A stretch of DNA of 64,000 bases from an uncultured Mollicutes bacterium (GCA_945936135.1 CAMESG010000003.1:1-64000), one strand, 5' to 3'. Counted from the stretch's first letter, positions 1 through 64,000 are shown. The notes: generated by a model not told the origin, from the letters alone. Made by a program: numbers and translations.

Positions 1-506
1 CAGATAGATTATACCAAAGGTCGGCTGCCATCAGTCATGTGCAAATAATGACTTTAAACGTAAAATCCATTAACTTTTCTCAACATAAAATCCGATTCAG
101 CTACCTAAATCGGACTTTATTCTAAGAATTTTGACTTTTTGATATAAAACGGAATTTACTTTAAGAATATGGCGGTCTACCCATCCGTGTACCACTTGAT
201 GTTTTTTGCGATGCGTTCATCCGATTACTTCCTTATGACGACGTTTATCCAGGCGATTCCCCTGCCCTCTTCGAGGGTTTTTCGTCGCTAAATTATTATA
301 GCAAGATCCCAAGTCTCTTCCCTAGGCCATGATTCAAGCTATTCTTATCTTCGTCGCACTTTCCCATGCGATTTGCCCTTAATTCAAATATTTGCCCTTA
401 ATATTTTGGGATTATTAATGGAAATTTAGCTATATCAATTTGCTTTTAAATGCTCTCAAGCCTTTACTTTACCCTTAACTTGTAGCATTATTTAAGGGAT
501 TAATTT
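1..506. other. Non-coding stretch before fic
   Basis: No gene is supported here. A hairpin at 91-114 (TCCGATT ... AAATCGGA) followed by CTTTATTC could be a weak terminator of a gene to the left of the window. From about 360 to 506 the sequence is AT-rich with two copies of TTTGCCCTTAA and presumably holds the fic promoter, but no clean -35/-10 pair could be chosen. Confidence 0.4.
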
Positions 507-1556
507 ATGAGAAACTTTGATTACGAAAGTCTGTCCAAAGCCACGTGGATACCAGACGTCCTCGATTACGTCGCGCTCATCTCGCAGGAAAAGGGGAAGC
601 AGGAACTTTACCTTAGGCAGAAGCCGGAGGAGCTTGAGCGCCTGGTCGAGATAGCCAAGGTCCAGTCCACCGAGGCCAGCAACGCCATCGAAGGAATACA
701 CACGTCCTCCACGAGGCTCAAGAAGCTCATGGGCGAGAAGACCGCGCCGAAGAACCGCGATGAGGAGGAGATCGCCGGCTATCGCGACGCGCTCGCGCTC
801 ATACACCAATCCTTCGATATGATCTCCATCACGCCGAACTACATCCTCCAGTTGCATCAGATCCTCATGGGACATACGTCCGCCTCACATAAAGGCAAAT
901 TCAAGAGCGCGCAGAACTACATCTCCGCCACCGACGGAAAGGGAAATTCTTTCACCCTCTTCACGCCAATGGATCCCTTCGAGACTCCGCTGGCAATGCA
1001 ACGGATCTGCGATGAGTACAACCGCTGCATCGGCAACGGGCTGGTCCATCCGCTCGTCCTGATCCCGCTCTTTATCCATGACTTCCTCTGCATCCACCCC
1101 TTCATCGACGGAAACGGCAGGATGTCGCGCCTATTGACCACGTTGCTCCTTTATCGGTCGGGCTTCTACGTCGGCAAATACATTTCCCTCGAGGCGAAGA
1201 TCTCCAAGAACAGGGACCTCTATTACGATGCCCTGAGCAAAAGCCAAGAGGGCTGGCACGAAGGAAAGGACAATCCCCTGCCCTTCGTCAAATACATCCT
1301 CGGCACCGTGGCTTCGGCGTATTCGGATTTCGAGGAGCGGGTCGAGCTCGTGAGCGAAAAGCTCCCCGCCAAGGAGATGGTCAGGAAGGCGATCGGCCAA
1401 AAGATCGGCTATTTCACGAAGGCGGACGTCATGGAGCTATGCCCGTCGCTTAGCCTTTCTTCCGTCGAACTTGCTTTGCGCGAATTGGTGAGGGAAAAGG
1501 CGATTGAGAGGTCTGGGGTCGGAAAGGCGACGAAGTACCGCTGTATTAAGCTTTAA
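507..1556 (+). CDS. Fic family protein (probable AMP-transferase)
   Basis: Fic enzymes transfer AMP or another phosphate-linked group from a nucleotide to hydroxyl side chains of target proteins. The 349-aa product has the canonical catalytic loop HPFIDGNGRMSR at residues 197-208, with His197 as catalytic base. Upstream, STEASNAIEG at residues 54-63 matches the (S/T)xxxE(G/N) inhibitory helix, placing it among Fic proteins whose inhibitory helix is N-terminal in the same chain. The C-terminal ~70 residues look like a winged helix, a common architecture in which the protein may bind DNA or regulate itself. It stands alone, outside the tRNA-anchored island, and no separate antitoxin is seen beside it. 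All catalytic residues are intact. The target is unknown. Confidence 0.9.
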   Translation: MRNFDYESLSKATWIPDVLDYVALISQEKGKQELYLRQKPEELERLVEIAKVQSTEASNAIEGIHTSSTRLKKLMGEKTAPKNRDEEEIAGYRDALALIHQSFDMISITPNYILQLHQILMGHTSASHKGKFKSAQNYISATDGKGNSFTLFTPMDPFETPLAMQRICDEYNRCIGNGLVHPLVLIPLFIHDFLCIHPFIDGNGRMSRLLTTLLLYRSGFYVGKYISLEAKISKNRDLYYDALSKSQEGWHEGKDNPLPFVKYILGTVASAYSDFEERVELVSEKLPAKEMVRKAIGQKIGYFTKADVMELCPSLSLSSVELALRELVREKAIERSGVGKATKYRCIKL

Positions 1557-1689
1557 GTCGGAAATAAGAATTTGAAATATGGCACGGTTTTCGGTCAGGG
1601 GATTTCGGCGAAGATTTCTAAAGAAAAAGGCGGCGATTTGATATATAATTGACACGCTACGGAAAGTGTACCTTTTGAGACGGAATTGA

Positions 1690-2229
<540 letters not shown>

Positions 2230-2337
2230 AACGCCCTGCCACCGCTTCTCCATCCGCCCTCGATCCCAAAATGCAAAAACCTCCTTCTCGAAAAACCATA
2301 AAAACGAGAAAACAGCCCGCCATCGCTGCTTTTTACC

Positions 2338-2371
2338 GAAAAAAACGTTCCTGACGATGTATCAAGAACGT
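2338..2371 (-). terminator. Likely original terminator of the tRNA-Met operon
   Basis: On the minus strand ACGTTCTTGA (2371-2362) and TCAGGAACGT (2354-2345) form a 10-bp stem with one G-U pair and a 7-base loop, followed by a run of seven T (A tract at 2339-2345 on the plus strand). It points away from the 17-bp tRNA repeat at 2381-2397. If the island were removed it would lie just downstream of the tRNA-Met gene. Confidence 0.75.
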
Positions 2372-2380
2372 ATTACTCAT

Positions 2381-2397
2381 TTGGTGGCTGAGGGGGG
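2381..2397 (+). repeat. Left attachment site (attL), 17-bp repeat of the tRNA-Met end
   Basis: TTGGTGGCTGAGGGGGG is identical, in the same orientation, to 41101-41117, which covers CCA, the acceptor stem and part of the T stem of tRNA-Met. The integrase gene begins about 0.9 kb away. These are the expected direct repeats of a tRNA-targeting integrative element, so this is taken as the distal end of the island. Confidence 0.8.
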
Positions 2398-2672
2398 CTT
2401 ATCTCCGGGTCAAATTATTCGTTCGATGCCATCTAGATTATAGGGTTTTCTATGCAGGGAACGCCTATTTTTCATTTTCGGATAATAACTGTGTTATTAG
2501 AATTTTACGATTTTTTACGATTTTTTGATTGAATATTTCATCAATCGTTAATCATCGTTTTCATCATTAACAGGTTGTGCAACCGTATGTATGTATGTCG
2601 AGGGTTCGAGTGCACATTCTCACGCCCTAGACATACAGCTCTACTTCAGCGACCAATTCGGTCCCGATTTCT
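2398..2672. other. Island left end with a tRNA-Met-like fragment in inverse orientation
   Basis: No gene is supported. The 19 bases at 2593-2611 (starting GTATGTCGAGGG) equal the reverse complement of 41118-41136, the part of tRNA-Met directly next to the 17-bp att repeat. Just before it, GGTTGTGCAACCG at 2574-2586 resembles GGTTAGAGCAACCGG of the tRNA D arm, so 2574-2611 looks like a decayed tRNA-Met piece lacking most of its anticodon arm. The same stretch contains an interrupted palindrome pairing GTATGTC (2593-2599) with GACATAC (2630-2636). Confidence 0.6.
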
Positions 2673-3125
2673 TCAGTGCTTCACATCGAAGATCGAAGGC
2701 TTGAACGGATCCTCGTCCTGTTCCGCAGCGACCTTGGCCTGCACCACATCCGGATTGAGGGAATACGGGCCTGGGGCAAACTTGGATGTCAGGTAGTCAA
2801 GCATGCCTTCTTTGGTTTGGAATTGGCCAATGCTGGTCGGGTTATCCGCCAGGAAGCGGCGCAATGCATCTTTGGTCTGGGCCAGCTGAATCCAGTAATC
2901 GATGTCACCGACATCAAATTCATCATTGTAGATCAGGTAGTCAACAGGGACCCTTAGCACCATAGAAAGAGTTTTGAGTTGTTGAATGCTCGGTTGGAAG
3001 AGAAGCTTCTCCCAACGAACATAGGTGGATTGGTTGACGCCACACTTGGCAGCGAGTTCTTGCTGGGTCAGATGGTTGGCTTTGCGAGCTTCTTCCAGTC
3101 TGCCCCACTTCTTCGGTGTTTCCAT
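2673..3125 (-). CDS. Xre-family transcriptional regulator of the island
   Basis: This 150-aa protein has an N-terminal helix-turn-helix (residues ~8-62): LTQQELAAKCGVNQSTYVRWE is the typical Xre pattern, followed by PSIQQLKTLSMVLRVPVDYL. The C-terminal ~80 residues are not recognised. The start is supported by AAGGAG nine bases upstream. It is divergent from the integrase gene, the usual place for a repressor controlling integrase expression in integrative elements; that role is inferred from position. Confidence 0.85.
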   Translation of the reverse strand: METPKKWGRLEEARKANHLTQQELAAKCGVNQSTYVRWEKLLFQPSIQQLKTLSMVLRVPVDYLIYNDEFDVGDIDYWIQLAQTKDALRRFLADNPTSIGQFQTKEGMLDYLTSKFAPGPYSLNPDVVQAKVAAEQDEDPFKPSIFDVKH

Positions 3126-3242
3126 AATCGTTTATGCTCCTTGTGCCATATTGTAGACCGCAATTTTAGGCTCTTTCAACATAATTATTCCATTAATGCT
3201 CTTAGAAATATTGTTTTGAATAGCATTAAATGCATTTTCTTG

Positions 3243-3272
3243 TTGACCGAATAAGGCAGTATATGCCATACT
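3243..3272 (+). promoter_or_regulatory. Candidate integrase promoter with dyad
   Basis: TTGACC at 3243-3248 and CATACT at 3267-3272 are 18 bases apart. The -10 region lies inside AGTAT-ATGCC-ATACT (3258-3272), an inverted repeat that could be an operator for the neighbouring Xre protein. Both assignments are by eye. Confidence 0.4.
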
Positions 3273-3316
3273 ATGCACGCAAACATATGGCACTTTTAGA
3301 ATATCGAGGTAAAGAT

Positions 3317-4399
3317 ATGGCTGTCTACTACGATAAAAACAAGAAATGCTATTACATCCGGGTCAAGGTCGGAGAGAAACTCCACAACTGTTACAGCAAG
3401 CCCGGTACGAAAGGGAAGTTTAAAAAGCGAGCGGAAGCCGTTGAGTATGAGCCGATATATATGGCGAGCATATTAGGCGAGCGAACCGTGAAGGCGGTTA
3501 TCGTTAATGACGATTACCTCGATGGCTTCTACCGCTTTCTCAGGACGAAGTTGAAACCCTCCACTTACTATGGGCACGTGAATACCTTCGATAAGTATTG
3601 GAGGAAAAAGGTCATGAACATCGACGTCAAGAATTTCAACAACACCGGTTTGGAATCTCTTGTTGAAAGGGTGTTCGCAGGCAAGACCAATTGGAACGGC
3701 AAAGCCGCTTCGGGCGAATGGTTCGTGAAGTACATGAAGAAAATCAACCCAGACCTCGATCCGTCCCTGGTCGTCCCTCCGAAGGTTTTCACGCCCAAGC
3801 TACATGAATACCACATCTACAGCGAAGACCAGTTCAACCAATTCCTCTCTGTCATCGACGAGCCAAAATGGAGGTTCCTATTCTTGCTTCTGTTCAACTA
3901 TGGCCTCCGCATCTCCGAATGCCTTGGGCTTCGTTGGGGCGATTTCAAAAAAGACGGTCTCCACATCGAACGATGCGCGTGTGTAAAGAACGATTCCCAT
4001 AAGGTCATCTTCACGAGCCCCAAGACGGTTAACTCTTATCGCACATACCCTATCGTAGAGGCAATCAAGCCTTATATCGAGAACCTTAGACCGGAAGATG
4101 CAAAGCCCATCACCCAGGTTTTCACGAGCGAAAAGGAAGGCGCAATTGTGCTAGGGCAATCTTCCGTCCGCAGAGCCTGTGAGCGATTCGCAAAGGAAGC
4201 CGGGCTGGTGCCAATCCGCCTGCATGAGTTCCGCCACTCCTGTGTTTCAAATTTATTGATGCACGGCATATCCCCTCGTCTTGTCGCTCGTTGGGTTGGT
4301 GATACAGAATCGATGGTTTTGAGCACCTACTCCCACTTATTGCCAAGCGAAAAGCAGGATATGGCCGAGTTGATGAATAAGATTGTTGTCGATGGCTAA
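3317..4399 (+). CDS. int: Tyrosine recombinase (phage-type integrase)
   Basis: From the start chosen here it has 360 residues. An N-terminal AP2-like arm-binding segment (MAVYYDKNKKCYYIRVKV) is followed by a SAM-like core-binding domain (~60-145) and a catalytic domain with Arg188 (YGLRISE), Lys226 (TSPKT), His293-x-x-Arg296 (HEFRH), Trp316 in the second-His position (ARWVGD) and nucleophile Tyr328 (TYSHL). All catalytic positions are filled. In-frame ATGs exist upstream at 3230 and 3287, but 3317 has AGGTAAAG at the right spacing and begins with the usual integrase N-terminus. It sits next to attL and presumably carried out integration into tRNA-Met. Confidence 0.92.
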   Translation: MAVYYDKNKKCYYIRVKVGEKLHNCYSKPGTKGKFKKRAEAVEYEPIYMASILGERTVKAVIVNDDYLDGFYRFLRTKLKPSTYYGHVNTFDKYWRKKVMNIDVKNFNNTGLESLVERVFAGKTNWNGKAASGEWFVKYMKKINPDLDPSLVVPPKVFTPKLHEYHIYSEDQFNQFLSVIDEPKWRFLFLLLFNYGLRISECLGLRWGDFKKDGLHIERCACVKNDSHKVIFTSPKTVNSYRTYPIVEAIKPYIENLRPEDAKPITQVFTSEKEGAIVLGQSSVRRACERFAKEAGLVPIRLHEFRHSCVSNLLMHGISPRLVARWVGDTESMVLSTYSHLLPSEKQDMAELMNKIVVDG

Positions 4400-4407
4400 G
4401 AAAGGCT

Positions 4408-6165
4408 TCAAATGGACAAGATTGACTTCATTTTTGCCAGTAGTATTTCTCTCCTATCGGAGATGAATTGCTCGAAGGCAAGAATATCAAGATTTGTGGA
4501 GGACTTGACATAGAGGTCCGCTGGGGTTTTTCCTTTCGCCTCAGCCCATGATTTCAAAGAATCGTCGCCCTTCGATTTGTTGATGGATTCTTCAAGAATT
4601 TGAAGATTTAAGACAGAGTTATAGTTTTTCTTATCTCTGAAGAAGACCTCTTGATCAGGTGTTAAACCCAATAATCCAACCTTCTTCTTGTCTTCGAATT
4701 GTGTGCGCGGATGCATGTGGTCTTCGGCAATCGCTCTCCCATATGCCAGGACGGTGTCCGGATAAAGAAGATGCAAAACCAAACCCGCGACTGGAGAACC
4801 ATACTCCTCCTCAAGGAAAGAATTAATGGTTTCATCGCCAAAAGAGTAATTCTTGTCGGGATCAGATTTAAATCTATCAAAGATTTCCTGAATCGGGAAT
4901 TTATCTGAAGAGGATTCTTTTATAACAGTCCTTGTAGTTTTCAATATACTGTCGGATTGACCACCGAAAATGCCTTTGAGCAGGGACATAGCTAACCATT
5001 TAGCTATGTTCTTTTTGTCCTGCGCATCATATGTTGTTTTGACGACAGCATCAGCGAGGTTGTTCTTATAAATGTAGTAAGCAATTGGAATCGCGGCATT
5101 CTTTGCTCGCAAAAGGCTATCGTTGAACCCCAGTTGCTCAAGCAGCCGGAATGTCGCGACAAGACTCTTTTTTATGTCGGCCCATTTGCTTTCAAAGATA
5201 GCGATATTAGTTTTCCCAAAGTTTTCAATTTTGAATCTAATGTCTAAATCGGAGAGCACAAGAATTGCTTTGAGAATGAAGTCCTGCGATACATCAAAGC
5301 TTGGGCTACCATAGGTATATATCTCTTCTCTTACGCCGCGCATCTCGTCCCTTGCGTCAAAAAGCGTCCAGTTGGCAGATGCTATTGACATCAAGAGATC
5401 GGAGAAGGACAAAGGCGTTCCACCGCTATTTGTACGGAGAAAGACGTCCAAAACTTTATCCTGATCCTGGTCATCGACGACGTAATAAGTGATTGTTTCT
5501 TCCGTGTAAACCTTGTTATAAAGATCAACCAGCGTTGCTAATGCAAATTCATTTTCGAATAATCCGTTTTCTATTGCGTAAGCATTTACGGCAGATGGCG
5601 TTTTAAATTCCAAAATCTTACCGACCTTGAACCAAAAATGGTTTGGGTTGGCTGCTTGATCTTCCTCCAGCTCTTTTTGAGTCAAAAAACGGAAGTTATA
5701 CATCTTCTCGTTATCAATTGCGGCACTCAGGGGACCGGATAGTTCAAGATAGAGACGTCTTGTAGGCATGGAATCTTCGTTATCTTTCCACCACTTACTA
5801 GGTTTCTTAGTGCGATAGGTTCCAATTAAACCAACATAAAGGCTTGTCAATCTCTGTTGACCGTCAATAACGGCGTAAAAATCATTATTTAGTAATTGAG
5901 TCGGTGCATCGGGATTATCTTCATGGAACTTCCGGGCATAATCTTTAATGAAAGTGTAGAACTTAAAATTCTGTTTGATGCTCTCGTCCGTTATTTTCCA
6001 AAGCATGAAAGAATTGATCGGATAATTTCTCAATATGCTGTCGAAAAGAACTTCAATCTGCCCTATGTCCCAGACGAATTTTCTTTGAATGGCAGGTAAC
6101 AGATATTCGTTGGATGCGATGCTATTCATAGCATCCCTTATCGTTATTGAGTGATACTTACTCAT
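4408..6165 (-). CDS. GmrSD-type DUF262/HNH nuclease
   Basis: A 585-aa protein with two recognisable halves. The N-terminal DUF262 (ParB-like NTPase) domain has LPAIQRKFVW at 23-32, IDGQQR at 100-105 and RTNSGGTPLS at 244-253. The C-terminal part has an HNH/DUF1524-like site, DHMHP at 482-486, and NLQILEESINKSKG at 520-533. This is the single-chain GmrSD arrangement of type IV restriction enzymes, which cleave modified DNA such as sugar-modified hydroxymethylcytosine DNA. It is the last gene of the minus-strand operon headed by the Druantia-like genes, 55 bases after the 61-aa gene, with GAGG before its start. The modification recognised here cannot be read from sequence. Confidence 0.82.
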   Translation of the reverse strand: MSKYHSITIRDAMNSIASNEYLLPAIQRKFVWDIGQIEVLFDSILRNYPINSFMLWKITDESIKQNFKFYTFIKDYARKFHEDNPDAPTQLLNNDFYAVIDGQQRLTSLYVGLIGTYRTKKPSKWWKDNEDSMPTRRLYLELSGPLSAAIDNEKMYNFRFLTQKELEEDQAANPNHFWFKVGKILEFKTPSAVNAYAIENGLFENEFALATLVDLYNKVYTEETITYYVVDDQDQDKVLDVFLRTNSGGTPLSFSDLLMSIASANWTLFDARDEMRGVREEIYTYGSPSFDVSQDFILKAILVLSDLDIRFKIENFGKTNIAIFESKWADIKKSLVATFRLLEQLGFNDSLLRAKNAAIPIAYYIYKNNLADAVVKTTYDAQDKKNIAKWLAMSLLKGIFGGQSDSILKTTRTVIKESSSDKFPIQEIFDRFKSDPDKNYSFGDETINSFLEEEYGSPVAGLVLHLLYPDTVLAYGRAIAEDHMHPRTQFEDKKKVGLLGLTPDQEVFFRDKKNYNSVLNLQILEESINKSKGDDSLKSWAEAKGKTPADLYVKSSTNLDILAFEQFISDRREILLAKMKSILSI

Positions 6166-6220
6166 AGCAAAACCTCACCGAACGCAAAACGCTTCTAAGC
6201 AAAGAAAGGCAAATAACAGG

Positions 6221-6406
6221 CTATTTGGCCTTTTTGGCGCCAAGAATCTTTAGGTATTTATATTGATTCTTTAATACCCGCTTTGCCGCATCTTTAGCGG
6301 CATACTCACTGGAAGCGTCAACTGTGATTGTTGATTTTTTATAGGATGAAAAGAATCCGTTGCTGTACTCGAACTCGACTATCCATTTTGAATCGAAAAA
6401 ACCCAT
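6221..6406 (-). CDS. Small hypothetical protein in the Druantia-like operon
   Basis: A 61-aa product with a good ribosome binding site (AAGGAG, 8 bases before ATG). Aromatic residues and a likely beta-strand segment (KWIVEFEYSNGFFSSYKK) are followed by an Ala/Lys-rich helix (SSEYAAKDAAKRVLKNQYK). No family is recognised. It follows the UvrD-like helicase by 17 bases and precedes the GmrSD-like gene, so it is almost certainly co-transcribed and could be an accessory or immunity factor; that is inference. Confidence 0.65.
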   Translation of the reverse strand: MGFFDSKWIVEFEYSNGFFSSYKKSTITVDASSEYAAKDAAKRVLKNQYKYLKILGAKKAK

Positions 6407-6423
6407 TCTTATTCTCCTTATAT

Positions 6424-8460
6424 TTATTCTGATAGGAAAGGCGATTCCTTTCCATAACTAAGCACATAGGCTTTGATTTGGGCGCGCGTTAACGCAACAT
6501 AAAGCAGGCAACGTTCAATGAGGAGATTCTCATCATTTTCTACTTCGTCGGCAGTTTTGGTTACGGAAGGAATGATGTCTTTGTTGATTGAAACCGCAAA
6601 GATGTAGCGGAATTCCAATCCCTTGATGCGGTGCATGGTGGCAACCCTTACGCCAACAAGATCCGAATCGTCTTCTTCACGCTTTACCTCGATATGTTCA
6701 ATGCCTTCTTTCTCTAGATATTCGAGAATGGCATCGGTCTGTTTTTTGCCTCTGGCGACGATGCAGATGTCATTAAGCACAGCACCACCCGTAAGCAATT
6801 TGCGGATTTCATCGCAGGTGTATGCCATTTGTTCTTCGAAATCAGTGAAATTCTTTATTTCGGGAGCATCGCCATGAGTCAACGATAGGCATTTATCCTT
6901 TTCGAGAATCTCACCATCGAGGTCGTCGAAGGGAATCTCTTTTAGGAAAGCAAATGCGTAACGCTGCGTTTCTTCGGTGGTTCTGTAGTTAAGATGCAAC
7001 ACATTGCTTCTTCCTTTGACGTTTATTCCGCAACGCGACAAGGTGGTTTTGTTTTTATAGATGCGCTGATGAGAGTCGCCAACGATAAACAAATCGTTTT
7101 CATGTTCGGGACCTGCCAAACGTCTGAGGAACTTAAAGGCATTTGTTCCAATGTCTTGGGCTTCATCAACGACGATTGAGTCGTATTGGCCTTCGGTTGA
7201 ATTGATGCTGGACCGAGCTAAATATGCGGCATAGTCCGCATCGCAAATGCCCTTCTGCTTAATTAGGGTCATGTATTCTTCGAAAACCTGCCAGACCTTC
7301 AATCTTGCTGGACGGTCCAGACGAGTTCCCCTGCCAATTCTTGGAACCACTAGATAAGATTGAACATCCATCCGGTCCAAAACACAGGCGATTTTTCTCC
7401 ATTCTTGGAGAAAGAAGGCTTCATCAAGTGGCAAATCGCATCCGCTTTTTTGAATGGCTTCGTACCAAACGCTTCTTAGTTGGGAATCGTCATAGATGAT
7501 CTTTTGACCGGTACCTAAGCCGTTAAAAACGGACGCGATCAAAGAGTCTACGTTATTGATCTCCAAACGCTTTAGATCGCGGAAAGAGACAATGCCTTTG
7601 ATGTTTTTCTCAATATCGTAACCAAGATTGGCGGTAAAGGTGGTAAAGAGTACCTTCTTTCCTTGTTCGAGAAGGTATTTTGTGCGATGCATGGCCACGA
7701 CGGTTTTTCCAGTACCCGCTTGGCCGGAGACCTTGGCTGGACCGTTAAAATCTCTAAAAGCGACTTTCCTTTGCTGCGGGTGGAGGAAGACGCGCCATTT
7801 CTCTAACGGGGCATCCATGATTGCTTTTAAAGAATCTTGGCCTTCTACAATATAGAAAGATTGCTTAGATGCCTCGGACATCAGGCTCTCGCTTAATGTT
7901 GCCGGCTTTTCGCCCTTTGGAACGGTTTCGAGTACGTCGGGGTAATCGAACCCTTCGACAAGCATCTCTAAACGCTCATAGACATCGGATGCAAATTTTT
8001 CGCATTCGGTGTACAGATGGTTCTGATCAATAATGCTCCGAACCAACGGAATCTGGACATCGGGGACACCCAGTGCCAGCAGTTGATCCTCCGTATATTT
8101 ATCGAAGAGGTGAACGGCAATCTTATCGGGAACGACTTCTTCGATAGTTATTAGTTGAACCGCCCCAGTAATAGAGCTGAAACTGAGTTGCTTCTTCTCC
8201 GCCCATTGGTATGCTTCGTCATGGTGATCGGCATATAGAAGAACGAAGACGCCTTCTTTATCGTCCTTATGAAGGATAATGCGATATGTAAGGTCAATTC
8301 GAATTGAATAAAGTTTCCCAATTGCCTCGAAATTAAGACCCGGGTTATATGGGTCGTTTTTAAATTTATCAACCGCATCCCAGGCTTTTTTCTGAATAGC
8401 CTTGGGCAATTTTGATACAGAGGTTGAGAACCCAGACCAAATCGCAACAGTTATTTTCAT
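6424..8460 (-). CDS. UvrD/Rep-like superfamily 1 helicase with RelE-like N-terminus
   Basis: A 678-aa protein. Residues ~1-95 (MKITVAIWSGFSTSVSKLPK ... YRIILHKDD ... HHDEAY) resemble the RelE/ParE toxin fold. The rest is an SF1 helicase: Walker A GQAGTGKT at ~246-253, a DEAQD Walker B, VGDSHQRIY, MHRIKGLEF and the C-terminal LTRAQ motif. An ATG at 8478 overlaps the previous gene's stop as ATGA, but ATG 8460 is preferred because AAAGGAG lies eight bases before it, inside the longer reading. It is translationally linked to the large helicase gene upstream and probably unwinds or translocates on DNA as part of the same defence operon. Confidence 0.85.
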   Translation of the reverse strand: MKITVAIWSGFSTSVSKLPKAIQKKAWDAVDKFKNDPYNPGLNFEAIGKLYSIRIDLTYRIILHKDDKEGVFVLLYADHHDEAYQWAEKKQLSFSSITGAVQLITIEEVVPDKIAVHLFDKYTEDQLLALGVPDVQIPLVRSIIDQNHLYTECEKFASDVYERLEMLVEGFDYPDVLETVPKGEKPATLSESLMSEASKQSFYIVEGQDSLKAIMDAPLEKWRVFLHPQQRKVAFRDFNGPAKVSGQAGTGKTVVAMHRTKYLLEQGKKVLFTTFTANLGYDIEKNIKGIVSFRDLKRLEINNVDSLIASVFNGLGTGQKIIYDDSQLRSVWYEAIQKSGCDLPLDEAFFLQEWRKIACVLDRMDVQSYLVVPRIGRGTRLDRPARLKVWQVFEEYMTLIKQKGICDADYAAYLARSSINSTEGQYDSIVVDEAQDIGTNAFKFLRRLAGPEHENDLFIVGDSHQRIYKNKTTLSRCGINVKGRSNVLHLNYRTTEETQRYAFAFLKEIPFDDLDGEILEKDKCLSLTHGDAPEIKNFTDFEEQMAYTCDEIRKLLTGGAVLNDICIVARGKKQTDAILEYLEKEGIEHIEVKREEDDSDLVGVRVATMHRIKGLEFRYIFAVSINKDIIPSVTKTADEVENDENLLIERCLLYVALTRAQIKAYVLSYGKESPFLSE

Positions 8461-8474
8461 GGGCGTCGCTCCTT

Positions 8475-11400
8475 TCATGATAATTCTTCAACGGAGGTAA
8501 TGATTCTGTACCCTGCCGCTTCAAAGTTCGTCTTAAACACCATTTCATCTTTTGAGAGGTAAACAATCTTTTTGTCCTCCCATACTAGTTCAGCTACAGA
8601 TCCATCGTCTAATTCAAATCCGGTGGTATCCGCGGGCTCAACATGGTGACTAATGCATTCCTCAGCGAAGGCTTTGGCTTCACCAAATAAGAGAGGCAAT
8701 AACTCGTTCCACTTTCCGGCATCGGTATTCGATATTGGCCGTACACCCTCAAGCAGCGAATAAAGACCAAGCTTGATGCCCATTGTGGACATCATCACAA
8801 AGCCTTTGCAGAATTGCATGACGTTTGCAAATTGGAGGTAACCATTCCATTGCTTCCTATATGTTGCAGTTCTTTTGCTGATCGTGTCGGCTAAGACGGC
8901 GACAATCGGATTAGCGGTATCCGTTTTTTGGGAAAGGACGTAGAAGTTGGCCGATCCTTCGATTTCGTAACGTCCGATCTGCGTTGGATTATCCGTATCA
9001 AATATTTCGAGTACATCATTGATTTCATTTGATTCGGCGCTCCAAGAATCCACGACATCGGAAGTGCTCGGATTGATGAGACAAAGCGCGATTGCATTGG
9101 CTATATCCGCCATTCTTTGCTCATAGTCACCTGGATCGGCAAGGATGGATAACAACATGTCATATGGATTGGTTTGAGAAATGTCGTTTATGGATTGATT
9201 CCCGCCTGCGTGGTTAGGCATGAGAGATGTATCCAAAGTTTGCAAAGCATAATCCTCGCCCGGTTTCTTTAAGTCATTCCAGCTGAGTGACCAGACAATG
9301 AACTTGCCAGATTTGATTAAGGCGTCGCGCTTTATTGAGTCGTCATGGACGATATTGTTGTGAAATGCAAAGCCATCAAGGAAAACGGCAATTGCTTTTT
9401 TGGCTGGATCAGAAGGCCAAAATACAAAGTCCGGCTTCGAGGGTTTCACGACATTGTGTTTAATATCCAGATAGACTTGGGGCTCCAACCTCCATTCGTT
9501 CCCGCCAAATTTGCAGATATAGACCGTTTTGTCATCTCCTGTTGCTTTATAGGAGTCCGTATCATCGAAGATCTTATTGAGGAAGTCTTGCTCTAAGGTA
9601 CTTTCCGTTTCGGCATCAGAATAGCCTTCGAGGACCGTTCCCAAATAATCGACGACATAACTGCGTTTGATGGAATCGTGGTGTTTTTGATTTTGATACG
9701 TCCTGAGACAGGAATAGCAAGAAGAATCACCTTCTTCTCCGCCACAATGCTCAGGGCAGTTCTTGGCCCTGTTATATGCATTGATCAACACATGGAGCAA
9801 TGTCGTTTGATCATCGAGACGTTTGACATGTCCTGCTCCACCTGGAGTGTTGTCATAAAGGATAAAGGCATAACTGGCTCCGATTCCTGCGTAGTACTGG
9901 AGACATCCGGCAATTTCGCCATTATCGATATTAAGCTCGTCGCAGGCGGCCAAAACGATTGCTTGCAGGACGGAATAAGCTTCGTCCCAAGGTTTTTCTT
10001 GGTTGATTGGCGCATTGATCTTTATGCGGATAACGTCAGTCAAGAAATGATAGCCAAGGGAATATCGATGCAGATCATGGGTCTTGCACCAATAACCATT
10101 AGGATCCATATGAGCATCCTTGAAGTGATGGGTATCGGACATCTTTGCATCTGCGATATTGGCTTCTTCGGCATAGCCGCAGTCTGGGCAGACCCAGAAA
10201 TCCTGCTTGTTAAGGATAGCCATAGGACCATCGTTGATCTTGGCAACGCTGATAGTTGTGCTTCCTATTGTGTAGGTGTTTTCAGGAATTTTGTCATCGT
10301 AAGAGGCGAAAGAGGCTTCGGAACGATAGTTCCTTTCGGGTTTGATAAGAGAAGGACGACCGATGTCTTTATCTGCGACAAAACCGAATTCTGGAACAAG
10401 GAACGTTCTGCGGTCAAAAGGCTTCAGCTCCTGATGGCATTGACTACAAGCGACTTTCTCGCCTTTGACATGTTGCTTGTGAAGCTCAACGTTAATCGTG
10501 TGGCAGAAAGGACATTCAATGAAGTCATATAGCCTCCAGCCTTTGCCTGGCATGGTTTTGACGTAACGGCTCGTGATGAGCTTTCCGTTAGCAACGACTT
10601 GGCAGCCGGGCGCATATTCGGAGATAGCCATCGACAAGTCCCTGGATAAATCTAGGTCGTCGATACTGTCTGCCTTATCTGTCAAAACATTGCCGGTTAG
10701 GGAGACAGTGTCAACAGGGAAACCATATTTCGGAAGAATATTGTTCCTCGATAAGAAGGAGACGATGGTTTCAGTTTCGTAAGTATTAATGCGGCGTTTG
10801 AAGGCATACTGTTCTCCGGAACCAGCCGCTTTCGCTTTGTTGTATTCGGCCCAAAGAACAGCTAAATCCTGGTCGTAGATTGCTTTGACCTTGTCAAAAT
10901 TCGGGAAGTTCTCTTTCGGCTCTCCATAGAGATAGGAAAGCCATCCGAATGTTTCGATTTTGAACTTCTTGGCAATATCCGTTGGGAATGACGCCAATAA
11001 GTAGTTTTTTAAATCTTCGGGTTTGCTGTTCAAATATTCTTTGAGTACCTCAAACCCCACTAGTCCCGTGTCGGGATTTTTATTCATGAATCCGCTGGCG
11101 GTCGTGAAATATTCTTTGTAGATTTTGAAGAAGAAAGCCAAAGCGCTCGAATAGATGTGTCTCAGGGCGATTTTCTCGTTATCTATCTTGAAATGGGGAG
11201 GCGCAATTACGCCATTAATCATATCGACAGGTCTGTCGAAATAATTGAAATCGTGGTTGGACTTATTGCAGAAAGTCAATGCAAAAGCCGCGGATGTCGT
11301 GCTTCGGCCTGCACGACCTGCCCTTTGGGCATAATTCGATGCAGAAGGCGGCATATTTCGCATGAAGACGGTTTCAAGCTCACCGACGTCAACGCCCATT

Positions 11401-14400
11401 TCAAATGTTGTCGAACAGCTGAGGACATCTAAGTCCTGACTCTTGAAAAGATTTTGGTAGAAATAGCCTTCTTCTTTGTCGAGCTGAGCGGTGTGTTCCA
11501 CCACTCGCAACGGGATAAGCGGCAAATCATGATACATGCGGAAATAATGGTCTTGGGCTTCTTGCTCTGTGGGATCGACTTCGTGCAAATGCCCATCGCA
11601 GCGATAAGTCGGGCAAACACCATTTACATTTACCGGAGTAAGACGGTGACATTTATCGCACCGATACCACTTCCTAGGTTTAGAAATGGTTAGCATGTTC
11701 CCGTCGACTTTGAAGCCGGTGCTTTCAGAATGGAGAATATGAGGTTTTCCATCTTGGCGAGCGAAGAATTGCTTCCAGAGTGCTTCAAGGAATTTATACG
11801 CATCTTCCGGTTTGACATTTGGATCGGATTCTTTCATGATCCGCAGCAAATAATCGAAACGCTTGTTCGAAACGGATGCTTTCGATGGCAAAAAGGATTT
11901 CACATAACCTTCTGGCTTATTTTCGCGGTATGTTCTTTCGATTCCTTTGTATGCGAAATACTCTTTTTCGGCAGGCGTGAAGGAAATGGGATAATATATG
12001 GCTCCATCTGAAATCATGCTCAAGGCCAAGATCGTGCAGAGTCTTGCATAGTCTTCGGTTTTCATGCTGTAGTATTCCTTCGTCGGGAATTTGATGGTTG
12101 GGTTGAAGCCAATGCCAAGCATGCCCAAAGACATCAGCGAGTGGGCTTCTTGGTTACTGATTAATTCGCGAAGAACGGCTTGCCATGCTAACTTTGAATA
12201 GTTGAATTTACCGGCATTGCCGCTCTTTTTTTGCCTTAAATATTCATCGAAAGGGATAATTTCGTTGTCTTCGAGTTTCTTTGCGACTTTATCAACAAAG
12301 TCAGGCAAAGATATCGCGTCGGTGCATTCATCGATTGCTTCTCGGATGATTTTGCCGAATAAGATGGCATCGTATGAGGTTGAGAAATAGCTTGCAAAAT
12401 ATGCAGCTGCTTGTCTGGAGTCGGAGAAGGCAATGAATTGTTTCGCCTTATGGACTTCCTCAACGATTTCTGAGCTTCCGTCTTCAAAGAAATCGAAACC
12501 CGAATCGTCGATGGTCACTTTCTTTTCATGGCTAGGTAGCTGTTCAAACAGAGCTGTACCGATGACGCTTGTTGATGCTTCTTGACCACTGAAGAAACCA
12601 CGGAGAATTCCCATTCTGTTTACGTTTTCGCAATGGATGCATTTCGTAACCCGGCCGTCTTTGGCATTTGTTGTTTTGACTTTAAACACCTTTACGAAAG
12701 GCGTGTGGTGGCCGCACGATGTTTTGGTGACTTCATTGGCAGGGCGAATAAAGCCACAATGTGGACAGATTTCGCACTCTTCTACCACCTCTTCGTTATC
12801 AGCAAGGCTTTCCCCTTCATCCGTATCGCTATAGGAATCCGCGATAAGGTAAGCTTCTTTGATTTCGTCGGGTTCAGCGGAAGATTTTTGAACCAGGATT
12901 TGATGATCGTCTACATAGCCCAAAAGATATAGAGCGTGGCAATGGGAGCAAGTAACGGCTTCAAATACTTTCCATTCTTCTCCACCATCGATGATTTTGT
13001 TTCTGCGGGTCAATGAAAGTGTTTTGTGCGGTGCAAGAGTGATGTAGATTCCTTCCGTTGCCCTTAAGAAAGTGTGGTAACGGGAATCAAATAGTTTCTC
13101 TCCGTTCTTGCAAGCTCTAGATGAAACCTCAACGAAGGAAGAGACTTGATCTTCGTTCCATTCCATGAAATCCGCTACTTCAGCGACCTCTTTAGGCGTG
13201 GACAAGAATCGCTTAATTCTCCAATAGGTTCCATCTTTGACGATGATTTCAAAAAGATATTCCCCTAGATCTTTTGTTTCGAATTTGAATTGAGGGTAAA
13301 GCTCCGTGATCTTTTTAATGGCGAGTTCGCCCTCGTATCCGTCATCGAGAATCTTTTCGATTGCCTTATAGAAAGAAGGGCCAAGTGTATAAGTCTCCTG
13401 TTCCTGCCGTCTTTTAATTCTTGTCGCTCGGACGATGTCTTCTTCTTCGAAACGGGCTCCGGTCAAGTTTTGAGCAAAGCGAATGACTTTGTCATTGCTG
13501 TCTTCATCACCCAATGTAGCGGAGGTTAGGAAAAACTGTATTCCAGTATCGAATTTAGGTTTGATTTTGGCTTGGACGCGGCGCAAAAGCATGGACACTT
13601 CAATGCCGGTTGAGCCGGTATATGTATGGGCTTCGTCCAAAACGATGTGGCGCCACTCGGTTGAAAACTCCCCATCGAAGAAGACGTTGTCCTCTGGTCT
13701 CAACAATAGATACTCCAGCATCGCATAGTTCGTTATCAGGATGTGTGGAGGTTGCTTTTTCATCCGCTCACGGCTTAGGATCTCATTGGGGAGAGGTTCG
13801 CGAAGGCGAGTGTCATCGTCGCGTTTGCCATGTAGCTTAATGTACTGATCGCGGGCTCCTTCGATTTTGCCTTTTGATTCCTCATATTCTTTTGTTTGGC
13901 CGGTATAGCAACCAAAGGTTATTTCTGGGTAGTCGACGAGGATTTTGCGGAGACGATCCATCTGGTCGTTCGCCAAAGCATTCATTGGGTAAATAATGAG
14001 AGTCCGAACGCCAGGTTTAATTGTTAAAGTCGGATCCTTAGGTTTTTTCCCACATAACGCTACACGTGCCTCATCGACTTCGGACATGAGTTGGTTGAGG
14101 ACCGGAATAAGGAAACATTCTGTTTTACCAGAGCCTGTGCCAGTGGAAACGATAAGGTTTTTTCGTTTTAAAGCTTTTTCCAGGGCCTGTCCTTGGTGGA
14201 AATGCAAGGTCATGCCCACAAAGCGATCTATGGTCAAAAAGCCTGAGCTTAATGTTCCGGACTGGACCAATGATTTAATAGTTGGGCCTTTCGCGAACGA
14301 ATTTGACACTTCGAGGAAGGGACCCTTTTCGAAATATTGTTGGCTGTTGATGGCTTTTTGAAAGAGCTCACGGTAAACCGGGTCTTCAAGGTCAAACATA

Positions 14401-14465
14401 GTCTTTAGATACTGCCGGTACTGAAGCGCGATTGCCTGTGAGGCTTTAATTACATTAAATCCCAT
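8475..14465 (-). CDS. druE: DruE-like giant DEAD/DEAH helicase with DUF1998 and nuclease-like C-terminus
   Basis: A 1996-aa superfamily 2 helicase: STGTGSGKT at 107-115, LDEAH at 276-280, LTSATLG, and motif VI QRAGRAGRS at about 1048. Several CxxC pairs lie in the middle insert. A Cys-rich DUF1998/MrfA-type region is at ~1570-1600 (CPEHCGG, CYSCLRTYQNQ). After it, PDFVFWPS (~1677), FLDGFAFH (~1695) and GKFIVWSLSW have the pattern of a PD-(D/E)xK/Vsr-like nuclease fold. Size, order and the 1-base overlap with the 1162-aa gene upstream (TAATG) match DruE of Druantia type III anti-phage systems. Domain recognition is strong; the Druantia assignment is by architecture, without a profile search. 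Confidence 0.78.
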   Translation of the reverse strand: MGFNVIKASQAIALQYRQYLKTMFDLEDPVYRELFQKAINSQQYFEKGPFLEVSNSFAKGPTIKSLVQSGTLSSGFLTIDRFVGMTLHFHQGQALEKALKRKNLIVSTGTGSGKTECFLIPVLNQLMSEVDEARVALCGKKPKDPTLTIKPGVRTLIIYPMNALANDQMDRLRKILVDYPEITFGCYTGQTKEYEESKGKIEGARDQYIKLHGKRDDDTRLREPLPNEILSRERMKKQPPHILITNYAMLEYLLLRPEDNVFFDGEFSTEWRHIVLDEAHTYTGSTGIEVSMLLRRVQAKIKPKFDTGIQFFLTSATLGDEDSNDKVIRFAQNLTGARFEEEDIVRATRIKRRQEQETYTLGPSFYKAIEKILDDGYEGELAIKKITELYPQFKFETKDLGEYLFEIIVKDGTYWRIKRFLSTPKEVAEVADFMEWNEDQVSSFVEVSSRACKNGEKLFDSRYHTFLRATEGIYITLAPHKTLSLTRRNKIIDGGEEWKVFEAVTCSHCHALYLLGYVDDHQILVQKSSAEPDEIKEAYLIADSYSDTDEGESLADNEEVVEECEICPHCGFIRPANEVTKTSCGHHTPFVKVFKVKTTNAKDGRVTKCIHCENVNRMGILRGFFSGQEASTSVIGTALFEQLPSHEKKVTIDDSGFDFFEDGSSEIVEEVHKAKQFIAFSDSRQAAAYFASYFSTSYDAILFGKIIREAIDECTDAISLPDFVDKVAKKLEDNEIIPFDEYLRQKKSGNAGKFNYSKLAWQAVLRELISNQEAHSLMSLGMLGIGFNPTIKFPTKEYYSMKTEDYARLCTILALSMISDGAIYYPISFTPAEKEYFAYKGIERTYRENKPEGYVKSFLPSKASVSNKRFDYLLRIMKESDPNVKPEDAYKFLEALWKQFFARQDGKPHILHSESTGFKVDGNMLTISKPRKWYRCDKCHRLTPVNVNGVCPTYRCDGHLHEVDPTEQEAQDHYFRMYHDLPLIPLRVVEHTAQLDKEEGYFYQNLFKSQDLDVLSCSTTFEMGVDVGELETVFMRNMPPSASNYAQRAGRAGRSTTSAAFALTFCNKSNHDFNYFDRPVDMINGVIAPPHFKIDNEKIALRHIYSSALAFFFKIYKEYFTTASGFMNKNPDTGLVGFEVLKEYLNSKPEDLKNYLLASFPTDIAKKFKIETFGWLSYLYGEPKENFPNFDKVKAIYDQDLAVLWAEYNKAKAAGSGEQYAFKRRINTYETETIVSFLSRNNILPKYGFPVDTVSLTGNVLTDKADSIDDLDLSRDLSMAISEYAPGCQVVANGKLITSRYVKTMPGKGWRLYDFIECPFCHTINVELHKQHVKGEKVACSQCHQELKPFDRRTFLVPEFGFVADKDIGRPSLIKPERNYRSEASFASYDDKIPENTYTIGSTTISVAKINDGPMAILNKQDFWVCPDCGYAEEANIADAKMSDTHHFKDAHMDPNGYWCKTHDLHRYSLGYHFLTDVIRIKINAPINQEKPWDEAYSVLQAIVLAACDELNIDNGEIAGCLQYYAGIGASYAFILYDNTPGGAGHVKRLDDQTTLLHVLINAYNRAKNCPEHCGGEEGDSSCYSCLRTYQNQKHHDSIKRSYVVDYLGTVLEGYSDAETESTLEQDFLNKIFDDTDSYKATGDDKTVYICKFGGNEWRLEPQVYLDIKHNVVKPSKPDFVFWPSDPAKKAIAVFLDGFAFHNNIVHDDSIKRDALIKSGKFIVWSLSWNDLKKPGEDYALQTLDTSLMPNHAGGNQSINDISQTNPYDMLLSILADPGDYEQRMADIANAIALCLINPSTSDVVDSWSAESNEINDVLEIFDTDNPTQIGRYEIEGSANFYVLSQKTDTANPIVAVLADTISKRTATYRKQWNGYLQFANVMQFCKGFVMMSTMGIKLGLYSLLEGVRPISNTDAGKWNELLPLLFGEAKAFAEECISHHVEPADTTGFELDDGSVAELVWEDKKIVYLSKDEMVFKTNFEAAGYRIITSVEELS

Positions 14466-17400
14466 TATTGCTCCTCCACCACTAAATTAAGGCCATAGAG
14501 ATTGTCATCGAGCTCGCGAATCTCTTTTCGACGGAGGCCTTTTGTCTTGTTGTATTTTTCAAGTTGGTCCGTTTTGATGAGCCTGCATGCAACGCGATCA
14601 TAGAGTAATGGATTGATACCACTATCCTCTTTGACGTTTCTAAGAACGATAGGCCGCTGGGGTCTGAATTTATTTTGGAAAATGAGAATGACCCAGTAAC
14701 GGAATTCGTATTTGCCAGCGATTCTCTCAAAGAGCTTTCCTTCATAAATCACCGTGTTTTTGTCGAGAAGTTCTTCATGGTCTTCATCGTAAGTGCGGGA
14801 ATTGATGATAAATTCGTCGTCATCCTCGTAATCCGCGTTTTCAAGATCCAGCAAATGCTGGGCATCCACCGGGCCAACCACCTGGATAAATGTTGGGTAG
14901 CTGATTGGGTCTGGCGCATATTGTTTTTTGAGCCATTGGACGGAACGAACTCGATAAATAGTGCCAGCGAGGTTCGTAATATCTCGAAGCCTCGCGATAA
15001 TGGGGTAATTCTTGTTTAAGGGAATAGATATTTCGTCTTCTTCGAAGAAGCCTTCTGAAGTTTCATTTTCGTAAAGATAAAATTCATAGTTCCCTTCTTG
15101 GAGATCCGTGTCGATTTCAAATGAGCCATCTGGTTCGATTGAAATGTCATCTTCAACTTTTTCTCCGTTGTGGTAGATCGAAAGAGTGTAATCGCCACCA
15201 CCTTCTATCTCGAATGTGCCGAAGAGTCTCTTGTTCTCGAAGTCACCAAACACTTGATGATCGATGATGATGCTGTGGCAATAGACGTCCAAGAAACTAT
15301 GCCCAACGCCTGAAATGGTAAGCAGGACAGAAACTTTGTCTTTGGAGCGGTCGACAATCCATGATTTGATTTGATCGACCTTATATTTGATTGTTCCGTC
15401 TTCGCCCGGCTCAGAAGAAACAATGCCTTCGCTTTCAACGTCGAATTCAGACAAATCGGCTTGAACTCGAACAGATCTCCAGTCAAATGGGCCGGTGAAA
15501 TAGACATATTCCGGGATATTTTTGAAGAAAACTGGCTGAGGTTTGATGTGATTCCACGTGTCTTTTTCGGAGAATCTCCAATAAAGCGAGGGGATTGGAA
15601 ATTCGATTTCGAGTTCTTCGCTTCCGAGCATGTACTTAAGGAAGAGGGATCGTTTCTCTACGGAATATCCTGGGGTCTTATTCGGTTCGATCGCAAAGGT
15701 AAGCCTGCTTTGCTTGATGCTGACATCCCAGTCATTGCCTTTTTTGACGACTCCAGATGCTGACGGGAATACAATGCTGCCGGTTTCTTTGAAAACATAA
15801 GGGGCATCTTCAAACGCATAGGTGAATCCCTTGAGATAATAGAACTCGTCAGAGATTTGTTTTTTCCCATTCGTTTTGAGAAGGATTTTGACGAGACCTT
15901 CCGCAATTGGCAATTTGGAAAGGTCAACCAAATAGCCATAGACATCTTCTGCCCCGTCGCTCAACTTGAACTCTGTAGTGAAGGACTTGTCGAGTTTGAT
16001 GGGTTTTCCGTTATCGTTGAGGATGAGGAAGGCTCCTTCAATCTCGGCTTTCTTGCATTGGACGAGAACGCTTGGTAGTTTCGAATAGATGGGTTTGTTG
16101 TCGATTTCTGCTCCGAAAACAAGATCTGTATCAAGCAAACCGTCGGAAATCCGCTCCCCCGCAAGAACGCTTGTGCCATCGGGAAGTTGGATTAAATCGT
16201 CTTTCTCTAGTTTCAATTGAATGACCCCATAGCCTTCCATTTGGTACGGATCAAAAGTCTTGCCAGCCACTAATGGTGGCTCTGTTTTGTAGAAGGCGAA
16301 GACCGTGCCCACTGGTACCGTGGCTGTGTGGTGATCAATATACCTTCCTTTGGCATCGAAGAAACGAACCGTATCGGAGCGTATGGCTTTGTTGAACAAA
16401 GGCTTATCTAGCGTTGGTGACACCAATCGCGCACCGATTTTGGAAAATAGGTTTTCCGGGTCGAATGGATTGAGCTCCGTTTCCTTGGTGTATATGCCCG
16501 CCTTTCCTTTTAACGGAACGGTCGGAAGGATAGTTTCCGGTCCGTCATCATAAGAGATGTGCCACTGCATGCCCACTGCATCTTCTTCGGTGCAGTTGGG
16601 AAGGCGCTGCTGGTGAAGTCTGAGTTTGAATGAATAAGTCTCGTAGTTGATAAAGAGGGTTGGTCTTAGAAGTAGAGTTTCTCCACGAGCTGCCTTGTAG
16701 TCTTTCTTCTTCGTTTCTTTCTGGAATTTTCCTGCAGGATTCTCAGTCCATTCTTTTAAAAGGCGAATGATCCTCGTCTGGGAATCTGGTATTGCTTCAT
16801 GGTCCCAGAAACAACGGTCGATAAGATTTAGGTATTTTTTTAAACGCACTTTGCTGCCTATCCTGTTGTTTAAAAGGGCATAGGTAGTATGGATCATCAG
16901 GTTGTTTTTGCTTTGATCCTTGTTGGCTTCGATTTCATCGATGAGGATATCAAAATTGTCGGCTCCATTTTCTCCGTATAGGTTCTCGGCATTTCGATCA
17001 AGGTCGAGACGCCAATAATCAAATAAATAGTCGAAGAGTTTATTTGCGCAGGGTGTAGTTACGAATGAATGCATGCAAATGGTGTCAACGGCCCCTTTGC
17101 TTTCGGTAACGATGTCTTTCTTATGTCTTTTTAAGACATCGAGAACGATTCGGTTAATCACAGTTTGATGATTGCTAGTGATTTCAAGGTCATATTCCGC
17201 TTTGATTCCACGCCAGAAATTGCCCTCGGAATAATATTTCTGACCATAGAGAATGACGCCAAGCGCAAAGGCTTCTCCGCTGATTGGTTTGAAGGCGGCG
17301 GGCGATTCTTTGAGCCGAGCCAATTCAAATCTCATTAACGCGTTGAGGGCTTTCTCTTCGGATTCATTTAAAACGATGTCGCCGATAAATCTCTTTTCTT

Positions 17401-17953
17401 GAAATTCTTTTGCGATTCGGCGAAGAAGCTTTTCCTGGTCGGAAAGAATCAGACCATTAATATGAGCGACCAAGCCTTTGCCTTGTTTGATGATTCGTTT
17501 ATTTTTCTTTTGTTCGGATAGGAACTGGTTTAATTCCTCTTTGCTAGGCTCTTCCCCTTCTTCCGTGATGTAGATTCGGAAGGTGCCATAGCTGCTGCTA
17601 AAAGCCACTTGGAAATAACGAATCAGATTCAAGTTTTGAAGAACCGATTTGGTTTCCTGGACCCGGACATAGAGGGTATCACTGATCTTCACGATTTTTT
17701 CAGCACCAGTAAGGAATTCCTTCATGGAAGAAATGAAGGCATATGGCTGATTGAATAAGCCTTTGTTTTCGGCTTCCAGAATCGCGGTTTTGCCTTTCTC
17801 TTCCTGAAATAATTTCCAGAAGAAAACCTTCATTAGCTCATACCATGACTCAAGTTGGTAAACCGTTTTCGAGAAGTAAAGAAAGGCAGGTTTAATCTTC
17901 TTGCCTCGCAGGGACATCAGGTCTTTGAATGATACTAATTTGATTGCGCTCAT
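14465..17953 (-). CDS. druH: DruH-like large protein of a Druantia type III-like pair
   Basis: A 1162-aa protein without a recognisable enzymatic motif. The N-terminal half is charged and helical; the C-terminal half (from ~470) is rich in predicted beta-strands with Ig-like stretches such as GTFEIEGGGDYTLSIYHNGE. It is the first gene of the operon and its stop overlaps the start of the giant helicase. In Druantia type III, a ~1000-1200-aa DruH of unknown function precedes a ~2000-aa DruE, and this pair fits that layout. No Shine-Dalgarno sequence is visible before the ATG at 17953, so the start or a leaderless transcript should be considered. Assignment rests on size, context and partner. 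Confidence 0.6.
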   Translation of the reverse strand: MSAIKLVSFKDLMSLRGKKIKPAFLYFSKTVYQLESWYELMKVFFWKLFQEEKGKTAILEAENKGLFNQPYAFISSMKEFLTGAEKIVKISDTLYVRVQETKSVLQNLNLIRYFQVAFSSSYGTFRIYITEEGEEPSKEELNQFLSEQKKNKRIIKQGKGLVAHINGLILSDQEKLLRRIAKEFQEKRFIGDIVLNESEEKALNALMRFELARLKESPAAFKPISGEAFALGVILYGQKYYSEGNFWRGIKAEYDLEITSNHQTVINRIVLDVLKRHKKDIVTESKGAVDTICMHSFVTTPCANKLFDYLFDYWRLDLDRNAENLYGENGADNFDILIDEIEANKDQSKNNLMIHTTYALLNNRIGSKVRLKKYLNLIDRCFWDHEAIPDSQTRIIRLLKEWTENPAGKFQKETKKKDYKAARGETLLLRPTLFINYETYSFKLRLHQQRLPNCTEEDAVGMQWHISYDDGPETILPTVPLKGKAGIYTKETELNPFDPENLFSKIGARLVSPTLDKPLFNKAIRSDTVRFFDAKGRYIDHHTATVPVGTVFAFYKTEPPLVAGKTFDPYQMEGYGVIQLKLEKDDLIQLPDGTSVLAGERISDGLLDTDLVFGAEIDNKPIYSKLPSVLVQCKKAEIEGAFLILNDNGKPIKLDKSFTTEFKLSDGAEDVYGYLVDLSKLPIAEGLVKILLKTNGKKQISDEFYYLKGFTYAFEDAPYVFKETGSIVFPSASGVVKKGNDWDVSIKQSRLTFAIEPNKTPGYSVEKRSLFLKYMLGSEELEIEFPIPSLYWRFSEKDTWNHIKPQPVFFKNIPEYVYFTGPFDWRSVRVQADLSEFDVESEGIVSSEPGEDGTIKYKVDQIKSWIVDRSKDKVSVLLTISGVGHSFLDVYCHSIIIDHQVFGDFENKRLFGTFEIEGGGDYTLSIYHNGEKVEDDISIEPDGSFEIDTDLQEGNYEFYLYENETSEGFFEEDEISIPLNKNYPIIARLRDITNLAGTIYRVRSVQWLKKQYAPDPISYPTFIQVVGPVDAQHLLDLENADYEDDDEFIINSRTYDEDHEELLDKNTVIYEGKLFERIAGKYEFRYWVILIFQNKFRPQRPIVLRNVKEDSGINPLLYDRVACRLIKTDQLEKYNKTKGLRRKEIRELDDNLYGLNLVVEEQ

Positions 17954-18078
17954 AAACGATAAACAACGTAGCCGCTTAGGTACTAGAGTCGGGTTTTGCC
18001 TGACTAGGCAATAGGCATGATCTTCCTAACACAGAATTATGCCATTTCTGCCCATTCTTTTCTAGGAAAAGACGGTCA

Positions 18079-18543
18079 TTAGTTGTCCTCCTCATAGAAA
18101 AGTTTCCGTTTCATCTGCTCCAAATCCAGGGATAGGAATTCTTCGGTTAGTCGATATCCGAGCGACCAAAGCACCATGTCTAAAAGCTCTGGTTCTTCAA
18201 TTTTTCCGTCTTGGAATGCCTCGTAAGCAACTCGAATCGCATCCTCAACGGCCTGTTTCTTAGTCTTGCCTGACTTCATTTCGCCACGGACGATATCGGT
18301 GATCCCATAGTCCACGCGAATGGCTTTCTTAATGTCATCCATGGTCTTGGCCAGGTCACCGGAGAAGTCATATCCGAGAATCTGAAAGATGTATTTGAGA
18401 TCGATGAAGCCGATCTTCTGCTCGTTGAACATGGCGATACTGACTTTTAAGACGCGGGATTCCGCTTCTTCCTGGTTGCAGCCATTGTCGATGTGTTCCG
18501 CCACCATCGATGTGACGGCTTCTTTGACGTCTTTGTATTTCAT
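18079..18543 (-). CDS. Hypothetical protein with two internal repeats
   Basis: A 154-aa acidic, helical product built from two ~65-residue repeats about 70 residues apart: residues ~10-72 (VTSMVAEHIDNG ... NEQKIGFIDLKYIFQILGYDF) and ~80-142 (ITDIVRGEMKSG ... QDGKIEEPELLDMVLWSLGYR). Each repeat ends with (D/Q)GKI-x(2-4)-(D/E)L ... LGY, which faintly recalls the second half of an EF-hand but lacks its first acidic ligands. The 88-aa protein at 23255-23521 carries a related unit. It starts 9 bases after the SIMPL gene with GAGG upstream and is the second gene of that operon. No function is known. Confidence 0.7.
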   Translation of the reverse strand: MKYKDVKEAVTSMVAEHIDNGCNQEEAESRVLKVSIAMFNEQKIGFIDLKYIFQILGYDFSGDLAKTMDDIKKAIRVDYGITDIVRGEMKSGKTKKQAVEDAIRVAYEAFQDGKIEEPELLDMVLWSLGYRLTEEFLSLDLEQMKRKLFYEEDN

Positions 18544-18552
18544 GGCAATACC

Positions 18553-19210
18553 TCATTTCAATGCGTAGATGATCGTCACGCTGTCGGTGACGGAAAGGTC
18601 ATTCGGGGTGATGTCGATTTCCGGTTCGCTGGATCCGGGCATGGACGCACAGTCAAAGCACATCATGCGTCGGTCGTCGTATTCGACGTTGATCTTCTTG
18701 ACTGAGTAATCAATGCTGAGGATATCACTTAAGATGATGGAGGCCGCTTCAGCGATGATTCCTGCTTTGCGGATCGCAGCTTTCGTGGCCAAGGCCATCA
18801 CTTCTTCTTTGGCGCTATCCGGGTTGCTGAGACGATACCCGAAGCTGATTTTGTCCTCGGTCCCCTTTAGGGCGTTGAGAAGGCCGGAAAGGGTTTTGTT
18901 ATCGAAGCTAAAAGCGACCTGGAATCTTGCAAACGCACGATATCCGACGAACCTTTCGCGGTAATCGCCTTTGGAATCGCGGTAACGTTCGTAATGAGGT
19001 TCTACCTCGAAATAGTTTGTCTTAAGACTGTCTCCTTCAAGTCCTGCTTGAACGATCTTCTCGCGGGTTTCTTTCGTCCTTTTGGCCAAGTGCGTGATCC
19101 CTTTTTCATATGAATCGAAAACCTGGCTGTGCTCGATCGAGACGACGATGATGTCGGGAGCGAACGACTTGGTGGCCTCGCCAGTGATGACCAATGTTTT
19201 TTTCTTGCAT
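18553..19210 (-). CDS. SIMPL-domain (DUF541) protein with a frameshift in its fifth codon region
   Basis: The reading LVITGEATKSFAPDIIVVS ... is the typical opening of a SIMPL (DUF541) domain; the remainder covers one domain of ~213 residues with no signal peptide, so it is cytosolic, unlike many secreted family members. The well-placed start, ATG 19210 with AAAGGAG ten bases upstream, lies in a different frame: the two are separated by an A7 tract at 19197-19203 (minus strand). With A6 the protein would begin MQEKTLVITGEATK. Either the homopolymer is a sequencing error or slippage switches the gene; a TTG at 19194 is the only in-frame alternative. It leads a two-gene operon preceded by the conserved TTCCG-N7-CGGAA box. 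Confidence 0.72.
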
Positions 19211-19236
19211 GGTAGTAATCTCCTTTCGCTGACTTA

Positions 19237-19280
19237 AATGTACTGGGTCTATGTAATAGGTTCTTCCGCGGAACACGGAA
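19237..19280 (-). promoter_or_regulatory. Shared promoter box, copy 1 (SIMPL operon)
   Basis: On the minus strand TTCCG-N7-CGGAAGAA occupies 19280-19261 and TACATT lies 21 bases downstream at 19242-19237. The box starts directly after the stop codon of the Sel1-repeat gene and ends 53 bases before the SIMPL ATG. Two near-identical arrangements precede the other two operons of this block. Confidence 0.65.
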
Positions 19281-21044
19281 TTACTTGGGTCGGTATTTGT
19301 CGAAGCAATCCTTGAAATACCCAGACTTCTTTTCGTCGCGGATCTCATCTGGACCCTCACGGTGGATCTTGGCGAGTTCCTTGAAGGCAAGGGCTTCCCC
19401 TTTCTTCGCGAGCTTTCCTAATAAGGAAGCCGCCTTTTTGGCGGAGATAATATCGGGGTAGCTTCTCCATAAAACGGCTTTGAAGAAAGACCTTTCATCT
19501 TTGATGGTTTCCAGAAACGTCGCTGGGATCGGATCGTCAACGAAGGGATATCGAGCGTCCGCTCCGGTGATGAGACGGCCAAGGAAGACCTGCGCCTTCT
19601 CGTTGCCTTTGCGTGCGAGTTCCTCAACGAATCCGATTGCTTTTTTCGAATCGCCTGCCTCCAAAAGGATGTCCGCATAAAGCAATTGGCAATCGGTGGT
19701 GTTGTAGGCGTTCTCGATGATGGCTCGCTTGACGTAGGACTCCGCCAACGAGAGGTCTTTGCCTTCCGCCCCTTTGTGGTCGTGCATGTAGTAGATCGCA
19801 AGGCGATAAAGCGCCTCTTTCTCCCCTACGGCTTCCGCGCGGAGCAAAAGCTGCAAGGCCATGTCCGCTCCTTCGTCGGTCATGAAATCCAGAAGCAGAC
19901 GAGCTAGGAAGACCATCGCCTTTGAGGAACGCCTTTGGACGCCTTCGTCCGCATAATAGAACGCCGCGGATACCGGGTTCTCGAACTTGAACGGATGATC
20001 GCTTTCGTCATGCGCGAATTTCATGATCTGGGACGCCATGAAGTAGAAGCAATCGCCGCTGCCGGCATCCATGCCTTGCTCAACGTACATCCTCGAAAGG
20101 TCCTGGAGGCCGCGGTTGGCGCACATCCTGGAAGCGAGGTAACTGGCGTTGCCATCGCCCAAAGAAGAACCCATCGATGCGTACTTGAAAGCGCTGGCAT
20201 ACATCTCGTCTTCCGTGTACCAAAGGGCGAGTTGGTAGCAGGCCAAACCTGATTTCTCGTTGTCCGCAAGCGGGGAAAGGTATTCATACATGACGTCGTT
20301 CTCTCCTATCTTCCTCAGGAAAGCGGAGCCCCGGATCATGGCGACTTCGCGGCTTGTCCTGATCTCAAGTTCTTCGATGTGCTCGCGGAAAACATCGGCG
20401 TTTTGCTGGAGATATTCGCGCAAATCGTCGCTTAATTTCGGCAATCCTTCCCCGTGGATCAGCCATTTGATGAGGGCTTCCCCTTCTTCAAAAAGGGCAG
20501 GATCCTCTTGGGAATTGACGGCCATGTGGATTTCGGAAAGAGCCGTTGCCTCGAAGCCGAAAGGGATGGCAACATCGAAGAAGGCTTCCAGGAACTCGAC
20601 TCCGAATGGACGTTCCCTCTCCCCGTTTTCGTGATTGAAAAGCATCTCGGTCACGTCGAGGCCTCTAATGAACATGTTGGCCGCGTAGCTTCTAAGCACC
20701 GGCCTAGGCTCCTGGGTATCGGGATTCTGATAAACGGAGATTCCCGCTTCGAAGAAATACACCTCGAAATATGCATCCTCAGAAGCGGGTCTTTCTGGCT
20801 CGAGAATATAGTTCCTCAAGAATCGTGAGAGTCCTTCGTATACGGTGAAAAGTTGCCCGCGACGGAGCTTCCACGTATGGAAATGCGTCGCATCCTTAAT
20901 GTCGCTGGTCTTCTTCCAAGGAATCCGGCTTAGCTGTCCGTTGTTCTCCAATAAGAAAGACCGCTCCTGCTTCTTGCCGTCGTCATCGAGGTAATGCTGA
21001 TGGAATAGAATCTGAAGTTGTTTGATGGTATCGAAATGGGCCAT
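19281..21044 (-). CDS. Sel1/TPR-like repeat protein
   Basis: A 587-aa protein. The N-terminal ~190 residues (MAHFDTIKQLQILFHQHYLD ...) are not recognised. From ~280 onward there are repeated A-x-Y-x-L-A ... G-x-x-x-A units (ACYQLALWYTEDE, ASYLASRMCANRG, ALYRLAIYYMHDHKGAEGKD, LSLAESYVKRAIIENAYN) of the Sel1/TPR type, which form superhelical protein-binding surfaces. The start at 21044 has AGGAGG seven bases upstream; longer upstream reading is rejected because it overlaps the macrodomain gene. It is a one-gene unit with its own copy of the conserved promoter box. A scaffold or sensor role is inferred from the fold only. Confidence 0.78.
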   Translation of the reverse strand: MAHFDTIKQLQILFHQHYLDDDGKKQERSFLLENNGQLSRIPWKKTSDIKDATHFHTWKLRRGQLFTVYEGLSRFLRNYILEPERPASEDAYFEVYFFEAGISVYQNPDTQEPRPVLRSYAANMFIRGLDVTEMLFNHENGERERPFGVEFLEAFFDVAIPFGFEATALSEIHMAVNSQEDPALFEEGEALIKWLIHGEGLPKLSDDLREYLQQNADVFREHIEELEIRTSREVAMIRGSAFLRKIGENDVMYEYLSPLADNEKSGLACYQLALWYTEDEMYASAFKYASMGSSLGDGNASYLASRMCANRGLQDLSRMYVEQGMDAGSGDCFYFMASQIMKFAHDESDHPFKFENPVSAAFYYADEGVQRRSSKAMVFLARLLLDFMTDEGADMALQLLLRAEAVGEKEALYRLAIYYMHDHKGAEGKDLSLAESYVKRAIIENAYNTTDCQLLYADILLEAGDSKKAIGFVEELARKGNEKAQVFLGRLITGADARYPFVDDPIPATFLETIKDERSFFKAVLWRSYPDIISAKKAASLLGKLAKKGEALAFKELAKIHREGPDEIRDEKKSGYFKDCFDKYRPK

Positions 21045-21065
21045 AAGATTTCCTCCTATGGCCCA

Positions 21066-21109
21066 ATGGTAGTTCGATTGTGTTTTGGCTTCTTCCGCAC
21101 TCCGCGGAA
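21066..21109 (-). promoter_or_regulatory. Shared promoter box, copy 2 (Sel1 gene)
   Basis: On the minus strand TTCCG-N7-CGGAAGAAG runs from 21109 and TACCAT is at 21071-21066, 21 bases beyond the box. The box lies immediately after the macrodomain stop codon and 48 bases before the Sel1 ATG. It overlaps where a -35 element would sit relative to TACCAT. Confidence 0.65.
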
Positions 21110-21112
21110 AGA

Positions 21113-22336
21113 TCACCACTTCTCGCCGTGGTCGACGTAGATTTTCTTGCGGTCTTCCTTGTATTCGTAAATGGATTCCGAAGTCGCGAAGGAATACGCC
21201 TTGACGATTTCCGTCCAGGGGTTGCGGGAACGGATCTTGCCTACGCATTCGCGGAAGGCGCGTTCATGGCGCTCGTATTTCGAAAGTGAGAAACCGCAGA
21301 AGTCATAGACTTCCATGACCTCTTCCGGCTTCAAATGCAAGGCGATGCAGGCGAGAAGGATTTCGGCTTTGTTGGGGCGCTGCCAGACATAGCCCTTGCC
21401 TTTGGTGTTCTTGACCTTCTTCCATTCGTATTCCGGGCAATGGCTGGTCTTCCAGTCCATGAGGAGGGCTTTGTCGATCGGCGTGCCCTTCTCCTTGGAT
21501 TCATGGAGGGTGTTGATGGTGTCCTCCAAGGAATCGAAATCGGTTTTGAAGTCACCGACGAGGGAATTGATTTCAAGCCAAACATCGTCAAGAGCCGCTT
21601 CCTTATCGGCCTTTTTGCCTTTGAAACGGGCGAAGACGCATTTTCGGACCAAAGTGGCGAAGGAATCCTCATCTTCGATTCCAATTTCCTCAAGAAAGGG
21701 AATATGAGGTTTCTCGGGAGCTCCCATAGAGGGGGCTGCCATCACATCCCTGGTTTGGAAGCGACGTCCCCTTCCGCGAGGATAGCTGCCATCGACGGGC
21801 ACGCTCCTCATTTCGTCGCGGAAACGCTCTTCGCGCATCATCTCCTCTTCTTCAGGGGAGGTGAATTCGACGGAATAAACGTTAAAGAAGACCTCAATCT
21901 CGGGATGCTGTTCCGCAAAGCGGTAGCATACGCGCCTTGCGATGGATGCGACCTTATCGGAACGATAGCCATTTACCCCGGTTCCGATCAAAGGAACGGA
22001 GATGGATCTCATCCCGGAATCCAATGCTAATTGGAGCAAACTTTCATAGCATTTGGTGATCTGCGAATTGTCGCGGTCGAAGCGTCTGAAAGGCGTGATG
22101 ACGTGGATGATTTTCTTGCAGGGAAGGCCGAAAGAATCGGTCATGTAGACCGATCCGAAAGGAAGGTTCATGCCCTTCTCGCTGACTTCGTCCATTAAGG
22201 CAGCCGCATTGTTTGACGCGCCAAGGATGGACCGATAGATCCTGCCGGGCTGGCGAATATATTCGCCCGCGCCCAAGGAATTGACGATGCAATCGCCAGG
22301 GAACGTCGTTATGTCGATTGATATGTTGTGATACAT
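21113..22336 (-). CDS. Macrodomain protein with a helical C-terminal domain
   Basis: A 407-aa protein. Residues ~1-165 form a macrodomain, the ADP-ribose-binding fold: GDCIVNSLGAGEYIRQPG at 14-31 matches the first ligand loop region and VPLIGTGVNGYRSDKVASIA the second. The usual Asn-Ala-Ala-Asn is replaced by Asn-Ser-Leu-Gly, so hydrolase activity is uncertain while binding is likely. The C-terminal ~120 residues (RPNKAEILLACIALHL ... VYDFCGFSLSKYERHERAF) resemble a helical domain seen attached to macrodomains and helix-turn-helix proteins in Bacillota. It follows the PARG gene by three bases with GGGAGG before its ATG, so the two are co-translated and probably act on the same ADP-ribose substrate. 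Confidence 0.8.
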   Translation of the reverse strand: MYHNISIDITTFPGDCIVNSLGAGEYIRQPGRIYRSILGASNNAAALMDEVSEKGMNLPFGSVYMTDSFGLPCKKIIHVITPFRRFDRDNSQITKCYESLLQLALDSGMRSISVPLIGTGVNGYRSDKVASIARRVCYRFAEQHPEIEVFFNVYSVEFTSPEEEEMMREERFRDEMRSVPVDGSYPRGRGRRFQTRDVMAAPSMGAPEKPHIPFLEEIGIEDEDSFATLVRKCVFARFKGKKADKEAALDDVWLEINSLVGDFKTDFDSLEDTINTLHESKEKGTPIDKALLMDWKTSHCPEYEWKKVKNTKGKGYVWQRPNKAEILLACIALHLKPEEVMEVYDFCGFSLSKYERHERAFRECVGKIRSRNPWTEIVKAYSFATSESIYEYKEDRKKIYVDHGEKW

Positions 22337-22339
22337 CGA

Positions 22340-23233
22340 TTACCTCCCGAATACTTTCTTGAAAACATCGAGGTTGCCACCGGGCCTTCCACGATCAAAG
22401 ATCGCGAACTCGACGGTCTCGAAATGATAGAGCTTTAGATTGTCCATGAAGAGCTTGGCAACGATTTCCGGCGGATTGGAGAACGCGCCGCAGCCAAACG
22501 CTCCGAGGATAAGAACTTCCACACCTTCTTTTTTGGCGGCTTGGAGGATCTTCTGGATGCGCATGTTCATCTCACTGACGAAGCGATGCTTGTCGTGGGG
22601 ATCGAAATAGCTAAGCTGAGGAGCCGCGCAGGTGATGACATCGACGGAATGCCAATCCTCCTTCTTCATGAGTTTGGGAGCGGATTCGTCCGTCTTGAAC
22701 ACCACCACTCCAGGCGTGTAGATCAAATCGTCGTTGCCGTAATGGTCGATCTCGCCTTGCCGATAGAGATCCTGATGGTGTTTATAGAAGCCCTCATATT
22801 CGGCATGGATACAGGGATAGAGGGTCGAAACGCGGCAAAGACATTCCTCCTGCGCACCAGCGCTCCAAGGTGAACCACCGACACTATGGTTGTTGGCGAA
22901 ATTCAAAACGGCAACCTTCTTGCCTTTGTAGGCGGAAGCCGCTTCGAAGGAGCGCTTGCCGGAAAGGATAATGTTCTCCGTCGGGCCATCGACGCCCTTG
23001 TTGAGGTCATCGGATCCGTTCTCGTAGACGATGTATTGTGCCTTGACGGATTCTTGGATCGCGGCTTCGAGCTCAGCCAGTCCTTCGCAGAGCCTTTGAG
23101 TATGGTCCATTACAAAATGGTTCAAGGACCGATAGCCATCGGCCAAGACTTGGTCGACCATGCCGTTATACATGGTCATTTCTTCTTCATAAGATAACGG
23201 CATCGCGTTGATGCCTTGATTGTTGAATTCCAT
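22340..23233 (-). CDS. Microbial-type poly(ADP-ribose) glycohydrolase-like protein
   Basis: A 297-aa protein of the TIGR02452/microbial PARG family, which removes ADP-ribose by cutting ribose-ribose or ribose-protein bonds. The diagnostic elements are NFANN at 111-115, a Gly-Gly at 119-120 and GAQEE at 126-130; the Glu pair carries the catalytic acid in the family. AFGCGAFSNPP in the C-terminal part fits the macrodomain-like phosphate loop. All key residues are present, so it should be active. It is third in the operon, 21 bases after the 88-aa gene, with AAAGGA upstream. Together with the DraG-type gene and the macrodomain gene it makes three ADP-ribose-directed proteins in one transcript. 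Confidence 0.87.
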   Translation of the reverse strand: MEFNNQGINAMPLSYEEEMTMYNGMVDQVLADGYRSLNHFVMDHTQRLCEGLAELEAAIQESVKAQYIVYENGSDDLNKGVDGPTENIILSGKRSFEAASAYKGKKVAVLNFANNHSVGGSPWSAGAQEECLCRVSTLYPCIHAEYEGFYKHHQDLYRQGEIDHYGNDDLIYTPGVVVFKTDESAPKLMKKEDWHSVDVITCAAPQLSYFDPHDKHRFVSEMNMRIQKILQAAKKEGVEVLILGAFGCGAFSNPPEIVAKLFMDNLKLYHFETVEFAIFDRGRPGGNLDVFKKVFGR

Positions 23234-23254
23234 ATTGGTTTTCCTTTCGATATT

Positions 23255-23521
23255 TTACGCTTGGGGGACGGATTTTTGAATTGCCGGTCTACGACCGTCC
23301 ATGCCCATTGCCCGGAAGAACTCCTTGTTCAGACTTTGGAAGATCTGCTTCTGCTCCCCGAAATGGATTTCGAAGCCGAGCATCTCCGACATGGCAAGGT
23401 AATCGGAACGGTCGATGTCGCCGTTGAGAAGTTGGTCTCCGATGTCATGAAAGGCCTCGGCTCTGCATTTGCCCTGCCGGAGCAAGTTATCGACGTGCTG
23501 TTTACGCTGTTTCTCGTTCAT
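23255..23521 (-). CDS. Small helical protein related to the 154-aa repeat protein
   Basis: An 88-aa product starting at ATG 23521 with AAAGGAG eight bases upstream, inside the end of the DraG-type gene (2-base gap). The segment GKCRAEAFHDIG ... LLNGDIDRSDY ... MSEMLGFE has the same spacing and end motif as each repeat of the 154-aa protein at 18079-18543 (GK ... A ... DGKI ... EL ... LGY). Both are in operons with the same promoter box. No known family is recognised; it could be a binding partner or adaptor within the ADP-ribose system. Confidence 0.65.
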   Translation of the reverse strand: MNEKQRKQHVDNLLRQGKCRAEAFHDIGDQLLNGDIDRSDYLAMSEMLGFEIHFGEQKQIFQSLNKEFFRAMGMDGRRPAIQKSVPQA

Positions 23522-23523
23522 GG

Positions 23524-24342
23524 TCACTCCTTTCGAACGCTTTCGAGGACGGCTTTGATGTCCTCGGGCAGGCGTTTCTTCGCCTCGATGAGGTATTCTT
23601 CGGGGATTTCCTTGTAATAGGATTCCGCGATCGGGCAAGCGATGGCGGCCATCGTATCGGCATCCCAACGAATCGAGAGGCAAAGCCTCATGCAATCGTC
23701 GAAGGAATCGCTGTGGAGGAAGCACCAAAGCGCTTGGGGGACGGTGACCTGGCAGATCTCCTGCCCGTGGGAGAGCTCCGCCATCATGGCCTCGTAATTG
23801 AGTTTTAGGTCATAGTGCTTCTCAGCGTATTCGCGGATTTGGTCGCGGGTCGCGCCGTGAAGGGCCATGTAGATGCACGTGGCGATGACCACCGCTCCTT
23901 TGATTCCTTCGGGATGGTTATGGGTGCATTCGGTCACCTCGATGGCAAGCTTCTCGCGTTCATCGATGCTGGAAGCATAGTAAGCCACGGCGGAAACGCG
24001 CATCGCAGAGCCATTTCCGCAAGAGTTATAGGGCTTCGGATCGGCTTGGTAGATCCAGGAAGCGAATCTGCCTCCATAACCGGCATCTGGATACTTCCTG
24101 GCCCATTTTTGAAGATAGAAGGGACAGGGTTTGCCTTCGTCTTTGTGGGCGAGGAAATCTGCGATTGCAGCGGTAAGGACGCTGTCATCGGTAAAAGACG
24201 AGGAATCATGGATCTGGATGTATTGCTTGGGCGTCTTGGGTCCATGCTTGAATTCGTAATAGGAACCATAGATATCGCCGATGACGGCTCCGTATATTCC
24301 TTTGTAGTTTTTGACGTTGATCAGGTTTTTGTAGTTGCTCAT
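23524..24342 (-). CDS. DraG-type ADP-ribosylglycohydrolase
   Basis: A 272-aa enzyme of the ADP-ribosyl-hydrolase (DraG/ARH) family, which uses two Mg or Mn ions to remove ADP-ribose from proteins or small molecules. Metal ligands are visible: TDDS at 51-54 and RWDADT at 225-230 (Asp227, Asp229, Thr230). GNGSAMR at 109-115 and HNHPEG at 141-146 are also family signatures. Length is normal. It is the first gene of the operon (small protein, PARG, macrodomain protein), preceded by the conserved box 56 bases upstream and by AAGGAGG. No ADP-ribosyltransferase is recognised nearby, so its substrate may come from the host, a phage, or an unrecognised gene here. Confidence 0.92.
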   Translation of the reverse strand: MSNYKNLINVKNYKGIYGAVIGDIYGSYYEFKHGPKTPKQYIQIHDSSSFTDDSVLTAAIADFLAHKDEGKPCPFYLQKWARKYPDAGYGGRFASWIYQADPKPYNSCGNGSAMRVSAVAYYASSIDEREKLAIEVTECTHNHPEGIKGAVVIATCIYMALHGATRDQIREYAEKHYDLKLNYEAMMAELSHGQEICQVTVPQALWCFLHSDSFDDCMRLCLSIRWDADTMAAIACPIAESYYKEIPEEYLIEAKKRLPEDIKAVLESVRKE

Positions 24343-24371
24343 GTTCGAGCCCTCCTTGGTTTGACGCCATC

Positions 24372-24414
24372 ATGGTAACCGGGGGGCGAAACACTTCTTC
24401 CGCGCTTGACGGAA
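24372..24414 (-). promoter_or_regulatory. Shared promoter box, copy 3 (ADP-ribosylglycohydrolase operon)
   Basis: On the minus strand TTCCG-N7-CGGAAGAAG starts at 24414 and TACCAT is at 24377-24372, 20 bases beyond the box. The box ends 55 bases before the ATG at 24342. It lies between two divergent genes, so it might also affect the plus-strand gene at 24469. Confidence 0.65.
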
Positions 24415-24468
24415 AAACGAAACGAAAAGACCGGATAAACTGGTGGCATAACAAAGGAGGACAGAGTT

Positions 24469-25068
24469 GTGCCTGTTTACATCGGATTACCAAAAGAGGC
24501 GACAATCGCTTATCAAAGCGGAGACATCATCCAATATAAGATGGGGGATGAATGGATTTATGAATTTGGCGAGTGGAAAACTATTAACGGAGAGTGGCAA
24601 AAAGAGCGAACCGGCATTTGGTTCACCACAGATTCAATAATGTATATCTACAAAGGCCTGACTACGGATTGTCCATGGAAAGAGCAATGGGAATCCTGGG
24701 CTCCTAAAGATCTCATGGAAAAGGAAAGGAGAAGGGTCATAGTGCCGGTCCCATTAGAATTGGTTGAATGTTTGAAGAAAATCAAAGAAAAGCTTCACAA
24801 GAATCCCGATATTCACATTGGATGGTACGCAAAGCACACCGGTTTAGAGTTTTTCTACAAAGGAAGCATATTTAAAATCGACCCTTACAGTCTGGACTTT
24901 GATGAAATAGATTTCAGGCCTGCGTGCGATTTGGACAAAGAACATTACGAAGGCGGCGCTGTCGGAAATGCGGATGCTTATTTCGAACATAACGAAAGAA
25001 TCATGCGTGCCATGCTGAACGAAGAACTCGGTATCGTGTTCTTCCGTGGGTACGGTGACATAGATTAG
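24469..25068 (+). CDS. Hypothetical protein divergent from the ADP-ribose operon
   Basis: A 199-aa product beginning with GTG, supported by AAAGGAGG eight bases upstream. It is soluble, rich in Trp and Glu, with no motif I recognise (DEWIYEFGEWKTINGEWQKE; KNPDIHIGWYAKHTGLEFFY). It is the only plus-strand gene between the integrase and the methyltransferase apart from the insertion sequence, and faces the ADP-ribose operon across 126 bases containing the conserved box. An unrecognised ADP-ribosyltransferase would be one possibility, but no R-S-E or H-Y-E signature is seen. Confidence 0.65.
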   Translation: MPVYIGLPKEATIAYQSGDIIQYKMGDEWIYEFGEWKTINGEWQKERTGIWFTTDSIMYIYKGLTTDCPWKEQWESWAPKDLMEKERRRVIVPVPLELVECLKKIKEKLHKNPDIHIGWYAKHTGLEFFYKGSIFKIDPYSLDFDEIDFRPACDLDKEHYEGGAVGNADAYFEHNERIMRAMLNEELGIVFFRGYGDID

Positions 25069-25072
25069 CTTT

Positions 25073-25921
25073 CTAATCGGAGAAGGCCGCGATGAAAGCA
25101 TCAACGCTCACGTAGTGTTCGAAACCTTTGCCGGACAAATCCCTCGCCACCATAACCCCTATTTTTCCGAAAGCTTTGCCTTCGTCAAATACAACTAATG
25201 AGAAGGTCTTATGGTGTTCTTCGGTCTCGAAGAATGTCGTTTTGGTCGAGGGAAATCGTTGCGAAATGAATAGTGTTAAAGCCATTCTTTCTTCATAAGA
25301 AGCTGTGTCGATAATCGCCTGTATCGGCTCCTTCTTAACGGTGGATAGAATCGGTTCGTCCGTGTCATAACGCTCGTAAATCGAATAGATTTCCTTGAAT
25401 TCGTTGAAAGAGATGGAGCGATTCCCCACCACTTCGCGATAGCAAACGCCAGGACGCCCTGGAAGGAAGATCCGGTTACGAATATCAATGAAGTACCAAG
25501 GGCATCCCCAGTAACCATATCCCGATTTGCATTTGAAACTTTTGCTTTTCAAATAATGGACGATTCCATTGGGGACTTTTCCTTCCGGATCGAGATTTCC
25601 CTGGCCGTCATCAAACCGTACTAGGAAGTAATCCTGGTGGTCTCTTTTGAAGGCTTTGTTTGCATCCAAAGCCACCGCATCTTCCGTCATCGCAGCCCGA
25701 TAGAAGGCGTCGAATTCTTCGATGGAAATCCATTCGCGGCTATGGTGAATAAACAGGGTCGATTTCACCGGTGCGCCATCGATGTCGATATGACGGTGCG
25801 AACCGGCTTGGCAATAATGGATGTAGGGTTTGAGTTCGGGGTGTGATTCCGCGTAACGCATCATGTCCCCAAACTGCATCTTCAAATAGGCGTGCAGTCT
25901 GCCATCGCTGATTCCAAGCAT
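25073..25921 (-). CDS. Unknown protein under a SAM-riboswitch-like leader
   Basis: A 282-aa product with no recognised family. It has a Cys/Gly/Trp-rich middle (KCKSGYGYWGCPWYFIDIRN), an N-terminal SHRHID motif and no signal peptide or membrane segment. The ATG at 25921 has AAAGGAGAG at good spacing. Its 5' leader carries its own promoter, an S-box-like aptamer and an intrinsic terminator, so expression should rise when S-adenosylmethionine is scarce. Genes with this control usually make, import or recycle methionine, cysteine or SAM; this one does not resemble them. It ends four bases after the convergent 199-aa gene. Confidence 0.72.
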   Translation of the reverse strand: MLGISDGRLHAYLKMQFGDMMRYAESHPELKPYIHYCQAGSHRHIDIDGAPVKSTLFIHHSREWISIEEFDAFYRAAMTEDAVALDANKAFKRDHQDYFLVRFDDGQGNLDPEGKVPNGIVHYLKSKSFKCKSGYGYWGCPWYFIDIRNRIFLPGRPGVCYREVVGNRSISFNEFKEIYSIYERYDTDEPILSTVKKEPIQAIIDTASYEERMALTLFISQRFPSTKTTFFETEEHHKTFSLVVFDEGKAFGKIGVMVARDLSGKGFEHYVSVDAFIAAFSD

Positions 25922-25950
25922 GTTGTCTCTCCTTTGCTATCAGATCCACA

Positions 25951-25984
25951 AAGAAGAAAGGCTCCCATCGTCATGACAGGAGCC
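25951..25984 (-). terminator. Terminator hairpin of the SAM-riboswitch-like leader
   Basis: On the minus strand GGCTCC (25984-25979) pairs with GGAGCC (25965-25960) and is followed by TTTCTTCTT. It stands between the aptamer and the RBS of the 282-aa gene, as expected for transcription-terminating riboswitches. Confidence 0.75.
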
Positions 25985-26094
25985 AGGTTATCAATGTCAG
26001 CCGTTCCCATCATGCAAGCTTTGGCACCTTGCCCTTGTAGGGTAGGTTGTCGGTGGGTCATAGGGCTTGTCCCTCGCCACTCTCTTTATGGACG
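25985..26094 (-). promoter_or_regulatory. SAM riboswitch-like aptamer (S-box clan)
   Basis: On the minus strand the order of conserved blocks is AAAGAGAGTGGCGAGGGA, GCCCTATGA, CCGACAACC and AAGGTGCCAA, the hallmark core of SAM-I-type aptamers (AGAG ... GAGGGA ... GCCCuaUGA ... GCAACC ... AAGGUGCuAA). One position of the GCAACC block reads ACAACC. P1 is not a long obvious stem: CCAT just 5' of AAAGAG could pair with ATGG after the last block, with little or no P4, so a SAM-I/IV-type variant is possible. Confidence 0.7.
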
Positions 26095-26099
26095 TCGTT

Positions 26100-26127
26100 A
26101 TTATGCGTCAAAGAAAGACGTTTTCAA
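26100..26127 (-). promoter_or_regulatory. Promoter of the riboswitch leader
   Basis: On the minus strand TTGAAA (26127-26122) and CATAAT (26105-26100) are 16 bases apart, just upstream of the aptamer and downstream of the importer ATPase stop codon. This makes the 282-aa gene an independent unit rather than the tail of the importer operon. Confidence 0.6.
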
Positions 26128-26135
26128 GGGCCAGA

Positions 26136-26897
26136 TTAGCTTTCAAAGGTATAGTGTTTTTTAGCCTCACCGAAAGGTCTTTTGTATATCTTCTCAAGCA
26201 GTTCTTTCGTGATGACGGATTCGGCTTTTCCGAAGCAAGCAACCTTACCTTCGTCCAAAACGATTACGTTGCAATTAAGGTCCAACACCTGATTTGGATT
26301 GTGAGTTGTGAAAACGATTGTCTTGCCCTCGGTTTGTAGGTCGCTAAAGATCTTCAGGAGCTTGCTTTGGTTTCCGAAGTCCAACGCAGACATCGGCTCG
26401 TCGAAGACCATGACGTCGCTTTCCTGGACCAAGGCGCGGCAAATGAAGCAAAGCTGACGCTCCCCACCGCTGATTTTGGTAATGCTTTTGCCTAGCAAAT
26501 GGGTTATTCCAAGTTTTTCGGCATATTCGTTGCACTTTATATAGTCCGCTTCTTCAGGTCCTTTACCGATCGGCAGATAAGGGCTTCTACCAAAAAGGAT
26601 GAATTCCCGGACGGAATAATCGATGTTGATCGACACCGATTGGGAGATATAGGCCAGCTTCTTCGCGAATTCTCGGTTCGTATAGTCATCGACGCGTTTA
26701 GATTCGATTTTGATTTCGCCTTCCAGAGGTTTGTTGATGCCGATGAGGCAGTCCAAAAGCGTGCTCTTCCCACTGCCGTTCGCGCCCAATATGGCGTTGA
26801 TCGTATTGGCTTCGATGGACAAATCCAATCCATTAAGGACTTTAATGTCCTTCTCATATTCGAAGGATAGGTTTCTGATTTCGATGATGTTGCTCAT
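26136..26897 (-). CDS. ABC transporter ATPase, iron/siderophore/cobalamin type
   Basis: A 253-aa FepC/FecE-like ATPase: Walker A GANGSGKST at 38-46, Q-loop ISQS, signature ISGGERQ, Walker B VMVFDEP and the switch His in FTTHNPNQ. It couples ATP hydrolysis to import by the FecCD-type permease encoded upstream, whose stop overlaps this start as ATGA. It is the last gene of a four-gene operon (HEPN protein, binding lipoprotein, permease, ATPase). The substrate, probably a chelated metal, cannot be told from the ATPase. Confidence 0.92.
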   Translation of the reverse strand: MSNIIEIRNLSFEYEKDIKVLNGLDLSIEANTINAILGANGSGKSTLLDCLIGINKPLEGEIKIESKRVDDYTNREFAKKLAYISQSVSINIDYSVREFILFGRSPYLPIGKGPEEADYIKCNEYAEKLGITHLLGKSITKISGGERQLCFICRALVQESDVMVFDEPMSALDFGNQSKLLKIFSDLQTEGKTIVFTTHNPNQVLDLNCNVIVLDEGKVACFGKAESVITKELLEKIYKRPFGEAKKHYTFES

Positions 26898-27907
26898 TGC
26901 AAATCCTTCCTCCTTTTGAATATCGAGAACAAGAATAGGGGCGTCCCAATGATCCCCGTGATGACGCTTAACGGAATCTCATTTGGCGCTATGCTGCGGG
27001 CCAGCATATCGCAAAGGACCAAGAAGACGGCACCGAAGAGCATCGATACGGGGACGACTTTTTTGTTGTCGCTTCCGACTATTAGACGCACCAAATTGGG
27101 TATGACAAGGCCAATCCATCCGATGGTGCCGCTTATCGATACCGACACCGCCGTTAGGATGGTCGCCACAACGATGAGGATGATGGTCATGGCGTTGTAG
27201 TTGACGCCCATGGCTTTCGACTCCTTCCGGCCGAGGGAAACGATATTAAGCCTCCAAGATAGGATAAGGGCGATGGCGCCCCCCACCGCAGTCACGGGCA
27301 AAATCACCCAAAAGTCATTGAGATTCGTCTTCGATAGATCACCTAATAGCCAAAATGTCATCTCGGCGAGTTTCATCTCGTTGTCGGCCAAATACTTCAT
27401 CAAGCCGACGAGGGATGACATCAGACCCCCTACCGCCAAACCACAAAGGATAATAATCAGGTTCGATTTGTTGCCGAACGCTTTGGAAATCAACATGGTC
27501 AAAAGGACGGTGATGAAACCGCAGACGAAGGCGAATAGGCTCACTAGTCCTGTCGAAAATCCGACCAATATTCCAAAGCATGCGCCGACGCTGGCGCCGC
27601 TGCTTACACCCAGTATGTCGGGCGACACGAGCTTATTGTTGAAAATACTTTGGTAAATCGTGCCGCTGAGGGCAAGGGAACAGCCGACGCAAACCGCGAC
27701 CAAGGTCCTCGGAAGCCTCAGATTGAACAGGACGTTGAAAGATACGTCGTCGATGCGCTGCCCGAAGAAGAACCGGAACGTGTCGCCGAAGGATACCGCG
27801 TATCTGCCGACGCACATCGACAGGACGAACGAAAGCAAAAGGCCCAGGGCCAAGCCCCCAATGATGAGCCAGAACTTGAGCCTTTCCTTCCGATAGGTCT
27901 TATCCAT
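26894..27907 (-). CDS. FecCD-family ABC importer permease
   Basis: A 337-aa polytopic membrane protein of the FecCD/BtuC family with about ten hydrophobic segments. Family landmarks include LRLPRTLVAVCVG near residue 64, GLAVGGLMSSLVGL, TIGWIGLVIPNLVRL and the C-terminal NEIPLSVITGIIGTPLFLFS. It forms the channel of an importer for iron complexes, haem or cobalamin. Its start overlaps the end of the binding-protein gene by eight bases and its stop overlaps the ATPase start. Confidence 0.93.
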   Translation of the reverse strand: MDKTYRKERLKFWLIIGGLALGLLLSFVLSMCVGRYAVSFGDTFRFFFGQRIDDVSFNVLFNLRLPRTLVAVCVGCSLALSGTIYQSIFNNKLVSPDILGVSSGASVGACFGILVGFSTGLVSLFAFVCGFITVLLTMLISKAFGNKSNLIIILCGLAVGGLMSSLVGLMKYLADNEMKLAEMTFWLLGDLSKTNLNDFWVILPVTAVGGAIALILSWRLNIVSLGRKESKAMGVNYNAMTIILIVVATILTAVSVSISGTIGWIGLVIPNLVRLIVGSDNKKVVPVSMLFGAVFLVLCDMLARSIAPNEIPLSVITGIIGTPLFLFSIFKRRKDLQ

Positions 27908-28964
27908 TGATCATGTTTTCCCCGGTTTTGGATAGCCCTTTGGACATGTTCTCCACGTCGGAGTCGGTTAAGTCATAGCCAAACCACTTTTTGATCGTGG
28001 ATTTCATCTCGGCGTTCATGTCGAACTCATAGGACGGATTGAAGAGGCTCGCCGTGTATTTGAGCATCAACGATGTCTCCGCGCCCACGTTCTCGATGCC
28101 CTGCATGCATACTGGGATGTGATAGACGCGACCTTCCTTGTTGCAGTCGAGGGCGGACCACACGGGCGATTCCGCAAGGGATTGGAAGAGGTTGGTCTGG
28201 TAGGAGCCACCGATCATCATGGCGCATGGATTGAGCTTCACCATTTCTTCGTCAGAGACCTTGTGGACGTTGAGGACCTCGTATTTCTCGGTCGCCAGGC
28301 GGACGTTGGCGACGTCATAGATCCTAGAGATCATCGAGTTGCCTCCGTCGGAATAATAGAGGCCCTTGGATTTCTCACCGTTGACGTAATAGACGGCCTT
28401 TTCGCTGTTCACGTCGCCAATCTTGGATTTGATGTCCTGGATTGTGCCCTTGACTTCGTCGATCCAGGCATCGGCCTTCTGCTTCGCTTCGGGAAAGATC
28501 TGAGCGAGAATCTTCGGCAGATCGTAGACTTCGTCATCGAAGGCCCCTGTTGGGGAATATTGATGGACACCGATGACGGGAAGGCCGGCCTGGCGCAATG
28601 CGGGCGCGGTTTCGGTGTCCTGGATGATGACGAGGTCGATGCCGTCACTCAGAAGCTCTTCCGCGCTCACGCTGTAGGAATAGGCCTTGTAGTTAGCTGC
28701 CGCGGGGTAAAGTTCCTTGACCCAAGTGTTGTATGTGAAGGAACGATAGGTCCCGGTGATTTTGCTGCCAAGGCCAAAGGCGATCATCATGTCGGTCGCG
28801 CTTTGGGAGATGGCGGCCACTTTCTTCACGTTCTTCGGGACGATGACTTCCGTCCCTTCCATGTCGGTGACTTTGATGGTGTCGGACTGGGCTTCGCCGT
28901 TGCCGCATCCTGCAAGGGTGGCGAAAGCAAGTGCAAGCGGAATCAGTTTCATTGGTTTTTTCAT
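27900..28964 (-). CDS. Substrate-binding lipoprotein of the metal-complex importer
   Basis: A 354-aa protein with a lipoprotein signal (KKPMKLIPLALAFATLAGC; lipid-modified Cys at about residue 20) and a type III periplasmic-binding fold (VTDMEGTEVIVPKNVKKVAAI ... GIDLVIIQDTETAPAL ... LNPCAMMIGGS). In a Gram-positive cell it would be tethered outside the membrane and deliver its ligand to the FecCD permease. The start at 28964 has AAGGAG at good spacing; longer upstream reading overlaps the HEPN gene. It begins 11 bases after the HEPN gene's stop, so both are probably on one mRNA. The ligand is unknown. Confidence 0.9.
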   Translation of the reverse strand: MKKPMKLIPLALAFATLAGCGNGEAQSDTIKVTDMEGTEVIVPKNVKKVAAISQSATDMMIAFGLGSKITGTYRSFTYNTWVKELYPAAANYKAYSYSVSAEELLSDGIDLVIIQDTETAPALRQAGLPVIGVHQYSPTGAFDDEVYDLPKILAQIFPEAKQKADAWIDEVKGTIQDIKSKIGDVNSEKAVYYVNGEKSKGLYYSDGGNSMISRIYDVANVRLATEKYEVLNVHKVSDEEMVKLNPCAMMIGGSYQTNLFQSLAESPVWSALDCNKEGRVYHIPVCMQGIENVGAETSLMLKYTASLFNPSYEFDMNAEMKSTIKKWFGYDLTDSDVENMSKGLSKTGENMING

Positions 28965-28975
28965 GGGTTTTCTCC

Positions 28976-30727
28976 TTATTCGTATTCGTGGTATTGGACC
29001 AGGCGGTTGCCGTGGCATCTTGGCTTCTTCTTGGGTTCGCCTCCGAGAACCTGCAGGAAGTTCGGGGAATCCAGATATTCGGCGATGGTGAGCTTTGCTT
29101 GGGGCGAAACCTCTTCGATGCCGGACAGGGCCATCCCTTTTGCGGAATGGAATCGATAGACGTTGTATCTGGTCAGGGAATCGTCGTCCGTGAACCAAGC
29201 AAGAGCATCCTCAACCTCTTCGGTGACGTAGCTATGCTCGATGCGTTGCATGGTCTTGCCATAGGCAACCCAATCGAACCGGAGGCCCTTCAGAGGCGCG
29301 CTCCAAGTCTTGCATAACGCCTTAAATTTCATGTCGACGAGTTGCTCTGCCATGCGCATCTTGACGTCTTCCTGAAGGCTTTCCGCAACCTCGGGATCGC
29401 TCTCTCTAAGCGCGATGACAAGCCTCTTGAACACGTCGATGCAGTCGAGGAGTTCAATCCTCCTAAAGGAGGTATCCGTCATGCCGACATAGTCGCCAAA
29501 GATGGAACCGTGGGCGAAGAAATTCCTGAGGAACAACGTGTCTTCGATGAGCCCCTGCTCCACCCCTGCCACCTGCAGGGATTCCTTGATCGTTGAGTAT
29601 TTTGAGAACCGTTCGATCTCCTCGCGGTGCCTGATCCTGAGGTTCCATTCCAGATTCAGGATCGCATAGAGGGCTTGGGACACCGCTCCTTGGTAGACCA
29701 TCCTTTGGTCCGAGACAGCCTTCCCGAGAAGGATGACGTGGATGTTCTTGTCTACGTAGAATTTCGCTTTGTTGAGCTTTGGGAACAGCTTCTTGTCATC
29801 TTCGCTGAGCGAGTTCCGGTCGAATCTCCTGACTCCTTTTCGATATAGATAGGCCACGAAGAGGAACGGAGGGACCTGGTTCGCGCATTCGATGAAATAC
29901 GCTTCATCCGCGATCTCCAATTCGTATTCTTCCGCGAAATAGACGTGGTAGTTCGAACCTTTTTGGATCGTTAATTTCCCGTCCTTCCAGGATCCCCGGG
30001 CCCGATAGAGGGCGCCTTTCGGCTGGCTGTAGTATTGGAATTCGTCGGGCGTTCCCTTGAGTCTGAAGGCGTATTCGCCCCATATGGAGGAATAGACATC
30101 GTCACCCTTGATGGCCCTGATCTCATGCTCGAAATCGTTTCCCAGTCTTTGTTCCAGCGTGACTGGGTAATCCTTGCCCCTGGCGAACTTGTAGTCGTTC
30201 CAAAGGGGGATCCTTCCCACAAATGGGGAGATTCCGGACGCCATCAGCTGGGCGACCATTTCCTTGTTTCCCATGCAAAGCAATATGGCGAGCATGCCAG
30301 CAAGCGTCAGTTTGTTTCCATCCACTACATACGGCAATTCGCGATAGTTCCAATTTGGGATGTTGCGCATGAACGTGGCGTCGATGGATTCGGTCATGGC
30401 GCTGACCTTGGCAAAGGCGTGCATGCAGGTGCTTCTTATCCCCGCGAGCTTCCCGCAGAATCCGGGGAAGCCTTCCAGGCCGAATGATTTGTCCACCGCC
30501 CTACCAACCACCGGGAAGACCTTCTTGAAGAGTTCATACTGATCCTTTGTGCCTTCGAGTTGGAGCTCTTGCCCGAACACCCCCTTGAAGAGACGTTCGA
30601 GGTTTGAGAGATAGGCACCGAGGAGGGCCTTAAGATTGATAAGTTCGTTCCATTTCTCAGGATGGTTCGTGAAAACCTCCGAGATCGGCAACTTAAGATC
30701 GTCGAGATCGTATTCGAGTTTTTGCAT
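28976..30727 (-). CDS. HEPN-like protein with two R-x4-H motifs
   Basis: A 583-aa soluble protein. Residues 401-406 (RNFFAH) within IEDTLFLRNFFAHGSIFG are a textbook HEPN RNase motif in a helical context. A second R-x4-H, RSTCMH at 98-103, lies near the N-terminus. HEPN proteins of defence and abortive-infection systems usually cleave RNA as dimers; two motifs in one chain would allow an intramolecular pair, as in Cas13, though the chain is much shorter and no CRISPR array is present. The start at 30727 has AAAGGAG; longer reading upstream lacks support. It heads an operon with a metal-complex importer, an unusual pairing. The middle of the protein is not recognised. Confidence 0.68.
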   Translation of the reverse strand: MQKLEYDLDDLKLPISEVFTNHPEKWNELINLKALLGAYLSNLERLFKGVFGQELQLEGTKDQYELFKKVFPVVGRAVDKSFGLEGFPGFCGKLAGIRSTCMHAFAKVSAMTESIDATFMRNIPNWNYRELPYVVDGNKLTLAGMLAILLCMGNKEMVAQLMASGISPFVGRIPLWNDYKFARGKDYPVTLEQRLGNDFEHEIRAIKGDDVYSSIWGEYAFRLKGTPDEFQYYSQPKGALYRARGSWKDGKLTIQKGSNYHVYFAEEYELEIADEAYFIECANQVPPFLFVAYLYRKGVRRFDRNSLSEDDKKLFPKLNKAKFYVDKNIHVILLGKAVSDQRMVYQGAVSQALYAILNLEWNLRIRHREEIERFSKYSTIKESLQVAGVEQGLIEDTLFLRNFFAHGSIFGDYVGMTDTSFRRIELLDCIDVFKRLVIALRESDPEVAESLQEDVKMRMAEQLVDMKFKALCKTWSAPLKGLRFDWVAYGKTMQRIEHSYVTEEVEDALAWFTDDDSLTRYNVYRFHSAKGMALSGIEEVSPQAKLTIAEYLDSPNFLQVLGGEPKKKPRCHGNRLVQYHEYE

Positions 30728-30937
30728 CGCTGCGTTCTCCTTTCTGGCAATTAGTTTCGGGCCCGAATTCGCCCGGTTTGCCTTACGGGCATAGATTAGT
30801 CCGAATGCGCGAATCCGTGTGATTTTGTCCCAGAAACGGTTACAAAAGTCGGAAAGTCGCAAAGGTGGGGTTGATTCGTCATTGATTATACGCCTGCATA
30901 CGCGTTCTAAAAATCGGAAAAGCACGAGGTTTGCAAA

Positions 30938-30957
30938 GAAAAAGGGGACATCCCCCG
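30938..30957 (-). terminator. Terminator of the small HTH gene
   Basis: On the minus strand GGGG-ATGT-CCCC (with a flanking G) is followed by TTTTTCTTTG, directly after the stop codon of the 70-aa HTH gene. Confidence 0.7.
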
Positions 30958-30962
30958 AGTTT

Positions 30963-31175
30963 TCACTCGATGGATATCACCCGTATTTCAAGCATCGCGC
31001 AAATCCTGAAGAAGGTCTCTATGTCGGTTCCATGATTGAGGATCCGGGAGACGGTCTTGCGGGAAGCGCCCAGTGCCTTGCCGAAGTTGGCTTGGTTCCT
31101 GTAGCGGTCTTTGATGCGACACTTGATCTCTTCCATGACATGCGCGGAAGAGCATTCGTCAGCGATTAAGCGCAT
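30963..31175 (-). CDS. Small Xre-type DNA-binding protein
   Basis: A 70-aa protein made almost entirely of one helix-turn-helix: RNQANFGKALGASRKTVSRIL followed by DIETFFRICAMLEI. GGAGGAGG precedes the ATG. It lies between the AAA-ATPase gene (59 bases upstream) and the HEPN gene (235 bases downstream) and has its own terminator, so it is probably a regulator of one of these modules. Which one cannot be decided from sequence. Confidence 0.78.
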   Translation of the reverse strand: MRLIADECSSAHVMEEIKCRIKDRYRNQANFGKALGASRKTVSRILNHGTDIETFFRICAMLEIRVISIE

Positions 31176-31233
31176 AGGCGGTACCTCCTCCGCATGCCCG
31201 AGGGCTAAAAGGAAGACCTGCTGACGGGAATGA

Positions 31234-32412
31234 TTATATATTAAGGTTAGGGTCCTTTACCAACGCACGCATGAGCTCGATGGAGCGGATGAGTTCTTCT
31301 TTCGTCGGTTCTTCCTTCCCTTCGTTTGCGTGGTGGAACCAGTTTCGGATATAGATCGGCAGCGTCCGGTAGTTATTTGGCTTGCCGTGTGATACGAACG
31401 ACCATGTCTTTCGGTGGTCGGGTTTCAGGCAAAGCGGATGGAGGCGAACCGCACGATCCAAATCCGAGATGGCTTGTTTGCCGATGAGGTCCGCAAATCT
31501 CATAAGCAACTGGTCGTGGTAGTCATAGGAAGGCATGCCAAAGATAACGTAATCCAATTCGGCATAGGTCGGCTTTGGAAGCAATAGACCCATCAAATCA
31601 ATGGGTTTGGCATTGATTTTGCCGTTTTCTTTATAAAGACGAACGATCAACGTATCGCCCTTCCCGATCAACGATTCAAGGACTCTTTCGGAGTGCGTGG
31701 CAACGAATAGTTGGAGTTCCTTGTCTTCATTGGTCTTGATCATTTCGGATATAACGTCCACCACTACCTGCTGCCATTTTGGGTGCAGGGAGGTTTCTGG
31801 TTCATCTAGCAAGACGAAATCAGTTCCTGCACGTAAGTTCTTCAATTCGCGAAGTTTAAGCAGAATCTCGATTTGGCCGGAGGAAAGCATGGAAAAATCA
31901 ATTTCCGGTTTCACTCCATTGATAGATCGGGACACCTCGCCGCCACAGCTGATCTTTTTTATATCTCCGGACATGAAGATTTCTTTTAAGCGTTCATCTT
32001 GGAGAAGTTCCAGGATGGGTTCCGCTTGAACTGGAGTATTGGCTGGGACGTTCCTTGGCGCTGCAAACACATTAAGTCCGCCAGTTGGTTCTTCCCCTCT
32101 GGTCTCAAGAAGCTCTTTGCCTGTAATCAATTTGTAAATATCGTTCATTGCCTCCGTATGTAAACTGTTTTGACGGAGAAACAGTGCATCGGTTTGCTTT
32201 CCAGCAAGGATGTTATAGGGTTGCTCTTTGTCGATGATGTAATCGCTTTTCTCGTAATTAAATAGCTCGGTGAGCAAAGTGGTTTTGCCACATCCGTTTT
32301 CACCAATGAAAGCAACGACGGAATAGGGTTCATTTGTGACGGGATTGATCAACGAGAGATAAATGTCGCCTAAGATGGGATGACTTTTGATGTTTATTTG
32401 AGCAAGGCGCAT
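31234..32412 (-). CDS. AAA/ABC-type ATPase of a defence module
   Basis: A 392-aa SMC/OLD-like ATPase: Walker A GENGCGKT at 37-44, signature-like LSSGQ at 176-180, Walker B LLDEPETSLHP at 201-211 and an ATHSERVL switch region. Near the C-terminus, IRNWFHH (Arg356, His360-His361) resembles the R-x(3-4)-H motif of HEPN domains. ATPases of this type pair with a nuclease in several anti-phage systems (for example PtuA with PtuB in Septu); the likely partner here is the PDDEXK protein encoded 82 bases upstream. AAAGGAGG precedes the ATG. The exact system name cannot be assigned. Confidence 0.8.
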   Translation of the reverse strand: MRLAQINIKSHPILGDIYLSLINPVTNEPYSVVAFIGENGCGKTTLLTELFNYEKSDYIIDKEQPYNILAGKQTDALFLRQNSLHTEAMNDIYKLITGKELLETRGEEPTGGLNVFAAPRNVPANTPVQAEPILELLQDERLKEIFMSGDIKKISCGGEVSRSINGVKPEIDFSMLSSGQIEILLKLRELKNLRAGTDFVLLDEPETSLHPKWQQVVVDVISEMIKTNEDKELQLFVATHSERVLESLIGKGDTLIVRLYKENGKINAKPIDLMGLLLPKPTYAELDYVIFGMPSYDYHDQLLMRFADLIGKQAISDLDRAVRLHPLCLKPDHRKTWSFVSHGKPNNYRTLPIYIRNWFHHANEGKEEPTKEELIRSIELMRALVKDPNLNI

Positions 32413-32494
32413 GATTGTACCTCCTTTGCCGTTTGGGATATTTTCTGCCTCTTCTTACGCAAAGGACGATAGATGAGGAAAACGGCTTAATCTC

Positions 32495-32953
32495 TTATTT
32501 TGTTTTGCTTGAATACAATAACTGCCAAGCGTCTTTATCGGATTCGTTTACTTCAAATCGACGCATAGAACTATCGTTGTGAGCTTGACCTTTGCGTCCA
32601 GGGGTCTTTAACCAACGCGCATGGCCTTCTTTCACGGTCTTTGCAACAACTGCGCTGGGAACGATGAAATATTCAGGATTCTCCATGCCATTCAGGCTAA
32701 TGAATACGTAGAAGATATGGTCGCCGATGATATCTTCGCATTTCTTATTAAGAAGAAAACTTCTTTGTTTCTTCTCACTGGCTTTGACTTGAATCGCAAT
32801 CTGGTTTGAAGGATTGGCCCTTTCTAAGGCAAGGAGGTCGAACATGGGAGTGTTGGACATAGGAACGGCCACGGAGAAGCCACGTCTCTCCAGTTCCGCT
32901 GCGACGAAGTATTCGCCACAGTTGCCAATGCTAATGCTTGGGTTGTCTTTCAT
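32495..32953 (-). CDS. PD-(D/E)xK nuclease-like protein
   Basis: A 152-aa protein with the core of a PD-(D/E)xK fold: Glu14 (GNCGEYFVAAEL), Asp39 (NTPMFDLLA) and Gln55-x-Lys57 (IAIQVKAS). This spacing is typical of small restriction-like nucleases and Holliday-junction-resolvase-like proteins. It starts nine bases after the Xre gene and precedes the ATPase gene, giving a compact regulator-nuclease-ATPase set. Cleavage target is unknown. Confidence 0.75.
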   Translation of the reverse strand: MKDNPSISIGNCGEYFVAAELERRGFSVAVPMSNTPMFDLLALERANPSNQIAIQVKASEKKQRSFLLNKKCEDIIGDHIFYVFISLNGMENPEYFIVPSAVVAKTVKEGHARWLKTPGRKGQAHNDSSMRRFEVNESDKDAWQLLYSSKTK

Positions 32954-32962
32954 ATCGATCCC

Positions 32963-33256
32963 CTACTTTTCGGTGACTTTGGATTTGATGATTTTTGCGG
33001 CACTCAAAAGCGTCGCGGTCTCTTCTGCATCGAAAAGCTCCATATCATCATTAGATAATAGGTAATCAATAGATGCGCCCAAGGCTTTGGAAATCTTTCT
33101 GAGGTTTTCCCAGTCTGGGCGACTGTTGCCGTGTTCCCAACGGTTAACAGAGACGGGGTCAACGCTCAAGATATCGGCTAAAGCCTTTTGTGACATATTT
33201 TTCGATTCGCGTGCCGTTGTGAGACGCACCCACGGTTCAGGATTCTGGATCGGCAT
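32963..33256 (-). CDS. Xre-family regulator of the PDDEXK-ATPase module
   Basis: A 97-aa protein with a helix-turn-helix: MSQKALADILSVDPVSVNRW, then RPDWENLRKISKALGASIDYL. The ATG at 33256 is chosen because GGAGG lies eight bases upstream; an in-frame ATG at 33304 lacks one. It is first in the operon with the nuclease and ATPase, the usual place of an autoregulating repressor of a defence module. Confidence 0.85.
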   Translation of the reverse strand: MPIQNPEPWVRLTTARESKNMSQKALADILSVDPVSVNRWEHGNSRPDWENLRKISKALGASIDYLLSNDDMELFDAEETATLLSAAKIIKSKVTEK

Positions 33257-33615
33257 AACTTTTCCTCCAAAAATTACACTTTCGGTTAAGCAACATATTG
33301 ACATTTAACAATAAGGATTCTAATATTTCCGTGTAAGATTCCACCGCCAAAATTAACAGGTTGTGAAATCTGACACAATTATGCGCTCAGCGCCAAGTCC
33401 ATGCAAGAGGGAATACGGCAACCAATGATGGAAAAGAGTATCTCGAATACGGCAACCGTTGTTGGAAAGCCTACTCCAAGCGGACTGTTCGTCTATGACA
33501 GCATCTCGGTCTGGCTCAAGAAAATCTACTTCGAATGGGTTACCGAAGGGCTGATCTGCACCACCCGGCACGGAGCCAGCATATGGGGATACCGCTTCCT
33601 CGATGAAAGGAAAGG
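33257..33615 (+). other. Non-coding region with a strong promoter and a short open fragment
   Basis: TTGACA at 33298-33303 and TAATAT at 33321-33326 with a 17-base spacer form a near-consensus plus-strand promoter. Downstream, an open frame from ATG 33401 runs into the insertion sequence at 33616 (about 72 codons, including SGLFVYDSISVWLKKIYFEW). It has no convincing RBS and no family I recognise; it may be the 5' part of a gene cut by the insertion. Confidence 0.4.
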
Positions 33616-34823
33616 AAACTCTATAGTGCACGTGAGGGATAAATCAGCATCAGAATTGGTATAATATCGGCGCCACGCTAAACTGCGGCGCAATTCTATT
33701 GAAAGAGCCTTTTGGCGAGCGTTTTCCTTCTCGAGACTTGGCGGTTTCGGGGAAACGCTCGCCAAAGGGCGGAACCGCCAAACATGAACAAAAGACAAAA
33801 AGAAGCCCTCAGGGGCAAATTTTCCGATGCCCTTATGTCGACTGACTTGATGGTCTCTACCATCTCGGAATGGTATGATGCCAAACATAGGAAGCCATCG
33901 AAATAAGAAGTGGATTTCATCAACTCCATCGTCATCGAGGAATGCCCGTTCTGCGGATCGAAGGAAATCAGAAGGGACGGGTTCAACAAGAAGACCGGCC
34001 CTGCAATCCGGGAATGCAAGACATGCGGCAGGAAGTTCAATCCGCTTGCCGGAACCATCTTCGACTCGAGGTAGATTCCGTTCTCGGAATGGATAGAGTT
34101 CCTTGTGCACCTTTTCCAGTTCCACTCCGTCAGAACAACCGCCTTTGACAATAGAAATGCGGTAACTACGGGGCTTTACTGGCTTTCCAAGGTTTTTCTT
34201 GTGGTCGACGACATCCAGTCAGGCATAGTCTTTTCCGGAAAGGTGTGGATCGACGAGACATACTTCCCCAGATGGAAGTCGGAATCCGCCACCAAAAACG
34301 GCAGGCTGCTTCGTGGACTGTCGAGAAATCAGTTCTGCGTATGCTCGGCGACAGACGGAAAGCGATGCGTGCTGTATCTTTGCGGCGTGGGAAAGCCAAG
34401 CTCCGCTAAGGCGCTGAGGGCATATGGCGGCGTCATCGCTCGCGGATCGATGGTCGTCCATGACGGAGACAGTTCGCACAAGGCATTGGTTGAAAGCCTT
34501 GGCCTTAAAGAAGAAATTCACACGACAACGGAGACAAAAGGAATCTCGGATGATAAAAACCCCATGGAACCGATCAATGAGGTCCATCGTTATCTGGCGG
34601 GATTCATCGGGGCGCACAACGGCTTCTCAAGGGAAGAGCTCCAGGGATGGCTCAATCTTTTCTGCTTCTACTGGAACACATACGGAAGTGCGTTCGAAAA
34701 GGCTCAGGCATTCATCGAATTGGCGGTGAAAAAGCGCACTAAATTGCGCTATCGTGACTGGAAAGATCCAGAAAACATCGATGAAGACTGACTCTTTTAT
34801 CCCTCACGTGCACTATAGAGTTT
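33616..34823 (+). mobile_element. IS1595/ISXO2-like insertion sequence
   Basis: Perfect 28-bp terminal inverted repeats lie at 33616-33643 and 34796-34823 (left end reads AAACTCTATAGTGCACGTGA). Between them is one transposase-like reading frame with an N-terminal zinc ribbon and an ISXO2-type DDE domain, broken by two stop codons. No target-site duplication is visible next to the repeats, which may mean an old insertion or later rearrangement. Perfect repeats with a broken transposase suggest it could be moved only in trans. Confidence 0.85.
33784..34791 (+). pseudogene. IS1595-family transposase with two in-frame stops
   Basis: The 335-codon frame starts MNKRQKEALRGKFSD. After a short helical N-terminus comes a zinc ribbon (CPFCGS ... 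CKTCGRKFN), then the ISXO2-like catalytic region with VWIDETYF, VVHDGDSSHK and NEVHRYLAGFIGAHNGF supplying the acidic and Asn/His positions. TAA at 33904-33906 and TAG at 34072-34074 interrupt the frame; the TAG replaces the Lys usual after FDSR in related proteins. The rest stays in frame for over 230 codons, so these look like point mutations in an old copy rather than a wrong frame. Confidence 0.82.
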
Positions 34824-35509
34824 TTTTCCATAATTCTCTCGAGGGTGACTTTTTCAATGTCGTCGGAAATGGTTGCTGAGAATACGAGATCGCACCAGGT
34901 GTGGCTCGTTCCAAACCTTTCTGTTTTCTGCATTGCTCTTGTTTTAAATTTCACAGTAAGCGAAAGCGTGATTCCAAAGTAGATGTCGTCTACTCCTGTA
35001 GACTCGATTTGCATCCTCTTGTATTCGACTTCTGTGAAATCATAGGAGACTATGTTGGCCAAGTCTCCCCGGACGTTTTTGAGAGCTAGTTGTTCTTTGC
35101 GTTTCCCAGGGCGATTTAAAAGTTCGAGAAGACTCTCGGTGAAATGGTCTTGGAAATACTGAAAGAATCCGTTTTGCCCAATTATTGCAATAAAAATGTG
35201 TCGATTTGGACGCTTTCGTCCAAATAAACGGCTTTTTAGGGCGAAGAATCCGACGGCTATTTTATAGCCGCAATAACTTTTGTTCCATCTCTTCTTTTCC
35301 CATCTATGGAAAAAAGGTCATTTTTATGCTGAAAAAGGGGGATCCCGACACTATAATAGCAAAGGATTGCGGGGCAGCTGAAAACTGTATATCGCTTCAA
35401 ATCTGACGTTCTATAAAACAGGGTTTAGACGTAGGTGATGCGGTTCCTCAAAATCTAAAAGATTCCAGTTTCAGAAATACTGATTGCTTTGCTGGAGAAA
35501 GGAAAAAGC
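34824..35509. other. Gene remnant and hairpins between the IS and the methyltransferase
   Basis: On the minus strand an open frame without a start codon covers about 35190-34824 (FFQYFQDHFTESLLELLNRP ... MANIVSYDFTEVEYKRM ... RFGTSHTWCDLVFSATIS) and ends in the insertion sequence, so it is probably a remnant. Two perfect hairpins follow on the plus strand: TTTGGACG-CTTT-CGTCCAAA at 35205-35224 and a CGGCTA ... TAGCCG stem near 35244-35260. TATAAT at 35352-35357 may belong to the methyltransferase promoter. Confidence 0.45.
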
Positions 35510-36637
35510 GTGAAACTACCAAAGAGAACTTTGCCGTCTCCGAACGGCCTTAAATTCATCGACCTCTTCTGCGGAATCGGTGGATTCAGAATTGCGTTTG
35601 AGGATCTCGGATGCGAATGTGTATTCAGCTCAGACAACAACCCGCAGTGTCAAAAAACTTACCAAAGAAACTATGGTGAATTGCCTACTGGTGATATCAC
35701 CAAAGTTGACGAAAACGAATTACCAGATTTCGACATTCTATGCGCTGGATTTCCCTGCCAGCCATTTAGTTATGCTGGTGAGAAAAAAGGTTTTGAGGAT
35801 GAGACGCGTGGTACCCTGTTTTTCGACGTCGTCAGAATCTTAAAAGCAAAAAGACCGAAAATGTTCTTTCTAGAAAACGTTAAAGGGCTTAAATCCCATG
35901 ACGAAGGAAAGACGCTAAAAATAATCAACGAGAACCTTAAAGCTCTTGGCTATACAGTCTATGAATGTGTAATTAATAGCCATGATTTTGGCGTACCACA
36001 AGCTCGTGAGAGATGGTATGCCGTTGGATTCCTCAAATCAATTAAGTTCGAGTGGCCGAAACCTGTAAATCCAGATACTACTCTTGCCGACATAGTTGAT
36101 ATTAATTTGGATGATCCGAAGCTTGCATTAACTGATTTCGAACTTCAAAGGATTATTGAGCATTTCTCGTCCTCTGATATCAGAGTTAAGCACGATAATG
36201 AGAAATACAAAGCTAACACGAAAAAAGGCAAATGGGGCATCTATTCGTACTTTAAGCCCGATGGAACATTGCGTTTCCATGTCGGAGATCCCGCAAAGAC
36301 ACAGATTCAAGAAGCTTATTATTGTTCCATTCATAGCGTTGCTCCTGCGATTATCGCGGCAAGGAGACCAAAACTATGGGATCTTAAGAGGTATCTCTCT
36401 GTTGATGAATGCCGGAAGCTTCAAGGCTTCCCCGATTGGTTTATTCCCGATCCTTCTTCTCAAGCCGCATATCACCAATTCGGAAATTCCGTTGCAGTTC
36501 CTGTAATTTCAGCTATAGCCAAAGCGATGCTTCAGGCGGATAAAAAGGCCATTCCTTTGGAACAGCCTCAAACCGAGATTGATTGCAACCACTATAAAGT
36601 GGTTAACACGGTTACGTATGTGCTAGAACCGTTTTGA
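35510..36637 (+). CDS. DNA (cytosine-5)-methyltransferase
   Basis: A 375-aa C5-methyltransferase: motif I DLFCGIGGF at 18-26, catalytic FPCQPFS around Cys83, motif VI ENV at 122-124, motif VIII PQARERW, and motif X with QFGNSVAVPV. The variable region between VIII and IX (~190-290) is the target-recognition domain. GTG 35510 is chosen as start because AGAAAGGA lies seven bases upstream; a TTG at 35489 has no such site. It overlaps convergently by 26 bases with mcrC. No cognate restriction enzyme of the ordinary kind is next to it; the neighbours are methylation-dependent nucleases. Confidence 0.93.
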   Translation: MKLPKRTLPSPNGLKFIDLFCGIGGFRIAFEDLGCECVFSSDNNPQCQKTYQRNYGELPTGDITKVDENELPDFDILCAGFPCQPFSYAGEKKGFEDETRGTLFFDVVRILKAKRPKMFFLENVKGLKSHDEGKTLKIINENLKALGYTVYECVINSHDFGVPQARERWYAVGFLKSIKFEWPKPVNPDTTLADIVDINLDDPKLALTDFELQRIIEHFSSSDIRVKHDNEKYKANTKKGKWGIYSYFKPDGTLRFHVGDPAKTQIQEAYYCSIHSVAPAIIAARRPKLWDLKRYLSVDECRKLQGFPDWFIPDPSSQAAYHQFGNSVAVPVISAIAKAMLQADKKAIPLEQPQTEIDCNHYKVVNTVTYVLEPF

Positions 36638-37847
36638 GGACGTCTTCCCGTAAATTGGCTTCCATCGCCTCTATTGAAGCTGAAAGGTCAATTGAAATAA
36701 GAGAGATGTTGATGTCTTTCAAATCCAAGGCATTCACCGCAATTGGTGAGTGCCTTTTTGATGATGGGTAGATCAGTGCACCGACAGAGGTTTGGAGTTG
36801 GCGGAGGTAAAACATAAGTTCATATAAATCCCCTACTTCAACCAAACTAGCAGCACTGCTTTTGGATGGTTCAAAGTATTTATTTTTGGCATCCATTACT
36901 GCCAAAGCCCTTCCCGATTCTTCTGAAAAGCCAATGATAATGTCCGGTACAAATGATTTGTATTCGTATGTTCCTTCGTAATTAATGGACGCAAATTCCT
37001 TAGGGCGCTCCCATTTTTCGACTTTTTCGTCAATAGTGTTGGACGCCATTAAACGAACAAACTTTTCAAATAAGTCATTCGAATTTGTTAAGAATGCGGA
37101 CCATTGAATTCCCGACTCATTCGTTGATAACTGAAGGTCCTTTAAAACGAGTATTGCCAAGCGAATGGCTTCAGGGTAGTGATCGTTGTAAGCACTAAAA
37201 TTGAAAATAGATTTGTCATCTAAGTTTGTGCCAGGATCTAAAAGAGAAATTTGTTCAAAGAATCTTAGTAACGCTTTAATTTCATTGGCCGTTGTGTCAT
37301 CAGAAATCAAAAGGCATTTCTTTAGCGCGGCCTTAATTACTTGATTTTGTTTAACGTCGGTTGTGTAAACCTGTTCCTTAAATGGTATTCCTTGATAAGG
37401 GAACAGTTTAGGGCTGAAGTCTTCCGCCATGAGTTGTCCTCTAACCCTTATATCTTTTTCCAAACGAGAGCGGTAACCACCAACCAATCCTTTTTCAGTT
37501 AGTTTCTTGACAGAACGAACAAATAACATCGGGATTAAACTAATCCCAGATAAACCCGATTTTCCTACACCTAGTTCTGTTGCTCCTAAATTTGATTTGA
37601 CACCCTGAATGTAAAGCATCATCTGGAGGACTTTGTCCAAAGTGAAAGCAGTGTTTCTTGTGGTTATGTTTATTTGGGTCGACCCTATCGTGATACTCCC
37701 AACGGTATATTCGTCGAAGCGTAAGGTAGTTCCGTGAATTGAAAAAGGCAGACCAGAATTCTTCTTTTTCATCTGGCGAGCTATCTCGGCATCAAGGGGC
37801 TCGAGATCGATTTGGCGATTATTTTCGTTTAGAGTGAGTAATTTCAT
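36612..37847 (-). CDS. mcrC: McrC subunit of methylation-dependent restriction
   Basis: A 411-aa McrC-like protein. The N-terminal beta-rich part is followed by a PD-(D/E)xK nuclease: VPDIIIGF and VMDAKNKYF give the Asp and Asp-Ala-Lys positions. In McrBC the McrB ring uses GTP to translocate and McrC cleaves DNA carrying methylcytosine. Its start overlaps the end of mcrB by four bases (ATGA), the usual linkage. Confidence 0.88.
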   Translation of the reverse strand: MKLLTLNENNRQIDLEPLDAEIARQMKKKNSGLPFSIHGTTLRFDEYTVGSITIGSTQINITTRNTAFTLDKVLQMMLYIQGVKSNLGATELGVGKSGLSGISLIPMLFVRSVKKLTEKGLVGGYRSRLEKDIRVRGQLMAEDFSPKLFPYQGIPFKEQVYTTDVKQNQVIKAALKKCLLISDDTTANEIKALLRFFEQISLLDPGTNLDDKSIFNFSAYNDHYPEAIRLAILVLKDLQLSTNESGIQWSAFLTNSNDLFEKFVRLMASNTIDEKVEKWERPKEFASINYEGTYEYKSFVPDIIIGFSEESGRALAVMDAKNKYFEPSKSSAASLVEVGDLYELMFYLRQLQTSVGALIYPSSKRHSPIAVNALDLKDINISLISIDLSASIEAMEANLREDVLKTVLAHT

Positions 37848-39490
37848 TCAGCATTCATGAAATTGATGAGTGCCGATTTGAATTCACTGTCGGTTAAGCT
37901 ATTGGGCAATTCAGAGCCAAGAACGACTTTGATTTGGTCAAAATTATAATCACAGTAATCTTCTACCATCGGCAATATCTTATAGTTGAAAAGAGTTTGG
38001 AACTTATCGTAATCCCAATGGAACAGACCGTCTTCTTTCTTCACAAAGTCTTGTAAGAAGAGGGCATGGCCAACGACGAATTCCCTGTTTTTCGTTACCG
38101 AGATCAATTTTTTATTTAGTTTTCTGAGAAAATCCGTTAGAGAAATAAAACCATTTTCTGGAGGGCATAGTTTTAATAGGACGTTTGGATCAGGCGGACA
38201 ATAGAGTTCAGTAAACCTGCGCTTCAAAGCGAGGTCCATACTTCCTACGGATTTATCCGTGGTATTCATGGTCCCGATAATGTAGAGATTCTTGGGGAGA
38301 TGGAAATCATTGATGACTCTCTTGCCCAGCGAAAGTCGGACCGTGGCGCCCCTGTCCAAAGCTTGAATCGTGTCACCAAACACTTGAGAGGTATTGGCTC
38401 GGTTAATTTCGTCAATGATCAAAAGATATTTTTTCCCTGAGTTTTCGGCAGACAAAGCAATGTCGACAAAATCGATAAAAGCGCCTTGCTTAAACTCGAC
38501 GTTTTGGCCTTCGACGACATAGCCGCCAATAAACTCTTGATATGAATACTGCGGGTGGAACTGGATGTGAAGTACTTCGGCATATTCAGCCCCAACTTCA
38601 TTTGCTAAGAAGGATTTTGATGTACCAGGCGGACCGCTAAGAATCACTTGATAATATTGTTCTAAAACAGTTTTTAGAGCGGTGACTGATAGTGTTTCGT
38701 TTTCCATATTGATAAACCTTTCCTGCGTAGGAGTTTTTGTACTTGCTGAGGTAGATACTTGACTTTGTTCATTAAGCCAGCTTGGGTCCGTGCCTTCTGG
38801 AAGTCCAATTTTGTCCCTTATGACAGAAGTCCTAAACATTTTGTCGGAATAAGAAAGAGCAATCGCAGATCCTGTTGTGAAGAAGGCGTTAATTTCATTG
38901 TCCGTTAGATTCGTTTCCTTTTTGAAATAAGCAATTATTGAGCCAATGCTGGCTTCGTTTTCAAACGCTTTAAACCTACAAAACCAAACTGCAAGCGCAA
39001 CAAGATCTATTTTGGCTCCCTTGAAGAGCTTTCTAATCTCGTCGACATAGTTGTACGAAAACTTAAAAATTTCACTTCCGTCGGGATTTTTCTCTTCTTT
39101 TATGAAGCTTCTCCATTGTGTCCCCCCACCAAAAATGTTGTTTATTACGCGGGCGGGCATCCATTGATCGAGTGACTCACTTATAGAGAGTTTGTTCCCG
39201 GTTTTCGGATAAAAAGGGTTAATGAAGTTGCACCTTTCGTCATCGCAAGGGGATGATTCACCGGGTGCGAATAAACTTCCTAAGTTGAAAGCATACCCAT
39301 AAGAATCCTTAATCGAATCTTTACGGATAGGCTTCAGGTTACTTACCCCAAGGCTTTTGATGATCAGGATAATATTGATAGAAGTCCTAATTTCCTTAGG
39401 TAAATCCAATTTAGCAAGAAGATCGTACGCTGCGAGTACGGTTTGTTCGCTTAAGTATTTCATTGATGAAATTATAAGGTTTGAAATCAT
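37844..39490 (-). CDS. mcrB: McrB GTPase subunit
   Basis: About 548 aa. The C-terminal AAA+ domain has Walker A GPPGTSKS, Walker B LLIIDEINRAN and the McrB signature GTMNTTDKS, where GTP specificity is read. The N-terminal ~270 residues are a variable module that would bind the modified site; it has a Cys pair (SPCDDERC) and does not resemble the E. coli N-terminus. ATG 39490 is preferred with GGCGGA nearby; ATG 39463 is an alternative and longer reading would overlap the divergent nuclease gene's promoter. Confidence 0.87.
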   Translation of the reverse strand: MISNLIISSMKYLSEQTVLAAYDLLAKLDLPKEIRTSINIILIIKSLGVSNLKPIRKDSIKDSYGYAFNLGSLFAPGESSPCDDERCNFINPFYPKTGNKLSISESLDQWMPARVINNIFGGGTQWRSFIKEEKNPDGSEIFKFSYNYVDEIRKLFKGAKIDLVALAVWFCRFKAFENEASIGSIIAYFKKETNLTDNEINAFFTTGSAIALSYSDKMFRTSVIRDKIGLPEGTDPSWLNEQSQVSTSASTKTPTQERFINMENETLSVTALKTVLEQYYQVILSGPPGTSKSFLANEVGAEYAEVLHIQFHPQYSYQEFIGGYVVEGQNVEFKQGAFIDFVDIALSAENSGKKYLLIIDEINRANTSQVFGDTIQALDRGATVRLSLGKRVINDFHLPKNLYIIGTMNTTDKSVGSMDLALKRRFTELYCPPDPNVLLKLCPPENGFISLTDFLRKLNKKLISVTKNREFVVGHALFLQDFVKKEDGLFHWDYDKFQTLFNYKILPMVEDYCDYNFDQIKVVLGSELPNSLTDSEFKSALINFMNAE

Positions 39491-39596
39491 AGATTTCCGC
39501 CGAAAATATGCGCTAGACGCCGATTTTGGCGCTTTTATGGTGACTTGGAGGCCACCAGATCTGTTATTTTGCAGCTTGTTTTGATAAGCTTTCTGC

Positions 39597-40873
39597 ATGG
39601 ATTTTGAGGTTGGCGAAACCGTAATAAATGAGAAAATAGATGGCGAACAAAGAAGCGGTTATTACCTGATTCTTGATCGCATCTACAAAAGCACGAAGCC
39701 TGGCACTCCGTATCAAAAGGACATTGTTTCCAAGATTTTTAGAGTTCGTAATCAAGGCGGCATTCGTTTTCCTAGCCCAAAGGGTAGTGACGCGCGGCCA
39801 CAGTACACTTATTGCGTATTGGCTTCTACCGGAAGGGAAATGTATTGGAAGGACGAGGCAGATGAGCATTTCGGGGCATATGTCTACTTTGGCGATCAAA
39901 ATAGGCCTGGGTTTGACCTCCTCGACACCCCTTTAAGAGGCAATAAATTACTGTCCGCTGTATTTGGTTACGCTTCCTCAGGGGAAGATAGTGACAGAAA
40001 ACTAATCCCACCCATTTTCGCTTTTCAAAAGTATGGAAGTGGGAGCAATGTTGTCTTTAAAGGACTCTTGGTTCCAGGAATCGATTCCATGCCGTCCGTA
40101 GACTGGATTGTCGCTTTCTATACCAAATTGCATAGAAGTCCAATCTCATTTCTAAATTTCAAGACTTATTTCACCATTCTTGATACTAGTGAGGGATCGG
40201 AAGCGGGCCGAACAATAGCGGGATATCTTTCCAGTGGCTGAATGACATCGAGAACGGGAAGGCTTTGGAGAGCAAATATTGCCCGAAAGCCTGGAGGACC
40301 TATATTCTCACTGGCAAGAGAAAAGCTATAAAGCCGTTCATTCATCCGGAGCCCTACCCTTCCAAAGAACAACAGCTGCCAATAACCGAGGAAGGCAAAA
40401 CGATGCTCAATATGCTGCAGCAGTATTTCATCGATATTGATGGCGGCTTTGCTTTTGAGCATTTCGCCACAAAGCTGGTCCAAATGATGTTTCCAGCTGT
40501 TAAGCAATTGGAAACGACGAGGAAATATGATGGTGGTGGAATAGACGCAATTGGAAAATACCAAGTTTTCAAAAGCAACGAAAATTCCATCCAATTGGAT
40601 TTCTACGTCCAAGCAAAATGCTATAAGGCTACAAATTCCGTTGACACCAAAGATACGGCAAGGCTCATAGCTCGAATTAAAGGGAAGGACTTTGGAATAA
40701 TGTTTACGACGTCTTATATCGCTCATCAGGCATATAACGAAATCGTCGAGGACCGACATCCCATTGGCTTCGTCACGGGTGGAGATATTATTGACTTCCT
40801 AATAAAAAAGTTACAGATAAGGGATCGAGAAGAGCTGCGGGACTGGCTCAAAAGAGAGTTTCCAAAGAAGTAA
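39597..40873 (+). pseudogene. AspBHI-like modification-dependent nuclease, frameshifted
   Basis: Two frames form one protein of ~425 residues. The first (39597-40241) is an N-terminal recognition domain of the AspBHI type (GAYVYFGDQNRPGFDLLDTP, RGNKLL). The second is open from about 40195 and continues SGPNNSGISFQWLNDIE, then KYCPKAWRTYILTG and a Mrr-like PD-(D/E)xK domain (FEHFATKLVQMMFP, YDGGGIDAIG, DFYVQAKCYK). The natural junction falls around 40185-40200; one missing base there would restore the frame. As written, the nuclease domain would not be joined to its recognition domain, so it is called a pseudogene. It is divergent from mcrB. Confidence 0.75.
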
Positions 40874-41049
40874 AGATTTGGGAATGGGTATCTGTAAAAG
40901 AGCCCATTTTTTCGTTTTGCTCTTGATTTCACATCTTGTTAAGAACGCATGTCTGGTGGCTGAGAAAAATAAAAGCATAAAATTCAGCCGTTTTATATGC
41001 ACTGGACGACAACTTTTTACGATTTTTTTTACGACAAATGACGAGTGCA

Positions 41050-41091
41050 AAAATGAAAAAATCCCGATGCCATCGAAGGAATTCGGGATTT
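41050..41091 (-). terminator. Island-supplied terminator behind tRNA-Met
   Basis: On the minus strand AAATCCCGA (41091-41083 complement) pairs with TCGGGATTT (41067-41059 complement) over 9 bp, followed by a T-rich run (TTTCATTTTT). It lies ten bases beyond the tRNA-Met 3' end, on the island side, and replaces the terminator now at 2338-2371. Confidence 0.75.
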
Positions 41092-41100
41092 ATTGACAAA

Positions 41101-41117
41101 TTGGTGGCTGAGGGGGG
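41101..41117 (+). repeat. Right attachment site (attR) inside tRNA-Met
   Basis: The same 17 bases as at 2381-2397. They cover the CCA end, acceptor stem 3' strand and the start of the T stem of tRNA-Met, so the tRNA gene stays intact after integration. Confidence 0.8.
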
Positions 41118-41178
41118 ACTCGAACCCTCGACATACCGGGTATGAGCCGGTTGCTCTAACCAACTGGGCTACTCAGCC
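41102..41178 (-). tRNA. tRNA-Met (anticodon CAT)
   Basis: Read on the minus strand the gene starts GGCTGAGTAGCCCAGTTGG and ends CTCAGCCACCA; acceptor strands GGCTGAG/CTCAGCC pair fully, CCA is encoded, and the anticodon loop is CTCATAC. The T loop GGTTCGAGTCC is canonical. CAT could also be the tRNA-Ile that is modified to read AUA; an elongator Met is the default call. It is the integration target of the island. Confidence 0.92.
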
Positions 41179-41181
41179 AAA

Positions 41182-41257
41182 TGGTGGAACTTATCGGGAT
41201 CGAACCGACGACCTCATGCTTGCAAAGCACGCGCTCTCCCAGCTGAGCTAAAGTCCC
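41182..41257 (-). tRNA. tRNA-Ala (anticodon TGC)
   Basis: On the minus strand it starts GGGACTTTAGCTCAGCTGGG and ends AAGTTCCACCA. The anticodon loop is CTTTGCA. The acceptor stem contains the G3-U70 pair that identifies alanine tRNAs. It lies three bases upstream of tRNA-Met and is co-transcribed with it. Confidence 0.95.
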
Positions 41258-41349
41258 ATCCAGACAAATGTGCCGTTCTTCGCGGCTCGTGTATTATGTC
41301 ATTCCGCTAGGCTTGGTGCAAGGGTTTTTTATCAATCCTTCACCTAGGC

Positions 41350-41386
41350 AAAAGAAACCGCCCAATTCAAGAATCGGATCGGGCGG
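41350..41386 (-). terminator. Terminator of the ABC exporter operon
   Basis: On the minus strand CCGCCC (41386-41381 complement) pairs with GGGCGG (41363-41358 complement) and is followed by TTTCTTTT, just after the stop of the second ABC gene. Confidence 0.7.
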
Positions 41387-41394
41387 AGTTCTCT

Positions 41395-43227
41395 TTATTC
41401 AAGGGCGAATTGCGAGTTGTAGAGCGAGGCGTAGAACCCGTTTTGGGCAAGCAGGGATTCGTGGTTTCCCTGCTCCACGATGTTCCCGTCCTTCATGACC
41501 AGGATCATGTCGGCGTTCTTGATCGTCGAGAGGCGGTGGGCGATCACGAAGCTCGTCCTTCCCTTGGTCAGGCGGTCCATCGCTTCCTGGATCTTCTCCT
41601 CGGTGCGCGTATCGACGTTCGAGGTCGCCTCGTCCAAGATCAGCAAAGGCGACTTTCGAATCATCGCCCTAGCGATGGTGACGAGCTGCTTCTGCCCCGC
41701 GGAGACTTGGTTGTTCTCCCCAAAGGAACTGTCCAAGCCGTTCGGCAAGGCGCGCGTGAAATGGACGAGGTGCGCTTCCTTGATGGCGGCGTAGACCTCT
41801 TCATCGCTGACGTTCGGCGTGTTGTAAACGAGGTTTTCGCGATACGTGCCTTCGAAGACCCAGGTGTCTTGAAGCACCATCCCGAAGATCTTGTGGATCT
41901 CGGCGCGCGACATGTCCTTGATGGACACCCCGTCGATGCGGATGTCGCCGCCGCGGATCTCGTAGAAGCGCATCAGCAAATTGACCATGGTGGTCTTGCC
42001 GGCGCCCGTCGGGCCGACGATTGCGACCTTCATGCCGGGTTTCACGGTTGCCGAGAAATCATGGATGATCGTCTGCCCTTCTTCGTAACCGAAGTTCACG
42101 TGGTCGAAGACAACTTCGCCTTTGACTTCTTTTCCGTCAAAGAAGGCGGGTTTTGCGCTTTCATCTTCGAGTTCCTTCTCATTGAGGAAGCCATGGACAC
42201 GGTTGGAAGCAGCGCCAATCGTCTGCAGCGAGTTCAGCGTTTGCCCGATCATCGTAAAGGGCTGTTGGAACAAACGGATGTAGGTAAGGAAGGCGGTGAT
42301 CACGCCCATGTTGATACCGAATAGCCCGGATCTCGTCACCGGATCGAAGTTCGTGACGGCGCAGATGCCGCCCGCGAGCATGACCGCGGCATAGCCGAGG
42401 TTCGAAATGAAGTTCGTGGTCGGACCCATCAAACCGCCCATGTCCTGGGCGATGAACATCGTCATCCCAAGGGTGCGGTTCTCCTTCTGGAAGGCTTCTT
42501 TTCTCCGTCCTTCCGCGTTGAAGAGCTTGATGATGTTCTGACCGCCGAAATCCTCTTCGACGACGCCATTGACCTTGCCGATCATGTTCACGCGCTTGGC
42601 GAAGGCCGGCTGCGCGATCTTGATCTCGAAGGTCAAGAAGAGCAAAAGCAAGGGGATGGTGCAGCAGGCGATCAAGGCCATGAACCAATTCGTGATGAAC
42701 ATCGCGATGGTGCTGCCAAGAAGCAAGAACACCGATTGGGCGATCTGCGAAATCGATTGGTCGAGGTTCTGCGAGACGTTGTCGACGTCGTTCGTGACGC
42801 GCGACATGATGTCGCCCGTCGCATGGGAGTCGAAATAGCCAAGGGGGATCAAATTGATCTTCTTCTCGATCGCCTGGCGAAGCGCGTGGCAATAATGCTG
42901 CACCGCAGTCGTGATGCAGAAAGCCGAGAAATAACTAAAGATCGCGACAAGAGAATAAAGAACGCCCAAGACGATCACGCGAACCATGATGTAGTCTAGG
43001 TCCAACGTGGCCGCGGGGTTGATTACCTTTTCCACGGCAAACTTGGCAAGGGAGTTCGAGATCTCGCCCATGATCGAAGGCGAGACGACCTGCAAAACGC
43101 AGGAGATGAGAAGCATCACGACGGCGGCGATGATCAAAGGCCAGTAGCATTTGGTATCGCCAAGCAACCGCTTCAAGGCGCGGGGATCGAGTTTTTCGCG
43201 CGTGAAATTACGAGGTCCGTGGCTCAT
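41395..43227 (-). CDS. ABC exporter half-transporter (second subunit)
   Basis: A 610-aa type IV ABC exporter half: an N-terminal six-helix membrane domain (LLISCVLQVVSPSIMGEISN, then GYFDSHATGDIMSRVTND) and a C-terminal ATPase with Walker A GPTGAGKTT, signature NQVSAGQKQL, Walker B LLILDEATS and HRLSTIKNAD. The signature is VSAGQ rather than VSGGQ, and the partner carries a standard site, as in heterodimeric exporters of the LmrCD/BmrCD kind. ATG 43227 overlaps the partner's stop (ATGA) and has AGGAG. Substrate, perhaps a drug or lipid, is unknown. Confidence 0.92.
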   Translation of the reverse strand: MSHGPRNFTREKLDPRALKRLLGDTKCYWPLIIAAVVMLLISCVLQVVSPSIMGEISNSLAKFAVEKVINPAATLDLDYIMVRVIVLGVLYSLVAIFSYFSAFCITTAVQHYCHALRQAIEKKINLIPLGYFDSHATGDIMSRVTNDVDNVSQNLDQSISQIAQSVFLLLGSTIAMFITNWFMALIACCTIPLLLLFLTFEIKIAQPAFAKRVNMIGKVNGVVEEDFGGQNIIKLFNAEGRRKEAFQKENRTLGMTMFIAQDMGGLMGPTTNFISNLGYAAVMLAGGICAVTNFDPVTRSGLFGINMGVITAFLTYIRLFQQPFTMIGQTLNSLQTIGAASNRVHGFLNEKELEDESAKPAFFDGKEVKGEVVFDHVNFGYEEGQTIIHDFSATVKPGMKVAIVGPTGAGKTTMVNLLMRFYEIRGGDIRIDGVSIKDMSRAEIHKIFGMVLQDTWVFEGTYRENLVYNTPNVSDEEVYAAIKEAHLVHFTRALPNGLDSSFGENNQVSAGQKQLVTIARAMIRKSPLLILDEATSNVDTRTEEKIQEAMDRLTKGRTSFVIAHRLSTIKNADMILVMKDGNIVEQGNHESLLAQNGFYASLYNSQFALE

Positions 43228-44957
43228 AATCCAAGCTCCTCCTTCGATAGCTGCGATAAGGCAATGTCGCGATAGGTTGGGCAAGTTTCCAGCAACTCGC
43301 GGTGGGTGCCTTCACCCACGACCTCGCCCTCTTTCAAGACGAGGATCAGATCGGCGTCCATGATCGTGCCGACGCGTTGGGCAACGATCAGTTTCGTCGC
43401 GTTCGGATATTCGCGATGGAGATTTTCGCGAACCGTGCGGTCCGTCTTGAAGTCCAAGGCGCTGAAGGAATCGTCGAAGACGAAGATCTCGGGATCGATG
43501 GCGGCGGCTCTTGCGATGCAAAGGCGTTGCCTCTGCCCGCCGGAAACGTTCGTCCCCCCGGCGGCAATATGGCTTTCGTAGCCGTTTTCCATCTTGGAGA
43601 TGAATTCATCGGCGCAGGCGGCTTTCGCGGCCTTCATCATCGTCTCTTGGTCCATTTCGTCAAGGCCGAAGCCGATGTTATCCGAGACGGTGCCGGAGAA
43701 AAGATTCCCGCGTTGCGGCACGAAGCCGATGATGCGGCGGAGGTCCTTCTGCTTCACGTCTTTGACGTTCACGCCATCGACGTAGACAGCACCTGAAGTC
43801 GCATCATAAAGACGTGCAACGAGGTTCACAATGGTGGTCTTGCCAGAACCGGTCTCGCCGATAAAGGCGACGGTTTGCCCTTTCTTGGCCGAGAAATTGA
43901 CGTGCTCGATGACGGGGTGTTCGCCATCCGCGTAGCCAAAACTCACGTCTTCGAAACGAACCGTTCCTTCTTCAACGAAGGTTTTCGGCTCTTTTGGATC
44001 GACGATCGAAGGCTCCGTGCGGAGGACTTCATCGATGCGCTTGGCGCAGACCATGGCGCGGGGAAGCATCATGAAGAGCATCAAAAGCATCATGAAGGCG
44101 AAGATGATCTGAACCGTCAAGGTGGAGAAAGAGACGACGGTCGGATAATTGACGGTGCCGGCGTCCATCAAGGTGGCGCCAAGGGCGTAGATTCCAAGGG
44201 TCGCCCCATCGAGGACGATCGACATCACGGGGTTCATCAACGACAAACGACGGCTCGTGAAGAGGTTAATTCTGCGCAAATCGTCGTTGGCGTCGCGGAA
44301 TTTCGCATTCTGATAATCTTCCGCGTTGTAGGCGCGGATGACGCGAACGCCACTGATCCCTTCGCGGGTGACGAGGTTCAAGCGGTCGATGATCTTCTGC
44401 GATATTTTGAACTTCGGGAAGACCACGAAGACGATGCAGCCAAGCACCACGACGATGATGCTGATCGCGACGATCGCAACCCAAGTGAGCTCCATCGAAG
44501 AGGCTTGGATCTTGCAAATCGCCCAGATCGCGGTGACCGGGGCGCTAAATAGCATGCGGAAGGTAAGCAAGGTCGTCATCTGCACGTTCTCGATATCATT
44601 GGACGTGCGGGTGATCAAACTCGCGGTCGAGAATTTGTTGATGTCGCCAAGGCCGAAGCTATTAACGCGGTCATAGACCTGTTCGCGGATGCGGGTCGCC
44701 AAAGAGGCGGTCATCTCGCTTGCGAGCACCGCGATGACGATTTGGCAGCCCATTTGGCCCGCCGCCACGGCGACCATCATGCCGCCGTTATGCCAAATGG
44801 CACCGGAATCAAGGGCGCCGATTGCCGTGGTAATGCCGGCGATGTAGTCGACGTTCAACATCGAGCAATACACTTGAAGTACCGTCAATCCGCAGATCAA
44901 GACCAGGAACACCCAGTCGTACCAGCGGAAGCGGGAATAGAGTCGAAGCAAGCTCAT
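43224..44957 (-). CDS. ABC exporter half-transporter (first subunit)
   Basis: A 577-aa half-transporter with six membrane helices at the N-terminus and an ATPase with Walker A GETGSGKTT, signature NVSGGQRQRL, and EIFVFDDSFSALD in place of the usual Asp-Glu, so the catalytic Glu after Walker B is Asp. That is the normal degenerate half in heterodimeric exporters. It is the first gene of the pair, with AAAGGAG before ATG 44957. Confidence 0.92.
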   Translation of the reverse strand: MSLLRLYSRFRWYDWVFLVLICGLTVLQVYCSMLNVDYIAGITTAIGALDSGAIWHNGGMMVAVAAGQMGCQIVIAVLASEMTASLATRIREQVYDRVNSFGLGDINKFSTASLITRTSNDIENVQMTTLLTFRMLFSAPVTAIWAICKIQASSMELTWVAIVAISIIVVVLGCIVFVVFPKFKISQKIIDRLNLVTREGISGVRVIRAYNAEDYQNAKFRDANDDLRRINLFTSRRLSLMNPVMSIVLDGATLGIYALGATLMDAGTVNYPTVVSFSTLTVQIIFAFMMLLMLFMMLPRAMVCAKRIDEVLRTEPSIVDPKEPKTFVEEGTVRFEDVSFGYADGEHPVIEHVNFSAKKGQTVAFIGETGSGKTTIVNLVARLYDATSGAVYVDGVNVKDVKQKDLRRIIGFVPQRGNLFSGTVSDNIGFGLDEMDQETMMKAAKAACADEFISKMENGYESHIAAGGTNVSGGQRQRLCIARAAAIDPEIFVFDDSFSALDFKTDRTVRENLHREYPNATKLIVAQRVGTIMDADLILVLKEGEVVGEGTHRELLETCPTYRDIALSQLSKEELGL

Positions 44958-45027
44958 ATTTAGGTTCTTCTCCTTTCCTTAGCAAACTAAGAGGTTATTA
45001 TGGGAATGAAACCATTCTTTGCAAGAG

Positions 45028-45073
45028 GCAATTTCACCTTTTCTTGCTTCGCAAGTCGAAGGTGTTTTTCCCA
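45028..45073 (+). terminator. Terminator-like hairpin upstream of the DUF362 gene
   Basis: CACCTT ... AAGGTG with an inner CTTGC-TTC-GCAAG stem is followed by TTTTT on the plus strand. It stands between divergent genes, so it may be a leader attenuator of the plus-strand gene or end an unknown short transcript. No leader peptide or known riboswitch was recognised. Confidence 0.35.
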
Positions 45074-45150
45074 AAAATTTTATTGATTGAACTTTCGCGC
45101 TTTTCTCGTGGCTTTTTGGTTTTTATAATCCCATTTGGAGACAAAGATCC

Positions 45151-46038
45151 ATGAGCAAATCCATTGTTTATTTCACGAAAGACATCTCCCCGGAAGGCAT
45201 CAAACGTTTGTATGAACGCCTCGGGGCAAAATTAGAAGGCAACGTCGCGGCGAAAGTCCATAGCGGAGAAGAAGGAAATCAGAACTTCATTCCTATCTCT
45301 TATTTCGCCCCGATCGTCGAGGAACTTCACGCGACGATCGTCGAGACGAACACCGCTTATGAAAGCCCGCGTTATCAAACCGACACCCATTATGCCCTCT
45401 TGAAGGAACATGGGTTTGATATCTTCCCCATCGAGATCCTCGACGAGAAGAAGCCGGATCTCGTCTTGCCTGTTGAGCATGGGCTCCAGCTAGATAAGAA
45501 CTACGTCGGTCAAGGGTTCGAACATTATGACTCGATGATTGTCCTTTCCCATTTCAAGGGCCATCCGATGGGTGGTTATGGCGGAGCTTTGAAACAACTT
45601 TCGATCGGCTGCGCTTCCGGCGAAGGCAAGGCCTATATCCATTCGGGAGGCGTGACCGTAGATCGCGAACTCTGTTGGAAAGAAGGCAAGGGCCAAGTCG
45701 CCTTCCTCGAAGCGATGGTCGACGCGGCGAAAAGCGTGATCGATTACTTCAAGAAGAAAGGCGGCATTGCCTACGTCAACGTCATGAAGAACATGTCCGT
45801 CGACTGCGATTGCTGTTCGATCGCCGAAGACCCCTGCCTCAAAGACATCGGGGTTCTCGCATCCCTGGATCCCGTCGCCATCGATAAGGCCTGCATGGAT
45901 CTCGTCGAACAAAGCGACGACCCAGGCAAAGCCCACTTCATGGAACGCGTGAATACGCGAAAAGGAAAGCATTATCTAGAAGAGGCAGGACGCCTTGGAT
46001 TAGGATCTCTAGATTACGAATTGATCTGTATTGACTAA
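45151..46038 (+). CDS. DUF362 domain protein
   Basis: A 295-aa protein with the DUF362 fold: SHFKGHPMGGYGGALKQLSIGCAS, then DCDCCSIAEDPCLKDIGVLASLDPVAIDKACMDL, where clustered cysteines resemble an iron-sulfur site. Members are redox-associated proteins of unknown reaction; some sit with ferredoxin domains, which this one lacks. It is a single gene with its own promoter (TATAAT at 45124-45129) and a bidirectional terminator behind it. Confidence 0.85.
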   Translation: MSKSIVYFTKDISPEGIKRLYERLGAKLEGNVAAKVHSGEEGNQNFIPISYFAPIVEELHATIVETNTAYESPRYQTDTHYALLKEHGFDIFPIEILDEKKPDLVLPVEHGLQLDKNYVGQGFEHYDSMIVLSHFKGHPMGGYGGALKQLSIGCASGEGKAYIHSGGVTVDRELCWKEGKGQVAFLEAMVDAAKSVIDYFKKKGGIAYVNVMKNMSVDCDCCSIAEDPCLKDIGVLASLDPVAIDKACMDLVEQSDDPGKAHFMERVNTRKGKHYLEEAGRLGLGSLDYELICID

Positions 46039-46041
46039 GCA

Positions 46042-46075
46042 AAAAGCGCGGTTGAGCGAATTCTTCCGCGCTTTT
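46042..46075. terminator. Bidirectional terminator between DUF362 gene and htpG
   Basis: AAAAGCGCGG (46042-46051) and CCGCGCTTTT (46066-46075) form a 10-bp stem with A and T tracts on both sides, serving the two convergent genes. Confidence 0.8.
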
Positions 46076-46082
46076 CTCTTGC

Positions 46083-48014
46083 TTATTTTTGGAAGGCTTT
46101 TGCAAGCAATTCGTTGAGATTTGCAACGAATTCGGCCTTGTCTTCGATGTCGAAGCCTTCGGAGAGCAAAGCTTCGTCGTAGAGGACGGAGGCGACCTTC
46201 GCGATCTCCTTTTCATCCGTCACGGGGCTCATCGCCTGAATCAAAGGATGATCCGGGTTAAGCTGAAGCGTCTTCTCTGCCTTGGCTTTGGAGTCCGGAT
46301 TCACCTTTGCTTCCGGCATCTCGTTAAGGACGTTTTCCATCTGGAGGCTTAAGCCATTGGAGGTCGCGATCGCGACGGGGGCATCCTCCAAGGAAAGCGA
46401 ATAATCGACCGAAGCGACCTTGCCCTTCAAGGCGGAAGTCAAATCGTCGAGGAAACGTTTATGCTCGATCTTCAGATCTTCGAGGCGCTTCTTCTCTTCG
46501 TCCGTATAAGCTTCCGGATCCACCGAGGAGATGTTCTTGAAGGTCAAGCCATCGATGTCGGGGATCATCTGAAGGGTGAACTCGTCGATATCGTCCACGA
46601 GGAAGAGGACGTCTTCTTCGTTTTTCTTAAACCGTGCGATGCTAGGAAGATGACGGAGCGATTCTTCCGTTTTGCCCGAGGCATAGTAGATGACCTTTTG
46701 GTCCTTCTTCATGTCCTTTTGATAGTCCGCGAAAGAGATCATCTTGTCGCCGTTAAGGTGATGGAACATCAAGAGGTCTTGGAGTTCCTTGGCCTTCATC
46801 CCATAGGTCGAATAGATCCCGAACTTTAGGAAGTTCCCGTAGTTCTTATAGAATTCAAGATATTTTTCTTGATCTTCTTTCTGGAGGGACTTAAGACGAT
46901 CAATGACCTTCTTTTCGACGTTGTGCGAGATCTTTTCAAGCAACGGGCTCTTTTGGAGCATCTCGCGAGAGATGTTAAGAGGCACGTCCTCCGAATCGAT
47001 CAAGCCCTTGACGAACTTGAGGTAATCCGGGAGAAGGCTCTTCTCCTTTTCTTCGATGAAGATGCCTTTTGCGTAGAGGGCCAAGCCCTTTTCGTAATCC
47101 TGGCTATAAAGGTTATAGGGCGGGTGCTTCGGGATATAGAGAAGGGCATCGTATTCAAGGGTGCCTTCAATCTTGGCGTTGATCGAGATAAGGGGATCTT
47201 CGTAATCGGAGAACCTGCTCTTATAGAAGGAAGAGAGCTCTTCCTCGGTGACGTCCTTCTTGGCTTTCTTCCAAATCGGGGTCATCGAGTTCAAGGTTTC
47301 CAAGACGTCTTCGTATTCCGGCTCCTTCTTTTCATCTTTGTTCTCGCCTTCGACCTTCTTTTCCTTCTTCACCATCATGGTGATCGGATAACGGATGAAG
47401 TCGCTGTAGCGCTTGACCAAGGACTTGAGGTTCCATTCCTTGAGGTAGTCGTCGTATTTCTCTTCGTCGGTATCATCCTTTAGATAGACGCGGACCGCGG
47501 TCCCAGAATCTTCAAGGAAAGAGGCTTCATCGTCTTCGATCGTGTAGGTCTCGACGCCATCGCTAGAGAACTTATAGGCCTTGCCTTCGAGGTCCTTGGT
47601 ATAGACTTCGATCGACTTGCCGACCATGAAGGCGCTATAGAAGCCAACGCCGAATTGGCCAATCAAGGACTCCTTGTTCGCGTCTTTGCTCTCCTTCATC
47701 TTCTCGACGAATTCTTTGGTTCCCGAGCGGGCGATCGTCCCAAGGTTCTTCTCTAGATCTTCTTTGGACATGCCGATACCGTTATCTTGGACTTGAAGGT
47801 AACGCTCTTGCTCGTTGACGCTTAGGCGGATCTCGTGGTTCTTCGCGGGATATTTGCCTTCGCTAGAAACGCTGAGGAAGCGATACTTGTCGATCGCGTC
47901 GCTCGCATTGGAGATCAGTTCGCGCAAAAAGATCTCCTTGTTGGAATAAATGGAATTGATCATCAGGTTCAGAAGTTGCTTGGACTCTGCCTGGAAGGTT
48001 TTTTCTTCTTTCAT
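46083..48014 (-). CDS. htpG: Chaperone HtpG (Hsp90)
   Basis: A 643-aa bacterial Hsp90. The GHKL ATPase motifs are clear: ELISNASDAIDK at ~34-45, VQDNGIGMSKEDL and GQFGVGFYSAFMV. The middle and dimerisation domains are full length, with NISREMLQ in the middle domain. It helps fold and remodel client proteins with ATP. Upstream at 48038-48064 there is a CIRCE-like operator, so it is probably repressed by HrcA and induced by heat. Confidence 0.97.
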   Translation of the reverse strand: MKEEKTFQAESKQLLNLMINSIYSNKEIFLRELISNASDAIDKYRFLSVSSEGKYPAKNHEIRLSVNEQERYLQVQDNGIGMSKEDLEKNLGTIARSGTKEFVEKMKESKDANKESLIGQFGVGFYSAFMVGKSIEVYTKDLEGKAYKFSSDGVETYTIEDDEASFLEDSGTAVRVYLKDDTDEEKYDDYLKEWNLKSLVKRYSDFIRYPITMMVKKEKKVEGENKDEKKEPEYEDVLETLNSMTPIWKKAKKDVTEEELSSFYKSRFSDYEDPLISINAKIEGTLEYDALLYIPKHPPYNLYSQDYEKGLALYAKGIFIEEKEKSLLPDYLKFVKGLIDSEDVPLNISREMLQKSPLLEKISHNVEKKVIDRLKSLQKEDQEKYLEFYKNYGNFLKFGIYSTYGMKAKELQDLLMFHHLNGDKMISFADYQKDMKKDQKVIYYASGKTEESLRHLPSIARFKKNEEDVLFLVDDIDEFTLQMIPDIDGLTFKNISSVDPEAYTDEEKKRLEDLKIEHKRFLDDLTSALKGKVASVDYSLSLEDAPVAIATSNGLSLQMENVLNEMPEAKVNPDSKAKAEKTLQLNPDHPLIQAMSPVTDEKEIAKVASVLYDEALLSEGFDIEDKAEFVANLNELLAKAFQK

Positions 48015-48037
48015 GAAATCTCCTTTTGAATCTTGTT

Positions 48038-48064
48038 TTAGCAGTTCAACGTTGTGAGTGCTAA
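48038..48064 (-). promoter_or_regulatory. CIRCE operator upstream of htpG
   Basis: TTAGCAGTT-N9-GAGTGCTAA; the right arm is the exact CIRCE half-site and the left arm differs from TTAGCACTC at two bases, with the standard 9-base spacer. It lies 24 bases before the htpG start codon. A promoter TTGCAA-N16-TACTAT lies just upstream of it on the minus strand. Confidence 0.8.
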
Positions 48065-48199
48065 CGGGAATAATAGTAATCCGTTTTTTCCTTTTTGCAA
48101 CTAGATTTCGAAAGTTTCCGTGAAGGCGCTTACATCCTTCCGATTGTGCTTGAAAAGCACGCGGGGGAAAGCATAGACTTTGCCAAAGGAGTTTCCATT

Positions 48200-48760
48200 A
48201 TGCGAGACAACGTTGTTCTATCCCAAAACGAAATCCAAGAAATCGTAAAACGCATCGGCAAGGAAATCACCGAGGCGGTCAAAGACGATCCGAAGATCCC
48301 CGTCGTCATGGGCGTCATGCGCGGCGCCATGTTCTTCTTCGCCGACGTCTTAAGGAACATCGATTGCCCTGTCTACATGGACACGGTCAAAACTTCCTCT
48401 TGGGAAGGCACTTCTTCCACGGGCAAGATCGTCCTAGAACAGCCCTTTAAGGCGGACATCAAAGACCGCACCGTGATCTTGGTCGAAGACGTCGTCGACA
48501 CCGGCATCACGATGGATTTCCTCAAGAAGTATCTCGAAAACGAATGCGCCCCGAAGCGCGTCTTGATCGCTTCCTTGTTCAACAAACTTCCCGATCGCAA
48601 GGTCAAGGTCGACGTCGACTTCGTAGGAAAAGAACTTACCGATTCCCTCTTCTTGATGGGCTACGGCCTTGATTATTACGAGCTCGATCGTCATGTTCCC
48701 TTCGTCTATTGCGCGTCAAAAGAAGATATTGAACGCATGGAAGAAGACCGCAAACATTAA
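48200..48760 (+). CDS. hpt: Hypoxanthine phosphoribosyltransferase
   Basis: A 186-aa purine salvage enzyme making IMP or GMP from hypoxanthine or guanine and PRPP. The PRPP loop is VILVEDVVDTGITMDF, with PVVMGVMRGAMFFFADV at the N-terminal side and VDFVGKEL toward the C-terminus. ATG 48200 is chosen because AAAGGAG lies eight bases upstream; longer reading adds 35 residues that do not match the family. A terminator follows. Three nucleobase phosphoribosyltransferase genes lie within 2 kb here. Confidence 0.94.
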   Translation: MRDNVVLSQNEIQEIVKRIGKEITEAVKDDPKIPVVMGVMRGAMFFFADVLRNIDCPVYMDTVKTSSWEGTSSTGKIVLEQPFKADIKDRTVILVEDVVDTGITMDFLKKYLENECAPKRVLIASLFNKLPDRKVKVDVDFVGKELTDSLFLMGYGLDYYELDRHVPFVYCASKEDIERMEEDRKH

Positions 48761-48775
48761 GGATTTGCAAGCTTA

Positions 48776-48799
48776 GGACGCGAAACTGCGTCCTTTTTT
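48776..48799 (+). terminator. Terminator of hpt
   Basis: GGACGC-GAAACT-GCGTCC followed by six T, 16 bases after the hpt stop codon. Confidence 0.85.
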
Positions 48800-48805
48800 G
48801 TATGC

Positions 48806-48828
48806 AAAAAGGCGACCTTTCGATCGCC
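48806..48828 (-). terminator. Terminator of upp
   Basis: On the minus strand GGCGA-TCGAAAGG-TCGCC followed by TTTTT, just behind the upp stop codon. Confidence 0.8.
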
Positions 48829-48836
48829 TTGACGGT

Positions 48837-49484
48837 TTAGATATTGGTCCCGAAGATGCGATCGCCCGCATCCCCAAGCCCCGGGCAAATGTAGGCGTTT
48901 TCGTTGAGTTCGCGATCCAAGGCGCCGATGAAGATAGGAACATCGGGATACGCTTCGACAAAGGCTTCCACCCCTTCTGGCGCCGCGATGATGCAAAGGA
49001 AGGAAATCTTCTTGACGCCACGCTTCTTCAAGGCCGCGACCGCGTCGATCGCCGAACCGCCCGTCGCGAGCATTGGATCGATAAGATAGACCTCTAGATC
49101 CGCGATGTTGCTCGGGAGCTTGCAGAAATATTCCACGGGCTCATGGGTTTCCTCGTTTCGATACATCCCAATATGCCCAACCCTGGCACCCGGGATGAGT
49201 TCAAGCATCCCATCGACCATGCCTAGGCCCGCGCGGAGTATAGGCACAAAGCAAAGAGAAGAGGGCTCGATCACGGGTTGAACCGTCTCTTCAATCGGGG
49301 TCTTGATGCGAACCATCTTGGTTTCGAGCCCGCGGAAGGCTTCAAGGCCTTCGATGACGGCGATCTCCTTGACCAAGGCGCGGAATTCATTGGTCTCCGT
49401 GTTTTCTTTGCGAATCTGCGAAATCTTGTGCTTTAAAAGAGGGTGGTCCAATACGTGAACGTTGCTTTGCTTCGTTAAATCCAT
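48837..49484 (-). CDS. upp: Uracil phosphoribosyltransferase
   Basis: A 215-aa enzyme converting uracil and PRPP to UMP. ILRAGLGMVDGM, LIDPMLATGGSAIDA (PRPP loop) and the C-terminal YICPGLGDAGDRIFGT uracil-binding loop are all canonical. ATG 49484 has GGAG at good spacing; an in-frame ATG four codons earlier does not. It is a single gene with its own terminator. Confidence 0.97.
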   Translation of the reverse strand: MDLTKQSNVHVLDHPLLKHKISQIRKENTETNEFRALVKEIAVIEGLEAFRGLETKMVRIKTPIEETVQPVIEPSSLCFVPILRAGLGMVDGMLELIPGARVGHIGMYRNEETHEPVEYFCKLPSNIADLEVYLIDPMLATGGSAIDAVAALKKRGVKKISFLCIIAAPEGVEAFVEAYPDVPIFIGALDRELNENAYICPGLGDAGDRIFGTNI

Positions 49485-49598
49485 CGTTTTCTCCAATCCT
49501 ATTAATGATAGGAAATTTGCCCTTCTTCTCCAACGTTTTTCTGTTTCGCTAGTGCTTTTCTTTTTCTTGCCCTAAAATGAGGCGTTCCAGGAGTATAC

Positions 49599-50120
49599 AT
49601 GGATTATCGTAACTACATCGGAGTCTATCCAGACTTCCCCAAAAAGGGCATCAGCTTCAAAGACATTTCGCCCCTTGTCGCCAATAAGGAGGCCTTTGCT
49701 TCCGCCATCAAGGATTTGGCCAAACTTGGCGAGAAATATCGTCCCGATTACATCATCGGCGCGGAATCCCGCGGCTTTATCTTCGGCTCGGCCCTCGCCT
49801 TAGAAATGGGCGTTGGCTTTATCATGGGCCGCAAGGCAGGCAAACTCCCGGGCAAAACCTATTCGGCTTCCTACGAACTCGAATACGGGACGGCAACCCT
49901 CGAAATCCCTTCGAATGCCTTTCCCGAAGGAAGCCGCGTCCTTCTTGTCGATGATTTGATGGCGACCGGAGGCACCTTCGTGGCTCTTAAGCAAATCGTC
50001 GAAAAGGCAGGAGGCATCCCCGTCGCCACGTTGACGCTCATCAACTTGGAAGAGCTCCATGGCGAAAAGGCCGTGGGTCTCCCCTGCGAATGTCTATTGA
50101 CCTTAAGCGATTCGCATTGA
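49599..50120 (+). CDS. apt: Adenine phosphoribosyltransferase
   Basis: A 173-aa enzyme making AMP from adenine and PRPP. GAESRGFIFGSALA and VLLVDDLMATGGTF (PRPP loop) are diagnostic, as is YPDFPKKGISFKDI at the N-terminus. CAGGAG precedes the ATG. It completes the local set of salvage enzymes with hpt and upp. Confidence 0.96.
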   Translation: MDYRNYIGVYPDFPKKGISFKDISPLVANKEAFASAIKDLAKLGEKYRPDYIIGAESRGFIFGSALALEMGVGFIMGRKAGKLPGKTYSASYELEYGTATLEIPSNAFPEGSRVLLVDDLMATGGTFVALKQIVEKAGGIPVATLTLINLEELHGEKAVGLPCECLLTLSDSH

Positions 50121-50129
50121 TCTAACGAA

Positions 50130-50154
50130 AAAAGATGGCTGCGCGCCATCTTTT
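50130..50154. terminator. Terminator of apt
   Basis: AAAAGATGGC and GCCATCTTTT form a 10-bp stem with a 5-base loop just behind apt. The A/T tracts on both sides also make it suitable for the convergent feo transcript, whose last codon is four bases away. Confidence 0.8.
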
Positions 50155-50157
50155 CGT

Positions 50158-50319
50158 TTACTTCCGTTTCCCGTATTTTGCAAAATATTCTTCCACGAGG
50201 GACTTGCCGGCGTCTACGCTGCAGCAGTCCTTCTCTTTCTTCTTTCGGAAGATCACCCAAAGGGAGAACAGACTTGCAAGCACCAAGAAGAGGATCGCAA
50301 CAATTTCCGTCCAATGCAT
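50158..50319 (-). CDS. FeoB-associated Cys-rich membrane peptide
   Basis: A 53-aa product, MHWTEIVAILFLVLASLFSL followed by WVIFRKKKEKDCCS: one N-terminal membrane helix, a basic stretch and a Cys pair. This matches the small FeoB-associated Cys-rich proteins that follow feoB in Bacillota. Its ATG lies directly after the feoB stop codon (no gap), so it is the last gene of the feoA-feoB transcript. Confidence 0.82.
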   Translation of the reverse strand: MHWTEIVAILFLVLASLFSLWVIFRKKKEKDCCSVDAGKSLVEEYFAKYGKRK

Positions 50320-52599
50320 TTAGGCCACCTTCGCTTTCTTTTTATTGAAGATAAAGAACAAAAGCAAAGCAAGAAGAGGCAACCAAATCGCAAGCGTCCA
50401 AACGTAAGCAAAGGTCAAATAGGTGACCATTCCTAGGACGTAGGAGGTTAGAAGCCAGAAGAGAATCGTTCCAATAAAGTCGCGCTTCCTCGCGATTTCG
50501 CTTCTTGCCGCGGACACGCTTGCAAAGCAGGGAATCGTGAAGAGGTTGAAAACGGAGAAAGCGGCAAGGCCAGCCGTAGAAATGCCCGTCGAAGCGACAA
50601 GATCCCCCAGCCCACTGCCAGAGCCGAGGATGACGCCGGAAAGCGATTCAAGACCGCCCGCGACGTTTTCTTTCGCAACAATCCCTTGAAGGGTCGCAGT
50701 GATAAAAGCCCAGCCATTCTCCTTCAGCCCTTCGGTGTTATAGCCAAAGCCAAGAGGCGTGAATAGGGGCTGGATCAACATCGAAAGGTTCGCAAGGATC
50801 GAATCCGAAGCCGTCAATCCAAGAATCGGATCCGTGGTTGGGATGAAGGTCCAATCCCAGGTGAAATTCGTAAAGAGCCAAACGATGACCGTCGAGGCGA
50901 AGATGATCGTAAAGGCCTTTTGGACAAAGTGCTTTGCTTTATCGTAGACGTGGATCGCCAAAGCCTTCATCTTTGGACGGCGATAATTCGGCAATTCCAT
51001 AATGAAGGGCGGCACCTTTTCTTTCTGCGTCGTCTTTGACATCACGATCACGGAGAGCAAGGCAACGATGACGCCGAAAGCGTAAAGACCAAAGGTAAAT
51101 AACCCGGGGTCAAGCGAGGCGCTAGAAGCGATCACCGCGGCGATCGCAACAAGAAACTCGGCCTTCGCGCCACAGGTGAAAAACGGAATCACTCGAATTG
51201 TTTTCACCCTCTCTTTTTCACTGGAAAGCGTACGCGTATTGATCATCGCAGGAACGCCGCATCCAAAGCCCATGATCATGGGAAGGAAGGCTTTTCCTGA
51301 GACTCCGAAGCGCCGCAAGGCCCGATCAAGGAGCAAGGCGATGCGCGCCATATAGCCGCTATCTTCAAGGAAGCTAAAGAAGGCAAATAGGAGCAAGATC
51401 TGCGGTAAAAATCCTAAAACCGCGCAAACCCCGTTTAAAATTCCATCGTAAAACATGGAGACGACCCATTCGGGAGCATTCCATAAAAGAAGCAATTGCT
51501 TCAATCCTAACGAAGCACATCCTAAGATTCCCGTCGCGTTATCGCCGATGAGACGATGGAGGAATTCGCCAGGGCTCACGATGCCAGAAGCATCGTAGAA
51601 CAAACCTTGGAAGGGATGGACGACTTCGCCGTCTAGCATGGTCCAAGAAAGGAAACCGGGATAATCTCGAAGCTCCAATCCCATCGCATGAAGATAAAGA
51701 AAATCCGTCGCGAAAACGAGATTGAAAATCGCAAAAAGGATCAAGACCAAAAGGATCGGCCCAAAGATTTTATGGGTAAGAACGCGGTCGATCTTATCGA
51801 CTTTCGGCTCCTCTTGGGAGGGCGTGTCTTTCACGACCTCCATCGCGATTTCATGGATCTTCGCATTGCGCATGGTCGCAATGTCCAAAGGGAATTGATC
51901 CGCTTGATCCTGCGCCATTTCAAAGACTTCGAAGTGATCTCCTTTTTCCAAAATGTCGCCTTCAAGGACCTTCAAGGCGTGGAACAAGGGATGAACGACT
52001 TTATGCGCGGCAAAGGTATCGGCCTCTTTCTTTCCTAGAGGCGCAAGGAGCGTTTGTCCTAATCGCTTCTTCTTCCCCTCTTTTAAAACGAGCTTTACCA
52101 AATCATCCAAGCCATGTTCTTTTAAGGCGCTGACAGGAACAACAGGAACGCCCAAGCGCTTGGAGAGCAATTTCAAATCGATGGTTCTGCCTTCAAGCTC
52201 GACCGCGTCCATCATGTTGACCGCGACGATCAAGGGAACGTCGATTTCAAGCAATTCGGAGGTCAAGAAAAGGTTACGTTCCAAATTCGTCCCATCGATC
52301 ACATCGATCACGAGATCCGGGTGATCATCAATCAAGTACTGCCGAGAGACGATTTCTTCCGGAGAATAAGGCGCCAAGGAATAGATCCCAGGAAGGTCGA
52401 CGATATGTAGGAAATCGCCCTTCTTCTTATCGTTGAGATAATAGGTTCCGATCCTTTGTTCCACGGTGACGCCAGGCCAGTTGCCAACGTAGCAATGTTC
52501 ACCTGTCAAGGCATTGAAAAGCGTCGTCTTGCCGCAATTGGGGTTGCCCGCCAAAGCAATGGTTAAAACCGGTTTTTCCTTGCTCAGGCTCTTTTTCAT
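50320..52599 (-). CDS. feoB: Ferrous iron transporter FeoB
   Basis: A 759-aa ferrous iron permease. The N-terminal G domain has GNPNCGKTTLFN (G1), DLPGIYSL (G3) and NMMDAVE (G4); a helical insert follows, then the polytopic core with two Gate motifs (MGFGCGVPAMINTR, FFTCGAKAEF). The start overlaps the end of feoA by four bases. It imports Fe2+ across the membrane in a GTP-regulated way. Confidence 0.97.
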   Translation of the reverse strand: MKKSLSKEKPVLTIALAGNPNCGKTTLFNALTGEHCYVGNWPGVTVEQRIGTYYLNDKKKGDFLHIVDLPGIYSLAPYSPEEIVSRQYLIDDHPDLVIDVIDGTNLERNLFLTSELLEIDVPLIVAVNMMDAVELEGRTIDLKLLSKRLGVPVVPVSALKEHGLDDLVKLVLKEGKKKRLGQTLLAPLGKKEADTFAAHKVVHPLFHALKVLEGDILEKGDHFEVFEMAQDQADQFPLDIATMRNAKIHEIAMEVVKDTPSQEEPKVDKIDRVLTHKIFGPILLVLILFAIFNLVFATDFLYLHAMGLELRDYPGFLSWTMLDGEVVHPFQGLFYDASGIVSPGEFLHRLIGDNATGILGCASLGLKQLLLLWNAPEWVVSMFYDGILNGVCAVLGFLPQILLLFAFFSFLEDSGYMARIALLLDRALRRFGVSGKAFLPMIMGFGCGVPAMINTRTLSSEKERVKTIRVIPFFTCGAKAEFLVAIAAVIASSASLDPGLFTFGLYAFGVIVALLSVIVMSKTTQKEKVPPFIMELPNYRRPKMKALAIHVYDKAKHFVQKAFTIIFASTVIVWLFTNFTWDWTFIPTTDPILGLTASDSILANLSMLIQPLFTPLGFGYNTEGLKENGWAFITATLQGIVAKENVAGGLESLSGVILGSGSGLGDLVASTGISTAGLAAFSVFNLFTIPCFASVSAARSEIARKRDFIGTILFWLLTSYVLGMVTYLTFAYVWTLAIWLPLLALLLFFIFNKKKAKVA

Positions 52600-52820
52600 A
52601 GACGTTCCTCCACGAGGATGCTATCCGCTACGTCATGGTCCAAGGCCAGACGGCTATCCTTCACCTTGCAGACGACACCCCCGAGGGCGTTTTCCAAAAC
52701 GACCAGTTCTCCTCCGGGGTAGATGCCAAGCGCCTGAAGGTGGCTGAGGGTCGAAGGCTCCATATCCTCGAAGCCGATGACGTTTACGGTTTGATGTAAT
52801 TTCGCGACAAGCAACTTCAT
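52596..52820 (-). CDS. feoA: FeoA ferrous iron transport accessory protein
   Basis: A 74-aa SH3-like FeoA: LSHLQALGIYPGGELVVLENALGG and LALDHDVADSILVEE fit the family. It is the first gene of the feo operon. The start codon is directly preceded by the dyad GTTAAT-CACC-ATTAAC, so a regulator bound there would cover the start region. Confidence 0.93.
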   Translation of the reverse strand: MKLLVAKLHQTVNVIGFEDMEPSTLSHLQALGIYPGGELVVLENALGGVVCKVKDSRLALDHDVADSILVEERL

Positions 52821-52822
52821 AA

Positions 52823-52874
52823 GTTAATCACCATTAACCAAGGATTATTTTAGAAAGGCGAAAAAAGATTTCAA
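52823..52874 (-). promoter_or_regulatory. feo promoter and candidate iron-responsive operator
   Basis: On the minus strand TTGAAA (52874-52869) and TAAAAT (52852-52847) are 16 bases apart. Downstream, GTTAAT-CACC-ATTAAC (52823-52838) is a perfect inverted repeat two bases before the ATG. Regulation by a DtxR/MntR- or Fur-type repressor is inferred from the gene, not from a recognised box. Confidence 0.55.
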
Positions 52875-52909
52875 GTAAAAGTTTAATCTTGGTTAATCTT
52901 TTTTCCACC

Positions 52910-52935
52910 AAAGAAAAAGAGAGGACCGGCCTCTC
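52910..52935 (-). terminator. Terminator of the TetR gene
   Basis: On the minus strand GAGAGG-CCGGT-CCTCTC (loop approximate) followed by TTTTTCTTT, 12 bases after the tetR stop codon. Confidence 0.75.
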
Positions 52936-52947
52936 GTTTTCGTTTGT

Positions 52948-53517
52948 TTATCGATTGAGCATCCCGTTGAGGAAGGTATCGCTCAAGGAATCGACCGCCT
53001 GCGCATAGGTCAAGCCGGTCGTCGCAAGGATATCATCATCGAGCAAAGCATCGAGCCCCGCTTCCAAGTAGCGTATCGCCAAGCGAAGATCCAAGGCGCT
53101 CTTCACCATTCCTTCATTCTTCCCTTGATTCATCAAAGCCATCATCGATTCCCAATGGATGTGGTGAAGATGGAGGAAGGCTGCGTAGACGTTAGGAGAA
53201 ACTTCCTTAAGCTCGCGGACGTAAGAAACGTCAATGTCTTTTGCCCAGCAAGAACGGGCACGGATCATCTTGGCCATCTTTTCAACGGTCGTCCCTTCGC
53301 CTTTTTCGATCTCTTCCAAGGCGGTCTGCAACTTTTTTGATGCGATCTTGCAGATATAAAGGTAGATGTCCTCTTTTCCTTCGAAAAAACGGTAAATGGT
53401 CTTCTTGGAAATATGGATTTTGCTAGCGACTTGGTCCAAGGTGAGTTTGGGGCCAAATGCATTGAATTCCCCAAGGAAGGAAGCGACGATATCGGGTCGG
53501 AGGTCTTTGCGGTACAT
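52948..53517 (-). CDS. TetR-family transcriptional regulator
   Basis: A 189-aa protein with an N-terminal TetR helix-turn-helix: LTLDQVASKIHISKKTIYRFFEGKEDIY at ~26-52. The C-terminal ligand domain is not assignable. No Shine-Dalgarno sequence is visible before the ATG, and the upstream region has a partial dyad (AAACGTCTAAAATTTCGACGT), possibly its own operator. Its target may be itself or the nearby cardiolipin synthase gene; this is inference from position. Confidence 0.88.
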   Translation of the reverse strand: MYRKDLRPDIVASFLGEFNAFGPKLTLDQVASKIHISKKTIYRFFEGKEDIYLYICKIASKKLQTALEEIEKGEGTTVEKMAKMIRARSCWAKDIDVSYVRELKEVSPNVYAAFLHLHHIHWESMMALMNQGKNEGMVKSALDLRLAIRYLEAGLDALLDDDILATTGLTYAQAVDSLSDTFLNGMLNR

Positions 53518-53627
53518 AATCTAAAACGTCTAAAATTTCGACGTGAAAAATATAGTGATAGTTTCTAAATTTTTCAACCTTAAAACCACTTCTTTTTCAT
53601 TCTCGTTTCTCGTCCCGAGTTTCTACA

Positions 53628-55184
53628 TTAAAGCAAGGGGATGAAGATACTTAGCAAGGCGCAGCAAACTTTCTGGATCGTGGTCAAGGAGAAATCCTTT
53701 GGCAATTCTTCGGAGGCATCGAGCATCTCCTTGAAATCCGCCTCAATATCCTTAAGGATCGGGGAGCGAAGAATCGTCGTGCCACACTCGAAATTGTGGA
53801 CGAAGGAACGGAAATCCATGTTGATGGAACCAACGAAGGCAAGCTGATCGTCAACGAGCACCGTCTTCATGTGGTTGAAGCCAGGGGTGTAGAAATAGAC
53901 ATGCACCCCGGCGGCGAGAACGTGGGGGATGTAATATTTGGCCAAAAGATAGGGGATTTTCTTGTCGGGGATCCCCGGCAAAACCAGATGCACTTCCACC
54001 CCGCGCAAAGCGGCGAGTTCCAAGGCCTGCAGCAATTCGTTTGAAGGAACAAAATAGGGCGTAGAGATATAGATTTTCTTCCTCGCGCATTGAATCAATG
54101 AGAGGTAATTGATCTCGCCAACCCGCAAGGAATAAAGCATTTCAGGCCCCGTCCCGAAGGAGAACAAAGCCCCTTCGTTTTCGAAGGCGGGGTATTCATG
54201 CGACAAGAATTTCGAGTAATCGGAAATCGACCTTTTCGATAAGTCGTAATTGAGTAAGAACAAAGCAAGCAAAGAGGAGATCCCCTTTCCTTCAATGCGG
54301 ATCATCGTGTCCTTCCAATAGCCGAAACGCTCAATAATATTGGCGTATTCATCGGCGAGATTCGCCCCGCCCGTATAAGCAAAATCGTAATCGATTACCG
54401 CGATTTTGCGGTGATCTCGGTTGTTGTAGACGCCTAAAAGGAGAAAGCCTGCACGGTTGAATGGATAGCAATCAATACCCTCGTCGCGAAGGTCTTCATA
54501 GTACTGACTTGGCAAGGAGCTATAGCAGCCGAAGTCATCATAAAGGAGTCGAACTTCTACCCCTTCTTTTACTTTCTGGACGAGGATCTCATGGATCTCA
54601 TCCCAGATCTTGCCAGGGTGGATGATGAAGAATTCAAGGAAGATGAATTGCTTGGCGTTACGAAGTTTCTCAAGGAAGTCCGGGAAAAAGTCTTCCCCGT
54701 TTTTGAAATAGGTCAGTTTCGATTGTTCGAACATCGAATAGTCCGTCGTGCTTTCTAAAATCGCCATCGGCTGGTAATAGGGATCTTCTTCGGATAGATG
54801 TGCCGCCTTTCCCTTCAAGAAATAAGGCACTTGGTTTGTCTTGATTTTTTCTAAGACCTTCTTTTCTTTCTTCGTCAAGGAACGTTGGCGGAAAACCTCA
54901 TAGAAAAGGATGCCGACGAAGGGCATCGAAAGCAAAACGACGATCCAAGGAATTTTGATCTCCGGATCCCCGTGTTTATATAAGATTCGAACAACGACAA
55001 TAAAGTTGATCGCCCAAAGCGCGACGGTAATAAAGCCAAAAGACCACCACACGTTCTGCAAGGCTGTAATTAAAAAGCCAACGCCCGCCAAGATAAGAAG
55101 TTGCAGGAAAAGGAAGAACGCAATAAGGATCCGTCGCGAAAATCTTTTGATATGGCGTGGCTTCTTGTTCTTTTTCTTGGCCAT
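53628..55184 (-). CDS. cls: Cardiolipin synthase
   Basis: A 518-aa phospholipase D-type cardiolipin synthase, joining two phosphatidylglycerol molecules. Two N-terminal membrane helices (ILIAFFLFLQLLILAGVGFL, then IPWIVVLLSMPFVGILFYE) are followed by two HKD motifs: HRKIAVIDYDFAYTGG (~265) and HMKTVLVDDQLAFVGS (~440). Length and order are typical of Bacillota Cls. It appears to be a single gene. Confidence 0.95.
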   Translation of the reverse strand: MAKKKNKKPRHIKRFSRRILIAFFLFLQLLILAGVGFLITALQNVWWSFGFITVALWAINFIVVVRILYKHGDPEIKIPWIVVLLSMPFVGILFYEVFRQRSLTKKEKKVLEKIKTNQVPYFLKGKAAHLSEEDPYYQPMAILESTTDYSMFEQSKLTYFKNGEDFFPDFLEKLRNAKQFIFLEFFIIHPGKIWDEIHEILVQKVKEGVEVRLLYDDFGCYSSLPSQYYEDLRDEGIDCYPFNRAGFLLLGVYNNRDHRKIAVIDYDFAYTGGANLADEYANIIERFGYWKDTMIRIEGKGISSLLALFLLNYDLSKRSISDYSKFLSHEYPAFENEGALFSFGTGPEMLYSLRVGEINYLSLIQCARKKIYISTPYFVPSNELLQALELAALRGVEVHLVLPGIPDKKIPYLLAKYYIPHVLAAGVHVYFYTPGFNHMKTVLVDDQLAFVGSINMDFRSFVHNFECGTTILRSPILKDIEADFKEMLDASEELPKDFSLTTIQKVCCALLSIFIPLL

Positions 55185-55216
55185 ACTCTTAATGATAAGT
55201 CAAAACACAATATGGG

Positions 55217-57781
55217 TCATCTATTCGATGGGTTTTTGCTTCCGCTTTTCTTGAATTTCAAGAAAGCGATAACACACCCAAACAACCCAGCAAGGGAAAG
55301 GTAGAGAACAAGCGCCCAATCAATCTCTTTTGAAGGGAACGCTTTGGAGTTCATGGGAACGAAAGAAACTTTTCCTTCGTTTGAAATAAGGTTCTCCCCA
55401 TGGAAGTTGGCCCAAGCAAAAAGTCTCTCCTTGGCCTTGATCAGGCAATAGGATTCGCTTTCTAAGAAAGAAGTTTTGTCTTCGTTGCTAAGAGCGAAGA
55501 AACGTTCCTTCGCTTCAAGAAACTTGCTTTGGCATTGCCCTTCAATGTCTTCGAACATCACGAAATTCACAAAGTCATCCAACGTTTGAGAGGCTCCATC
55601 AAAGGTCATTGGGGCAACGCGAGAAATGGAAACTGAAACAGTTGCCGTGAATGACGACGCACGAACAGTAAACGTTTTTTTGACCTCTTTTCCGCCACTT
55701 GGAGCGTCTTCATAAGAAAAGTCGTACGCGGTTAAAAGTTCTTCTTTTTCATTCAACAGTTCGAAATAAGAGATGTCGTTTCCAAGATTATCTTTAACCT
55801 GGATTTGATTTTTCAAAAGGGTTTCTCCTGGATGAAAGGAAACATCGCAAGTCGCAATAATTCCCGTAATTTGTTCTGTTTTTGCACGGTATGAAACATG
55901 AATTGCATTGAAATAGACCACACCATCTAGAGAAGCAAATCCAAGATAAGGGCATTCGCCTTCCCAGGTTACCTTTGTGGAATCAGGATAGGAAATCGAC
56001 GCCAGCAAGGTGGCATTTGGATCAAGGGATGGGTTGATCGAAGTAAAGGGATTTTGGCTTCCGTAAACCGTTATCGCCCGCTTGGTCCCTGCGGCCAAAG
56101 AGTCGGCAACCCAATCCACGCTAACGGAAACCGGGGTTCCGCCGGACTTCGTTTGAACAATGCCTCTTGCCGTGGTAGACTTGCTGTTTAACGCCACGCC
56201 TCCGTTGCTTTTGGAAACAAAGGCAGAGTACGTCGCATTGTTGATTTTGCGATTCTCGTAAAGCTTGTATGAAGTCCCTTGCACCCCTAGCGTTTCAAAG
56301 CTCAAAACATCTTCCACAGCTTCGCTTGGATCCGAAGAACCTTTGACGTTCACCGAGATAGAAGCTTCTACCGTTTTCCTCCCTAAAACAAAGGAAGCGG
56401 TAAGCGTCGCTTCTCCTTCTGCTTTTGGCGTTACGTTGATCGCTTCGCCTGAAGCAGAAACAACGCTGGATAATTCAACGATTCCCTTTGGCTCAACGTT
56501 CCAAGAAATCTCGTTGCCGTTGCTTGAAGTTGCCGCAACGTTCTTTGAAGAATCGCCAACCGTAAAATCCAAACTTGTTTCGCTGAAAGAGACTTCGCCT
56601 TCTAGGTCCGCCGTCCAGTTGTTGATCGCATCCAAGGAAGGGTCTGCAAAACCCGTCGGGGTTAAATCCCCTTTGACACCCCAGACATAATCCGCCCATT
56701 CGGGGAAATCGATGAAGGGATTGCGGTTATGCTGGTAGTTATTGTAGATGAGATTGTTGCGGTGGATTTCAAATTCCGTTGGCTTGAAACGACGATTCCA
56801 ATCCAATAGATCCGATAGAATCCCATATTTCGCCGTTTCTGTAGCCGAAGAAGAGACTGCGGAGGAATTCACCACGTAATCAACAAGTTCAAGGTTCGGA
56901 TCCGAGGCTGTGATCGTTTCGCTGCCCGAATAATTGTTGTAACAGGCAGCCATGTAAAGTAAAGCCCTCGCGATGCGTCCTTTATCCGCATCGTTTGGCT
57001 CAAACACGGCTTGGCCTGACGCATTTCTCGGATCTTCATGTGCCGCGCTGCCCCTTTTGTTCCCAGTGATGGGATAGGTTCCGGCCGCCGTTCCATCGTA
57101 TTTCCCGTCAGGCACCGAGACTACCCCATAAGGGTTATTGTTATGGACTTGCTGATTGACGGTTTTTTCTCCGGCGATCAAATGGTGGAGATCGGTGCCC
57201 GCTGGTCCTTCGGCGAACTCGGAAAAACCAATCGATTTCGACCAGACGTGTTCCTTATCGAAGTTCGCGTTTTTCGTTTCTTCGATAAGAAACGGAGTCT
57301 TCTCCTGCTTCTCGTAATCAACGTAGAGCATACGAACGCACAGATCTGAGTTGTTCAAGATTTCATTTTTATGGCTATAACCCGTAATCACTTTCGTCGA
57401 GGCATCGTAAGTTCCGCCAACAACGGAACTCGCGGGAGATGCCGCCCAATCGCGATCCGTGATCGAGTAGATCGCCGTGACGCCGCTAGGATTCGCCCCG
57501 CCGCTACCGTAAACATAATAAGTGGCCTGATCGCGCAGAATGGGACGAAGGTTCTTCAATAGATTCGTGCCCTTGCGCTCTTCTTCGGACAATGTTAGAA
57601 GGGATGAATAATAGGAACGAATGTCTTCCTCGCTGTTGTCTTTAAGGTCGATAGTCGTGGGCAAGGTTGATGTCGCAGCGTTAACTTGAAGAACAGGCGC
57701 ATGTGAAGGCGAGACGTTCATCGATATGCTGGAAGCAAGAACCCCTAAGGTCAGCAAGGAAAGCAACAATCTTTTCTTCAT
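55217..57781 (-). CDS. Secreted, membrane-anchored endonuclease I with Ig-like domain
   Basis: An 854-aa exported protein: signal peptide (KKRLLLSLLTLGVLASSIS), an endonuclease I domain (~60-370) with the catalytic region KEHVWSKSIGF and DLHHLIAGEKTVNQQVHNNNPYG, a BIG2-like Ig domain (~400-480), beta-rich C-terminal domains, and a final membrane helix (WALVLYLSLAGLFGCVIAFL) with a basic tail. It would cut extracellular DNA or RNA at the cell surface, perhaps for nutrient use; no secretion of the free enzyme is implied. ATG 57781 is chosen with AGAAGGG upstream; GTG 57802 is a weaker alternative. Confidence 0.88.
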   Translation of the reverse strand: MKKRLLLSLLTLGVLASSISMNVSPSHAPVLQVNAATSTLPTTIDLKDNSEEDIRSYYSSLLTLSEEERKGTNLLKNLRPILRDQATYYVYGSGGANPSGVTAIYSITDRDWAASPASSVVGGTYDASTKVITGYSHKNEILNNSDLCVRMLYVDYEKQEKTPFLIEETKNANFDKEHVWSKSIGFSEFAEGPAGTDLHHLIAGEKTVNQQVHNNNPYGVVSVPDGKYDGTAAGTYPITGNKRGSAAHEDPRNASGQAVFEPNDADKGRIARALLYMAACYNNYSGSETITASDPNLELVDYVVNSSAVSSSATETAKYGILSDLLDWNRRFKPTEFEIHRNNLIYNNYQHNRNPFIDFPEWADYVWGVKGDLTPTGFADPSLDAINNWTADLEGEVSFSETSLDFTVGDSSKNVAATSSNGNEISWNVEPKGIVELSSVVSASGEAINVTPKAEGEATLTASFVLGRKTVEASISVNVKGSSDPSEAVEDVLSFETLGVQGTSYKLYENRKINNATYSAFVSKSNGGVALNSKSTTARGIVQTKSGGTPVSVSVDWVADSLAAGTKRAITVYGSQNPFTSINPSLDPNATLLASISYPDSTKVTWEGECPYLGFASLDGVVYFNAIHVSYRAKTEQITGIIATCDVSFHPGETLLKNQIQVKDNLGNDISYFELLNEKEELLTAYDFSYEDAPSGGKEVKKTFTVRASSFTATVSVSISRVAPMTFDGASQTLDDFVNFVMFEDIEGQCQSKFLEAKERFFALSNEDKTSFLESESYCLIKAKERLFAWANFHGENLISNEGKVSFVPMNSKAFPSKEIDWALVLYLSLAGLFGCVIAFLKFKKSGSKNPSNR

Positions 57782-57887
57782 AAAGAAAACCCTTCTTTTC
57801 ACTCCTTCATTATACGTTATCTTGAGAGGCCATTTCCAAAAGAAAAACTCCCCTGAAGATCAAGAGAGTTTCCACCGAATTTACCTC

Positions 57888-58349
57888 TTACGCGTTGGTC
57901 TTGTCTTTCTTGAACGCAAGAAGCCACAGAATGAAGATTCCGACAAGCCCAACGCCAAGCGTGGCGTGGAAGATCCCGGAGATCCCGGCGAACATCCCTT
58001 CAGGGAGAATGAAGGAATCCGGGGTTTTCGCGTTCATGACATCCGAGATGCCGCGGATCAGAAGCATGGTGAAGGAAGCGGAAACCCCCACGATGTAGGT
58101 AATCACGAAGCCCTTCATAAGCTTGCCTTCGACGCCCAACTTGGCGTTCATGAAGCCAATTAGAAGCATCCCGCCCATCCCAAGGGCCAACAAATGGGGA
58201 TGAACCAAGCCAAGCGGCGTATACACGTGAGCCATATCGAAGACTTTGCTGAATTCACGATAGAACACGCCGGCGACAAGCCCGGCGATCAAGAAGGCGA
58301 AGGCAGCGATGAGATAGAATTTGAAGATTCGTTTGAAGTTTTGTTCCAT
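57888..58349 (-). CDS. DUF2871 membrane protein
   Basis: A 153-aa protein with four hydrophobic segments (FYLIAAFAFLIAGLVAGVFY, LLALGMGGMLLIGFM, FVITYIVGVSASFTMLLI, FHATLGVGLVGIFILWLLAF) and conserved His residues in GLVHPHLLALGMGG. This matches the DUF2871 family, of unknown role. GAGGAG precedes the ATG. Confidence 0.8.
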   Translation of the reverse strand: MEQNFKRIFKFYLIAAFAFLIAGLVAGVFYREFSKVFDMAHVYTPLGLVHPHLLALGMGGMLLIGFMNAKLGVEGKLMKGFVITYIVGVSASFTMLLIRGISDVMNAKTPDSFILPEGMFAGISGIFHATLGVGLVGIFILWLLAFKKDKTNA

Positions 58350-58394
58350 TGAAGACTCTCCTCTAATGTTCTTGTGATAAAGATGAAGGGTCGC

Positions 58395-59216
58395 TTAGCA
58401 AGAAGATTGCTCCGGTTTTTCTTCCTCTTTTTCCGTTTTCACGTAATGGAAATACTCGATCGTGCGATTCGCGTCGGAGATTTCTTTCATCTCGCGATAG
58501 CACTCATTCCTTAAGTACTCGCGGTTCTCGTGGACGGTCGCGCCTTCTTTCGGGGCAATCGGCTTTCCAACGATTAAGGTCATCTTCGGCTTTTTGGAAT
58601 ACCAGACCTTACGATAGGTCGTTACAATTGGGACAACCTTGGCCTTTAGTTTCGCTGGATAATGGAAACTCGCGCTTGCAAAAGGCCGGATATCCGTGTA
58701 GTAAGGCCAAATGTGGGCTTCCGGGTAAATCAGGATATGATGCTTTTCTTTATTATAGAAATCGATAGCTTCGACAAGCTTGCCCGCGATCTTTAAGTCA
58801 TGGACAGGCAAAGGGAGGTAACCAAGGCAGCGCCCGACGTGTTTCAAAAGAGGGACGTGAACCGAATCGCTATAGCCGATGATTTCGGTGCGCTTACACC
58901 GAACAACATAGGCCTGGATCACGAAGGCATCGATGGCGGCGGTGTGGTTCGCGTAGATAAAGGCGCCCTCCTTTTTCACTTCTTTCAAGAGTTTGCGATT
59001 CTTGACTCTGACGCCATGGAAGAAAGAGAAAACGCTTAAGATCGGTTTGACAATTCCAAAGTAAAAGATGTTCGAAAAGAAATTGTAGAACTTATTTTTG
59101 CGCAGATATTTATAGGTTTGTGGCACTTCTTTACGTTCTAAGCCGATATCCATGAAGTCATCGTTCAGCTCGTCTTCGTAATAGATCGTTTTTGTTTTAT
59201 CGTCCCTTTTTACCAT
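58395..59216 (-). CDS. PlsC-like lysophospholipid acyltransferase
   Basis: A 273-aa protein of the 1-acylglycerol-3-phosphate acyltransferase family: the catalytic motif is YANHTAAIDAF (NHxxxxD), with the acceptor motif YPEAHIWPYYTD in place of the common FPEGTRS. A hydrophobic segment lies before the catalytic motif. ATG 59216 has AAAGGAGG and overlaps the end of the glycosyltransferase gene by 20 bases, so the two are co-translated and may act on the same glycolipid or lipid pathway. Confidence 0.87.
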   Translation of the reverse strand: MVKRDDKTKTIYYEDELNDDFMDIGLERKEVPQTYKYLRKNKFYNFFSNIFYFGIVKPILSVFSFFHGVRVKNRKLLKEVKKEGAFIYANHTAAIDAFVIQAYVVRCKRTEIIGYSDSVHVPLLKHVGRCLGYLPLPVHDLKIAGKLVEAIDFYNKEKHHILIYPEAHIWPYYTDIRPFASASFHYPAKLKAKVVPIVTTYRKVWYSKKPKMTLIVGKPIAPKEGATVHENREYLRNECYREMKEISDANRTIEYFHYVKTEKEEEKPEQSSC

Positions 59217-60564
59217 CTTCGACCTCCTTTGCTTCCTCGTTTGTGATTTCCCCGGAATGGGCGATTCTATCCCACGTGGTCCGCTTCTTCTTATGGAAGA
59301 GCCCATCGAAGAAAGCGAAGAGGAAGTCGCACATGAAGAAGGGATAGGTCAGGATTACGACAAGCGACTTCCAGAAGCCAAACTGCAAATGCTTACGGTC
59401 AAGCACCACGGAAATCAAACCCGCAAGACAGAGGGCTAGATAGAGCAACGAGATTTGCAAAACCATGTGCCCCCAAAGGAAACCGGCGTTAGGATCTTGT
59501 TGCAAAGCAGCGAGGATGAACAAAGCGATATAGCCCAGGGCGGCGATGATCTCAAAGATAAAGAAACTGACGAGTGGCCAAATGCAAAGGTTGTACTCCA
59601 TGATCCCAATGCGTCGACGGACCATGTGATCCTCGTGATACATTGGTTCCTTGCTTTTGTATTTGTCTTTCTTTTCCATGTAGCCAAAGATCCAGCGGAT
59701 ATGTTGCTTGTGCAACACCTTGAAGCTCGTCGGCTGCTCATCGTAATAGACGGCATATGGGTAATAGTGCATTGAGACGTTGTGGTAATAGCAATAGGTC
59801 GTCAACGCGACATCTTCCGTCATGCCCGTCCAGATCCAACCTCCTGCGCCTTCTACGACATCGGCATCCACGTAATACCCTGTTCCCGTCAAGGTGGCCT
59901 TCTCAAAATAGGCGCTTCTCCCCTTTGAAGTGAATTGGTTCATGTAGGCAAAGAGGGTGGCGCTGCAGGCGCTAACCCAGTTCTTCTTGCTGTTTGTGAA
60001 GTTGCGATACCCTACGCTCACTTGATAGCCTTGGTTCTTGGAATCATTAAGAAGACGAATGAAGTTCGGCTCGGCGATGTTGTCCGCGTCGAAGATCATA
60101 TAGGAGTCGTAATGGAGGCCTTGTTCTTTCAAATACTCAATGGCTTCTTGCAAGGCAAAGCCCTTCGTCTTTCGATTTTCTAACCTCGTTCTCACAATGT
60201 AATGGTAACCGAATTCTTCAACGATTTGGCAGGTTGGATCATCCTTGCTTTCTACGATCGCATAGACATCGAAATAGGCAGGATCATAATCCTGTTTCTT
60301 TAACGAAGCCAAAAGGTTTCCGATGACGTGGCTCTCGTTTCTTGCGGGGATCAAAACCGCGTAACGATATTTGGTTTTGCCTTTTTCAAACTTCTTGGGC
60401 GTCTTTAAACATTCAACGAAATATAGGAAATAATAGAAGCTAAAGATGGCCAGAACGATAAGGCCTGCGGCGACCACAAGTTCAAGGTAGCCAGCAAGTT
60501 CTAGATAATCAATGAGCAAGACGGGGATAAACATTTTTGACAATACGCTAAACTTGCCTTTCAA
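59197..60564 (-). CDS. Membrane glycosyltransferase, family 2
   Basis: A 455-aa processive-type GT2 enzyme: an N-terminal membrane helix (LVVAAGLIVLAIFSFYYFLY), a GT-A domain with VLIPARNESHVIGNLLASL, the metal-binding DADN (MIFDADN), TEDVALT and QHIRWIFG (Q-x-x-R-W), and C-terminal membrane helices. TTG 60564 is used as start because AGGAGG lies ~11 bases upstream; ATG 60534 has none. With the acyltransferase gene it probably makes a lipid-linked glycan or glycolipid. Confidence 0.88.
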   Translation of the reverse strand: MKGKFSVLSKMFIPVLLIDYLELAGYLELVVAAGLIVLAIFSFYYFLYFVECLKTPKKFEKGKTKYRYAVLIPARNESHVIGNLLASLKKQDYDPAYFDVYAIVESKDDPTCQIVEEFGYHYIVRTRLENRKTKGFALQEAIEYLKEQGLHYDSYMIFDADNIAEPNFIRLLNDSKNQGYQVSVGYRNFTNSKKNWVSACSATLFAYMNQFTSKGRSAYFEKATLTGTGYYVDADVVEGAGGWIWTGMTEDVALTTYCYYHNVSMHYYPYAVYYDEQPTSFKVLHKQHIRWIFGYMEKKDKYKSKEPMYHEDHMVRRRIGIMEYNLCIWPLVSFFIFEIIAALGYIALFILAALQQDPNAGFLWGHMVLQISLLYLALCLAGLISVVLDRKHLQFGFWKSLVVILTYPFFMCDFLFAFFDGLFHKKKRTTWDRIAHSGEITNEEAKEVEDGKKGR

Positions 60565-60707
60565 AGAAAGGGTTTCCTCCTAAATGGTATTCTATCGGTT
60601 CTAGCGTTACATTTCTTTCTTTTTCGCCTCTCTTCGTAAGATACGATGGTTGCAGCCGTTCTCTTCTTTGGAGATTTTCAACAAAGCTACCTCTTTCGTT
60701 GGAAAGA

Positions 60708-60733
60708 AAAGGCGCCAAGTTTTTCTTGACGCC
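60708..60733 (-). terminator. Terminator of the HAD-ATPase gene
   Basis: On the minus strand GGCGTCAAG (60733-60725) pairs with CTTGGCGCC (60719-60711) with a 5-base loop and is followed by TTTTC, 18 bases behind the stop codon. Confidence 0.75.
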
Positions 60734-60750
60734 CATCGTTATCCATTGCC

Positions 60751-62250
60751 TTAAATGAGGCTGTGGCCATCTTCTTTGGAAAAGAAGCAGGCTTTGCTCA
60801 AGTCGAAGGAGATCGGCACGACCTTCATTCTCCCAAACCTTCCTAAGCCAGTTGTGGAGATGATCAAATCGTCTTCTTTCCCGGCGGCTTTTGTATAAAG
60901 AACCGTTTCTTCACCCAATTGTTCAAAGAGCGAAATCTGTCCAGAATAGTTCTGTTTTGCGTCGTAAGTAAGGTCGCCTTGGATGGAAATCGCCTTCGGA
61001 AGCACACCCATGATCACGGGTTTACCCAAGAAGTTCGGATCAAAGTTCTTCACGCGTTCCAAGGGAATTCGGAGCCCTTTTTCGCTGCCTAAGAAGGTCG
61101 CTTTGTAGCTTCCTCTTCCATCTTTGGTCACGACCGTTTCAAGGAAGTTCATCTGCGGCGTGCCGATGAAGCCAGCGACGAATTGGTTCACCGGGTTAAT
61201 GAAGATTTCTTCCGAGCTGCCGATTTGTTGAACGACGCCATCTTTCAACACGACGATCTTCGTTCCCATCGTCATCGCCTCGACTTCTTCGTGCGTCACG
61301 TAGATGAAGATGGTTTTAAGGCGATCATGCAGACGGGTGATCTCCGAACGCATCTGAACACGCATTTTGGCATCGAGGTTCGACAAAGGCTCGTCAAGCA
61401 AGAAGCACTTGGTTTCACGAACAATCGCACGCCCAAGCGCGACGCGCTGACGCTGACCACCAGAGAGATTCGCAGGCTTGACGTCAAGGTATTTGGTAAG
61501 GCCGATCTTCTCTGCTGCTTCTTCGACTTTCTGATTGATTTCTTCCCTTACTTTTTTGCCATAGAAGGGATAATGGTGCTTAATGGTCAAAGGAAAGGCG
61601 ATGTTCTTGCGAACGGTCATATGGGGGTACAGTGCGTAGTTTTGGAAGACCATCGCGATATCGCGGTCCTTGGATTCCTTATCCGTGATGTCTTCACCAT
61701 CCAAGGCGATGGATCCATCCGTCACTTCTTCCAAACCAGCGATCATGCGAAGAATCGTGGATTTGCCACAGCCCGAAGGTCCAACGAAAACGACGAATTC
61801 TTCATCATATACATCAAGGTTGAAGTTCTTTGTCGCGTGGCAGCCATTCGGATAAACCTTTTCAAGACCCCGGATCACAAGACGAGGGGCATTTCTTTTT
61901 TCCACGATGCCCAAAAGATCAGAAATCTTGGCAATCGGGGCGTCCGCGTAAGAGGAAGTCGAGGCATCGCCGATTCCAACGGCATAGAAGCCTCCGGCAT
62001 TCGCGGCTTGCACGCCTGCAACGGCGTCTTTCACGACGATCGACTCCATCGGAGAAACGTTAAGCAAAGAGGCCGCTTTCAAGAAAACTTCCGGGTCGGG
62101 CTTTGAATGGGAAATCATCGTTCCGTCGACAATCGCACCAAAGACAGACGTCATCCCAACTTGTTCAAGGATGTATTTCGTGTTCTTGAAGGGAGAACCA
62201 ATTGCGAGAAGTATGCCTTTTTCGTTCAAGGTAGCGATCGTTCGTGCGAA
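60751..62250 (-). CDS. Truncated HAD (beta-phosphoglucomutase-like) domain fused to a MalK/MsmX-type sugar ABC ATPase
   Basis: The frame reads without a stop from a partial HAD phosphatase into a carbohydrate ABC ATPase. The HAD part begins abruptly at LNEKGILLAIGSPFKNT (~62235) and keeps SKPDPEVFLKAASLL and VVKDAVAGVQAANAGG; the N-terminal half with the nucleophile Asp is missing. The ATPase part, from ~61900, is complete: Walker A GPSGCGKST, signature NLSGGQRQRVALGRA, Walker B FLLDEPLSNLDA and a TOBE-type C-terminus. No ATG or RBS is seen before the HAD piece; GTG 61878 could start the ATPase alone. It would energise several sugar importers, as MsmX does. The 5' part is fused to a truncated lacI. 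Confidence 0.72.
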   Translation of the reverse strand, partial: FARTIATLNEKGILLAIGSPFKNTKYILEQVGMTSVFGAIVDGTMISHSKPDPEVFLKAASLLNVSPMESIVVKDAVAGVQAANAGGFYAVGIGDASTSSYADAPIAKISDLLGIVEKRNAPRLVIRGLEKVYPNGCHATKNFNLDVYDEEFVVFVGPSGCGKSTILRMIAGLEEVTDGSIALDGEDITDKESKDRDIAMVFQNYALYPHMTVRKNIAFPLTIKHHYPFYGKKVREEINQKVEEAAEKIGLTKYLDVKPANLSGGQRQRVALGRAIVRETKCFLLDEPLSNLDAKMRVQMRSEITRLHDRLKTIFIYVTHEEVEAMTMGTKIVVLKDGVVQQIGSSEEIFINPVNQFVAGFIGTPQMNFLETVVTKDGRGSYKATFLGSEKGLRIPLERVKNFDPNFLGKPVIMGVLPKAISIQGDLTYDAKQNYSGQISLFEQLGEETVLYTKAAGKEDDLIISTTGLGRFGRMKVVPISFDLSKACFFSKEDGHSLI

Positions 62251-62736
62251 CAATCGAGAAATTGCCGCTGGGTTCATCGTAAACGTCGACCAAGACGGTC
62301 GGGATCTTGAGTTTGCGAAGCATCGAATAGACCGAACTGCTATAAAAGCCGAATAAGACGAGCCCATCCAATTTCCGGGCGCGGACCCAACTTTCAAGAT
62401 CCGCTTGTTTCCGGATGGAACCGATGACGACGTCATAGCCTTCCTTTTTCGCTTCTTCTAAGAAGTTGCTATAGAACTCCGCATAGAAAGGGTTCGCGAC
62501 AAAAGCGTCGGATACGTCGTTCAGAGGGAGACACATTCCAAGAAGTTGGCTCTTGCCCGTGGTTAGGGAAATCGCTGCATGATCTGGGACATAGCCAAGG
62601 GTTTTCATCACGCGAATAATCTCTTGAGCCTTCTCTTTGGAGACCTTGCCCTTCTTCCCGTTGATGATGTAACTACCGTCGCCGCGGAAACGCCCGCGGC
62701 TTTCGCGACATCATAGATATTCACCTTCTTGGACAT
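62250..62736 (-). pseudogene. LacI-family regulator, frameshifted and truncated
   Basis: From ATG 62736 the reading MSKKVNIYDVAKAAGVSAATV is a LacI helix-turn-helix, but a missing base near 62672 throws the frame after ATV; in the shifted frame it continues YIINGKKGKVSKEKAQEII, then KTLGYVPDHAAISLTTGKSQ and ANPFYAEFYSNFLEEAKKEG. The ligand domain breaks off at about SGNFSIVRTND (62260), where HAD sequence begins. The last ~190 residues of a normal LacI protein are missing, so it is non-functional. Confidence 0.78.
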
Positions 62737-62853
62737 ATTACATTAAGGATAAGCAGGGAAACGAAGAAACACAAACGGGAATATTCGGTGGGAAAAATGG
62801 CTGCGAAACCCTTCAATTAATAACCGAAACCGCGCAAAAGCGGGTTCTCCAAC

Positions 62854-62890
62854 AAAAAAAGCCGCCGGTCTCCTTTTCGAAACCGACGGC
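62854..62890 (-). terminator. Terminator of glnA
   Basis: On the minus strand GCCGTCGGTT (62890-62881) pairs with GACCGGCGGC (62870-62861) and is followed by a run of seven T, directly behind the glnA stop codon. Confidence 0.85.
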
Positions 62891-62902
62891 ACTTTCACTT
62901 AC

Positions 62903-64000
62903 TTATAGGTAATGTTTCAGTTCAAAATCCGTGACGCAAGTCGAATATTGTTCCCATTCAAGCATCTTGCCCTTCAAGAGCTTTTCGCTTGCATGCTCCC
63001 CGATCGCGTCCTGCAGAATGGCGTCTTTCTTGAACTCCATCAAAGCGTCTTTCAAGTTCTCGGGGAGTTGGGTGATATGCAAGGCTTCGATCTGTTCGTG
63101 GCTCAAGGCGAAGAGGTTGTCCGTCACCGGGGGAACGAGCTCTTCTTCACTCGTATGAAGGATCCCGTCTAGCCCGGCGGCAAGGATGCAGCTTAAAGCC
63201 AAATAGGGATTTGCGGTTGGGTCAACCGAGCGGATCTCGGTTCTCGTTCCTTCGCCGCGTATCGCGGGGATGCGGATCAAGGAAGAACGGTTGGAATCGC
63301 TCCAGCAGGCATAGATCGGGGCTTCGAATCCGCTGACCAAACGCTTATAGGAATTGACGCTCGGATTCAAGACGAAGGCAAGGGGGCGAATGTGCTTGAT
63401 GATGCCACTCATCCATTTGCGGCAGGTCAAGGAAAGACCCATCGGATCTTTTTCGTCATAGAAGACGTTCTTTCCCTCTTCATCCGCCAAAGAGCAATTC
63501 GCATGCATGCCGCTTCCCGGTAATCCCGCGATGGGTTTCGGCATGAAGGTCGCATAGAAGCCATGCTTTCTCGCGATAACCTTGACGACTTGTTTGAAGG
63601 TTTGAACGCGATCGCAGGCGGCCAAGACATCGTCGTATTTGAAATTGATCTCGTTTTGGCCTGGGCCGACTTCGTGATGGGTCGTCTGAACCGTGAAGCC
63701 CATCTTCTCTAATTCAAGAGAGATATCGCGACGGACGTATTCAGCCCCATCCAACGGAGCGAGGTCGAAATACGAAGCGCGGTCGATGGCTTGATCCAGT
63801 TCTGGACGTCCATCGGGTCCGATTTTGAACAGGTAGAACTCCGGTTCAAAGCCAACGTTCAAGGTCGCGAATCCTAATTCGTGCATCCGACGGATGTTCT
63901 TCTTGAGGATATAGCGGGGATCTCCGGTGAAAGGCTTTCCCTTGGTCGTGTAAATATCGCAAATCAAACGGGCGACTTTGCCGTAGGCCATATCTTCGAA
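62903..64000 (-). CDS. glnA: Glutamine synthetase, type I (3' part; start lies beyond the window)
   Basis: The visible 366 codons run off the right edge in frame (FEDMAYGKVARLICDIY). They include GFEPEFYLFK, HHEVGPGQNEINF, GLPGSGMHANCSL (ATP/glutamate-binding loop with metal ligands) and RIPAIRGEGTRTEIRSVD. The C-terminus WEQYSTCVTDFELKHYL lacks the adenylylation loop of the longer GSI-beta form, so it is the GSI-alpha type usual in Bacillota. It makes glutamine from glutamate, ammonia and ATP. Confidence 0.95.
   Translation of the reverse strand, partial: FEDMAYGKVARLICDIYTTKGKPFTGDPRYILKKNIRRMHELGFATLNVGFEPEFYLFKIGPDGRPELDQAIDRASYFDLAPLDGAEYVRRDISLELEKMGFTVQTTHHEVGPGQNEINFKYDDVLAACDRVQTFKQVVKVIARKHGFYATFMPKPIAGLPGSGMHANCSLADEEGKNVFYDEKDPMGLSLTCRKWMSGIIKHIRPLAFVLNPSVNSYKRLVSGFEAPIYACWSDSNRSSLIRIPAIRGEGTRTEIRSVDPTANPYLALSCILAAGLDGILHTSEEELVPPVTDNLFALSHEQIEALHITQLPENLKDALMEFKKDAILQDAIGEHASEKLLKGKMLEWEQYSTCVTDFELKHYL

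Follow-up and report, generated by a model that had tools for sequence, protein, structure and literature searches.

NrtR is known for the ADP-ribose-dependent control of NAD metabolism genes. It is a Nudix-HTH protein, in which an ADP-ribose-binding domain and a DNA-binding domain are joined (cited within PMC9503650). The same source outlines ARG-centred conflict systems, in which a glycohydrolase occurs without a transferase and is accompanied by one-component regulators of the Nudix-HTH or WYL-HTH kind, and for which the reversal of phage ADP-ribosylation is the proposed role (PMC9503650). As described there, a Nudix- or WYL-HTH regulator is found in about 42% of these systems, which come mainly from actinobacteria, planctomycetes, and proteobacteria (PMC9503650). 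The locus treated here lies in a 64,000-nucleotide stretch of DNA (the window) from an uncultured Mollicutes bacterium of the rumen, where an ADP-ribose-removing block is situated beside phage-defence genes, and is arranged in what are probably four units with a common paired site.

Genes of the block and their surroundings

Among the block genes with a family match (several have none), we found PF03747, PF10021, and PF01661, and no ADP-ribosyltransferase (Table 1). The block adjoins genes for a DruE-like helicase, a UvrD-like helicase, and a GmrSD-type protein, which together with a 1162-aa protein without a family match make up the defence-like genes at 4408-17953 of the window. In another genome of the family (L143), a macro protein and a glycohydrolase are likewise found beside genes related to the UvrD and DruE genes of the window. 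Across the order, macro proteins with long C-termini are placed beside glycohydrolases (L140-L146), and one such locus (L141) also has a SIMPL and a small protein.

Some further features of the region were observed along the way. The well-placed ATG at 19210 and the rest of the SIMPL gene stand in different frames, with an A7 run between them (19190-19215, minus strand), and this break may be an assembly error, a mutation, or slippage. By eye, the small proteins encoded at 18079-18543, at 23255-23521, and near 9957-10174 of a second locus in a relative (L139, see below) seemingly have in common a repeated motif, G....A.......D......LGY. A SAM riboswitch (26004-26094, minus strand) precedes the gene at 25073-25921, and a similar-looking leader is found ahead of the block-adjoining gene in the same-genus relative G012 (L043, at about 16000).

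Table 1. Promoter elements and genes of the block, in window coordinates
Feature	Coordinates	Strand	Details
Box P1	19264..19280	-	TTCCGTGTTCCGCGGAA, then GAA; centre -42; exact counterpart in G012 (L043:10651)
Box P2	21093..21109	-	TTCCGCGGAGTGCGGAA, then GAA; centre -42; exact counterpart in G012 (L043:12424)
Box P3	24398..24414	both directions probably served	TTCCGTCAAGCGCGGAA on minus strand; kept in G010 (L044:1291) and G012 (L043:14839)
Predicted -10 of P1	19237..19242	-	TACATT, 21 nt after CGGAA
Predicted -10 of P2	21066..21071	-	TACCAT, 21 nt after CGGAA; TATCAT in G012
Predicted -10 of P3, toward ADP-ribosylglycohydrolase operon	24372..24377	-	TACCAT, 20 nt after CGGAA; TATAAT in G012
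Predicted -10, divergent promoter	24436..24441	+	TAAACT, 21 nt from the 24398 box; identical in G010
ADP-ribosylglycohydrolase (ARH3/DraG type), first gene behind P3	23524..24342	-	PF03747 1.6e-33; ARH3 structures
Small protein, ~88 aa	23255..23521	-	homologue in G012
Microbial PARG-type protein	22340..23233	-	PF10021 1.7e-22
Macro domain + C-terminal domain, proposed regulator; last gene of first operon	21113..22336	-	PF01661 6.7e-18; hhalign
587-aa protein behind P2	19281..21044	-	no family match; probably helical repeats (by eye); 39% identical G012 orthologue
SIMPL (DUF541) protein behind P1	18553..19210	-	PF04402 4.1e-26
154-aa protein, second gene behind P1	18079..18543	-	G012 orthologue
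199-aa protein, divergent gene, likely fourth unit	24469..25068	+	without known family

Paired boxes and the geometry of their promoters

Ahead of three operons of the block, TTCCG-N7-CGGAA(GAA) is found as an exact match on the minus (coding) strand (P1-P3 in Table 1), and each copy is followed after 20-21 nt by TACATT or TACCAT, all precisely where an earlier note on this DNA had placed them. Read on the coding strand, the sites of P1, P2, and P3 are TTCCGTGTTCCGCGGAAGAA, TTCCGCGGAGTGCGGAAGAA, and TTCCGTCAAGCGCGGAAGAA, and the promoter-proximal end of the three boxes is CGGAAGAA. Measured from the boxes, the start codons are 53 nt (P1, ATG 19210), 48 nt (P2, ATG 21044), and 55 nt (P3, ATG 24342) away, within the 48-56 bases that had been claimed. 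In all eight boxes that we compared, position 6 is a pyrimidine and position 12 a purine, and as read from these sites the putative operator consensus is TTCCGY-N5-RCGGAA, the pattern expected for a symmetric dimer site.

It is by position and geometry that the boxes stand out, not by palindrome abundance. With up to two mismatches, the bare palindrome occurs 43 times in the window versus 51 expected; its exact form occurs seven times in the genome (1.23 Mb) versus 18 for a reversed control pattern, and mismatch-tolerant scans of the bare palindrome gave no enrichment, only chance level. The earlier note had regarded many genome copies in coding regions as evidence against its reading. Of the four genome copies outside the block, three are in coding sequence, and the other is intergenic and terminator-like. 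One of the three, at 57412-57428, is also in the window, as its fourth exact copy, and probably arose by chance. When the genome was searched for the box with TAnnnT at the right distance, much as that note had advised, we obtained four matches, which all fall within the block, and zero with the control. Moreover, the identical repeat is found in four of 40 upstream regions of the window (three boxes, one of them common to two divergent genes), and it is the only identical 5+5 repeat that recurs among these 40 regions. In 1000 shuffles, an identical 5+5 repeat was common to three regions in two cases and to four regions in none. The boxes, then, are not due to chance.

For the geometry, we took the -10 hexamer as -12 to -7 in computing centres, and all positions are relative to the predicted -10s. 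A dyad near -42 that overlaps the -35 region is where class II activators bind. Three genomes together provide ten promoter orientations in which an exact box is accompanied by a -10 at 20-22 nt, and the palindrome centre is at -42 in eight of these and at -41 and -43 in the remaining two. The best -35 match at these ten promoters is 2-3 of 6 at a spacing of 15 to 19, the -10s match at 4-6 of 6 positions, and a scan with the consensus sigma-70 promoter gave no match at the boxes. Here, the sequence features of a class II activator-dependent sigma-A promoter are found together, namely a dyad near -41.5, a weak or absent -35, and a sigma-A-type -10.

Two other uses of the box can be weighed against this geometry. 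Many Cro/CI-type proteins are repressors, and the box could conceivably be the operator of a repressor (a macro-HTH protein or some other) that covers the -35 region and is released by ADP-ribose. Negative one-component regulators, of the Nudix- and WYL-HTH kinds, have also been proposed for similar ADP-ribose systems in the account cited above (PMC9503650). However, none of the ten promoters has a -35 worth repressing, and a strict phasing between box and -10, at about -42, would be needless for a repressor, and we regard this reading as rather improbable. The earlier note had left the choice between an activator and an alternative sigma factor. A dimeric activator is the part of that proposal that fits, while a sigma factor sits poorly with a full palindrome at -42 and sigma-A-type -10s. 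GGAA, located here at -37 to -34, resembles ECF -35 elements, and an ECF-type factor might use CGGAAGAA as its -35 element; in addition, sigma genes beyond RpoD are present in all three genomes, and a stand-alone region 4 protein is encoded in the second box-headed operon of G012. On the other hand, all sites have the same distal arm TTCCG, of which a sigma factor would have no need, and the -10s, when compared with the generally known ECF -10 consensus, resemble TATAAT instead (and are TATAAT outright in one G012 promoter). The region 4 protein has no stand-alone counterpart in the other genomes searched, and it was set aside as a common regulator on that account. An ECF-type sigma factor at these boxes is thus, in our estimation, very unlikely.

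Conservation of the boxes and probable extent of the regulon

In G012, the glycohydrolase of the block is 80% identical to that of the window, the macro protein 48%, and the counterpart of the 587-aa protein 39%, and three exact boxes are found ahead of the same or equivalent genes. The arms of these boxes are identical in 10 of 10 positions, the seven central bases in 1-5, and the spacer in 5-8 of 21, and the -10s include a perfect TATAAT and a TATCAT. That the boxes arose by chance, or as copies that spread with the operons, would accord with the unenriched bare palindrome in the genome, but the G012 equivalents with their different centres and spacers, a site at a paralogous locus, and the shuffle tests all speak against it; conservation largely refutes this explanation, which we find scarcely credible. 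In G010, the third genome compared, a box is located ahead of a 97% identical glycohydrolase, and the start alone of the macro protein is visible.

The paralogous locus is found on contig 49 of G012 (L139), and has an exact box, TTCCGCGGAAAACGGAAGAA, with TATATA 21 nt after CGGAA. The operon headed by this box (L139:8533-11332) encodes an AAA ATPase, two small proteins, and a 77-aa stand-alone sigma-70 region 4 protein. Directly behind it is a paralogue of the block's macro protein, with both the macro and C-terminal domains, though this gene is outside the box-bearing operon, beyond a terminator-like stretch. Altogether, this genome, G012, and G010 have 19 exact boxes, eight of which are at the block or the one further locus and all upstream of genes; the other 11 are chance-like, with ten inside ORFs and one terminator-like. 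A genus-wide scan for the box with a -10 placed the other members at or below the control level. At the genes examined in the distant macro and ADPRH loci of the order (L140-L146), TTCCG-N7-CGGAA is absent, and box conservation is therefore limited to three genomes.

Read in the plus direction, the box at 24398 is followed after 21 nt by TAAACT, both in this genome and in G010, and downstream of this hexamer is the divergent gene at 24469, which has a ribosome site of its own. As its sequence suggests, this box is probably a two-way promoter that also drives gene 24469. Because of the second -10 on the other side, conserved in G010, the regulon probably consists of four units rather than three; the three boxed operons of the earlier note are retained, and the divergent gene is added to them. 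The proposal that one regulator acts on all operons of the block appears well supported, and has gained from the conservation of three boxes in G012 and from the fourth box at the paralogous locus.

The macro protein as candidate regulator and its likeness to known systems

In an all-against-all comparison, the macro protein is the sole protein found to be common to the window block and the two box-bearing loci of G012. Within the protein, the macro domain comprises residues 48-133 (PF01661, 65.2 bits with a cut-off of 22). The best alignments with macrodomains in the PDB begin past the catalytic-loop region, and on visual inspection the sequence lacks the glycine-rich loop and its aspartate (IVNSLGAGEYIRQPGRIYRSIL). 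In both respects, the domain would seem suited to binding or sensing rather than to cleavage.

The last 190 residues match the C-terminal parts of the order's other macro proteins (hhalign 96.7%, E 3.4e-10) and, over about 52 columns, a set of Cro/CI-like modules (hhalign 93%, E 3.5e-7). This latter match covers the C-terminal half of the module and leaves the recognition-helix part uncovered. The C-terminal parts of those other macro proteins are themselves related to Cro/CI-like modules, one of which, in a Ruminococcus albus protein with the annotation of a helix-turn-helix regulator, scores above the Pfam HTH_26 cut-off; in the C-terminus of the window macro protein, no Pfam HTH was found even at E 10. 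AlphaFold runs with the whole macro protein and with its C-terminal domain (two sequences) were of low confidence and recovered the macro fold alone, and no HTH fold was among the Foldseek matches of the C-terminal domain model (pLDDT 58). The profile matches suggest that the C-terminal domain is distantly related to helix-turn-helix modules of the Cro/CI type. This remote relation and the presence of the macro protein at all three box-bearing loci make questionable the earlier statement that the regulator is not obviously encoded among the operons.

The C-terminal subclass of this protein is found in this genus only, in the box-bearing genomes, with no other occurrence among 395 genomes of the class, and viral contigs searched for the macro protein gave no match. 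In Firmicutes, for example Selenomonas (pSRC2) and Peptoclostridium, there are proteins that join a macro domain to a C-terminal Cro/CI-like domain in the same order and with profile-related C-termini, whereas the window subclass differs from them in a long insertion, in the divergence of the first half of its C-terminal domain, and in its restriction to this genus. Matches to Firmicute proteins with a macro domain and an HTH-like tail are mostly named deacetylases or macro-domain proteins, and our literature searches returned no description of a macro-HTH regulator.

We propose that the macro protein is an ADP-ribose-sensing regulator. According to this model, a dimeric, locus-dedicated activator would occupy TTCCGY-N5-RCGGAA at -50 to -34, replace the missing -35 contact, and recruit sigma-A RNA polymerase to the weak TAYCAT/TATAAT -10. 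The macro domain would be the sensor, with free ADP-ribose or a related compound as its ligand, and the C-terminal domain would bind the box. Once molecules of the cell are ADP-ribosylated, basal glycohydrolase would release ADP-ribose, which on binding to the macro domain would bring the dimer onto the box and activate all four units. What we observe is the boxes with their geometry and conservation, the families of the enzymes, the link to the macro protein family, and the missing -35; the rest of the chain we infer, including activation instead of repression, a DNA-binding role for the C-terminal domain, and ADP-ribose as the signal, and we give the model as a whole not quite an even chance. 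Alternatively, the activator at -42 may be another protein, either the product of a gene in another part of the genome or one of the block's small proteins, with the macro protein a mere ADP-ribose enzyme or binder. The geometry and conservation suit any activator, the 587-aa and 154-aa proteins are also common to the two main loci, there are many uncharacterised genes, and the structural models leave the macro C-terminus short of a proven HTH. Nonetheless, a chromosomal regulator with sites at these loci alone would be unusual, and the second G012 locus has the macro protein, while sequence comparison did not find the 587-aa and 154-aa proteins there, and another activator seems unlikely to us. 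Returning to the macro protein, it is a possibility, if a rather tentative one, that its macro domain is the sensor of a one-component, ADP-ribose-responsive activator, with its operator at -42, for ADP-ribose-removing operons beside defence genes. If this is true, a poorly understood class of ADP-ribose systems would gain a defined operator, a defined promoter geometry, and a concrete candidate for its regulator, and the bacterial sensing of free ADP-ribose against ADP-ribosylating attack would become directly testable. This reading would also suggest that some of the Firmicute proteins with a macro domain and an HTH-like tail are transcription factors.

Compared with the ARG-centred systems as outlined in PMC9503650, the block is alike in having a glycohydrolase with macro and PARG-type proteins, no transferase among its annotated genes, a defence neighbourhood, and, within the block, a proposed ADP-ribose-responsive regulator. 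It differs in its proposed sensor, which is a macro rather than a Nudix or WYL domain, in its predicted activator instead of a repressor, and in its lineage, and for those systems the passage on them (section 3.8) gives no operator sequences; no Nudix- or WYL-HTH regulator was present among the block proteins and flanking ORFs scanned. In class II promoters of the CRP and phage Mu Mor type, a short inverted repeat at about -42 likewise replaces the -35, and Mor itself binds a pair of 5-bp inverted repeats within a 16-bp element whose centre is at -43.5 (PMC4390567). Unlike these examples, the proposed regulator has no sign of kinship with CRP or Mor. From NrtR, it would differ in its sensor, its DNA-binding domain, and its operator, and in serving an ADP-ribose block rather than NAD metabolism. 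In both, however, an ADP-ribose-binding domain is joined to a DNA-binding domain, putative in the macro protein, for the control of NAD or ADP-ribose genes.
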